Both the position numbers and the translations under genes were made by a program. This document shows, in pieces, positions 1-36,672 of a DNA stretch of 36,672 nt. Source of the stretch: Opitutus sp. GAS368 (GTDB lineage: Bacteria; Verrucomicrobiota; Verrucomicrobiia; Opitutales; Opitutaceae); NCBI GenBank assembly GCA_945903545.1, contig CAMDOO010000031.1:1-36672 (forward strand), written 5' to 3'. The notes beneath the pieces are model-generated. The model did no database searches. It saw nothing but the letters and a program-made list of their open reading frames with translations, and was not told where the DNA came from. Position 1 is the stretch's first letter. Every line of letters begins with the position of its first letter.

Positions 1-97
1 GGACGCAAATGACACGGCAAAACGATCGAGCTGCCCCAACCAAGGTGAACGCACTTTAAGGGGAAGTGATTCGGTCAGGCCGGAATACCCCGTTTAT

Positions 98-127
98 CAT
101 TCGCGGACATTCGCGCGATTCGCGGGC
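98..127. repeat. Iterated ATTCGCG-word repeat, single arm
   Basis: The word ATTCGCG occurs three times in 30 bp with small variations, beginning about 15 bp past the stop codon of the minus-strand gene at 142. The same word family occurs as an inverted pair at 10997-11146. No inverted partner is visible to the left within the window, but the partner could lie outside it. Confidence 0.6.
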
Positions 128-141
128 CAAACCACTCCCCG

Positions 142-945
142 TCACCGCGCCCGCGCCGCGATCCGTTCCAGCAGTGCGATGCGTTGCTCGAGGGTAACCT
201 CGTTGCGCTCCGGTGGTCGCACCAGCCGGAGCTCGGCTTCCTCCCGCACCAGCAATCCCCAGCCGGCCGGGATCTCGTGCGACGCCACGAGTTCCTCCGT
301 CTCGACCACAAGATAAAGAAACGTCGCCGCCCGCCAGCGCGCCAGCCTCGCGAACTTCGTCCCCTCGTGCAGCGCCGCCTGCGCCGCGCGCAGCTCGCGC
401 GTCACCGCCCGGTGCGTCGCGTGCCGCGTCCCGCGCAGGTCAATGCATTCGAACTCCGGGAAAAGTTCGTCGCCCTTCCGCAGGTCCGGCCGGTGCGCGC
501 CGATCAGGGCGTTCAGCTCGTCGAGCCGCACCGCCGGCTCCCGCACTTTGACGAGCGTCCGAATCTCATCCGCCGCATCGCGCCGGAAATCCGCCCGGCT
601 CGCCTTGCACTCGAACACCGCCGTGACCGCCCCCGGCCCAAGCTGCCCCGGACTCGCCGCCGCCACATCCCCCCGGTAGCCCGAGCGCGGCAGTCGCACC
701 TCTGTCGCCCCCAATCCCAGCCGGTTCGCCCGCGCCCACGTGAGCGCGAGCCGCTTCAGCACCCGATGCGCCTCGGTCTCGCCCTTGCCTGCGCCCGGCT
801 GGGACAAGTCACCCGGCACAGGACCGGCAGAAGCACGAGACGTGGAAATCTTCACGGCAGGAGGAGGAGGACGCGCCCCGCACCGTGCCACCCACGTCGC
901 CCCCAAGCAAGCGATGCCATGGAGTCGCCCGATCCCGCCGGCCAA
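142..945 (-). CDS. PD-(D/E)XK nuclease-like protein, MmcB-like
   Basis: The 267-residue product has a motif run of RGD (D93) followed by FECK (E112, K114) and SRADF. This is the D...ExK arrangement of restriction-endonuclease-fold nucleases and resembles the MmcB DNA-repair family (VEIKSSRADF-like). The C-terminal half is rich in Arg, Ala and Glu and may be a helical domain; I cannot assign it. The first 40-50 residues are proline- and glycine-rich and look non-coding, so the real start may be the GTG at 855 or another downstream codon; no Shine-Dalgarno helps decide. The gene stands alone, with a palindrome-rich gap upstream and an ATTCGCG repeat just past its stop. A DNA-processing role is inferred from the motif only. 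Confidence 0.6.
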   Translation of the reverse strand: MAGGIGRLHGIACLGATWVARCGARPPPPAVKISTSRASAGPVPGDLSQPGAGKGETEAHRVLKRLALTWARANRLGLGATEVRLPRSGYRGDVAAASPGQLGPGAVTAVFECKASRADFRRDAADEIRTLVKVREPAVRLDELNALIGAHRPDLRKGDELFPEFECIDLRGTRHATHRAVTRELRAAQAALHEGTKFARLARWRAATFLYLVVETEELVASHEIPAGWGLLVREEAELRLVRPPERNEVTLEQRIALLERIAARAR

Positions 946-967
946 TCCCCCACAGGCTCCGCCTGGA

Positions 968-986
968 TTTCACGTAATACGTGAAA
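968..986. repeat. Perfect palindrome TTTCACGTA-A-TACGTGAAA
   Basis: A 9-bp inverted repeat around one central A. It is the first of three related palindromes in this gap (others at 1017-1047 and 1094-1110). They share a TCAy...rTGA frame around a TAAT-like centre, while the intervening arm bases differ and stay complementary. It could be an operator, but the variation suggests a repeat family. Confidence 0.75.
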
Positions 987-1016
987 ACTGCGCCCCGCGC
1001 CCCGCCGGCGGCCTAG

Positions 1017-1047
1017 CCAGAGTTTCATCTATTAAATGAAACTCTGG
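1017..1047. repeat. Inverted repeat, 12-bp arms, related to 968-986
   Basis: The arm CCAGAGTTTCAT (1017-1028) and its exact complement ATGAAACTCTGG (1036-1047) flank a 7-nt AT-rich loop. The core read on the other strand, TTTCATTTAATAGATGAAA, matches the architecture of the palindrome at 968-986 with compensated arm changes. Confidence 0.75.
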
Positions 1048-1093
1048 TGCGTCCCGGGACGGAGGGAACACCTGCCAGGGCTCCGTCCAACAG

Positions 1094-1110
1094 GTCACGG
1101 AATGCGTGAC
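1094..1110. repeat. Inverted repeat GTCACG-N5-CGTGAC
   Basis: A 6-bp perfect inverted repeat with a GAATG spacer, third member of the palindrome series in this gap. A further 10-bp palindrome, GTCCCGGGAC, sits at 1051-1060. Confidence 0.6.
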
Positions 1111-1116
1111 ATGCTG

Positions 1117-1157
1117 GGTAGGGCCCGGTCGGCAAGACCGGTGCTGTCTTGCCGTAG
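1117..1157. repeat. GGTAGGG-type palindromic repeat
   Basis: It begins with the word GGTAGGG and contains a perfect 9-bp stem, CGGCAAGAC (1130-1138) and GTCTTGCCG (1146-1154), around a 7-nt loop. The same GGTAGGG/CCCTACC words border palindromes at 12430-12479 and 20695-20783, with a related GTAGGGGCC form on the minus strand at 27767-27791. Confidence 0.65.
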
Positions 1158-1203
1158 GACGGGAAAGCTGGCCCGCTTGGGCGCCCCTTTCATCCCCGAC
1201 GCC

Positions 1204-1350
1204 ATGCCTGCTGAAAGTTACCTCGAGCTGGTCATCCGCGAAATGCAGCGCACCAAGATCATGGCCGACCGTGCCATCACGCAGCAGCTCGCCGGCTCGA
1301 ACTGGCAGAGCCTGACCATTCCGCTCGGCGGCTCAGCGGCCTTTGACTAG
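1204..1350 (+). pseudogene. N-terminal fragment of a DUF1572/DinB-like protein
   Basis: The 48 codons from the ATG at 1204 read SYLELVIREMQRTK followed by IMADRAITQ. This resembles, from memory, the first helix of DUF1572/DinB-like proteins, which are normally about 160-180 residues. The rest of the domain, including the expected histidine ligands, is absent and the frame ends at 1348-1350. The same frame extends upstream to 1036, but that part runs through palindromic repeats and is unlikely to be coding. I read this as a decayed remnant; a short genuine peptide cannot be excluded. Confidence 0.45.
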
Positions 1351-1409
1351 GCGCCGCGGAAATACCTTCCCAAAACCAAAGCCTAGGCCCTGGCGCCCGC
1401 CACCACCCG

Positions 1410-1760
1410 ATGCGCATTACCAGGATCAGCACCTTCGCCCTTGCGTTGCCGCAGACCACGCTCATCGCGCCATGGGGCTGCCAGGTGTTCAAGGTCGGAG
1501 GCAAGGTGTTCATCATCCTTTCGCATGACGGCGACCTCGCCGGCGGGATCTCGCTCCAGAGCACGCCGGAGGAATTCGACGCGCTGGTGCAGCGCGACGG
1601 CTTCATCCAGGCGCCCTACTGCGCCAAGCGCCTTTGGTTTCGCCTCGAGGATCCGACGCTTGTTCCCGGGCCGGAACTGCAGTTCCTCATCCGCCGCAGC
1701 TACGACCTCGTGGTCGCGAAGCTGCCGAAGCAGGTAGAGGCGGCGATCCGCAGTGCCTGA
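1410..1760 (+). CDS. MmcQ/YjbR family protein
   Basis: The 116-residue product has the hallmarks of the MmcQ/YjbR (CyaY-like fold) family: an N-terminal LALPQTT followed by an aromatic PWG, then FKVGGKVF, and a C-terminal W-containing segment ending in a helix of the form IRRSYDLVVAKLPK. Length matches the usual 110-120 residues. Members are described as DNA-binding-like proteins, but the biochemical role is not established. It is a single plus-strand gene between a gene fragment and the DUF1801 gene; no operon is evident. The start at ATG 1410 places the family motif at the normal distance from the N-terminus. There is no Shine-Dalgarno. Confidence 0.8.
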   Translation: MRITRISTFALALPQTTLIAPWGCQVFKVGGKVFIILSHDGDLAGGISLQSTPEEFDALVQRDGFIQAPYCAKRLWFRLEDPTLVPGPELQFLIRRSYDLVVAKLPKQVEAAIRSA

Positions 1761-1868
1761 AGCCGGTCCGAGCCAGGCGAGAGTCCAGAGCGGAGAGCCG
1801 GAGTCTCGGAGTTAGCTTCAAATCAGGGGCTTCGAAGCTCATCCCTGAGCTGCCTCCGCGCTTCCGAC

Positions 1869-1905
1869 TTCAGCGTTGAGCGTTCAGCTTCGAACGTTGA
1901 GCTTT
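1869..1905. repeat. Iterated CGTTGAGC/CGTTCAGC-word repeat
   Basis: The word CGTTGAGC is repeated with variations three to four times ahead of the DUF1801 gene. A related set of GTCGAGAG/GTTGAGAG words appears at 2610-2640, on the other side of the same gene. The two sets flank the gene but are not clean inverted partners. Confidence 0.5.
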
Positions 1906-1943
1906 CCCCGGCTCCCCCCCGTTTCGTCGAGCCCATCCCGCCC

Positions 1944-2585
1944 ATGCAAGCTGCCGACTCCCTCCCCCGCACCATCGACGAGTACATCGCGGGCTTCCCG
2001 CCCTCAGTCCGACCCATCCTGAACAAGGTTCGGGCCACGATCCGCCGGGCCGCGCCCCGCGCCACCGAGGCGATCAAGTACCGGCTGCCCACCTTCATGC
2101 TGCACGGAAACCTCGTCCATTTCGGCGCGTTCAAGAAACACCTCGGCTTCTATGCGACCCCGACGGGCAACGCCCAGTTCCGTACCGAGCTCGCGGCCTA
2201 CCAAGGGGCCAAGGGCTCCGTTCAGTTCCCGTTCGATCGTCCGATCCCCTACGGCCTCATCACCCGCATGGTGCGCTTCCGCATGGAGGAGAACACCGCC
2301 CGGGCCGGGGCGAAACAGAAACCCGCCGCCACCTCGGCGCCCAAGGTGAAAACCACCATTCGGACTGTCCTCCATCGCGGCGGCAGCCTCTGGGCCAAGG
2401 GCCCAATGAGAGGCAAGACCATGACCGGCTACTGGGAGTGGTTTCGCCAGGACGGCACCAAGCTCCGCTCCGGCCATTTCGCCGCCGGCAAGCAGACTGG
2501 CGTGTGGACCACCTACGATCGCCAGGGAAAGGTCCACAAGGTGACGGACTTGAAGCCGCGGAAGAAAACGCCCGTCCGCGCCTAG
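1944..2585 (+). CDS. DUF1801 (YdhG-like) protein with YwqK/MORN-like C-terminus
   Basis: Residues about 7-120 match the DUF1801/YdhG family: TIDEYIAGFPPSVRPIL, then APRATEAIKYRLPTF, a FGAFKKHLGFY segment and IRFPFDxPIPY-like sequence (here VQFPFDRPIPYGLI). Residues about 140-200 are different, with GTYTGYWEWFRQDGTK-like text (here MTGYWEWFRQDGTKLRSG and GVWTTYDRQGK), the pattern of YwqK/MORN-type beta-hairpin repeats. The two halves are joined by a basic, Ala/Pro/Lys-rich linker. DUF1801 members have no settled function and the YwqK-like half is often labelled an antitoxin without proof. It stands between iterated-word repeats and is probably transcribed alone. Confidence 0.78.
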   Translation: MQAADSLPRTIDEYIAGFPPSVRPILNKVRATIRRAAPRATEAIKYRLPTFMLHGNLVHFGAFKKHLGFYATPTGNAQFRTELAAYQGAKGSVQFPFDRPIPYGLITRMVRFRMEENTARAGAKQKPAATSAPKVKTTIRTVLHRGGSLWAKGPMRGKTMTGYWEWFRQDGTKLRSGHFAAGKQTGVWTTYDRQGKVHKVTDLKPRKKTPVRA

Positions 2586-2609
2586 GGCTCGGGCGCCGCC
2601 GGATTCATG

Positions 2610-2640
2610 CCGTCGAGCGTCGAGAGTTGAGAGTCGAGAG
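2610..2640. repeat. Iterated GTCGAGAG-word repeat
   Basis: Four variants of GTCGAG/GTTGAG follow one another about 25 bp after the DUF1801 stop codon. The composition is unlike the flanking coding DNA and resembles the words at 1869-1905. Confidence 0.5.
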
Positions 2641-2728
2641 CTGGAACGCGGAGCCACTCCCGCACCGCGGTATTCGGACTGGCCTCCAGCGGCGCCAAAC
2701 GCCAGACCAGCAGCCACCCCCCGACCGC

Positions 2729-3604
2729 ATGAGCCCGACCCCGCCTCGCGTGACCTGCCCGAAGCTCCGGCTTCCCCGCCTCTGCCTGGCCCTCCTGGGC
2801 CTCGCTTTCGCCCTGACCCCGCTCACCGCCACCCGGGCAGCGGAGCCCGCCGCGCCCCTGCGCATCTTTCTCCGCGGCGGCCAAAAGACCCACGGGCCGG
2901 CCACGAACGGCCTGCACGACAGCCCGACGTGGCTCAAGGAATGGCAACCCCTCCTGGCGGCACGGGGCGCGCAGGTGACCGCGGCCCCGCGCTTTCCCAC
3001 GGCGGAGGAACTGGAGCAGACCGACGTCCTCGTCCTGTTCGCGCCCGACGCCGGGACCATCCTCGGCGAGCAACGCGCGAACCTGGAAAAATTTCTGAAA
3101 CGCGGCGGCGGCATTACCTCACTCCACCAAGCGCTGGTGGCCGGCCGGGATCCCCAGTGGTTCAAGGGCATCGTGGGCGGATCGTGGGAAAACGGGGTCG
3201 CCAAGTATTTCGAGGGCCCAAACACCTACTACTACGTCAACCCGGAGCACCCCATCACGAAGGGCGCGGCCAACTTCACGATCGACGACGAGGTCTACTG
3301 GGACCTGCACCTGATGCCGAATGCACAGATCCTCGCCTCCAGCATGCAGCCAGTCCGTCCCGCCCGCGGCGCCCCGGCCCCCGCCGAGCCCGCGATCGGC
3401 AAACTCATCCCGCAGATCTGGGTCTATGAGAACCAGCTCGAGGGCGGCACGCCTTACCGCGCCTTCGTTTCCCTGCTCGGCCACCACTTCAGCACCTTCT
3501 CCTCGCCCCATGTGCGCGCCGTGGTCCTCCGCGGCATCGCCTGGGCCGGCCGGCGGGACGCCGACCTGCTGACCACGCCCGAGGAAGTGGCCGCGTTGAA
3601 ATAA
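2729..3604 (+). CDS. ThuA-like domain protein, secreted
   Basis: The 291-residue product from ATG 2729 starts with a basic stretch and a hydrophobic core (LCLALLGLAFALTPL) ending in TRAAEPA, a good Sec signal peptide of about 35 residues. The mature part has the ThuA/glutamine-amidotransferase-like features: FLRGGQKTHGPATN, DVLVLFAPDAG, a GGGITSLHQAL turn, VNPEHPITKG, and a final VSLLGHHFSTFSSPHVRAVVLRGIAWAGRR. In ThuA-type trehalose-utilisation proteins the HHF...RGIAW block is typical. The substrate is unknown; an envelope role in sugar handling is inferred. The longer frame back to 2438 overlaps the DUF1801 gene and is rejected. The next frame, the VOC fragment, begins 16 bp downstream. 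Confidence 0.85.
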   Translation: MSPTPPRVTCPKLRLPRLCLALLGLAFALTPLTATRAAEPAAPLRIFLRGGQKTHGPATNGLHDSPTWLKEWQPLLAARGAQVTAAPRFPTAEELEQTDVLVLFAPDAGTILGEQRANLEKFLKRGGGITSLHQALVAGRDPQWFKGIVGGSWENGVAKYFEGPNTYYYVNPEHPITKGAANFTIDDEVYWDLHLMPNAQILASSMQPVRPARGAPAPAEPAIGKLIPQIWVYENQLEGGTPYRAFVSLLGHHFSTFSSPHVRAVVLRGIAWAGRRDADLLTTPEEVAALK

Positions 3605-3620
3605 CCCCTGGGCTCCGGCC

Positions 3621-3962
3621 ATGAATCCCGCGCTGCCGCTCTCCGATCTCGGCCAGATCGCCCTTACCGTCAGCGACGTCGCCGCGCCGAAAAAGTTCTA
3701 CCACCAGCTGCTTGGCCTGAAGCTCCGTGACGATCCGGGACCGAACCGCGCGTCCCTCGTCGCCGGTGACATCCGCCGCATGCTCACCAGCAAGGGCGGC
3801 GCCAAAGCCATGGGGAAAGGCTCCGCCCGGTACTTCCGCACTCCCTCCCACGCCGAGACCTATTCCACCCTGGATCGTGGGCGTGTGGGGACACACGCCC
3901 CTGCCGCGGCAAACACCGAGCGGCTGAAATCCGGTCCGCCGCCAGCGGGCCACGGCCGTTAA
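3621..3962 (+). pseudogene. Truncated VOC/glyoxalase-family gene
   Basis: The first 80 or so codons read as a VOC superfamily start: LGQIALTVSDVAAPKKFYHQLLGLKL, then LVAGDIRRMLTSKGG, MGKGSARYFRTP and AETYSTLDRGRV. Compared with normal members, the segment before LVAGDIRRMLT is shortened and everything after the ATYxALxxRGV-like helix is missing. At that point the DNA enters a perfect palindrome (3879-3900) and the remaining residues to the stop at 3962 are unrelated. The missing C-terminus carries the last metal ligand and a beta-strand of the fold, so the product should be inactive. I read this as a gene cut by, or decayed around, a repeat. Confidence 0.65.
3879..3900. repeat. Perfect palindrome inside the VOC remnant
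   Basis: The stem GGGCGTGTG (3879-3887) and its complement CACACGCCC (3892-3900) surround a GGGA loop. It lies exactly where similarity to VOC proteins ends, so it may mark an insertion or deletion junction. Confidence 0.75.
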
Positions 3963-4027
3963 ATCTCCGCGGCACTTCCGGTTGTTCCTTGGCGTCACCC
4001 GGGGAAGCGTTTTTCCTTCCGGCCAAC

Positions 4028-5359
4028 GTGTCTTCACCGTCCTCTCCCGCCATCTCCCCGCCTGCCCGCCCCCTGTCGCTCGGCGTGATCTTCCTCACGC
4101 TGTACATCGACCTGATCGGCTTCTCGATCATCTTCCCACTCGGGCCGGACCTGCTGACGCACTACCTGAACCTCGAGGGCACGACCGGCGCGCTCGGCTG
4201 GATGCTCGGCCAGGTCAACGCCCTTGCCCGCAGCTTTGGGATCGAGAGTTACGCGCCAGTGCTCTTCGGCGGCGTGCTGAGTTCAGTCTTCTCCATTCTC
4301 CAGTTCATCTTCGCGCCCTTCTGGGGCTCCGTCTCCGACCGCCGCGGCCGCCGCGGAGTGCTGATGCTCTCGGTCGCCGGCACCGCCGCCGGCTACTTCC
4401 TTTGGCTCGTCAGCGGCTCGTTCTGGCTTTTCCTCGTCTCCCGCATCGTGAGCGGCGCCTTCAGCGGCAACATCTCGGTCGCCACGGCCGCCGTGGCGGA
4501 CGTCACCACCCGGGCCGAGCGTTCCAAGGCCATGGGCATCGTCGGCGCCGCCTTCGGGCTCGGCCTCGTCACCGGCCCTGGCATCGGGGCTTTTGCGGCG
4601 CGCTTCAACCTCCTCGATTCGTATCCGTCGCTCGCCCGCTTTGGCATCAACCCCTTCTCGGTCCCCGCGCTCATCGCGCTCGGCCTTTGTGTGCTGAACT
4701 TGGTCTGGATCCAGCGGCGCTTCAAGGAGACCCTCTCCGTCGCCACCCGCGAGGAGTCCCTGGAACCCCGCCTGCGCAACCCGATCAGCGCCATCCTTGG
4801 GCTCGGCAACCCCGCCCTGCGCCGCGCCAACCTGGTGGCCTTCGTTTTCTCCGTCGCCTTCGTGGCCATGGAATCCTCGCTCACCTTCCTCGCCACGCGG
4901 CGCTTCGGCTATTCCTCCTGGGAGAACGGCCTGCTCCTGGGTTTCCTCGGCATCTGCGCGGTGGTCACGCAGGGCTACATTGTCCGCAAGCTGCTCGTCC
5001 GGATGGAGGAGATCCGGGTGCTCATGACCGGCCTCGCCCTCACCACCGTGGGCCTGCTGATGGTCGGTTTTGCCCAACAGCCGTGGCTGCTCTACTCCGG
5101 CATCGCCGTGCTCGCCGCCGGCGCCGGCCTCGTGAACCCCGCCACCTCCGGCCTGATCTCCCTGTACGCCGGCCCGGCCGAGCAGGGCCGCGTGCTCGGC
5201 ATCTTCCGGTCCCTCGGCTCGCTCTCCCGCGCGATCACCCCGGTGTGCGCCGGCATCCTCTTCTGGTGGCGCGGTGGCGCGAGCGTGTTCGTCGCCGGCG
5301 CGGCGATGTCCCTCGTTTCCCTGTTCCTCTGCGCCGCCCTGCCCAAGCCGGTGAAATGA
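4028..5359 (+). CDS. MFS transporter (TCR/Tet-like)
   Basis: The product has about 12 hydrophobic segments. After the first (LGVIFLTLYIDLIGFSIIFPL) comes an extended loop, then FAPFWGSVSDRRGRRGVLML, the classic motif A loop between TM2 and TM3 (G-x-x-D-R-x-G-R). The second half repeats the architecture with a weaker motif A. Overall it looks like the tetracycline-resistance/drug-H+ antiporter branch, but the substrate is unknown. GTG 4028 gives 443 residues beginning SSPSSPA before TM1; a TTG at 3989 is an alternative. It overlaps the next gene by ATGA, so the two are translationally coupled and the transporter may serve the same envelope process as the downstream lipoprotein. Confidence 0.85.
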   Translation: MSSPSSPAISPPARPLSLGVIFLTLYIDLIGFSIIFPLGPDLLTHYLNLEGTTGALGWMLGQVNALARSFGIESYAPVLFGGVLSSVFSILQFIFAPFWGSVSDRRGRRGVLMLSVAGTAAGYFLWLVSGSFWLFLVSRIVSGAFSGNISVATAAVADVTTRAERSKAMGIVGAAFGLGLVTGPGIGAFAARFNLLDSYPSLARFGINPFSVPALIALGLCVLNLVWIQRRFKETLSVATREESLEPRLRNPISAILGLGNPALRRANLVAFVFSVAFVAMESSLTFLATRRFGYSSWENGLLLGFLGICAVVTQGYIVRKLLVRMEEIRVLMTGLALTTVGLLMVGFAQQPWLLYSGIAVLAAGAGLVNPATSGLISLYAGPAEQGRVLGIFRSLGSLSRAITPVCAGILFWWRGGASVFVAGAAMSLVSLFLCAALPKPVK

Positions 5360-6552
5360 CCCCGAGCCTGCGTCGCACCACCGTCTGCCTTCTTGCCGCC
5401 GCCGGCCTGCTGCTGGCGGCGGGTTGCACCAGCATCCGCTCCGCCATCTCGCGGCCGGGCACCACACGGCTTTCCGAGCCGCTGGTGGTCCTGCCTGCCG
5501 AGCGCCACGGCAACCTCCTGCTCCTCGAGGTGAAATGGGACCGCTCGGGCCCGTACCGCTTCCTCATCGACACCGGATCCTCGGCCACGCTCGTCTCCCC
5601 CGATTTCGCCAAGCGTTACGGCCAGAAATCCACCCAGCCAGCCGCCACCCCGGATGTGGTCGTCGGCACCTCCCGGGGCAACACCCGCACCCTGCCCTCC
5701 ACGACCGTCAGCCGGATCGAGCTCGGTGACGCCCGCTTCGACGAGGTTCCCGCCCTGATCCTCGACTGCGAGCCCCTCTCCCTTGCGCTTGGCGTCAAGG
5801 TGGACGGCATCCTTGGCTTTCCGCTATTCCGCGAAACCGTGCTCACCCTCGACTACCCTGCGTCGCAAGTGCGACTCGCCCGCCAGACTCCGGACCACGA
5901 CCGGCCGGGCACGACGATCCCCTTCAATAATCTCCGCAAGATCCCCTCGATCCCGACTCGGGTGGGCGACGCTTCCCCGCTCGTCCTGATCGATTCCGGC
6001 AGCGATGGCCCCCTGAGCCTCAACCCGGTCGGGCTCGACCTGAAATTTGCCGTCCCGCCCCGGCCAGGTGGCATCGTCAACACCCTCACCGGTGATGAGC
6101 CGCGGACGTTCGCCCGGCTGGCCGGTGACGTCCGGATCGGCGACGTGACCCTCGACCGGCCCGTCACCCAGCTCACCGACGGCCTTTCCGCGATCGGCGG
6201 CGGCGTGCTGCAGAATTTCACCGTGACGTTCGACCAGGCGCACAACGAGGTGACCTTTTTCCGCGGCGCCGCCGGGGCGGTCACGATGTCGCCGCTGCGG
6301 AGCCCCGGCCTGAGCTTCACCAACAAGGGCGTGTACTGGCAGGTGGCCGGGGTGATCCCCCATTCACCCGCCGCCACCTCGGCGATCCAGCCGGGCGACC
6401 TCGTGGTGCGGATCGACGGCGAGCCCATCAGCCAGTGGAACCGCCGGCGCTTCGACATCCTCGTGGCCTCGGCCCGCGAGGTGACCTACACCCTGCAGAA
6501 CGGGACCCGCGAAACCCACGTGACCGTGGCGACGTACGAGCTGGTGCCGTAG
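5356..6552 (+). CDS. Retropepsin-like aspartic protease lipoprotein with PDZ domain
   Basis: The 398-residue product begins with a basic N-terminus and hydrophobic run ending in the lipobox LAAGC (C24), so it should be a lipoprotein. Two aspartic-protease half-sites are seen: IDTGSS (D72) and IDSGSD (D213), each within the expected hydrophobic-hydrophobic-DTG/DSG context, followed by GILGFPLF between them. Residues about 320-395 form a PDZ-like domain (FTNKGVYWQV, AGVIPHSPAATSAIQPGDLVVRIDG). This is the double-domain, single-chain arrangement of bacterial aspartyl proteases joined to PDZ. Substrate unknown. It overlaps the MFS gene by 4 bp. The stop codon TAG lies inside a perfect 25-bp palindrome. 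Confidence 0.85.
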   Translation: MTPSLRRTTVCLLAAAGLLLAAGCTSIRSAISRPGTTRLSEPLVVLPAERHGNLLLLEVKWDRSGPYRFLIDTGSSATLVSPDFAKRYGQKSTQPAATPDVVVGTSRGNTRTLPSTTVSRIELGDARFDEVPALILDCEPLSLALGVKVDGILGFPLFRETVLTLDYPASQVRLARQTPDHDRPGTTIPFNNLRKIPSIPTRVGDASPLVLIDSGSDGPLSLNPVGLDLKFAVPPRPGGIVNTLTGDEPRTFARLAGDVRIGDVTLDRPVTQLTDGLSAIGGGVLQNFTVTFDQAHNEVTFFRGAAGAVTMSPLRSPGLSFTNKGVYWQVAGVIPHSPAATSAIQPGDLVVRIDGEPISQWNRRRFDILVASAREVTYTLQNGTRETHVTVATYELVP

Positions 6553-6573
6553 CGCGGCGCGGCGCCGCGCTAC
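6549..6573. terminator. Palindromic terminator containing the protease stop codon
   Basis: A perfect 12-1-12 palindrome starting GTAGCGCGGCGC. The TAG stop codon of the upstream gene (6550-6552) is part of the left arm. It sits between convergent genes and can fold on either transcript. There is no T-tract, so terminator activity is inferred. Confidence 0.6.
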
Positions 6574-6576
6574 GCA

Positions 6577-6647
6577 GTTTAAGCCTGAAGTTTAAGTTTA
6601 AGGCCGGAGTCCGATCCGACACTTCAACTTCCAACTTAAACTTCAAC
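6577..6647. repeat. GTTTAAG-word inverted repeat between convergent genes
   Basis: The left arm (6577-6602) iterates AGTTTAAG/TGAAGTTTAAG; the right arm (6621-6647) iterates ACTTCAACTT/AACTTAAACTT. Within them TGAAGTTTAAGTT (6586-6598) has an exact complement at 6633-6645. The rsmB stop codon (6643-6645) lies within the right arm, so the repeat supplies the end of that reading frame. Confidence 0.75.
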
Positions 6648-7974
6648 TGCGGCGCAGGAGGAATGCGCCGGCCCCATCGTGGCCGCTTTCCCACGGGACG
6701 CTGATGATGCTCTTCTCCAGCTTGAACGGGCCGCCCGCCCGGCTGCCGAAGAACTCGCGCACCACGCGATCGTTCTCCTCCGGGTCGATGCTGCAGGTCG
6801 AGTAGACGAGCCGGCCGCCGGGAGCGACCAAATGGGCCGCCGCGTGGAGGAGCTCCAGCTGCTGCATGGCGTGCTTGCGGAAATCACCTTCCTGCAGGCG
6901 CCATTTCACATCGACCCGGTGGCGCATGACCCCGGTGTTCGAGCACGGCACATCGAGCAGCACCGCGGAGAACTCGGTCGGGAGCCGGTGCTCCCGCAGT
7001 TCATAGCCGGCCCCCTTGAGGAGGTCGCACTGGACCAGCGCGACCTCGACCCCATGGGCGCGGGCGAGGTTTTCCTTCAGGCGGGCGATGCGGGGACCCG
7101 CCAGGTCCATGGCCACGACCCGCCCGGCGGACGCGGCGTCCGGCGCGGAGCGATGGAGCACATCGGCGATCTGCAGGCTCTTGCCGCCCGGGGCGGCGCA
7201 GGCATCGAGCACCGTGTCACCGGCCTTGAGATCCAGTAATTCCACCGCAAACCGCGTCGCCGGGTCCTGCAGGTAGATCTTGCCGGCCTTCAGCAGCGGC
7301 TCGACGTCCGACCAACGCCCGGGGGGCACTTCATGGAAACCGGGCCACATCGTCGGCTTCAGCCAATCGGGCGGCGGACCCTCCGCCCGCCAGCGGGCGT
7401 AAACGGGCGCCGGCACCTGGTTCCACTCAAGCAGCGAGCGCGTCGCCGCCGCGCCGAAATTCCGGAGCCAGCGGTTCACGAGCCATTCCGGGTGGGAAAA
7501 CACCTCCGCGAGCGCCGCGGCGTCCGCCAGCTTGGGCAGGGGCTTAACCTCGGCGAGCCGGGCGGCGAGCTTGCGCACGACCGCGTTCACCATCCGGGCC
7601 TCGGCCGGGCTGGCCAGTTCCTTGGTCCGCTCCACGGCATGATGGACGATGCGGGCCACCAAGCCCTCCTCCTCGGGCGCGGGGCCGGCCTCCAGGAGCT
7701 CGAAACCGGCCAGCAGCAGCGCAGCCCGGGTCTCGAAGCGCGGCGCGTGCACCACGAGGCGCGTCACCTCGCCGTCGAGGCGGCCGAAGTGCCGGATCAC
7801 GCCGAAAACCAGGTGCTGGCAGCGCGCGCGCTCGGCGGTGGACATCCCCCGGGGCAGGGCCTGCAGCAGCTCGTCGACCCGTTCCCGACGGTCCAACCAG
7901 CGGCCCAGAAGCTTCGCGGCCTCGGTCCAGGCGCCTCCCGGAGGCGTGGTTTTGGCAAATCCACTCTTAGACAT
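6643..7974 (-). CDS. rsmB: 16S rRNA (cytosine-967-C5)-methyltransferase RsmB
   Basis: The 443-residue protein (from ATG 7974) has an N-terminal NusB-like helical domain (residues about 15-140) and a C-terminal SAM-dependent RNA m5C methyltransferase domain. The SAM-binding motif is DACAAPGGKS (257-266). The two cysteines of the family are present: DVPCSNTGVMRHR (C344) and YSTCSIDPEEN (C394). The NVK WR-like text after the first (VDVKWRL) and the final FLLRR agree with RsmB/Sun. It methylates C967 of 16S rRNA in the E. coli numbering. ATG 8004 would add ten residues; the 7974 start gives the sequence MSKSG and avoids encroaching on the greA promoter. It is divergent from greA with about 80 bp between the starts. 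The last codons lie in a repeat. Confidence 0.9.
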   Translation of the reverse strand: MSKSGFAKTTPPGGAWTEAAKLLGRWLDRRERVDELLQALPRGMSTAERARCQHLVFGVIRHFGRLDGEVTRLVVHAPRFETRAALLLAGFELLEAGPAPEEEGLVARIVHHAVERTKELASPAEARMVNAVVRKLAARLAEVKPLPKLADAAALAEVFSHPEWLVNRWLRNFGAAATRSLLEWNQVPAPVYARWRAEGPPPDWLKPTMWPGFHEVPPGRWSDVEPLLKAGKIYLQDPATRFAVELLDLKAGDTVLDACAAPGGKSLQIADVLHRSAPDAASAGRVVAMDLAGPRIARLKENLARAHGVEVALVQCDLLKGAGYELREHRLPTEFSAVLLDVPCSNTGVMRHRVDVKWRLQEGDFRKHAMQQLELLHAAAHLVAPGGRLVYSTCSIDPEENDRVVREFFGSRAGGPFKLEKSIISVPWESGHDGAGAFLLRRS

Positions 7975-8053
7975 CGGTACCCCCGACACACTGTTTGACA
8001 TCATTAGTCATTGTCCGCTCAACTCTCCCGTTCAGGCTCTTCCACACGCAATC

Positions 8054-9898
8054 ATGAATTCCGACGCAGTCTCCGCGCTCATCGCAAAAACCCCGTCCTT
8101 GAAGGCGGTCAAAGCCAAGCTGGAGGCGATGAAGCCCGGGAGCTACGTGGTCCACCAAAGCTGGGGCTTCGGCCAGATCAAGAAGTTCGACGAGGACACC
8201 CTCAAGCTCCACATCGACTTCAAGGGCAAGAAGGGCCACGCGATGGACCCCTCGTTCTGTGTCACCACCATGGAGGTGCTGCACGAGAAGCATTTGCTCG
8301 TCCGCAAGGAGACCGAGCCGAAGAAGATCGCCGAGCTGATCGAGGAGAACGCCGTGCAGCTCGTGGTCGAGGCCCTGCAGGCCTACCCGGGCAACGCCAC
8401 CAGCGCGATCGACCTCGAGATCACGCTCAACCAGGTGATCGGTGAGGAAAAATTCAAGAAGTGGTGGGCGGCAGCCCGCAAGGCCATCTCCAAGGATCCC
8501 CGCATCTCCGTTCCGGCCAAGAAGACCGAGATGTTCGTCCTCCGTGAGGTCCCCGTGTCGGCGCAGGACGAGATCGTCGAGCAGTTCGGCGGCACCCGCT
8601 CCGCCCGCCGCCGGATCGCGCTGGCCGAGGAACTCCTCGACGCCGCCGACAAGAAGAGCCCCAAGGCCGAGCTGACCGCCATCCTCACCGGCCTCGCCGA
8701 GGCCGTGAAGGACAGCAACCAGCTCACCCCCTCCGAGCGCCTCTACGGCGCCGCCGTGCGCGACGACCTTTCCAAGCTGCTCGGCGACGCCACCGTCTAC
8801 GAGCCGACCCAGGCCTCCCTCATCGGCAACATCCGCGACCTCACGGCCATCGCCGAGAAGATCCCGGTCCATTTCCAGCGCCGCTTCCTCGAGTTGGTCA
8901 AGGTGACCTACCCGATCGAGCACCGCGACCTCGGCTTCACCCTGCTCAAGAGCAGCCAGGGCAAGTTCACCACCGAGTGCATCAATTTCCTCGTCGAGAA
9001 CGGCCACTCCGACGAACTCGCCGCCACCCTCAAACGCTGGCAGACCGAGCAAAACCTCCGCGCCCCGGTCCTACTCTGGATCGTGAAGAACCGGCACTCG
9101 AAGAAGTTCGCCAAGCTGCTGAACGACCTCATCACCCCACGCCTGCTCCACGCCATCTTCTTCGCGATCGACTACGAGGCCCTCCAGGCCGCCAGCGCCC
9201 GCCGCATCCCGCTCGGCGACATCCTCAGCGAGGACACCGACCTGATCGCCGACCTGCTCTCCACGGCCGACCCCGAGACCGCGCGCGACCTCGCCAACAC
9301 CCTCATGCTCAACCAGGGCTTCGAGGAACTGACGAAGAAGTCCCTCCTCGCTCGCTTCATCAAGATCTTCCCCGGCATCCAGTCCCTCGTGGCCGCCGAC
9401 GCCGAGAGCAAGGAGGAGCTACTCCTCGTCTCCCGCGAGAGCTTCGAGCGCAAGCGCACCGAGTACGAAGCCATCGTCTCCAAGAAGATCCCCGAGAACT
9501 CCAAGGCCATCGCCACCGCCCGCGAACACGGCGACCTCAAGGAGAACTCCGAGTACAAGATGGCCAAGCAGGACCAGCAGGTCCTCATGGCCCAGAAGGG
9601 CCAACTCGAGAAGGAACTCGCCCGCGCCCGCATCAACGACTTCAAAGAAGCCAGCACCGACCAGGTCAGCGTCGGCACCGTCGTCGACGTCCGCGATCTC
9701 AAGGGTGGCAAGACCGCCCGCTACACCGTGCTCGGCGCCTGGGACAGCAATCCCGACAAGGGCGTCATCTCCTACAAGACCCCGCTCGGCCTCGCCCTCC
9801 TCGGCAAAAAGCCGGGCGACCAGGTGAAGGTGAAGATCGGCGGCTCGGAGGAGTCCTACGAGATCACCGGCCTCGCCCGGTACGTGGATTCGGTCTGA
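8054..9898 (+). CDS. greA: Transcript-cleavage factor GreA with long N-terminal extension
   Basis: The last 164 residues (from about 451) are a full GreA: a coiled-coil with the tip AREHGDLKENSEYKMA (D494 and E497 match the catalytic acidic pair), then an FKBP-like C-domain (VSVGTVVDVRDL, ISYKTPLGLALLGKKPGDQV). GreA rescues backtracked RNA polymerase by stimulating transcript cleavage. Residues 1-450 have no similarity I recognise, apart from a short SWGFGQIKKFD segment (residues about 36-46) that may be a small beta-barrel. The rest looks like helical repeats (many Leu/Glu/Lys heptads). Normal GreA is about 158 residues; Chlamydia also has a GreA of more than 700, so the extension may be a PVC trait. 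Start ATG 8054 is first in frame past the divergent promoter. Confidence 0.88.
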   Translation: MNSDAVSALIAKTPSLKAVKAKLEAMKPGSYVVHQSWGFGQIKKFDEDTLKLHIDFKGKKGHAMDPSFCVTTMEVLHEKHLLVRKETEPKKIAELIEENAVQLVVEALQAYPGNATSAIDLEITLNQVIGEEKFKKWWAAARKAISKDPRISVPAKKTEMFVLREVPVSAQDEIVEQFGGTRSARRRIALAEELLDAADKKSPKAELTAILTGLAEAVKDSNQLTPSERLYGAAVRDDLSKLLGDATVYEPTQASLIGNIRDLTAIAEKIPVHFQRRFLELVKVTYPIEHRDLGFTLLKSSQGKFTTECINFLVENGHSDELAATLKRWQTEQNLRAPVLLWIVKNRHSKKFAKLLNDLITPRLLHAIFFAIDYEALQAASARRIPLGDILSEDTDLIADLLSTADPETARDLANTLMLNQGFEELTKKSLLARFIKIFPGIQSLVAADAESKEELLLVSRESFERKRTEYEAIVSKKIPENSKAIATAREHGDLKENSEYKMAKQDQQVLMAQKGQLEKELARARINDFKEASTDQVSVGTVVDVRDLKGGKTARYTVLGAWDSNPDKGVISYKTPLGLALLGKKPGDQVKVKIGGSEESYEITGLARYVDSV

Positions 9899-9910
9899 GC
9901 CGGGCTAAAT

Positions 9911-9985
9911 CGTTCTCGTTCTCCTACTCGTTCTCGTTCTCCGATCTGAATCGGATTTGAGAGAACGAATAGGAGGGCGAGAACG
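9911..9985. repeat. GAACGAG-word inverted repeat after greA, possible terminator
   Basis: The left arm (9911-9935) iterates CGTTCTC with variations; the right arm (9961-9985) is its inverted copy with three mismatches in 25. In the centre a nested stem TCCGAT (9940-9945) pairs with ATCGGA (9950-9955) around CTGA. It starts 12 bp past the greA stop codon, so it may end the greA transcript, though there is no T-tract. Confidence 0.78.
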
Positions 9986-10047
9986 ACGATATCCCCGGCC
10001 CCCTCGGCCATTGCCTTTGGTCGCGGCCCTGGCTTCATCTGCCGCCC

Positions 10048-10980
10048 GTGAACCAATCGTGGGATATCCTCAAGGCGCTGTCCGATCCCACCCGCCTCCG
10101 TCTCCTCTCCCTGCTGCAGCGCGAGGAGCTGTCCGTCGCCGAGCTCCAGGAAGTCCTCGGCATGGCGCAGTCCCGCATTTCCTCCCAGCTCGCCCTGCTC
10201 CGGAAAGCCGGGCTGGTCAGCGACCGGCGCGACGGCAAGAAGGCCTTCTATTCCCCGCGGGCCGACCTGCCGCCCCGCTCCCTCGCGCTCGTCCGCAGCG
10301 CGGTCGAGTCCGTGGCCGCCCTGCCCATGGTCGAGAGCGACCGGGAGAACCTTGACCGGATCCTGCAGAAACGCCGGCGCGTCTCCGAGCAGTACTTCAA
10401 TCTCATCGCCGGCCGCCTCGGCCGGAAGCACTGCCCCGGCCGCTCGTGGGAGGCGATCGGCCACCTCGCTCTCCGCCTCGTGCCGGCGATTGCCGTGGCG
10501 GACCTCGGCGCCGGCGAGGGCCTGATCTCGCAGCTGCTGGCACGGCGCGCCCGCCAGGTGTGGTGCATCGACAACTCCCCCCGCATGGTCGAGGTCGGCA
10601 CTGAACTCGCGAAGAAGAACGGCCTCCACAACCTCGAGTACCGGCTCGGCGACATCGAGCAGGTGCCGCTGCCGGACGGGACCGTCGACCTCGCCATCCT
10701 CAGCCAGGCCCTCCACCACGCCCAGCACCCGCAACGCGCCGTCGACGAGGCATTCCGCATCCTGCGGCCGGGCGGCCAGCTGCTCCTGCTCGACCTCAAC
10801 GAGCACCGGTTCGAAAAGGCCCGCGAGCTCTACGCCGACGTCTGGCTCGGCTTCAAGGAGGGCTCCCTGCACGGTTTCCTCAAGCACGCCGGCTTCACCA
10901 AGGTCGAGGTCACAGCCGTCTCCCGCGAGGCCGCCCCGCCCCATTTCGAGACCCTGCTGGCCACCGGCGTGAAGGCGTAA
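10048..10980 (+). CDS. ArsR-family regulator fused to SAM-dependent methyltransferase
   Basis: Residues 1-70 are an ArsR/SmtB-type winged helix: LKALSDPTRLRLLSLLQ, then LSVAELQEVLGMAQSRISSQL and LLRKAGLVSDRRDGKKAFY. Residues about 115-310 are a class I methyltransferase with the glycine motif VADLGAGEGL (D152-G158), an acidic end of beta-2 (VWCID), and the later AILSQALHHAQHPQRAV and LRPGGQLLLLDL. The pairing is a known architecture; in other bacteria it has been seen near methionine-cycle genes, but none is visible here. No cysteine metal site of the ArsR type is evident, so the signal it senses is unknown. The start is GTG 10048; it stands alone, downstream of a repeat. Confidence 0.87.
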   Translation: MNQSWDILKALSDPTRLRLLSLLQREELSVAELQEVLGMAQSRISSQLALLRKAGLVSDRRDGKKAFYSPRADLPPRSLALVRSAVESVAALPMVESDRENLDRILQKRRRVSEQYFNLIAGRLGRKHCPGRSWEAIGHLALRLVPAIAVADLGAGEGLISQLLARRARQVWCIDNSPRMVEVGTELAKKNGLHNLEYRLGDIEQVPLPDGTVDLAILSQALHHAQHPQRAVDEAFRILRPGGQLLLLDLNEHRFEKARELYADVWLGFKEGSLHGFLKHAGFTKVEVTAVSREAAPPHFETLLATGVKA

Positions 10981-10996
10981 TCCAACCCGTTTTTCC

Positions 10997-11146
10997 CGCG
11001 AATAGACGCCCATGAACGCGAATTCCGGAGTCGATCTTCCCCATCCAACACCGGCTGGCTCGACCCCCTTTTTTTGGGCGCAGGCTTGCCGATCACGGCC
11101 TCCCGTCTTCGTTCGCGTGAATTCGCGGCCATTCGCGGTTAAAAAA
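10997..11146. repeat. Inverted pair of ATTCGCG-word repeats
   Basis: The left arm (10997-11024) reads CGCGAAT...GAACGCGAAT and the right arm (11111-11146) reads TTCGCGTGAATTCGCGGCC with a further ATTCGCGG and an A-tract. The arms pair imperfectly (first 8 exact, then about two thirds). About 85 bp of unrelated sequence lie between. The arms use the same words as the repeat at 98-127. The right arm ends about 50 bp before the next start codon. Confidence 0.65.
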
Positions 11147-11198
11147 TGCCTCGACCGATGCCCCTTGTGCTTTCGAGCAACCACCTGAAGCCCACCCC

Positions 11199-11831
11199 AT
11201 GAAACCTTTCCTCCCCGCCCTGCTCACCGGGCTGGTCCTGGCGTCCACCACCGTGTTTGGCGCCGCCGCCACGCCCAAGACCGCGGCTCCGGCCGCTCCG
11301 GTGATCCCCGCCACGCCCCGGGCCGAGACCATCGACCTGGAGTCCCGGGGCCGGATCGTGCTGGTCCTGCCGGCCGGCTGGACCGTCGTCCGCGAGGATC
11401 CCGACAACGCCCTCGACCTCACCCTCAAAGCCCCGTCCGGGGTGAACGCCATGGCGCGCTTCACCTTCGGCTTCCCGGCGGAAGGGAACTTCGAGACCGC
11501 CGCCGACGTCCGGACCCGGGCCACCGAGCTCGGCGAGGACCAGGTCGATTCTTCCGTCGAGAAGCGCGTCGTCCTGCAGACCTACAAGCTCCGCAGCGGC
11601 TACGGCTACTACAGCAGCTACACCGACCCGAAGCTGGTCGGGAAGAAACCCGTCCCCGGCGACTTCAAGTACATCACCGTCGGCGTGTTCCGGCCCGCCC
11701 CCGGGATCGTCGGGATTGTCTCGATCCTCTGCGATGACCTGGCCGGCCCCGAGTACAAGCAGCTGCAGCAGGTCGTCGAGACCCTTGAGCTCCTCGGCCC
11801 CGGCGGCGCCCGGCGCAAGACCGAGTTCTAA
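11199..11831 (+). CDS. Secreted protein of unknown function
   Basis: A 210-residue protein with a Sec signal peptide (KPFLPALLTGLVLASTTVFGAAA, cleavage near residue 23) followed by an Ala/Pro-rich linker to residue 45. The mature part (IDLESRGRIVLVLPAGWTVVRE, then LTLKAPSGVNAMARFTFGFP and a C-terminal LQQVVETLELL) has the alternating pattern of PsbP/DcrB-like alpha-beta domains, but I cannot confirm a family. A Tyr-rich GYGYYSSYTDP patch sits near residues 130-140. It is followed 70 bp later by another secreted protein on the same strand, and the two may form a small envelope pair. No Shine-Dalgarno is seen before the ATG. Confidence 0.7.
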   Translation: MKPFLPALLTGLVLASTTVFGAAATPKTAAPAAPVIPATPRAETIDLESRGRIVLVLPAGWTVVREDPDNALDLTLKAPSGVNAMARFTFGFPAEGNFETAADVRTRATELGEDQVDSSVEKRVVLQTYKLRSGYGYYSSYTDPKLVGKKPVPGDFKYITVGVFRPAPGIVGIVSILCDDLAGPEYKQLQQVVETLELLGPGGARRKTEF

Positions 11832-11901
11832 AAAACGGACCTTCCCCGTTGCCAATGCCGTTTCCCGGCGTCATTGCCGTGTGCGATACCCCCACCCGAC
11901 C

Positions 11902-12348
11902 ATGCATCCCCTCCGGCTCCTGGTGCTGTTTCTTTCCCTGTTTGCCGGCCTCCGCGCCGCCGACGCCATCCAGGTGGCCGGCGTGATCTCGATGGGCCCG
12001 GGCAAGACCATGGTGCGGCTCGTCAACGCCACGACCGGCTTCGCCTCCTGGGTCTCCGTCGGCGACACCTTTGCGGGCTACCGCGTGCAATCCTACAACG
12101 CGTCGCCCGACGGCAAGAGCGACTCCGTGACCCTCTCCGGCAACGGCGCCCCGCTCCGCCTCACCCTCGCGACCCCCAAGGTCCGCAGCACCAACGCCCG
12201 CGGCGGCAACGCCGCCACCCCGACACCGGCCAACGCCGCGCCGACCCCCTTCTTCAGCGAAGCAAACACGCCGATGGCGCCGGGCAATGCCGAGCCGGCC
12301 GTGAACCAGGCCGCCCCGCTGCCGCCCCCGACTCCCCCGGGAAATTGA
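11902..12348 (+). CDS. Small secreted protein of unknown function
   Basis: A 148-residue product from ATG 11902. The N-terminus (HPLRLLVLFLSLFAGLRAADA) is a clear signal peptide of about 20 residues. Residues 22-70 (IQVAGVISMGPGKTMVRL, SWVSVGDTFAGYRVQSY) form a compact beta-rich unit resembling the small domain of PilP/GspC-type periplasmic proteins; this is a resemblance only. The last 60 residues are Ala/Pro/Asn-rich and end in PPPTPPGN, probably disordered. It lies 70 bp after the other secreted gene and is probably cotranscribed. The frame extends upstream to 11716 but that would overlap the previous gene. Confidence 0.65.
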   Translation: MHPLRLLVLFLSLFAGLRAADAIQVAGVISMGPGKTMVRLVNATTGFASWVSVGDTFAGYRVQSYNASPDGKSDSVTLSGNGAPLRLTLATPKVRSTNARGGNAATPTPANAAPTPFFSEANTPMAPGNAEPAVNQAAPLPPPTPPGN

Positions 12349-12429
12349 TCGGCCCGGCAGGGCGCGTCACTTTCGCCTCCGCTTGGGCCGGGATGGGCTG
12401 TGACCGCCGAGATTCTTCTGCTGATTCCG

Positions 12430-12479
12430 GGTAGGGCTGGCTCGACGAGCCGGCCGCGATCGTTCGAGGCCGCCCTACC
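12430..12479. terminator. GGTAGGG-type palindrome between convergent genes
   Basis: Outer arms GGTAGGGCTGGC (12430-12441) and GCCGCCCTACC (12469-12479) pair with one bulge. An inner stem GGCTC/GAGCC is seen at 12439-12451. It lies between the convergent ends of the secreted gene and ptsI and could terminate both. There is no T-tract. Confidence 0.6.
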
Positions 12480-12515
12480 TCCTCCGGCCAAGGCGGAATC
12501 CAACGGAGTCCGCCC

Positions 12516-14285
12516 TCAATCCACCTTGATCCGCGCCCGGTAGAAGGCGTCGCACTTCGCGTAGATTTCCTTTGGCGACGTCAAAGTCAGCGCCTCGTTG
12601 GCCAGCGCCACGGCGTCGGCCATGGTCATGGCGCGGACCAGATAACGCACCGCCGGGATCAGCGGCGGGGTCATGCTCAGGGCATCGATCCCCAGACCGA
12701 GCAGAAGTGGCGCAAACACCGGGTCGCCGGCCATTTCACCGCACACACTCACCGGGATGTTCCGCGCATGCGACACGTCGATCAGGGCCCGCAGGGTGCG
12801 GATCACCGCGGGGTGGCTCGGCTCGTAGAGGTGCGCGATCCGGTCGTTCACCCGGTCGATCGCCAGCAGGTACTGGATCAGGTCGTTGGTGCCCACGCTG
12901 AAGAAACTGCAATGGTTCGCGAGGATGTCGGCCGTCATGGCCGCGCTGGGGATCTCGATCATCGCGCCCACCGCGAGCTGCTCGTCGAATTTCTCGCCCC
13001 GGCCGCGCAGCTCGGTCTTGCACTCCTCGAGCACCGCGTTGGCCTTCGCCAGCTCCTCGCTGCCGCTGATCATCGGGTACATCACCTGCACCCGGCCGTG
13101 GCTGCTCGCCCGCAGGATCGCCCGGAGCTGGTCCTTGAAGATGTCCGTGTGCTCGAGGCAGAACCGGATCGCCCGGAAACCCATGAACGGATTCTCTTCC
13201 TTGCCGAAGAGGTGCGCGCTCGCCGCCATCGGCTTGTCGCCGCCCAGGTCGAGCGTGCGGATCACCACCGGGTTGGGCGCGATTCCCGCCGCGATCGCCC
13301 GGTAGGCCTCGAACTGCGCTTCCTCGGTCGGCATTTTTTCCTCGTTGAGATACAGGTACTCGGTGCGGAACAGCCCCACGCCCTCGGCGGAGTACTCCTT
13401 CACGAGGGCAACCTCGTCGACCTTCTCGATGTTGGCCATCAACCGCACATTCACGCCGTCGAGCGTCACCGCCGGCTGGCGGTTGGCCTCCATCAGGCGG
13501 GCCTGCAGCGTCTCCTTCGCCCGGCGGATCTGGCCGTAGCGGAAGAGGGTCGATTCCGAGGGGTTGATGATGACCACCCCGTCGTAGCCGTCGACGATCA
13601 CCCAGTCGCCGTCATTGACCCGCTGCGTGAGGTCGCGCACGCCCACGACCGCCGGGATCTTCATCGACCGGGCCACGATCACCGCGTGGCTCGTCTTGCT
13701 CCCGGAATCGGTCACCATGCCCAAGGCCTGGCTGCGGTCGATCCCGGCCGAGTCCGAGGGCGTGATGTCCCGGGCGAAGATGATGCGTTTCTCGGCCAGC
13801 TGGCTGAGATTCCGCGCGGCCTGGCCGAGCAGGTTCCGGAGCATGCGCTGCGCGACGTCGCGGATGTCGCTCGCCCGCTCCCGCAGGTACTCGTCGTCGA
13901 TCTCGTCGAACGCCTTGATGTAGCGCGCCGAGATCCGGTTGAAGCAGGTCTCGATATTGTGATGCGTCGCCTCGAAGTCCCGGACCGTCTCGCCGATCAG
14001 GGCCTGGTCCTCGAGAACCATCAGATGGGCATCAAAGATGCGGGCCTCGTCGGGGCCGAGGTTCTTCTCCACCTGGCCCTGGATCTTCGAGATCTGCTGG
14101 CGGGTCTGCAGCAGCGCCTGCTCGAACCGCGCCACCTCGTCCTTCCGCTTTTCCGGCTCGACCACGTAGTCCGGCAACTCGACGTCGTTCTGGAGGTAGA
14201 GGAAAACCTGGCCAAAGGCGATGCCCTGCGAGGCGGCGATGCCTTGCACCAGCAGTTCCTGGCGGGCTCCGGGATTTTCAGGCAT
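12516..14285 (-). CDS. ptsI: PTS enzyme I (phosphoenolpyruvate-protein phosphotransferase)
   Basis: The product (589 residues from ATG 14285) is a full-length enzyme I: an N-terminal helical HPr-binding segment, then DSGSKTSHAVIVAR with the phosphohistidine H200, then a PEP-binding barrel with VGLFRTEYLY, DLGGDKP, GTNDLIQYLLAIDR and the active-site cysteine in VSVCGEMAGDP (C515). It autophosphorylates from PEP and passes the phosphate to HPr. No HPr or EII gene is in the window, so whether it drives sugar uptake or only regulation cannot be said. An upstream in-frame ATG at 14357 would add 24 residues rich in Ala/Gly/Ser that look non-conserved, so the internal ATG is preferred. It is divergent from the helicase gene. 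Confidence 0.9.
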   Translation of the reverse strand: MPENPGARQELLVQGIAASQGIAFGQVFLYLQNDVELPDYVVEPEKRKDEVARFEQALLQTRQQISKIQGQVEKNLGPDEARIFDAHLMVLEDQALIGETVRDFEATHHNIETCFNRISARYIKAFDEIDDEYLRERASDIRDVAQRMLRNLLGQAARNLSQLAEKRIIFARDITPSDSAGIDRSQALGMVTDSGSKTSHAVIVARSMKIPAVVGVRDLTQRVNDGDWVIVDGYDGVVIINPSESTLFRYGQIRRAKETLQARLMEANRQPAVTLDGVNVRLMANIEKVDEVALVKEYSAEGVGLFRTEYLYLNEEKMPTEEAQFEAYRAIAAGIAPNPVVIRTLDLGGDKPMAASAHLFGKEENPFMGFRAIRFCLEHTDIFKDQLRAILRASSHGRVQVMYPMISGSEELAKANAVLEECKTELRGRGEKFDEQLAVGAMIEIPSAAMTADILANHCSFFSVGTNDLIQYLLAIDRVNDRIAHLYEPSHPAVIRTLRALIDVSHARNIPVSVCGEMAGDPVFAPLLLGLGIDALSMTPPLIPAVRYLVRAMTMADAVALANEALTLTSPKEIYAKCDAFYRARIKVD

Positions 14286-14413
14286 GAAGAGGCGCGGCTC
14301 GAACGATGGGGCAACCGCGGCGGCGGACGATAACCCGCCGGCTCCGGGCAGCGTCAATGCGGATCTGCGTTTTCGCCGTCACGGATCGGAAAAATCCCCG
14401 GAAACCCGAACCG

Positions 14414-14585
14414 ACCAAGGATTACACGGATGGCACAGATAAAACGATCTCCCGGCAGTTCGACAGGAGGTCGCTGAAGACATGGAGGATGCCCCGATCC
14501 TAACCTCCCTTTCCTCACTGCCCTCCTGTGAAAAGAGGCGCGGATGTCCGGGGTTCCAATCCGTGTCATCCGTGCAATCCGTGGT
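14414..14585. repeat. Inverted pair of ATCCGTG-word repeats in the ptsI-helicase gap
   Basis: This is the main content of the 384-bp gap 14286-14669. The left arm (14414-14440) and right arm (14559-14585) are inverted copies of 27 bases with four mismatches. Each arm repeats the word ATCCGTG (or its complement CACGGAT) three times with changing spacer letters. The 118 bp between the arms show no gene. Promoters for the two divergent genes must also lie in this gap but I could not pick them out. Confidence 0.75.
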
Positions 14586-14669
14586 TAAGCATCCTCCTGA
14601 TTTCGTTCCGGCCGCGAATTTCTTTGCGCCTGCCCCCCGATTTTGCGGCCATCGCGCCCCACCGCACCC

Positions 14670-16673
14670 ATGGATTACCATCTGGATAACGAACGAAGGC
14701 CGGGCGACGTCCCGCCGATCGATTTCCGGAAGGAGCTCAACGACGAGCAATTCAACGCGGTGACTGCCGCCCCCGGCCCGCTGCTCGTGCTCGCCGGCGC
14801 CGGCTCGGGCAAGACCCGCACCCTCACCTACCGCGTCGCCTGGCTCCTCTCCCAGGGCGTGCGGCCCGGCGAGATCCTGCTCCTCACCTTCACCAACAAG
14901 GCCGCCAAGGAAATGCTCCACCGCGTGCAGGACCTCACCGGGGTCGAACCCGCGCGCTTCTGGGGCGGCACCTTCCACAGCATCGGCCACCGCGCCCTGC
15001 GCATGCACGGCGAGACCATCGGGCTCTCCCGCACCTTCACCATCCTCGACGCCGACGAGTCCGAGGGCGTCCTGCGCGACGTGGTCGAGGCCACCGACAA
15101 GGGCTTCTTCAAGGACAAGACCCACCCGAAGGCGGGCCCCCTCCATTCCATCCTCTCGATGGCTCGCAACACGCAGATGTCGCTTGAGGAGACCGTCACC
15201 CGCTTCTTCCCCCAACACGAGGCCGTGATGGAGCGCCTGCCGCTGTTCGCCCGGAAGTACGCCGAGGGCAAGAAGGCCGCCAATGTCGTGGACTACGACG
15301 ACCTCCTGGAGTTCTGGCTCGAGCTCCTGAAGAAGAGCCCCGAGACGGCCGCCTACTTCTCCCACCGCTTCCGGCACGTGCTGGTCGACGAGTACCAGGA
15401 CACCAACACCCTGCAGTCCCAGATCGTCGACCTGATCGGCTCCCACCACCAGGTCATGGCCGTGGGCGACGACGCCCAGTGCATCTACACGTGGCGCGGC
15501 GCCAACGTGGAGAACATCCTCACTTTTCCCGACCGGCACCCCGGCACCGTCATCCACCGGATCGAGACCAACTACCGCTCCACCCCCCAGATCCTCGCCT
15601 TCGCCAATGGCGTCCTCGCCGCCCAGCCGCGCGGCCGGCACTTCGACAAGATCCTCCGCCCGCACCGCGCCAACAGCGAGCGCCCCTACTTCGTGCAGGC
15701 CATGGACGGGCGCGAGCAGGCCCAGTTCATCGTCCAGCGCGTTCGCGGCCTCGTCGACGAGGGCTGTGCGCTGGCGGACATCGGCATCCTCTACCGCGCC
15801 CACTTCCATGCGCTCGACATCCAGCTCGAGCTCTCACGCCTCCAGATTCCCTACCAGATCACCAGCGGTGTGCGCTTCTTCGAGCAGGCGCACGTCCGCG
15901 ACCTGATCGCCCTCCTGCGCTTCGTCTACAACCCGTCCGACACCGCCGCCTGGAACCGCGTCGCCGTCCTCCTCCCCAAGGTCGGCGACAAGAACGCCCA
16001 GAAGCTCCACGCCGCCGCGGCCGAACACGCGCGCCTGATCCAGGCCAACCTGATCGACGTGCTCGATACCGACGACGTGAAGTCAAAGGTCCCGAAGGAT
16101 GCGAAGGAGGAGTGGCCCAAGTTCACCGCCTCACTCGCGCAGGTTTCGGAGGTCATGCGGACGATGAAGCCCCACAACGCGGTCGACGTGGCGATCGACG
16201 GCTGGTACGGGGACTACCTCAAGGGCGCTTACGCCAACTACGTCTCGCGCCTCGACGACCTGAAGTCGCTCACCGGCTTCGCCAGCCGCTTCGAGGACAT
16301 GCAGGAGATGCTCGCCCAGGTCATGCTCCTCAACAGCGAGACCAGCGACCGCTCGGTGGATCCCGACGCCGACTCGCTTCGCCTCACCACGGTCCACCAG
16401 GCCAAGGGACTCGAGTACGCCGCCGTGTTCCTGATCGGCCTGGCCGACGGCTCGTTCCCGCTCCGCCGCGCGATCGAGGCGGGTGACGTCGAGGAGGAGC
16501 GCCGGCTGTTCTACGTCGCCGTGACCCGCGCCCGCGACGAGCTGTATCTCTGCTTCCCCAAGATCAACACCAAGGGCGGCCCCTCGGTCATGCAGCCCCC
16601 GAGTCGTTTCCTGACCGAGATCGCGCCGGAGCTCTACCAGCCCCTGCGGATGAAACGCAGCTACGGCTGGTAA
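14670..16673 (+). CDS. UvrD/Rep-family ATP-dependent DNA helicase
   Basis: The 667-residue product carries the superfamily 1A helicase motifs in order: Q-motif LNDEQFNAV, Walker A AGAGSGKT (residues 42-49), motif Ia TFTNKAAKEM, Walker B VLVDEYQDTN (D240, E241), motif III GDDAQCIYTWRGA, motif IV NYRSTPQIL, motif V TVHQAKGLEYAAVFLIGL and motif VI EEERRLFYVAVTRARDELYL. It unwinds DNA 3' to 5' and would act in repair or replication restart; whether it is the UvrD, PcrA or Rep orthologue cannot be told from motifs. Length is slightly shorter than PcrA (about 720-750), with a shortened C-terminus. A TTG at 14643 is an alternative start. The TAA stop lies inside a perfect palindrome shared with the convergent gene. 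Confidence 0.9.
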   Translation: MDYHLDNERRPGDVPPIDFRKELNDEQFNAVTAAPGPLLVLAGAGSGKTRTLTYRVAWLLSQGVRPGEILLLTFTNKAAKEMLHRVQDLTGVEPARFWGGTFHSIGHRALRMHGETIGLSRTFTILDADESEGVLRDVVEATDKGFFKDKTHPKAGPLHSILSMARNTQMSLEETVTRFFPQHEAVMERLPLFARKYAEGKKAANVVDYDDLLEFWLELLKKSPETAAYFSHRFRHVLVDEYQDTNTLQSQIVDLIGSHHQVMAVGDDAQCIYTWRGANVENILTFPDRHPGTVIHRIETNYRSTPQILAFANGVLAAQPRGRHFDKILRPHRANSERPYFVQAMDGREQAQFIVQRVRGLVDEGCALADIGILYRAHFHALDIQLELSRLQIPYQITSGVRFFEQAHVRDLIALLRFVYNPSDTAAWNRVAVLLPKVGDKNAQKLHAAAAEHARLIQANLIDVLDTDDVKSKVPKDAKEEWPKFTASLAQVSEVMRTMKPHNAVDVAIDGWYGDYLKGAYANYVSRLDDLKSLTGFASRFEDMQEMLAQVMLLNSETSDRSVDPDADSLRLTTVHQAKGLEYAAVFLIGLADGSFPLRRAIEAGDVEEERRLFYVAVTRARDELYLCFPKINTKGGPSVMQPPSRFLTEIAPELYQPLRMKRSYGW

Positions 16674-16697
16674 GGAATCGCGCGGCGCGATTCCTTA
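16671..16697. terminator. Bidirectional palindrome holding both convergent stop codons
   Basis: A perfect 13-1-13 palindrome whose arms begin TAAGGAATCGCGC. The first three bases are the helicase TAA stop, and the last three, read on the other strand, are the TAA stop of the minus-strand gene. It can form a hairpin in both transcripts. Confidence 0.75.
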
Positions 16698-16982
16698 CGT
16701 CTCGTAGAAGAAACCTCGCATCTGGAAGGTCTCGGACTTGCCGGTGACCCACTTGAGGTGGTCGGCACTCAGGGACGAAAGAGGGAAGGCCGCGCCTTCC
16801 ACATGGCCGGCGCCGATGTTGTCGCGCCAGAAGAGCGAGACCTCCTTGGCGTTGAGCCGGGTGAGCGCGGTCGACAGCTCGGCGAGCGTCTCGATCTCAA
16901 TGTACGTGGCGGTGGTGGAATCGCCTTTTTTCTTCGAGACGGCCTTGGCCGCCGGGGTGAACAGACCAATACGGGATTTCAT
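16695..16982 (-). CDS. Small protein of unknown function
   Basis: A 95-residue product from ATG 16982. It has a basic N-terminal 22 residues (KSRIGLFTPAAKAVSKKK) and then a regular, well-formed sequence (TYIEIETLAELSTALTRLN, KEVSLFWRDN, FPLSSLSADHLKWV, MRGFFYET). The mixture of helical and strand-like segments and the codon use suggest a real cytoplasmic protein, but I recognise no family. It converges with the helicase, sharing a stop-codon palindrome, and is preceded by a repeat-bearing gap. Confidence 0.6.
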   Translation of the reverse strand: MKSRIGLFTPAAKAVSKKKGDSTTATYIEIETLAELSTALTRLNAKEVSLFWRDNIGAGHVEGAAFPLSSLSADHLKWVTGKSETFQMRGFFYET

Positions 16983-17079
16983 GGGATATGCAGAATGAGA
17001 GCTGGGCAGATACGCTCTCGGAGCGTTTCGAGACTCCGGGCCGATGACAAGAAATCAAACCGCGGACAGGCCGATAGCG

Positions 17080-17127
17080 GGCCCATCATAGGCCCAATAG
17101 GTCCTATGAGCCCCATAGGGCCAATAG
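17080..17127. repeat. Iterated GGCCCAATAG/CCCATAGGG-word repeat
   Basis: Roughly five variants of a 9-10-nt word built from GGCCC, ATAG and CCTATG follow one another, with inner complementarity (CATAGG at 17088-17093 against CCTATG further on). Because the period is close to nine, both strands read as periodic Gly-Pro-Ile/Met tripeptides, but no gene contains it. Confidence 0.7.
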
Positions 17128-17138
17128 CTCGCAGCCCC

Positions 17139-18029
17139 TCAGCCCGGCAGCCGGAAAAGCCTCTGGGCATTGCCCGCCAGCACCGGCTCAAGCGCCGCGA
17201 GATCCAGTCCCGAGTTGCGGGCCTCCTCGACAAAACGCACCAGCTCTGACTCCAGCTCCAGCTTGGGATAGAGGTTCAGGGGAAAGTCCGAACCAAAGAG
17301 CACGCGGTCCGGGCCCACTTCACCGATGAACTGGCCCCAGACTCCCGGGCCGTACAGCAGCGGTGACGCGGCGGTGTCGTAAAAGACATTGGATAGCTCC
17401 CGCACGGCGGGCTCGCGGAGCGGCAGCAGCCCGCCCCAATGCGCGAGGATGAAGTTCGTGCCGGGAAACCCGCGGGCGAGCGCGGCAAAATCCGCCAGCG
17501 GCGTGAGCACCCGCCCGGGGTACGGCGCGGTGTCGGGATCGGTCACGTGCAGGTTCACCGGCAGCTTCAGCTCACCGGCGAGGGCCAGCACCTCCGCAAA
17601 AACCGGGTCGCTGGTCGCAAAGCCTTGCGAGTGCGGCGAGAGCTCGCCGAGCCCGATCAACCCCTCGGCCACCGCGCGGTGGATCTCGGCCAGCGTGGCA
17701 TCGCGGCCGGCGCCGGGGTGGAAGGTGGCGAACCCCGAAAGGCGGTCCGGGTGGGCCCGCACGCACTGGGCGTAAAAGCGGTTCTGCGCGGCGCACGTCT
17801 CCGGCTTTTGCCAGTACCACCCGAGCAGCACCGCCCGGCTAATGTTGGCGTCGTCCAGCGCCCGCAGGAGCCCGTCGACATCGAGGAAGCCCTGGACAAG
17901 GCGGCCATTGGCCCGCCGCCGGGTCGAGAGCTTGGCCCAGTGGGTTTCACCCCGGGCCTCGGCCCAGGCCTCCGGGCCGCGGTTGGCCTCCGGGGGATAG
18001 AGGTGGATGTGGCTGTCGATCAGGAGCAC
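17139..18029 (-). CDS. Amidohydrolase-2 family metal-dependent hydrolase
   Basis: The 296-residue product is a TIM-barrel amidohydrolase of the PF04909 type. It has the N-terminal metal-binding DSHIHL (H7, H9), a mid-barrel LPVNLHVTD, then FILAHWGGLLPL and the final GSDFPL (the metal-ligand aspartate). These are the usual positions for decarboxylase-like or lactone-hydrolase-like members; substrate unknown. The start is GTG 18029, because no ATG precedes the conserved DSHIHL. The palindrome GCCTGAATTCAGGC (18031-18044) abuts the start codon. It lies 92 bp downstream of the sulfatase on the same strand and may be cotranscribed, but a functional link is not shown. Confidence 0.85.
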   Translation of the reverse strand: MLLIDSHIHLYPPEANRGPEAWAEARGETHWAKLSTRRRANGRLVQGFLDVDGLLRALDDANISRAVLLGWYWQKPETCAAQNRFYAQCVRAHPDRLSGFATFHPGAGRDATLAEIHRAVAEGLIGLGELSPHSQGFATSDPVFAEVLALAGELKLPVNLHVTDPDTAPYPGRVLTPLADFAALARGFPGTNFILAHWGGLLPLREPAVRELSNVFYDTAASPLLYGPGVWGQFIGEVGPDRVLFGSDFPLNLYPKLELESELVRFVEEARNSGLDLAALEPVLAGNAQRLFRLPG

Positions 18030-18030
18030 A

Positions 18031-18044
18031 GCCTGAATTCAGGC
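18031..18044. repeat. Perfect palindrome GCCTGAATTCAGGC at the amidohydrolase start
   Basis: A 14-bp perfect palindrome one base upstream of the GTG start codon. Its position could allow translational or operator control, or it could be another small repeat. Confidence 0.5.
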
Positions 18045-18121
18045 GCTGGCCGCCGACGGGGCAATCGTGATCTCGGTGTCACCGCCCGATCATCGTCCAG
18101 GTTTCCCCGACTCCCCAGATC

Positions 18122-19582
18122 CTAAGGGGCTGGCGCGGCCGCGCCCCGCCTAGGAACCGGGATCTGCCAAAGGGGCGACGGCACATGGGCCTGGTCCAGC
18201 ACGGCGGTCAACCGGGCAACGATATCCGCGTGGGCGGCGGCAACATTCTCCTTCTCCCTGAGATCGGCCACCAGGTCGTAGAGTTCCACTTTGCCCGTGA
18301 GCATCGGGCTCCGCACCGCCTTCCACCGGCCCAGGCGCGCCGCCTGGGCGGAGGCGCCCTCGTAGAATTCCCAATAAAGGTACTCGTGCTCCTTTTGCGC
18401 CGCCGGTTTGCCGGTCAAGGCCGGCAGGAAGCTGACGCTGTCGAGATTCGCCGGGGCCTTGCCGCCGACGAGTTCGGCGACGGTCGTGATGAAATCGCCG
18501 AAATAACCGACGTGGTCGGAAACCCCGCCAGCTGCCACATGGCCCGGCCAGCGCGCGATCAGCGGGACACGAATCCCACCCTCGTAGACGTCGCGCTTGA
18601 GGCCGCGGAGCGGCCCGGAGGACTTGAAAAACGCGGGATCGTTGCCGCCTTCGCGGTGCGGACCGTTGTCGGAAGCGAAGAGCACCAGCGTCCGGTCCTC
18701 TAGGCCAAGGGCCTTGAGTTCCGCCAGCAGCCGGCCGACCTGGTCATCAAGCCTGGTCACCATCGAGGCGTAGCCCTGGGAAGGACCCGGCCAGGGTTCG
18801 TTCGCATAGGCACTGCGGTCCGGGACCTCCATGCCGTCCGGGCGCAGTTCGTTGTTCGCATGCGGGAGGGTCGTCGCGAAATAAAGGAAGAACGGCTCCC
18901 GCTGGTGAACCCGCACGAATTTCACCGCCTCGTCGGCAAAGAGATCGGCGCTGTAGTCGATTTTCTCCGTGGCGACGCCCTGGCCAAAGGGTCCGGGCGA
19001 GGGCACGACGTTGCGCAACGGCACCCGCTCCTCGTTCCGCAGGAGATAGGTCGGGTAGTAATTATGGGCCATCGTCTGGTCGACGTAGCCGAAGAAATAA
19101 TCGAAGCCTTTCTTGTTCGGGGCGCCGGCCGTGCCTTCGCCGCCAAGCCCCCATTTTCCCACGAGCCCGGTCGCATAGCCGGCTTTCTTCAGCACGTTGG
19201 CCACCGTGATTTCCTCCACCCCCAGGTCGACCTTGGCATTCCCGCGGATCGTGGCGTGGCCCGTATGCTGGCCGGTCATGAGGACATTGCGCGACGGGGC
19301 GCACACCGGGGCGCCGGAATAAAACTGCGTGAAACGCGTCCCCTGCGCCGCCAGCCGGTCGAGGTTCGGCGTCCGGATCTTCGTCTGGCCATAGCTGCCG
19401 AGGTCGCCGTAGCCGAGATCGTCAGCCAGGATGAAGATGATGTTCGGCGGGGTTGCGGGCGCCGGCGCGGGCTGCGCGTGCAGGCCGGCGGCCGCGAGCG
19501 CGGCCAGCAACGGCGCGAGTAGCGCGCGACGAACCCAGCTGCCGGAGAAGGACTTGGTCGGAACGGGTGATGTCAGGGACAT
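18122..19582 (-). CDS. Type I sulfatase, exported
   Basis: The 486-residue product (ATG 19582) begins with a Sec signal peptide (RRALLAPLLAALAAAGLHAQ) and then the sulfatase start NIIFILADDLGYGDLG with metal-binding D54/D55. The active-site motif is CAPSRNVLMTG (C94), the C-x-P-S-R form converted to formylglycine. Downstream, ATGLVGKWGLGG, FLYFATTLPHAN and LFASDNGPHREGG agree with arylsulfatase-like members. It should cleave sulfate esters in the periplasm; substrates may be sulfated glycans but cannot be told from sequence. One oddity is that the usual GKWHLG is GKWGLG here. A formylglycine-generating enzyme is not in the window. The longer start at 19630 is rejected because the signal peptide would be internal. 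Confidence 0.9.
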   Translation of the reverse strand: MSLTSPVPTKSFSGSWVRRALLAPLLAALAAAGLHAQPAPAPATPPNIIFILADDLGYGDLGSYGQTKIRTPNLDRLAAQGTRFTQFYSGAPVCAPSRNVLMTGQHTGHATIRGNAKVDLGVEEITVANVLKKAGYATGLVGKWGLGGEGTAGAPNKKGFDYFFGYVDQTMAHNYYPTYLLRNEERVPLRNVVPSPGPFGQGVATEKIDYSADLFADEAVKFVRVHQREPFFLYFATTLPHANNELRPDGMEVPDRSAYANEPWPGPSQGYASMVTRLDDQVGRLLAELKALGLEDRTLVLFASDNGPHREGGNDPAFFKSSGPLRGLKRDVYEGGIRVPLIARWPGHVAAGGVSDHVGYFGDFITTVAELVGGKAPANLDSVSFLPALTGKPAAQKEHEYLYWEFYEGASAQAARLGRWKAVRSPMLTGKVELYDLVADLREKENVAAAHADIVARLTAVLDQAHVPSPLWQIPVPRRGAAAPAP

Positions 19583-19701
19583 GGGGATAAAAACTAAGCC
19601 TCCAACCAGGTCAGGAACCCGAGCCCGCATTCAAACCCGAGTCAAGGCGCGCGCTCTGTTCTCCAGCATGGCGGGACACGTTTTCCCCGTCTCCCCATGC
19701 C

Positions 19702-19878
19702 TTTTTAACCACGGAATCCACGGATTCTAACCTGACAATCCGGGAGAACGCTAATCCTCGCTGATCTGCGCACATCTGAGATCAGGATCTCCGATCCCAG
19801 TCTCCGGCCAAAAGCGTCAATCAGCGTTCCAAGGTTCCGTTCGCATCCGCGTAATCCGTTAAATCCGCGGTTAAAAAA
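19702..19878. repeat. Nested inverted repeats: ATCCGCG words outside, AACGCTGAT words inside
   Basis: The outer left arm (about 19702-19730, TTTTTAACCACGGAATCCACGG) faces the right arm 19844-19878 (ATCCGCGTAATCCG, then ATCCGCGGTTAAAAAA). Inside, GAACGCTAATCC (19746-19757) faces CAATCAGCGTTCC (19818-19830). The right arm starts exactly after the yjbQ stop codon. This gap of about 300 bp between yjbQ and the sulfatase contains nothing else that I can identify. Confidence 0.65.
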
Positions 19879-20295
19879 TCATTCCCCGATGATTTTGATC
19901 AAAACCCGCTTCTGCCGCTTGCCGTCGAACTCGCCGTAGAAAATCTGCTCCCACGGGCCGAAGTCGAGATGGCCGCCGGTGACCGCCACGACCACCTCAC
20001 GGCCCATGAGCGTGCGCTTCAGGTGGGCGTCCGCGTTGTCCTCGCCCCGGTTGTGGGCGTACTGGCTGTGCGGTTTCTCCGGCGCCAGCTTCTCCAGCCA
20101 CTTCTCGAAGTCCCCATGCAGCCCGCGCTCGTCGTCGTTGATGAAGACCGAGGCCGAGATGTGCATCGCGTTGACGAGGCACAGCCCCTCCTGGATCCCG
20201 CTCGCGCGCACCGCGGCCTCGACCTCGCCGGTGATGTTGAGGAAGGCCCGCCGGGCCGGCACCTCGAACCAGAGTTCCTGACGATGGGATTTCAC
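19879..20295 (-). CDS. yjbQ: YjbQ family protein (UPF0047)
   Basis: The product is very similar to the YjbQ/UPF0047 family: [20 protein letters not shown], then [59 protein letters not shown] and a final VLIKIIGE. Conserved histidines and the DNADAHLKR segment match. Family members have been linked to secondary thiamine-phosphate synthase activity in vivo, which is weak. Starting from GTG 20295 gives 138 residues, the usual family length; a TTG at 20331 would add 12 residues that do not look conserved. Its stop codon meets a repeat directly. Transcription with the sulfatase is not likely because of the repeat between them. Confidence 0.85.
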
Positions 20296-20367
20296 GGCTG
20301 GCAGTCCGGCTGAATTCCGCGCCCGGGGCAAGCGGGGCGAAGGCGGATGGATTGGGCAAGTCGAACC

Positions 20368-20473
20368 GTTTCACGCAGAGACCGCTGGGGGCGCAGGGAA
20401 CTGAGTCGATCCCAGCCCAGGAAATGCTCCTACCCTTCCGTCCTCTGGGATCCCTGCGGCCTCTGCGTGAAAC
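20368..20473. repeat. Inverted pair of TTTCACGCAGAG-word repeats
   Basis: The left arm (20368-20399: GTTTCACGCAGAG then variants of CCGCAGG) faces the right arm (20451-20473: CCCTGCGGCCTCTGCGTGAAAC). The first 13 bases of the left arm are exactly complementary to the last 13 of the right arm. About 50 bp lie between. This is part of the 494-bp gap 20296-20789 that otherwise holds only a gene fragment and another repeat. Confidence 0.75.
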
Positions 20474-20546
20474 TTTCCGGGTCACCGGCTTGACCCGCAT
20501 CAAGGCGTCCTCTCCCCGGTTCAGGCATGATCGGATCGTGCCAGCC

Positions 20547-20694
20547 ATGACCCAATCACGCCCCCTGCCCGACACGCCCGGCTGGTTCGCCACCGGGCGC
20601 CCCCGGGAACACGGCAGCTGGTCGCTGGCGCTGGAACCACTGGTCCGCGGGCTCGCGGTGGCCCCGTCCACTCCCGGTTTCGCCATGGCGGTGG
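20547..20694 (+). pseudogene. N-terminal fragment of a YwiC-like membrane protein
   Basis: From ATG 20547 the frame reads LPDTPGWFATGRPREHGSWS, then LALEPLVRGLAVAPSTPGFAMAVA. The REHGSW and LEPLVRGLAVAPS segments match the start of YwiC-like membrane proteins (normally about 230-250 residues with several transmembrane helices). At about 20695 the frame enters a GGTAGGG-type repeat and no further YwiC-like sequence follows; the open frame continues only as antisense of fliC. It is thus an amputated gene. Confidence 0.55.
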
Positions 20695-20783
20695 CCCTAC
20701 CCTATCCCATCGCGGCCGGGCCAGCGGCCCAGCCCTACCCAGCTATCGCGGAAGAGGTCCGCCGGGGACGGCGGACCCTACCT
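20695..20783. repeat. GGTAGGG/CCCTACC repeat cluster beyond fliC
   Basis: The word CCCTACC occurs at 20695-20701, 20733-20739 and near 20777. It encloses a perfect hairpin, GGTCCGCCG (20756-20764), loop GGGA, CGGCGGACC (20769-20777), which lies 12 bp past the fliC stop codon and could be the flagellin terminator on the minus strand. Confidence 0.6.
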
Positions 20784-20789
20784 TTTGTA

Positions 20790-21665
20790 CTATTGCAGCA
20801 GGCGCAGGACCGACTCCGGGGTCTTGTTGGCCTGCGCGAGCATGGCGGTGCCGGACTGGACGAGGATGTTGTACTTGGCGTACTGGGTCGACTCCTCGGC
20901 CACGTCGACGTCGCGGATGCGCGAGATGGCGGCGCCGAGGTTCTCGTACTCGACCTGCAGGGTCTTCGAGGCCAGCTCGAGGCGCGACTGCGCGGCGCCG
21001 AGGGTGGCGCGCTCGGAGGCGACCTGCTGGATCGCGCCCGTGATGTCGGCGATCGCGTTGCTGTCGGTGACGCTCAGCGCATAGACCCCGGACGCATCCT
21101 GGTCGATGATGTCGAGCATGTCGTCCTGGCGGAGGTTCGACTCGGCGATCGTCATGTCCTGCCCGACCGCCTGGCCGATCGTGACGGTGAGGCCGGAGGC
21201 GTTGGCGCCAAAGAGGGTGATGCCGTTGAAGGCCCCGAGCGGGGTGTCGATGTCGGTCGTGCCGCCGATCTCGGACGTGGTGCCGCCGATGGTGGCGCGG
21301 AGCTGGTCCTGGAGGGCGGTGAACTCCTCCTGGTAGAGGGCGACGTCGGTCGAGTTCTTCGTCACGTCCTTCGCGAGAATCGCGAGCTCGCTCATGCGCG
21401 AGAGGATCTTGGTCATGCCGCCCATGAAGCCGTCGGCCGTCTGCACGAAGGAGACGGCGTTTTGGACGTTGGTGGTGGCGGCCTTCACGCGGCGGTTCTG
21501 GGCGTCGAGCTTCTCCGACACGGCGAGGCCGGCGGCGTCATCGGACGGGTTGACGATCTTCGAGCCCGAGGAGAGGCGCGTGAGGGAGCGACCCAGCATT
21601 TCCTGGGAGGCGTTGAGGTTGCGGGCGGCCGCGATGGCCTGGATGTTGGTGTTGATGACGCTCAT
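20790..21665 (-). CDS. fliC: Flagellin
   Basis: The 291-residue product has the two flagellin ends that pair in the filament core. The N-terminal D0/D1 region (SVINTNIQAIAAARNLNASQ, LTRLSSGSKIVNPSDDAAGLAVSE) and the C-terminal D1/D0 region (ATLGAAQSRLELASKTLQVE, ISRIRDVDVAEESTQYAKYN, ILVQSGTAMLAQANKTPES) are both intact. The central part is short, so the filament surface domain is minimal. The start ATG 21665 is fixed by MSVINTN. It is the last gene of the flagellar operon, 13 bp after csrA, and the overlap of csrA's end with the fliC leader suggests coupled translation. There is no Shine-Dalgarno, and a single GGA lies in the leader region. In the long frame from 21926 the extra 87 codons are the csrA antisense reading, not part of fliC. 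Confidence 0.95.
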   Translation of the reverse strand: MSVINTNIQAIAAARNLNASQEMLGRSLTRLSSGSKIVNPSDDAAGLAVSEKLDAQNRRVKAATTNVQNAVSFVQTADGFMGGMTKILSRMSELAILAKDVTKNSTDVALYQEEFTALQDQLRATIGGTTSEIGGTTDIDTPLGAFNGITLFGANASGLTVTIGQAVGQDMTIAESNLRQDDMLDIIDQDASGVYALSVTDSNAIADITGAIQQVASERATLGAAQSRLELASKTLQVEYENLGAAISRIRDVDVAEESTQYAKYNILVQSGTAMLAQANKTPESVLRLLQ

Positions 21666-21678
21666 GGCAGTGGTGGGT

Positions 21679-22029
21679 TCAGGCCGCGTGCTGTCCGTGG
21701 GACGGCGCGCGATTGGGTTTTCCACCATCCATGGCGGGCCGGGCCGCCGGGGCGGACCGAGGAACGACCGGGCCGGAATCCGTGGCCCGGGTGATTTTGG
21801 GAAGCTGGGACAGCGCGGGCAGACCGGCGGCGGGGGCCGACGGACCGCGCACGGCGGCGGCGCGGTTGGAGGCGCCGATCTCGGCCACGATCTCCTTGCG
21901 GAAGATCGGGACCTCGCGCGGGGCAACGATGCCGATCTTCACGACGTCGCCGTCGATGCGGTTGATCCGGATCTCGATGCCGTCGCCGATGATGATGGCC
22001 TCACCGGGCTTGCGGGAAAGTACGAGCAT
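21679..22029 (-). CDS. csrA: Carbon storage regulator CsrA with long C-terminal tail
   Basis: The first 52 residues are a standard Csr[21 protein letters not shown], then [19 protein letters not shown], with the RNA-binding edge strands and the VPIxRxEI end. CsrA binds GGA motifs and blocks translation, notably of flagellin mRNA. Typical CsrA is 55-75 residues; this one is 116, and the tail (from about residue 53) is Ala/Pro/Arg-rich and contains no recognisable domain. FliW normally binds a CsrA site close to this end, so the tail might modify that contact. It is flanked by fliW (45 bp) and fliC (13 bp). Confidence 0.93.
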
Positions 22030-22032
22030 GGC

Positions 22033-22063
22033 GTTTTGAGTTTTAAAATCTGAAATTTGAAAT
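22033..22063. repeat. AT-rich iterated word in the csrA leader
   Basis: Variants of GAAATTTGAAAT and TTTTAAAATC fill the gap before the csrA start. The 11-mer ATCTGAAATTT (22048-22058) is also at 25029-25039 in front of flgK, and TTTGAAATGC is also in both. No inverted partner was seen. Confidence 0.65.
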
Positions 22064-22074
22064 GCGCGCCGCCA

Positions 22075-22533
22075 TTAGCTGGCAGCCTGCAGCTCGGCGT
22101 TCTCCACCAGCGGATGGTGGGCGCTAAACTTCGAGTAGTTGGCGATGACCAGCTGGCGGCCGACCCGAGTGCGGCGGTTGACGACAATGGGACCGACGAG
22201 ATTGACCTTCGCCTCCAGCGGGCGCTGCTGGGCCATCGTGACGATGTTCAGGATCATGGCCTCGGACCCATCGGCGAGGCCGATGCCGGCCGCGTCCTCA
22301 TCGAAGAGCTCGGGCGTATAGCCAGGGATGAGGCCGGCGGGCTCGATCACGATGAAGTGGACCGAGTCCTTGGAACCGTGCAGGCGGAGCCAGAGGAACG
22401 GCAGGTGATCCGGGAGGTAAAGCAACTCGGCGCGGTTGTAGTCGGCGAAGCCGATCAGGCCCTGGGGCAGATCGAATGTATGGGTGACGGGCGAAGGCAG
22501 GTCGGAGGCGGGGATTTCCGTGAGGACTTTCAT
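22075..22533 (-). CDS. fliW: Flagellar assembly factor FliW
   Basis: A 152-residue protein with the FliW signature: FDLPQGLIGFADY near residues 20-32, LPFLWLRLHGSKDSVHFIVIEP, and the C-terminal VGPIVVNRRTRVGRQLVIAN followed by YSKFSAHHPL. FliW binds CsrA and frees flagellin mRNA, or binds flagellin, so it links flagellin level to translation. It is the regular length. It lies between flgL (57 bp) and csrA (45 bp), an order often seen in bacteria that use the FliW-CsrA-flagellin switch. Confidence 0.93.
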   Translation of the reverse strand: MKVLTEIPASDLPSPVTHTFDLPQGLIGFADYNRAELLYLPDHLPFLWLRLHGSKDSVHFIVIEPAGLIPGYTPELFDEDAAGIGLADGSEAMILNIVTMAQQRPLEAKVNLVGPIVVNRRTRVGRQLVIANYSKFSAHHPLVENAELQAAS

Positions 22534-22590
22534 GATGCGGGGAAGGAGTGAGGGACTTTGGGAATGAGGGGGGAGCCGTGGCCTCCGCGG

Positions 22591-23487
22591 TTACTTGATG
22601 TAGTCGAGAAGCGAGATGCGCATGATGCTGGCCGCGGATTGCAGCGCGGCCTGGTAAGCGGTGGCGGTCTGGTTGAGATGGACGATCGTCGTCGGGAGGT
22701 CCGCATCGACCTCGCTGGCCACGAGTTTTTCCAGGTCGGTGAGGCGGTCCTGCTGCTGGGCCTGGTTCACCTCGATGCGCATCTGGATCGCACCCTGCTC
22801 CGCCAGGGAGGAGACCAAGACGTCCTCGGTGGTGATCAGGCCCGTCTCGGCAACGGTCACGGCCGCGGAATCCCGCGCCTCGAGGGCATCGCGGAGTGCC
22901 ACGAGGTGGTTGAGGAAATCGGTGATACCCTGGTTGGTCGCCCCGGAGGTGCCGGCCGTGACGCTCGCGGTTTCGGAGAGCGCGATCGGGGACTGGGTGG
23001 TGTTGCCGTCGTAGGAAACGGAGGTCACGCGATCCTGGGCGTCGCGCAGGGCGGTAAAGGGTGCCGCGTCCACCGCGGTGCCGGCGTAAAGGTAGTCATT
23101 CCCGAAGCGGCTGTTGCCGAGCTGCACGGCCTGCTCGATGAGCTGGTTGATCTCAGCGGCGTAGGCCTGCATCGCCTCCGGGGCGGCGGTGCCGGCGCCG
23201 AGCACGCCGATCTCGGTCGCGCGGTCGGAAAGCTTCTTGATCTGCTGCAGCCCGCTGGTGGAGGCCTGGCTGAGCTCGAGCGCGCGGTTCGCGTTGCGGG
23301 CATACTGGGCCATCGCGCGCTGCTCCGTGCTCAGGTTGAGCACGCGGCCCATCGCCGCCGGGTCGTCCTCGGCCTGCGTGAGGCGCTGCCCGCCGGCCAC
23401 CTGCGCCTGCAGCTTCGCCTGCGACGTGCCCAGTTGCTGGATCTGCCGCACGAGGTTTTCCGTGATGGTGTTGGAGGAGATTCTCAT
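22591..23487 (-). CDS. flgL: Flagellar hook-filament junction protein FlgL
   Basis: The 298-residue product starts with RISSNTITENLVRQIQQLGT, the FlgL/FlgK-type D0 helix, and LQAQVAGGQRLTQAEDDPAAMGRVL, which matches FlgL (flagellin-like SSGKRI...DDPAA). The C-terminus (LPTTIVHLNQTATAYQAALQSAASIM, then ISLLDYI) is the partner helix. It is the last junction protein before the filament. The start ATG 23487 is set by MRISSN; the frame extends ten codons upstream into a repeat. The leader has a GGAG nine bases before the ATG, one of the few Shine-Dalgarno-like sites here, and contains the repeat 23495-23593. Confidence 0.93.
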   Translation of the reverse strand: MRISSNTITENLVRQIQQLGTSQAKLQAQVAGGQRLTQAEDDPAAMGRVLNLSTEQRAMAQYARNANRALELSQASTSGLQQIKKLSDRATEIGVLGAGTAAPEAMQAYAAEINQLIEQAVQLGNSRFGNDYLYAGTAVDAAPFTALRDAQDRVTSVSYDGNTTQSPIALSETASVTAGTSGATNQGITDFLNHLVALRDALEARDSAAVTVAETGLITTEDVLVSSLAEQGAIQMRIEVNQAQQQDRLTDLEKLVASEVDADLPTTIVHLNQTATAYQAALQSAASIMRISLLDYIK

Positions 23488-23494
23488 GGGGAAA

Positions 23495-23593
23495 AACTCC
23501 AAACGCCAAACTTCCAAACGCCAAAGACCGGCGGTCGGAAATGGAGCAGAACGGATTTCAGTTTGGAGTTTGGCACTTTGGAATTTGGCTTTT
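23495..23593. repeat. CCAAACG-word inverted repeat in the flgK-flgL gap
   Basis: Left arm 23495-23526 repeats CCAAAxx four times; right arm 23561-23593 is the inverted, varied copy (TTTGGAG, TTTGGCA, TTTGGAA, TTTGGCT). The arms pair in the flgL leader, and the GGA of the words lies close to the flgL start. A separate small palindrome CCGCGG-ATCAA-CCGCGG (23595-23611) holds the flgK stop codon in its loop. Confidence 0.75.
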
Positions 23594-23601
23594 GCCGCGG
23601 A

Positions 23602-25020
23602 TCAACCGCGGCCGAGGCGGTTGACCACGGTGTCCATGAGCTCGTCGACGATGGAGAAGACCCGGGAGGAAGCCTGAAAGGCGCGCTGGAAGCGGACGAG
23701 GTCGGCCATTTCTTCGTCGAGGGAAACCCCGCTCACGCCGTCGCGCTGCGACTTCACGAGCTGGGTGATGCTGTCCTGGTCGGAAAGGCGGGTGTTCACG
23801 CCGGCCAGGGCCTGGCCGAGGTTGCTGACCGCGCCGGAAAAATGCTGGCCGAGCGTGCCGTCGACGGCGTCGCCGCCGGCGGTCGAGAAGACCAGGTTGG
23901 CGACGTCAGCCACGGCGAGAGCCAGCGAGTTGTCGCCGGCGGCGGCCGAGCCGGCCCGGATGCCCGCGGCGGTGAGCCCGGCGGTGAGGCGGATGGTGCC
24001 GGCGGTCAGGCCCGCGCCGTTGAAGTAATCAGCGCCGACGGTCGCGCCCGGGTTGTAGGCGGCGTTGACGGAGGTGACGAGCTGGCGCGCAAGGTTGTCG
24101 AGAGCGGTGCGAAGCGTCTGTACGGCACCACCGCGCGCCGTGAGCGCACCGGCCACCGCTCCGGAGGAGAACGCAAGCCCCGTGGCCGACGCGCCGCCGG
24201 TCAGGCCCGTGCCGGTGAAGGCGACCGGGCCGGTGACGGTGGCATTATCGACGAGGACCACATCGGCATTCGCGGCATCGCGCATCACCACGTTGACCTG
24301 TCCATCGGTGCCGGGGCGGGTCTCGATCGGGACCAGGGCGGCGAGCTCCTCCAGGCGCGCCTGGCGCTGGTCGCGCAGGTCGACGGCGGAGCCCGGGCGG
24401 CCGATCTCGACGCGGCCGATCTGGTTGTTCAGGTCGGCAATGTTGGCGAGGAGTGTGTTGACGTCGGAGACGTTGCCGGCGATCTGGCTGTCGAGGTCGG
24501 CCTGGACCTGGCCGAGACGCGCGTCGGCCTGCTGGAAACGATCCACGAGGATCTGGGATTTCTGCAGGAGGGCCTGCCGCTCGCCCGTGTCGGTCGGGCG
24601 CGAGGCCAGGCTCTGGAAGGCATTGAAGTAATCGTCGAGCGCGGCGCCGAGCCCGCCGGTGCCGCTGCTGGCGCCCGCGGCGGAAGCGGCACCGCTGCGG
24701 TCGATGTTCTGACCCAGGCCGGCCTGCGCACGCTGGTAGGCGGACTGCTCGGCCGTGTAGGCGGACTGCAATCCCAGCTCGCGCATCACCTGCCGGTCGA
24801 GCAGCCCGTCGCGCAGCTGCTGGATGCCGAGCGCCTCGATCCCGAGGCTCTGGGCGCCCTCGGCGGTCACGACCGTGCCACGGTCGCCGTAGAGCACCCG
24901 CTGCCGGGCGTACGCGGTGTTATTGACGTTCGCAAGGTTGCGGCCGGCCGTTTCGATCGCGCGGCTGTGCGCGTTGAGCGCCTTGACCGAGGAATTAAGC
25001 GTGGTGAAGAGGCCGGACAT
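23602..25020 (-). CDS. flgK: Flagellar hook-associated protein FlgK
   Basis: A 472-residue FlgK: N-terminal SGLFTTLNSSVKALNAHSRA, then IETAGRNLANVNNTAYARQRV (flagellar rod/hook motif with NLANVNTPGY-like text), a coiled mid-section with GLGAALDDYFNAFQSLASRP (typical FlgK block), a middle variable domain, and a C-terminus VSLDEEMADLVRFQRAFQASSRV. It forms the first hook-filament junction layer. The ATG 25020 start is fixed by the MSGLF motif; upstream residues in the frame are flgN antisense or spacer. It is 49 bp after flgN, which encodes its likely chaperone. Confidence 0.93.
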   Translation of the reverse strand: MSGLFTTLNSSVKALNAHSRAIETAGRNLANVNNTAYARQRVLYGDRGTVVTAEGAQSLGIEALGIQQLRDGLLDRQVMRELGLQSAYTAEQSAYQRAQAGLGQNIDRSGAASAAGASSGTGGLGAALDDYFNAFQSLASRPTDTGERQALLQKSQILVDRFQQADARLGQVQADLDSQIAGNVSDVNTLLANIADLNNQIGRVEIGRPGSAVDLRDQRQARLEELAALVPIETRPGTDGQVNVVMRDAANADVVLVDNATVTGPVAFTGTGLTGGASATGLAFSSGAVAGALTARGGAVQTLRTALDNLARQLVTSVNAAYNPGATVGADYFNGAGLTAGTIRLTAGLTAAGIRAGSAAAGDNSLALAVADVANLVFSTAGGDAVDGTLGQHFSGAVSNLGQALAGVNTRLSDQDSITQLVKSQRDGVSGVSLDEEMADLVRFQRAFQASSRVFSIVDELMDTVVNRLGRG

Positions 25021-25028
25021 GCGGGTGG

Positions 25029-25058
25029 ATCTGAAATTTCCGATTTGAGATTTGAAAT
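25029..25058. repeat. AT-rich iterated word in the flgK leader
   Basis: Variants of ATTTGAAAT and ATTTGAGAT between flgN and flgK; it shares ATCTGAAATTT and TTTGAAATGC with the csrA leader (22033-22063). Confidence 0.65.
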
Positions 25059-25069
25059 GCCCGCGGGCC

Positions 25070-25567
25070 TCAGCCGGCAGCGTGCAAGGCCGGGGACGGA
25101 AGGACGGCGCCGAGAGCCTGCCGGCCTTCGGGCGAGTAGGTCTGGGTGAAGGCGTCAGGGCGGAGGGCCCGGAGCGTCTGGTGGTGGGTCTCGACGGCGC
25201 GCGCGAGCAGCAAGCGGTTGTGGCGCGAGGCGCGGCGGACGCGGTGGATGAGGACGTTGACCTCGGAGATGAGCGCCTCAAGGAGCGGGCGGACATCGGC
25301 CGGGAAGTGGGTGAGCAGCGCGCGCAGCGTGGAGGTGGCGGGCGCGCCGGAAACGCGGGCGGCGGCGGTCACGATTTCCTCGCGGTGGCGGCGGACCGCC
25401 TGCAGGACCTCGGCCTGGCCCTCGATCTCGCCGCTGAGGCGGAGCACGGCCTCGGCGTCGCGGTCGAAGAGGAACTGCTGCTGTTGCTCAAAGAGGTGCA
25501 GGAGACCGCCGTAGCCGGCGAGTTCCTCGCGGAGCACCTCGACCAGGGTTTCCCAGGATGAATTCAT
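25070..25567 (-). CDS. flgN: FlgN-family export chaperone
   Basis: A 165-residue, mostly helical protein. The N-terminal WETLVEVLREELAGYGGLLHLFEQQQQFLFD and LRLSGEIEGQAEVLQAVRRHREEI resemble FlgN (LLxxLxxELxxYxxLLxLxxxEQ). FlgN keeps FlgK and FlgL soluble and delivers them to the flagellar export gate. It overlaps flgJ by ATGA and directly precedes flgK, the expected client. A GGAG motif 11 bases before its ATG lies inside flgJ. Family assignment relies on the N-terminal pattern and context. Confidence 0.82.
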   Translation of the reverse strand: MNSSWETLVEVLREELAGYGGLLHLFEQQQQFLFDRDAEAVLRLSGEIEGQAEVLQAVRRHREEIVTAAARVSGAPATSTLRALLTHFPADVRPLLEALISEVNVLIHRVRRASRHNRLLLARAVETHHQTLRALRPDAFTQTYSPEGRQALGAVLPSPALHAAG

Positions 25568-25914
25568 GGTTTCGCTTTCTCCAGACTGGTCTCCGCGTCG
25601 ATCGAGGCGCGGGGCGTGAGTTGACGTTCCAGGATCTTGCCCAGCCCGAGCCCGCCGCCGGCGGTGAGCTGGTTGGCCAGCACGTCGGTCAACATGAAGC
25701 CGTACACGCTGGCGCCGGGGCCGCCGGACTCGCCGCCGAGGATGTTACCGACGCTCTTCTCGAGGAACTGCCGGACGAGGATCGCCTCGAACTGGCCGGC
25801 GGCGGCCTTGACCTGCTCGGCGGCGGGCAGGCGCGAGATGGCCCGCGGGTCGCCTCCAATGGCGATCGAGGACGCGGCACGGGCGGCGGTGGCGCTGATG
25901 AAGTCGGTGGTCAT
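25564..25914 (-). CDS. flgJ: Rod-binding protein, FlgJ N-domain only
   Basis: The 116-residue product covers just the rod-cap domain of FlgJ: AEQVKAAAGQFEAILVRQFLEKSV, then GASVYGFMLTDVLANQLTAGGGLGLGKIL. In gamma-proteobacteria FlgJ has an added peptidoglycan hydrolase domain (total about 310 residues), which is absent here, so another enzyme must open the cell wall for the rod. It is 3 bp after flgI and overlaps flgN by 4 bp. Confidence 0.87.
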   Translation of the reverse strand: MTTDFISATAARAASSIAIGGDPRAISRLPAAEQVKAAAGQFEAILVRQFLEKSVGNILGGESGGPGASVYGFMLTDVLANQLTAGGGLGLGKILERQLTPRASIDAETSLEKAKP

Positions 25915-25917
25915 GGC

Positions 25918-27087
25918 TCAGTTGATGATCAGCTCGGCCTGCAGGGCGCCGGCGCGCTTGAGCGACTGGAAGATCGCCATCATGTCGCGCGCGGAGACGC
26001 CGAGCGCATTGAGGGCGGCGGCGAGACGCTGGATCGTCGGCGGCTCGTCGAAGATGGTGAAGCCGCCCTTGGTCTCGTTGACCGCCGTCTGGGTGCTCGG
26101 CACCGTGGTGGTCTGACCCGAGTTATTGAAGGCGTTGGGCTGGCTGACGCCGACGTTGGACGAGACGGTGATGGTGAGGGTGCCGTGGGCGATGGCCACC
26201 TGGGCGATCCGGACGGTGGAGGTGGCGACGATCGTGCCGGTGCGCTCGTTGATCACGATGCGCGCGAGGGTGTCGGGCGCGACCTCGACCGTGCCGAGGT
26301 CGGCAAGGAAGGAAACATCGCGGCCGCGGTAGTCGTCGGGCACGCGGACGCTGACGGTCGCCGCATCGGTGGCGAGGGCGAGGCCGGCCCAGCGGGTGTT
26401 GATGGCGTCGGCCATGCGGGCGGCGGAGGTGAAGTCGGGATTGTGGAGCAGGAGGCGGAGCTGGTTGTCCTGCACAAAGACGGCGGGGATCTCGCGCTCG
26501 ACGATGGCGCCGTTGCTGATCGAGCCGACGGTCGGGTGGTTTTTCTGCACGGTGGCGCCGCCGGCGCCGCCGGCGCCGCCGAGGAAGCCGCCGATCGCGA
26601 TGGCGCCCTGGGCCACGGCGTAGACCCGGCCGTCGCCGCCGAGCAGCGGGGTCTGGAGGAGCACCCCGCCCTGCAGGGACTTGGCGTCGCCCATGGAGGC
26701 GACGGTGACGTCGATGCGGGCGCCGGGCTTGAGGAAGGCGCTGATGTCGGCGGTGAGCATCACCGCGGCGACGTTCTTGGCCTTGATGTCGGAGGCGCTG
26801 ACGCTGATGCCGTAGCGCTGGAGCGTGTTGGCGACGGCGCGCAGCGTGGAGGCGGCGTTGCTATCACCATCACCCGCGAGGCCGACGACGAGGCCGTAGC
26901 CGACGAGCTGGTTGTCCCGGCCGCCCTCGACGAGGGCGAGATCCTTGACGCGGGCGGCGTGCAGCGGGCAGGCGCAGAAGACCCAGGACACCAGGCACAG
27001 GACACCCGTGATTGCCCGCGCGAAGCGCCGGATCACGGGGTGACCGGTGACAAAGGACCGGTGGCTGGCAGCAAAAGGTGTCGTCAT
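25918..27087 (-). CDS. flgI: Flagellar P-ring protein FlgI
   Basis: A 389-residue exported protein. The signal peptide is long (RRFARAITGVLCLVSWVFCACPLHA, cleaved near residue 44), followed by the FlgI start ARVKDLALVEGGRDNQLVGYGLVVGLAGDGD. Downstream, SDIKAKNVAAVMLTADISAF, GARIDVTVASMGDAKSLQGG, and a C-terminal GVSARDMMAIFQSLKRAGALQAELIIN are very well conserved. It forms the P-ring in the periplasm, assembled with the FlgA chaperone. It is shifted 20 bp from flgH. The start ATG 27087 has no Shine-Dalgarno. Confidence 0.94.
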   Translation of the reverse strand: MTTPFAASHRSFVTGHPVIRRFARAITGVLCLVSWVFCACPLHAARVKDLALVEGGRDNQLVGYGLVVGLAGDGDSNAASTLRAVANTLQRYGISVSASDIKAKNVAAVMLTADISAFLKPGARIDVTVASMGDAKSLQGGVLLQTPLLGGDGRVYAVAQGAIAIGGFLGGAGGAGGATVQKNHPTVGSISNGAIVEREIPAVFVQDNQLRLLLHNPDFTSAARMADAINTRWAGLALATDAATVSVRVPDDYRGRDVSFLADLGTVEVAPDTLARIVINERTGTIVATSTVRIAQVAIAHGTLTITVSSNVGVSQPNAFNNSGQTTTVPSTQTAVNETKGGFTIFDEPPTIQRLAAALNALGVSARDMMAIFQSLKRAGALQAELIIN

Positions 27088-27107
27088 GATCTGGAAGGTC
27101 CCGGAGA

Positions 27108-27827
27108 TCAGAGGGGCCGGAGCCGCTCGTAGAGCTTGGTGAGCCAGCCGCGCTTCTGCGCGTCGGTGAGCTTGCCCTCGCCGATGAACTCGACGCGGGC
27201 GTCGGCGATGTTGGTGGAGAACACGGTGTTGGCCGGGGAGACGTCGTCGGGGCGCACAAGGCCGTGGAGGACGACGTACTGGGTCTCGCCGGAGAAGGTG
27301 ACGACGCGCACGCCCTCAATCACGAGGTTGCCGTTGGGCAGGACGTCGGCGACGAGGACGGCGGCGCGACTGTTAAGTGACTGGGTGTTGGCGACGGCGC
27401 CGCCGCCGGCGGTCGAGGCCTTCCCCTCGGCGGAGGTCGCGGGCGTCTCGCCCTTGTAGGTGCCGAAGCTGCCCTTGGAAGGGCTGAAGAGGTAGCGGTT
27501 GATCGCGTCCTCGACCGAGCTCGCGCGGTTGGTGCTAGCGGACTGGGAACTGGTGGCGGCGGCGCTTTCGGCGACGACGACGGTGAGGATATCGCCGGTG
27601 CGCGCGGCCTTGCGGTCGGCGACCATCGCGGAGGTGCCGGTGTTCTGGGCGGGCCAGAGCGAGTCGGCACGCGCGGCGAAAAATACACCCAAAAAGAGGA
27701 GGCCCAGGCAGGGCCCGACGTCCCGGCGGGACTTCCGGGCAGACGACGTTTGGGGGCCGCCAACCCGGGCCGCCTGAAGGTCGGCCCCTACGAGCGCTGT
27801 CGCGTCATTTCGATCGTGATGGCACAT
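27108..27827 (-). CDS. flgH: Flagellar L-ring protein FlgH with repeat-derived N-terminus
   Basis: The 239-residue product has the FlgH core: SLWPAQNTGTSAMVADRKAA, GDILTVVVAESAAATS, then the NRASSVEDAINRYLF and VLPNGNLVIEGVRVVTFSGETQYVVLHGLVRP, ending in FIGEGKLTDAQKRGW. It forms the L-ring in the outer membrane. The N-terminus is abnormal: after ATG 27827, residues about 11-26 (ALVGADLQAARVGGPQ) are a translated GTAGGGGCC palindromic repeat, and only then does a hydrophobic signal core (LGLLFLGVFFAARA, 41-54) follow. No lipobox is seen, whereas FlgH is normally a lipoprotein. No ATG or GTG start lies between the repeat and the core. It is 4 bp after flgA. Confidence 0.88.
   Translation of the reverse strand: MCHHDRNDATALVGADLQAARVGGPQTSSARKSRRDVGPCLGLLFLGVFFAARADSLWPAQNTGTSAMVADRKAARTGDILTVVVAESAAATSSQSASTNRASSVEDAINRYLFSPSKGSFGTYKGETPATSAEGKASTAGGGAVANTQSLNSRAAVLVADVLPNGNLVIEGVRVVTFSGETQYVVLHGLVRPDDVSPANTVFSTNIADARVEFIGEGKLTDAQKRGWLTKLYERLRPL
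27767..27791. repeat. GTAGGGGCC-type palindrome inside the flgH 5' region
   Basis: On the minus strand the repeat reads GTAGGGGCCGACC, TTCAGG, CGGCCC: outer GGGCCG (27767-27772) and CGGCCC (27782-27787) with an inner CCT-GA-AGG. It falls within codons of the flgH leader and keeps the frame open. Confidence 0.65.
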
Positions 27828-27831
27828 GGTA

Positions 27832-28545
27832 TCAGAAGCGGATTTGGACACGGTTTTTATCGATGACGGAGGCCGAGAAATCCTTCCTCGAGTCGGGATT
27901 GCGGACGGTGATGGTCTCGCCCTGGGCGCCATTCTGCAGGGCGAGGGCCTTGAGGTTGACTGTGAGGAGGCCATCGGTCGCAGAGACGTCGACGACCTCG
28001 CCCTTGCGCACGAGCGGGCGGCGGGCGACATCGCGCCAGCCAAGGAGCCGGCCGGCGAGGACGCCACGGGCGAAATCGTAGGAGCTGTCGCCGGCGGAGG
28101 CCGGGAGGGCGTCGCGGTCGCGGAGGAAATCGGTGCGGCGGGCGTCGAGCAGCGCGGGATCGAAGCGGGTGCCGTTGGCCAAAGGCTGGCGCGCATACCA
28201 GGCGTCGCGCCAGAGGGCGGCGCGGATGACGAGGGTCTGCTCGGCGGAGACGGTGCCGGCGGTGCGGACGCGGCAACGGAGCATCATCGAGCTGGCCGGG
28301 GCGGCCGGGTACTCCGTGATCTCGACCTGCCAGGACTGGACGGCGCGCTCGGGCGCGGTCCACGGGCGGAGGAGCTCAAGCTGGAGCTCACCCTCGAGGC
28401 TGAAATGATTGGCGAGGTCGGCGGCGACCGCGGCGACCAACTGCTCCGGCGTAAGGAGCCGGTCGGCCGGGGCGGGCACGGGCTCGGCGGCGGTGAGGCG
28501 CAGGGAAAGAAACGCGAGGAGAAGCAGCGGGAAAAACGTGCTCAT
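27832..28545 (-). CDS. flgA: Flagellar P-ring assembly chaperone FlgA
   Basis: A 237-residue exported protein. Signal peptide STFFPLLLLAFLSLRLTAA; mature part with LTPEQLVAAVAADLANHFSLEG, a central beta-rich region, and a C-terminal SAF-type domain (ARGVLAGRLLGWRDVARRPLVRKGEVVDV, TVNLKALALQNGAQGETITVRN). The C-terminal KGEVVDVxxxxG...ALxxGxxGExIxVRN is the FlgA signature. It helps the P-ring (FlgI) assemble in the periplasm. It is 2 bp after flgG and 4 bp before flgH, so coupling is likely. Confidence 0.9.
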   Translation of the reverse strand: MSTFFPLLLLAFLSLRLTAAEPVPAPADRLLTPEQLVAAVAADLANHFSLEGELQLELLRPWTAPERAVQSWQVEITEYPAAPASSMMLRCRVRTAGTVSAEQTLVIRAALWRDAWYARQPLANGTRFDPALLDARRTDFLRDRDALPASAGDSSYDFARGVLAGRLLGWRDVARRPLVRKGEVVDVSATDGLLTVNLKALALQNGAQGETITVRNPDSRKDFSASVIDKNRVQIRF

Positions 28546-28547
28546 GG

Positions 28548-29327
28548 TCAGCGCTTCATGTTGGCGACATTCTGCAGCATCTCGTCGGACGACTGCACGG
28601 ACTTGGAATTAATCTCGTAGGCGCGCTGGGCGACGATGAGGGCGACCATCTCCTCGACGATGTTGACGTTGGAGCTCTCGATGTAGCCCTGGATGGTGCT
28701 GCCGAAGCCCTGCTCGCCGGGGCTGCCGGTCTCGGGGGTGCCGGAGGCGGCGGTCTCGGAGTACTGGTTGCCGCCGAGGCTCTGCAGGCCGGCGGGGTTG
28801 GCGAAGCGTGCGAGGGTGAGCCGGTAGCCCTGCGTGCCGCTGGCGCTCTGGACGCTGACCTGGCCGTTCTCAGCGATCGTGAGCGTGGCGCCGGCCGGGA
28901 CCGGCTGAAATCCGCCGAGGACGGGCATGCCGTCGACGGTCACAACCTGGCCCTGGGCGTTGACCTTGAAGGAACCGTCGCGCGTATAGCCGATGGTGCC
29001 GTCGGAACGCTGGACCTCGAAGAAGCCGTCGCCCTGAATGGCGAGATCGAGCTTCTCGCCGGTGGCGGTGAGCTGGCCTTGAGTGAAGACCTTGGAGGTG
29101 GCCGCGACGCGGGCGCCGTTGCCGACCTCGGTGCCGGTGGGCACGAGGTTGCCGCCGCCGGAGTCGCTGCCCGACGCGCGGGGCTTCTGGTAGAGCATGT
29201 CCTGGAACTCGATCTTGCTGCGCTTGAAACCGGGGGTGTTCACGTTCGCGAGGTTGTTCGCGATCGTGTTGAGATTGAGCTGCTGGGCCTCCATGCCCGT
29301 GGCGGCGGAGTAAAGGGAGAGGTTCAT
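28548..29327 (-). CDS. flgG: Flagellar distal rod protein FlgG
   Basis: A 259-residue rod protein. N-terminus LSLYSAATGMEAQQLNLNTI and ANNLANVNTPGFKRSKIEFQD is the FlgG/FlgF D0 motif; then LDLAIQGDGFFEVQRSDG and YTRDGSFKVN, and C-terminal YIESSNVNIVEEMVALIVAQRAYEINSKSVQSSDEML, all as in FlgG. It forms the distal rod through the rings. It lies 35 bp after flgF, with no Shine-Dalgarno. FlgG and FlgF are paralogues; this one is FlgG by its C-terminal motif and usual length of about 260. Confidence 0.94.
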   Translation of the reverse strand: MNLSLYSAATGMEAQQLNLNTIANNLANVNTPGFKRSKIEFQDMLYQKPRASGSDSGGGNLVPTGTEVGNGARVAATSKVFTQGQLTATGEKLDLAIQGDGFFEVQRSDGTIGYTRDGSFKVNAQGQVVTVDGMPVLGGFQPVPAGATLTIAENGQVSVQSASGTQGYRLTLARFANPAGLQSLGGNQYSETAASGTPETGSPGEQGFGSTIQGYIESSNVNIVEEMVALIVAQRAYEINSKSVQSSDEMLQNVANMKR

Positions 29328-29362
29328 GGCGGGGAGGTCGGGAGGAAACGCGCGGGGCCGGC

Positions 29363-30115
29363 TCAGCCGAGAGCGTCGAGGGTCTTCTGCATCTGCTGGT
29401 CAACGCTCGTGATGATCTTCTGGTTCGCCTCGTAGGCGCGGGAGATGAGGACGAGGTCCACCATCTCGCGGAGCGGCTGCACATTGCTCTGCTCGAGGTA
29501 GCCCTGGATGATCTCGGGTTCATCCACGACCGACTTGCCGGCGCCGGGGGTGGCGAGGAACATGTCGCCCGCGGTGGGAACCAGGGCGGCGAGGTTGGCA
29601 AAGCGCTGGATGGAGAGCTTGCCGAGGACAGTCGTCCCCTGGGAAAGGGTGCCATCGTCGTTGATGTTGAGCGGCCCGCCGTTCGGGAGGAGGACGATCG
29701 GGTTGCCGCCGTCCGTCATGACTTCGAGGTTGGCAGAGTTGACCAGCGTGCGGTCGGGCCGGAGCCGGAACTCGCCGCTGCGGGTGTAGGCCATGGCGCC
29801 ATCGGGCTTCCGGACCTCGAAGAAGCCGTCGCCCTGGATGGCGACATCGAGCTCGCGCCGGGTCGGCTGGGTCTCGCCGTTCTGGAAGTTGATGCCGCTG
29901 TTCGCGTGCGTGAAGACGGCATTGATCTCGTTCTCGGCCCCGCCGTTCTTCGCCTCGGGATCGACGTTCCACTTGCCGGCGACCTCCGAGGAGAACTCCA
30001 CGGTGCGCTTGCGATAGCCGCTGGTTTGGGAGGACGTGATGTTCTGGGCCACGGCGTCCTGCCACCGCTCCAAGGCGGAAAGGGAGGAAGCGCTTTGGTA
30101 CAGACCGATATTCAT
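29363..30115 (-). CDS. flgF: Flagellar proximal rod protein FlgF
   Basis: A 250-residue rod protein: NIGLYQSASSLSALERWQDA and VAQNITSSQTSGYRKRTVEF at the start, then RRELDVAIQGDGFFEVRKPD, YTRSGEFRLRPD, and C-terminal YLEQSNVQPLREMVDLVLISRAYEANQKIITSVD. The N-terminal NI(T)SSQTSGY is a degenerate version of the NLANxxTPGY rod motif, so FlgF is the likelier paralogue. It is the first gene of the flagellar operon, starting about 11 bp from the sigma-54 promoter's -12 box, so its mRNA would be nearly leaderless. Confidence 0.88.
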   Translation of the reverse strand: MNIGLYQSASSLSALERWQDAVAQNITSSQTSGYRKRTVEFSSEVAGKWNVDPEAKNGGAENEINAVFTHANSGINFQNGETQPTRRELDVAIQGDGFFEVRKPDGAMAYTRSGEFRLRPDRTLVNSANLEVMTDGGNPIVLLPNGGPLNINDDGTLSQGTTVLGKLSIQRFANLAALVPTAGDMFLATPGAGKSVVDEPEIIQGYLEQSNVQPLREMVDLVLISRAYEANQKIITSVDQQMQKTLDALG

Positions 30116-30126
30116 CGTGGCACCGG

Positions 30127-30146
30127 TTTAGCAATGCCAGTGCCAA
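30127..30146 (-). promoter_or_regulatory. Sigma-54 (RpoN) promoter of the flagellar operon
   Basis: On the minus strand the sequence TTGGCACT-GGCA-TTGCT matches the -24/-12 consensus YTGGCACG-N4-TTGCW with one mismatch. The GG and GC doublets are ten bases apart, as needed for RpoN. The implied transcription start is about 30119, four bases before the flgF ATG. The activator site is not visible. Confidence 0.82.
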
Positions 30147-30309
30147 GCGCTCACGGCCAGGCCTTAGGACCTTTTCATTAACGTCTTAGAAAGGTTTGAA
30201 AATTCAAGAGGGGGCATCCGACCGGCCCGGCAACCCCCGCGGCAAAACTTGCCGCGCCCGGATAAAATCCTTGCCGCTCAAGGGCCGCAACCAACAGATT
30301 CCGGCTCCG

Positions 30310-31062
30310 ATGCTCCCCGAGGAATTCTACATTCGCAGCGCGACCGAGACGGAAGCGCGCGGCCCCTTCAACCTGGAGCAGGTGACCTCGCTGGCCGAGG
30401 CCGGGCAGGTGACGCTGGAGACACTTTATTACGAGCCCACCACCGAGAACTGGGTGCCGGTCGGCGAGAACGCCGAGGTGAAGGCCGCAATTTTCCCCGA
30501 GAAAAAAAAGCTCACGGTCAAGAAGGACCACAAGATCGTGACGCTGAACAAGGAGGACGACAGTGCGGCCCCGATCAATGTCACCGACATGCTCGCGGCG
30601 GCCGAGGGCCGGACCGCCGAGACGAGGGACAAGGCCGACCCGGAGATCGCACAGGCCATCGCCGCCAAGATCGGCATGTGGGCTGGCATCGTCACCCTTT
30701 TGCTCGCGGCCACCGCCGAGGTCATGCCCTCGCTCAACGTCCTGCTGGATTTCAAGGTGGAGAACCTGCTCGTCGAGCCACTGGTCATCCTCGGCGTCCT
30801 CGACGTGATGCTGGCCCTCTTCCTGATGCTGGGCATGGCGTCGGTTTATCCCTTCCTGCGTTTCCGCGCCGCCTTCGGCTTCGGGTTCATCGGCCTCCTC
30901 GCCTGGGTGCACGGCACGACCTCGCACCTCGCCTTCGTGGCCTTCGGCTCGGCCGGCCTCTATCTCTGCACGATCTTCGTGGCCTACGTCCCGGTCGGCA
31001 TCGCCACCGCGCTCGGCCTGATCGGCATGGGTGGGTATGCCTGGTTCGCGCTGAACAGCTGA
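30310..31062 (+). CDS. GYF_2-domain membrane protein
   Basis: A 250-residue product from ATG 30310. Residues 1-60 (FYIRSATETEARGPFNLEQ, SLAEAGQVTLETLYYEPTTENWVPV) match the GYF_2/DUF4339 domain, which has the GPFxxxQ...TxVxxxxxxxWxxV pattern. A Lys-rich linker (64-80) is followed by hydrophobic segments at about 123-140, 155-180, 184-200 and 206-245. GYF_2 domains bind proline-rich peptides or serve as small scaffolds at the membrane; the role here is unknown. It is divergent from the flagellar operon and 22 bp ahead of the YihY gene, so they probably share a transcript. Confidence 0.75.
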   Translation: MLPEEFYIRSATETEARGPFNLEQVTSLAEAGQVTLETLYYEPTTENWVPVGENAEVKAAIFPEKKKLTVKKDHKIVTLNKEDDSAAPINVTDMLAAAEGRTAETRDKADPEIAQAIAAKIGMWAGIVTLLLAATAEVMPSLNVLLDFKVENLLVEPLVILGVLDVMLALFLMLGMASVYPFLRFRAAFGFGFIGLLAWVHGTTSHLAFVAFGSAGLYLCTIFVAYVPVGIATALGLIGMGGYAWFALNS

Positions 31063-31084
31063 CTTCAGGCGGGCTGATCCACGC

Positions 31085-32566
31085 ATGAGCGCGAAATGGT
31101 GGCAGCGGTGGCAGCACTGGCCGGCCGTGGTGCACCGCCGGATCTGGCAGAGTTCCTACAGCCAGGAAAAACCGCGGACCCGGTGGCTCCTGGCCGTGCT
31201 GCGCGTCTGCTCCATCTCTTATACGGTTTTCATGGAAACCGCGGCGGCCAGCCGGGCGGCCGCCCTGAGCTTCAACTCCCTGCTGGGACTCGGGCCGCTG
31301 GTCGCCCTGGCCGTGCTGGTCGCCGGCTTCGTCCTCGGCAGCAGTGACGACCCGAACCTGGTCGCGAACAAGCTCAACGAGGTGCTGCGGTTCGTCGCCC
31401 CGCCGCTGGCCACCTACGAGCGGAGCCTGGTCGAGGGCGGGGGCGCAGGTCAGGCGGGCGCCAATCTCAACCCGGACGTGGTCAATCTCCTCAACGGCTT
31501 TGTCACCGGCGCCCAGTCGAGTGCGGCCGGAGTCACGAGCACGCTCTCGCTGATCCTGATCGTGCTCCTGCTGTTCAAGTCGATCGAGGACACCTTCAAT
31601 GACATCTGGGGCGTCCGCAACGGCCGCTCCCTGCTCATGCGGATCGTCTACTACTGGACGATTCTCACGCTGGGGGCGGTGCTCTTCTTCACCGCGCTCA
31701 CGCTCATCGGCGCCAGCGCGGCCCTGTTCACGTTCGAGAAGCTCCCGTTCGGCGATGAACTGGTTAGCTTCCTGCGCTGGCTCGTGCCCCCGGCCTCGTT
31801 CATGATGCTGGTGGGCCTGCTCACCCTGTGCTACCGGGTCATCCCGAATACCCGGGTGTATTGGCGGGCCGCGTTTGTGGGCGGGTTTGTGGTCACGCTC
31901 CTCCTCCTGCTGAACAACTTTGTGGCGCTCTTTTACGTCAAACGGATCATCCAGATGAAGAGCCTCTACGGCTCGGCCGTGCTGCCGTTTGTGATCATGC
32001 TCGGGCTCTACATCTTCTGGCTCTACGTGGTGATCGGCGCCATCATCAGCTACGCGGTCCAGAACTTCCATTTCCGCAGCAGCCAAGCGGCGTGGGGCAG
32101 CCTGAGCCAATCCATGCGCGAAAAGCTCTCCCTGATCATCTTCCTGACCATCTGCCGGCGTTTTCAGGACTGCCTGCCGGCCGTCAGCGCTTCCCACCTC
32201 AGCACGATGATCCGGGTGCCGACCCAGATCCTCAATGAGAGCCTCACCCGACTGGTCGACCTGGGCCTGCTCAGCCCCCTGCCCTCCGCCGATCAGGGCT
32301 CGTCTACCGACTACCTGTACCAACCTTCCCGCCCGCTGGATCGGATGACGCTCGCCGACTTCAAGGGCCTGTTCGAACGCCACGGCGAGGACCCCACGAT
32401 CGAGGCGATCGACGCCCTCGACCCCTTGGCCGCCAAGTACCAGGAGCGGCTTCGCACGCTCATGGCTGCCGACTCCAGACTCCTGCAGAAGCCGCTCGAC
32501 CAGCTTTTTACGGAGATTCCCTTCGTCGAGACCACCCCTCCATTCAGCCGGCTGAAACCGGGTTGA
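31085..32566 (+). CDS. YihY/BrkB-family membrane protein
   Basis: A 493-residue membrane protein. Its N-terminal two thirds matches YihY/virulence factor BrkB (often misnamed ribonuclease BN): MPETAAASRAAALSFNSLLGLGPL-like text (here METAAASRAAALSFNSLLGLGPL), FKSIEDTFNDIWGVRNGRSL, YRVIPNTRVYWRAAFVGG and a terminal SAVLPFVIMLGLYIFWLYVVIGAIISY. Six or so hydrophobic helices are seen. Residues about 345-490 form a soluble extension with a helix-turn-helix-like part (CLPAVSASHLSTMIRVPTQI, LTRLVDLGLLSPLP) that looks winged-helix-like, also known in some YihY proteins. Function unknown; it may act in envelope integrity. It lies between the GYF_2 gene and the chaperone gene. Confidence 0.83.
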   Translation: MSAKWWQRWQHWPAVVHRRIWQSSYSQEKPRTRWLLAVLRVCSISYTVFMETAAASRAAALSFNSLLGLGPLVALAVLVAGFVLGSSDDPNLVANKLNEVLRFVAPPLATYERSLVEGGGAGQAGANLNPDVVNLLNGFVTGAQSSAAGVTSTLSLILIVLLLFKSIEDTFNDIWGVRNGRSLLMRIVYYWTILTLGAVLFFTALTLIGASAALFTFEKLPFGDELVSFLRWLVPPASFMMLVGLLTLCYRVIPNTRVYWRAAFVGGFVVTLLLLLNNFVALFYVKRIIQMKSLYGSAVLPFVIMLGLYIFWLYVVIGAIISYAVQNFHFRSSQAAWGSLSQSMREKLSLIIFLTICRRFQDCLPAVSASHLSTMIRVPTQILNESLTRLVDLGLLSPLPSADQGSSTDYLYQPSRPLDRMTLADFKGLFERHGEDPTIEAIDALDPLAAKYQERLRTLMAADSRLLQKPLDQLFTEIPFVETTPPFSRLKPG

Positions 32567-32660
32567 TCCGCCGGCGCGAACCGGCCGTCCGCCCCACGGT
32601 CCAACCGGAATTCTCCCTTGCCAGCAGACGGCCCCAACCTAGCTTCGGCGATTCCCCATC

Positions 32661-34355
32661 ATGATCTCCTGGATTCAGCGCACCTTTCAGCACCATTTCC
32701 GGATCGTTTTCGGGGTGATGCTGGTACTCATCATCATCTCGTTCGTCTTCATTTACAGCCCGTCCTCGGGCCTCGGCAGCGCCGACGCCCCAGAGGTGAA
32801 GGCCCAGCAATATTTCGACCTCAACCTGGCCTCGGGCACCGACCAGCAGAAGCTGCTGAATGACGCCCTGCTGAGCATCAACCTCCAAGTCGGCTCCTCC
32901 GCCGGCATGGACAGCACCCAGCTCCAGGCCTACGCACTCCGCCGCTACGCCGCGCTGCGCGTTGCCGCCGAGCTCCACGTGCCGAACCCGACCGCGGCCG
33001 AGCTGACCGACCACCTCAAGTCCCTCCCGATCTTCGCCAGCGAGGACGGCAAGTTCGACGCCGCCCGGTACTCGACCTTCCGCCTGTCGCTCAAGTCCGG
33101 CGCCGGTGGCGTCAGCGAGGCCGCCATTGCCCGCGTGCTCAACGACGACTGGCGCGCCGGCGTCGTGCAGCGCCTGCTGGGCGGGCCGGGTTACGTGCAG
33201 TCCGGCGAGATCGCGACCCAGCTGAAGTACGTCGATACCCAGTGGAAGATCGCCTATGCCGCGGTGGACTACACCGCCTTCAAGCCCGCCATCACCCCCA
33301 CCGAGTCGGCGCTGACAAAATTCTTTGAGGACAACCTGTTCCGCTACGAGGTGCCACCGCAGGTCCGCGTGCACTACGCCGAGTTTCCGGCGACTGCCTA
33401 TCTGGCCCAGTTCACGTTGACCGACGATGAGATCAAGGCCTTCTACGACGGCAACCCCGGCCGTTTCCCGAAGCCCGCCGCGCCGGCCGCCACTCCCGCC
33501 CTCGCGACCCCGGTCGCGCCGGATGCCGCCGCCGACTTCGCCGCGGTCAAGCCGCAGGTCGAGACCGCGCTGCGCGGGGAGAAGGCCCTGCGCCTCGCGG
33601 TCCGCGAGGCCTCCAACCTCACCTTCGCGCTCTACGACCGGAAGGTCACGCCCGGCGCCTCGCTGACGAAGTTCCTCGCCGACCAAAAGATCACCCTCAA
33701 GGCCGCCGCCCCCTTCACCCGGGCTTCGGCTCCGGCCGAGTTCGGCGGCTCGGCCACCGCGACCGCCGCGGCCGACGAGGCGTTCAAGCTCGACGCCAAG
33801 CGCTTCTCCTCCGACGCCATCCCGCTGGCCAACGGCGCCGTCGTCCTGTTCTGGGATGAATCCATCCCCTCCCGCAAACCCGCGCTCAGCGAGGTCCGCG
33901 AGAAGGTCGCCGCCGATTACACGGAGAACGAGCGCCGCCTCCGCTTTGTCGAGGCCGGCCGCACGCTCCGCTCCCAGATCGAGACCCGGGTCAAGTCCGG
34001 CGAGGCCTTCGCCGCCGCCACCACCGCCGCCGCCAGCGCCGCGGGCCTGACGGTCGAGATCAAGGACCCCAAGGCCTTCACGTACCGCCAGCCCCCCACC
34101 GACGTCGAGAGTCCGGTCCTGGGCACGGTCGAGCGCCTGGAAAAGGGGAGCGTCTCCGAGATGGTCTCCAGCGCCGACAAGGGTTTCATCGTGCATGTCA
34201 CCGAAAAGACCCTGCCCGATGTGAGCAGCGCCAATCCCGCCTTCGCCACCAGCCGGGCCCAGCTGTCCAACTCGATGGCCAGCTTCAACTCCGACTCCTA
34301 TCTGGAGGAGATCGTCAGCCGGGAGCTCAAGAAGAGCGCCCCCGCCACTCCCTGA
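32661..34355 (+). CDS. SurA/PpiD-like membrane-anchored chaperone
   Basis: A 564-residue protein with an N-terminal single membrane anchor (about residues 12-33: HHFRIVFGVMLVLIIISFVFI) and a periplasmic body. Residues about 60-210 have the SurA_N/PpiD pattern: alternating LNDALLSINLQVGS, RYAALRVAAELHV, LTDHLKSLPIFA, FDAARYSTFRLSLKS. The later EVPPQVRVHYAEFPA and DDEIKAFYDGNPGRF segments are also typical of PpiD. The parvulin domain is not obviously complete, since no clear ARHILV start is seen. It would assist folding of outer-membrane proteins, in keeping with the TolC gene downstream. The start ATG 32661 is preceded by a 94-bp gap from the YihY gene. Confidence 0.72.
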   Translation: MISWIQRTFQHHFRIVFGVMLVLIIISFVFIYSPSSGLGSADAPEVKAQQYFDLNLASGTDQQKLLNDALLSINLQVGSSAGMDSTQLQAYALRRYAALRVAAELHVPNPTAAELTDHLKSLPIFASEDGKFDAARYSTFRLSLKSGAGGVSEAAIARVLNDDWRAGVVQRLLGGPGYVQSGEIATQLKYVDTQWKIAYAAVDYTAFKPAITPTESALTKFFEDNLFRYEVPPQVRVHYAEFPATAYLAQFTLTDDEIKAFYDGNPGRFPKPAAPAATPALATPVAPDAAADFAAVKPQVETALRGEKALRLAVREASNLTFALYDRKVTPGASLTKFLADQKITLKAAAPFTRASAPAEFGGSATATAAADEAFKLDAKRFSSDAIPLANGAVVLFWDESIPSRKPALSEVREKVAADYTENERRLRFVEAGRTLRSQIETRVKSGEAFAAATTAAASAAGLTVEIKDPKAFTYRQPPTDVESPVLGTVERLEKGSVSEMVSSADKGFIVHVTEKTLPDVSSANPAFATSRAQLSNSMASFNSDSYLEEIVSRELKKSAPATP

Positions 34356-34625
34356 GGCCGACCGCTCATCCCTGCGCCCGACCACTGACGCCATCCCGTC
34401 TGGCCAGCCCGCCCTCCGATCCGGAATACTGTGCCGATGATTTGCCCGCATTCATCCTCCCGGTCCCCGATCCTGGCAGGAAATCCGCGTAACTTCCCCT
34501 GCCTTGGACCGTCTGTCTGCGCGGTGCCCCAGCCCTGCTTGGTGCGCCAAAAACGGTGCGACGCCGGCTGACGGCTCCCGCTCCTTTCTCTTTTTCAACT
34601 TTCGCCCGAATTTCCAATCGCCGCC

Positions 34626-36146
34626 ATGTCACGTCATTACCTCCGCGCCACGATCCTCACCGCCAGCCTCGGCCTCGCCGCCACGCTGCCCGCCCATGCC
34701 GCCGCTGCGGCCGCAACTCCGGCCTCCCTGGCCGCCACGCCGGCCCGGCCCTCGATCAACCTGACCATCGCCGAAGCGGTCGATATCGCCATCAAGAAGG
34801 GCTTCGCCGTAAAGCTTCAGGACATCACCCTGCTGAACAGCCGGGAGACCTACAACAGTGCCAAGCTCGAGTATAAGCCGACGATGTCGGTGTCGGCCTC
34901 CAGCACCGGATCCCAGAGTGTTTCGGGCACCACGGCACAGCGGAACGATCACAACGACGGTCAATCCGTCAGCGCCTCGGTTTCCCAGAAAATCCCGACC
35001 GGAGCCACCGTCAGCCTGACTTCCACCTTCCTCAGCCGGACCAACACCGCGAACACGTCCACCCCGAGCTACGGCCGGGCCCTCACCCTCGCGGTTTCCC
35101 AGCCCCTCCTGAAGGGAGCGGGCACGAAGTTCAACCTCACCGCGCTGCGCAACAGCAAGATCGCCCTCGATCAGTCGTTCCTCACCTACAAGACCTCCCT
35201 CATCAACACGGTGCAGGCCGTCGAGAATGCCTACACCACCCTGAAGACGGCCCGCGATCAGTTCGACATCGCCCGGCAGACCCTCGCCCTCGCGAAGACC
35301 ACGTACGACGAGCAGGTCACCCGCCGAGACGCCGGACTCATCACGGACATCGCCCTGCTCCAGAACGAGAACACCTACATTGGCAGCCAGAACACGCTCA
35401 CCACTCGTGAACTCGCCCTGCGCACGGCCGAGGACAACCTGCGCATGCTGCTCGGTGGCCAAGATTTCGATATCGGCATCATCCCGACGGACGATCTCTC
35501 GACCGAACAACTTGAGACCAAGACCGCCGAGAGTTCGTACCGGCTCGTCCTCGAGAACGGCGCCGACTACAAGAATCGCAAGTTCGCCGTCGAGACCGCC
35601 GAGAGCGGGGTCTACACGGCCAAGAACGCCCTCAAGCCCACCGTCAACCTGACCGGCAGCGTTTCCACCTCCGACAGCGGCGTCGACACTTGGGGCAGCA
35701 CCTACCGCCACATCTCGGAGAGCAATAATTACGGTTGGAACGTCGGCGTCGCCGTCTCCGTGCCCCTCGGCGAGCGCAATGATCGCATCAGCTACCGCCG
35801 GGCGTTGAACAATCTCGAGTCTGCCAAGATCTCGCTGCAGCAATACGAGCAACAGACCCTCGTGGATGTTCGCGCCGCCGTTAATAACATCACCACGGCC
35901 CAGCGCTCCTTGGAACTTTCCACGCGCCAAGTGACGCTGGCCGAGCGCACCTACGAGGCGGATAAACAGCGCTTCGACGTCGGTTCGATCACTCCCCGCA
36001 CCCTCAGCCAGTCCCTGAACGACTTGGACACCCAGCGGCTGGCCTTGGTCCAAGCCAAGCTGAACCTCCGCACCGCGGTATACAATCTGCGCCGCCTCGA
36101 GCAGACCACGCTCGAGCGTTACAACATCAAGCTGCCTGCTGAATAA
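34626..36146 (+). CDS. TolC-family outer-membrane efflux protein
   Basis: A 506-residue product with a signal peptide (RHYLRATILTASLGLAATLPAHA) and the two-repeat OEP structure. The first half (SINLTIAEAVDIAIKKGFAV, then YNSAKLEYKPTMSVSAS) and the second (AESGVYTAKNALKPTVNLTG, LNNLESAKISLQQYEQQTL) are both typical of TolC: helical entry, beta-barrel strands with T/S-rich hairpins, and long coiled-coil helices (VQAVENAYTTLKTARDQFDIARQTL). It forms the trimeric exit channel of tripartite efflux or type I secretion systems; no RND or membrane-fusion gene is visible in the window. The 270-bp gap upstream (34356-34625) is otherwise empty. It ends at a strong terminator. Confidence 0.88.
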   Translation: MSRHYLRATILTASLGLAATLPAHAAAAAATPASLAATPARPSINLTIAEAVDIAIKKGFAVKLQDITLLNSRETYNSAKLEYKPTMSVSASSTGSQSVSGTTAQRNDHNDGQSVSASVSQKIPTGATVSLTSTFLSRTNTANTSTPSYGRALTLAVSQPLLKGAGTKFNLTALRNSKIALDQSFLTYKTSLINTVQAVENAYTTLKTARDQFDIARQTLALAKTTYDEQVTRRDAGLITDIALLQNENTYIGSQNTLTTRELALRTAEDNLRMLLGGQDFDIGIIPTDDLSTEQLETKTAESSYRLVLENGADYKNRKFAVETAESGVYTAKNALKPTVNLTGSVSTSDSGVDTWGSTYRHISESNNYGWNVGVAVSVPLGERNDRISYRRALNNLESAKISLQQYEQQTLVDVRAAVNNITTAQRSLELSTRQVTLAERTYEADKQRFDVGSITPRTLSQSLNDLDTQRLALVQAKLNLRTAVYNLRRLEQTTLERYNIKLPAE

Positions 36147-36166
36147 GCCGACCGTCGTTTCCTTTC

Positions 36167-36198
36167 AAAAGGCGTCCCGCATCGGGACGCCTTTTTTT
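36167..36198 (+). terminator. Rho-independent terminator of the TolC-family gene
   Basis: A 13-bp stem AAAAGGCGTCCCG (36167-36179) and CGGGACGCCTTTT (36183-36195) with a CAT loop, followed by more T residues. It is the only clear T-tract hairpin I found in the window. Confidence 0.9.
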
Positions 36199-36238
36199 GT
36201 ACCCGCTGCCGAATGAGGACACGCCCGGGTGATTCGAC

Positions 36239-36672
36239 TCAGGCAAACAACCCGTCCGCCATTTCAATACTTTCATTGTCGCCCAGCACCACCACCCGGT
36301 GCTCCGGCAGCTGGGTGCGGAACCAGGTGCGCTGCTTCTTTACGAGGGCACGGGTGTTGCGGCCAATCTCCCCGGCCAGCACTGCCGGGACTGATTTCCC
36401 CTGCAACATCGCCAGGACCTCGCGGTAGCCGATGGCGCGCGCCGCGCTTGGGTTGGACTCCAGGCCGGCCGCGCGCAGCCGGGTCACTTCCTCGACCAGG
36501 CCCGCCTCGAGCATGGCCTGCACCCGCCGCTCGATCCGGCGCTCCAGGTCCACCGGTGCGCGGTCGAGCCGGGTCAGCCGGATCTCGCAATCTCCAAAAG
36601 GCGCCGGGATCCCGGCAAAGCGCGCCGCCAGCTCGCCCAGGGTCAGGCCCGACGCCCGGCACCGTTCCAACG
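36239..36672 (-). CDS. miaA: tRNA dimethylallyltransferase MiaA, C-terminal part
   Basis: The frame runs off the right edge. The part seen has MiaA's C-terminal half: LERRIERRVQAMLEAGLVEEVTRL, the catalytic-domain block SAARAIGYREVLAMLQG and the basic RNTRALVKKQRTWFR that contacts tRNA. MiaA transfers a dimethylallyl group to A37 of tRNAs that read codons starting with U. The apparent TTG start at 36670 is not real; upstream residues lie outside the window. It is convergent with the TolC-family gene, separated by the terminator. Confidence 0.9.
   Translation of the reverse strand, partial: LERCRASGLTLGELAARFAGIPAPFGDCEIRLTRLDRAPVDLERRIERRVQAMLEAGLVEEVTRLRAAGLESNPSAARAIGYREVLAMLQGKSVPAVLAGEIGRNTRALVKKQRTWFRTQLPEHRVVVLGDNESIEMADGLFA

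Follow-up and report, generated by a model that had tools for sequence, protein, structure and literature searches.

A conserved sigma-54 promoter placed close to the flgF start codon predicts a near-leaderless flagellar mRNA in Opitutus and related Verrucomicrobiota

Can a sigma-54 promoter drive a flagellar operon when its core elements almost touch the first start codon? Sigma-54 promoters are the best-understood activator-gated class, and leaderless messages are usually tied to promoter classes other than sigma-54. In the stretch of 36,672 nucleotides from Opitutus sp. GAS368 that we analysed as a whole (hereafter the window), an initial annotation had placed an RpoN match directly before flgF and claimed that transcription would start about four bases ahead of the flgF ATG, at the head of a twelve-gene operon that holds flagellin beside rod genes.

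The RpoN match was confirmed at its place. The sequence TGGCACTGGCATTGCT, on the minus strand at 30145-30130, is a perfect sigma-54 -24/-12 element with the GG-N10-GC arrangement. Read along the minus strand from 30146 to 30113, TTGGCACTGGCATTGCT (30146-30130) is followed by AAACCGGTGCCACG and then by the ATG at 30115, the -12 C (C30131) lying 15 nt before that ATG. It is the sole match to TGGCAC-N5-TTGCW with zero mismatches in the window, and one of two in the 3,083,619-base (3.08-Mb) assembly. The genome also encodes rpoN (PF04552, 193.5 bits), on which the initial annotation had made its reading depend. Motif counts alone prove nothing in this genome, since relaxed sigma-54 matches number 8 against 33 for a control pattern; with up to two mismatches allowed, the window contains 7 matches, no more than the 13.3 expected by chance. 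What speaks for the site in the window is thus that the match is perfect, where it lies and that it is conserved; conservation was tested because the relaxed motif is not over-represented in the window or in the genome. The second perfect match of the assembly, at C1:70262 near rpoN, is followed by an ORF of at least 80 aa only after 236 nt and probably arose by chance. The features considered here are collected in Table 1.

Table 1. Features of the flgF-to-fliC region, in window coordinates
Feature	Position	Strand	Basis
Enhancer-like dyad, GGCAAGTTTTGCC on minus (GGCAAAACTTGCC on plus), centre at -128; putative activator site	30241..30253	-	
AT-rich stretch between dyad and core, possible bend site	30165..30205	-	AT content over 79 loci
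Sigma-54 core promoter, -24 TGGCAC and -12 TTGCT, GG-N10-GC	30130..30145	-	Motif match and conservation at 79/79 flgF loci
Predicted mRNA 5' leader, about 4 nt	30116..30119	-	-12 to +1 position rule
flgF, first operon gene, ATG at 30115	29363..30115	-	N terminus conserved from residue 1
flgG	28548..29327	-	Rod/hook FlgEFG families; gene order
flgA	27832..28545	-	PF13144
ORF holding flgH, true start probably past first ATG	27108..28196	-	PF02107 at residues 176-360
flgI	25918..27087	-	PF02119
flgJ-like, rod-binding protein	25564..25914	-	PF10135, 21.9 bits, below curated cut-off of 25.1
flgN	25070..25567	-	PF05130
flgK, probable start at MSGLF	23602..25020	-	Profile match and gene order
flgL, probable start at MRISS	22591..23487	-	Profile match and gene order
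fliW	22075..22533	-	PF02623
csrA	21679..22029	-	PF02599
fliC, flagellin, probable start at MSVINT, 13 nt past csrA	20790..21665	-	Profile match
Hairpin just 3' of fliC, possible terminator without a clear T run on the minus strand	20756..20777	-	

Conservation was followed at 79 flgF loci, namely the window and the 78 relatives with an intact N terminus among the best 80 of 155 loci from a FlgF search; L096 and L105, in which the N terminus is absent, were excluded. The relatives are nearly all metagenome bins, a few of them with odd names, and their depositor labels include Opitutaceae, Opitutae, Spartobacteria, Terrimicrobiaceae, Pedosphaera and Verrucomicrobiales. In eight loci whose alignment began only at residue 4, the start was shifted to an ATG 9 nt further upstream. 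At all 79 loci, GGCA-N8-GC was present with its -12 C 11-18 nt ahead of the start codon. Within the same band, GG-to-GC spacings of 7, 8, 9, 11, 12 or 13 occurred at 0-1 of the 79 loci, and the right spacing was found at none of them between 19 and 60 nt before the start; shuffling of the upstream sequence (200 rounds) gave a mean of 0.23 loci with GGCA-N8-GC in the band and a maximum of 2. Although the loci are related, the 19 representatives left when FlgF was thinned at 60% identity all keep a -12-to-start distance of 12-18 nt, while the spacers between the -12 element and the ATG are of 77 distinct kinds among the 79 loci. Together these comparisons indicate a near-start sigma-54 layout that appears unusual and kept across related bacteria. 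One subgroup (L053-L055, L058-L060, L062-L065, L067, L068, L072, L091 and L107) has a variant core with a G before the -12 GC, for example CGGCAC...TTGGCT, in which GG-N10-GC is retained.

The distance measured depends on the start codon, which is ATG at 78 of the 79 loci and GTG at the other. FlgF is conserved from residue 1; an in-frame stop lies between the -12 element and the ATG at 26 loci, and an upstream in-frame start is absent at 46, while at nine loci a start codon in frame does fall between the -12 element and the ATG. N-terminal conservation, together with these stops and missing upstream starts, makes the flgF ATG very probably the true start. The transcription start was then placed by the -12 rule, about 12 nt past the -12 C, which with C30131 as -12 puts +1 near 30119 and predicts a 4-nt leader, or roughly 3-6 nt with the usual slack of a couple of bases; this is in agreement with the claimed start. 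The same rule gives predicted leaders of 0-7 nt over the 79 flgF loci (78 from the best 80 of 155, and the window). At the rule-based +1, C is the most frequent base (48/79) where a purine would be usual, which counts against that placement; a G ten bases and a C twelve bases past the -12 C each occur at 48 of the 79 loci, frequencies that leave the exact start unsettled, and in the window, starting instead at the G two bases upstream would lengthen the leader to 6 nt. An mRNA whose 5' end lies a few nucleotides before the AUG would have no room for a ribosome-binding site, and its translation would be leaderless or near-leaderless.

The predicted leader is too short to hold a Shine-Dalgarno motif at working distance, and such motifs had been said to be lacking in the window. 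Indeed, for the seven genes with at least 29 secure starts (flgF, flgG, flgN, flgL, fliW, csrA and fliC), the frequency of Shine-Dalgarno-like 4-mers ahead of the start is close to the in-gene background or below it; flgA, flgI and flgJ offered 1-3 loci each, and flgH and flgK none. Before flgF itself, 4-mers reach 0.23 compared to an in-gene background of 0.15, and 5-mers 0.05 (43 loci), most of the 4-mers lying upstream of the predicted 5' end. This scarcity agrees with a survey that lists some Verrucomicrobia as poor in Shine-Dalgarno motifs (PMC10783764), a clade that leaderless translation would fit; the accessible text of that survey draws no link to promoter position or to sigma-54. Of 12 window genes compared (window 22029-34626), 10 have a C directly ahead of the start codon, and in the flgF set C is the most frequent base at -1 (46/79) and at -2 (42/79), a possible signature of initiation without Shine-Dalgarno motifs.

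The same layout recurs at other genes, a look for the motif before other flagellar operons having been suggested in the initial annotation. In 54 genomes (the organism's own and relatives'), TGGCAY-N6-TGCT stands 11-16 nt before an ATG 122 times compared to 28 for the reversed control (about 20 against 5 per distance), and 17-46 nt before an ATG 218 times compared to 172 (about 7 against 6 per distance), an enrichment that is specific to the short distances and slight beyond them. Strong near-start sites were seen at 11 of 12 flgB loci of relatives, the remaining one (L192) having a weaker match, 8/10 positions, at 12 nt; at 33 of 38 flhB loci; and at 6/6 copies of an unnamed ORF in relatives' flagellar clusters, which encodes about 200 residues without a Pfam match (L185:2615-3211 and homologues). 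These sites lie 12-20 nt before the start once upstream in-frame codons are set aside, some distances of 0-10 reflecting an in-frame GTG, TTG or ATG that precedes the conserved start, and the leader predicted before flhB is up to about 9 nt. The near-start layout is missing at flhB of L193 and of four loci from distant lineages, L109, L113, L118 and L119; L113 and L118, with no GG-N10-GC in the scanned stretch, were scored as misses in the 33/38. For these counts, flhB and flgB matches starting past residue 30 were skipped, identical sites were counted once and the flhB of L049, too close to an end, was excluded. Outside the flagellar genes, amtB of the organism's own genome shares the layout, its sigma-54 site (G000:C40:9643-9658, L200) standing 16 nt ahead of the ATG, and L152 and L157 show the near-start layout before amtB-like genes, named by resemblance. 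The near-start sites at relatives' flagellar genes and at the organism's own amtB thus indicate that the layout is not peculiar to the flgF operon. The layout has counter-examples: glnA of the same genome (named by resemblance) has its sigma-54 site at 93 nt.

Upstream of the core promoter lies the palindrome GGCAANNNTTGCC, which would suit binding by an NtrC-family activator. Between -200 and -40, this dyad is present with no more than one mismatch at 68 of the 79 flgF loci, compared to a shuffle mean of 0.4 (maximum 3). Allowing two mismatches raises the count to 78 (shuffle mean 5.3, maximum 9), L109 being the locus with no dyad within two mismatches before flgF. Its centres cluster near -140, -130 and -83, and to a lesser extent near -108 and -76. 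A period of 11 fits this spacing best of those tried and 10.5 less well, a fit inflated by the kinship of the loci; helical phasing of the dyad positions is suggested. Counted without a shuffled control, dyads with at most two mismatches occur before 9/12 flgB, 33/36 flhB and all 6 copies of the unnamed ORF. Most of them lie at -129 or at -138 to -140, and three flgB loci have none. In the organism's own genome the dyad has 16 matches compared to 9 for the control, at 14 loci, and among these only flgF has a sigma-54 match above 8/11 within 250 nt. Between dyad and core, mean AT content peaks at 0.68 around -70 over the 79 flgF loci, and TTTAA starts exactly at -71 in 25 of them, the exact TTTAA being absent in the window. 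The AT peak, together with TTTAA at -71, would suit a bend site.

As for the protein that may act there, the initial annotation had proposed to look for an NtrC-like flagellar regulator in the genome. The genome has seven matches to the sigma-54 activator domain, four of them strong. In the flagellar cluster of one relative (L190), about 1.7 kb upstream of flgB, lies the gene of a response regulator that combines a sigma-54 activator domain with a Fis-type HTH domain. We suggest its family as a candidate activator of the flagellar promoters, but the protein has no close counterpart in the organism's own assembly (best 42%).

These data bear on where the main flgF message begins. A real sigma-54 promoter could give only a minor, short-leader transcript, the main mRNA coming with a long working leader from another promoter further upstream. 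Other promoter classes are poorly known in this clade, and the strict sigma-70 consensus is too rare to inform (11 among the matches listed, in 54 genomes). Nevertheless, a simple consensus scan found no sigma-70-like match in window 20200-30400, the sigma-54 element and the dyad are strongly conserved, and so is the distance to the ATG itself; we consider a main promoter further upstream unlikely. We also considered the inverted repeat TGGCACTGG-N10-CCGGTGCCA (one mismatch), a near-perfect 9-bp repeat that spans core promoter and leader (window 30117-30145) and might be functional as a repressor operator or as a two-way promoter that also serves the divergent GYF-domain gene, the plus strand having TGGCACCGGTTTAGCA, one mismatch off the consensus. 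At only 7 of the 79 loci, however, is the -24 element repeated in inverted form over 5 or 6 bp (shuffle mean 0.98), and a divergent site occurs at 4/79 compared to 79/79 for the minus-strand promoter; with the repeat confined to few relatives, the divergent or palindromic operator reading was rejected as highly improbable. Finally, a random motif near an ATG, with which the low counts of relaxed matches in window and genome would agree, can practically be dismissed on the 79/79 flgF loci with their specific spacing and distance and on the same layout at other flagellar genes.

Downstream of the sigma-54 promoter, the window contains flgF, flgG, flgA, flgH, flgI, a flgJ-like gene, flgN, flgK, flgL, fliW, csrA and fliC in one run. 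Among the 49 loci (window included) that extend over 9 kb downstream, 36 have all twelve in this order, which lends weight to the claimed twelve-gene operon; at the other 13, one or more of flgJ, fliW, csrA and fliC could not be placed in the order, whether the gene was lost, has diverged or falls beyond the end of the stretch. The distance from csrA to fliC is within 90 nt at 30 of 31 loci. Conserved gene order supports the view that flagellin would share a transcript with the rod genes. The sigma-28 flagellin promoter consensus is TAAA-N15-GCCGATAA, and its best match before fliC scores no higher, at a mean of 7.39/12, than that in shuffled sequence, at 7.45 (31 loci). A strict sigma-54 site within 250 nt before fliC was found at L106 only, where fliC stands 707 nt apart from csrA and has its own site 63 nt before the ATG, a further counter-example to the near-start layout. 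The CsrA of the window (21679-22029) has 116 residues, with the CsrA domain ending at residue 51, and in 30 relatives CsrA has 80-113 residues, so that the C-terminal tail varies.

Flagellin in a rod-gene operon does not imply that the late sigma factor is missing from the lineage, because relatives encode a FliA-family sigma. The organism's own assembly, 98.6% complete, has no FliA above the cut-off and no FlhA. In the congener G001, FlhA and a FliA-family sigma are encoded on the same contig; relatives' flagellar clusters, the congener's among them, encode FliA-family sigma factors, and two of these proteins, compared with NCBIfam, are both above the FliA_WhiG cut-off. The idea that sigma-28 is missing from the lineage was rejected on these grounds. 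Since the congener has FlhA and FliA, part of the flagellar set is probably unassembled here, the rest of the cluster (FlhA, FliA) probably missing from the bin as an unbinned contig; a real loss in the organism is possible. Together with the lack of a close activator counterpart, the missing FlhA and FliA indicate that the flagellar system may be incomplete in the assembly. In some systems CsrA represses flagellin translation and FliW relieves this repression; fliW and csrA are encoded here just before fliC, and by analogy this would be a likely timing device.

How does this layout compare with known systems? The RpoN flagellar promoters of Vibrio, Pseudomonas, Helicobacter and Campylobacter are alike in the -24/-12 core, the NtrC-family activator and the rod, hook and export targets; they have ordinary leaders with ribosome-binding sites, whereas here the core nearly abuts the start codon. 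Sigma-54 sites of C. jejuni have been mapped in a study that also maps leaderless mRNAs, the latter preceded by sigma-70 sequences (PMC3847290). Both sigma-54 starts and leaderless mRNAs have likewise been mapped in S. meliloti (PMC3616915), while for C. pneumoniae five leaderless mRNAs are described and no sigma-54 promoter at annotated coding genes (PMC3333780). The leaderless mRNAs of Deinococcus (PMC12340547), Leptospira (PMC5243855) and actinobacteria resemble the message predicted here in a 5' end within about 10 nt of the AUG and in having no Shine-Dalgarno motif. In Deinococcus-Thermus it is the promoter -10 region that adjoins the ORF (PMC12340547); the promoters considered here are of the sigma-54 type, would be activator-dependent and belong to a set of one function. 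Leptospira, with many leaderless mRNAs, has a sigma-54 site before amtB, so that those data may already include a sigma-54 gene with a near-leaderless message (PMC5243855). For Opitutia, a predicted sigma-54 motility regulon points to sigma-54 control of motility genes (PMC12316311), and the terms "leaderless", "translation start" and "start codon" are absent from the main text of that paper. A literature search by title and abstract start, which covered few subscription papers, found no report of near-leaderless sigma-54 flagellar promoters.

Altogether, we propose that sigma-54 RNA polymerase would bind at 30145-30130, the promoter of the flgF-to-fliC operon, and that an NtrC-family enhancer-binding protein would occupy the palindrome at 30241-30253 (about -128). 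The DNA between dyad and core, AT-rich around -70, would bend, and the activator would then open the promoter. Transcription would start about 12 nt past the -12 C, the mRNA beginning a few nucleotides before the AUG, and translation would be leaderless or nearly so, relying on an AUG close to the 5' end. Relatives would use the same arrangement at their other flagellar operons. We regard an activator-gated sigma-54 promoter with a near-leaderless mRNA of the flgF-to-fliC operon as the best explanation of the sequence evidence, and as a quite probable one. More widely, that evidence supports a conserved, probably activator-gated, near-leaderless sigma-54 layout for Verrucomicrobiota flagellar operons.

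A broader reading is tentative, weakened a little by the five flhB loci without the layout, and we hold it as somewhat less probable than its opposite. Flagellated Verrucomicrobiota might hold the -12 element 11-20 nt from the AUG across their flagellar operons, flagellin included, so that activator-gated transcription and leaderless translation free of Shine-Dalgarno motifs become one signal; the filament step would be timed after transcription, by FliW and CsrA of the same operon acting on flagellin, and the leaderless first genes would not have the leader that CsrA usually targets. The layout may extend beyond Verrucomicrobiota, the phylum to which all data here belong. Functionally linked operons that join sigma-54 to a leaderless layout, and keep it where FlgF identity falls to about 35%, would be an example from nature of a promoter whose placement fixes where translation starts. 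The layout would help to predict regulon members and start codons in this phylum, for which genetic tools are scarce. It also prompts one to ask what times the flagellar cascade if a single transcript carries rod, hook and filament genes.
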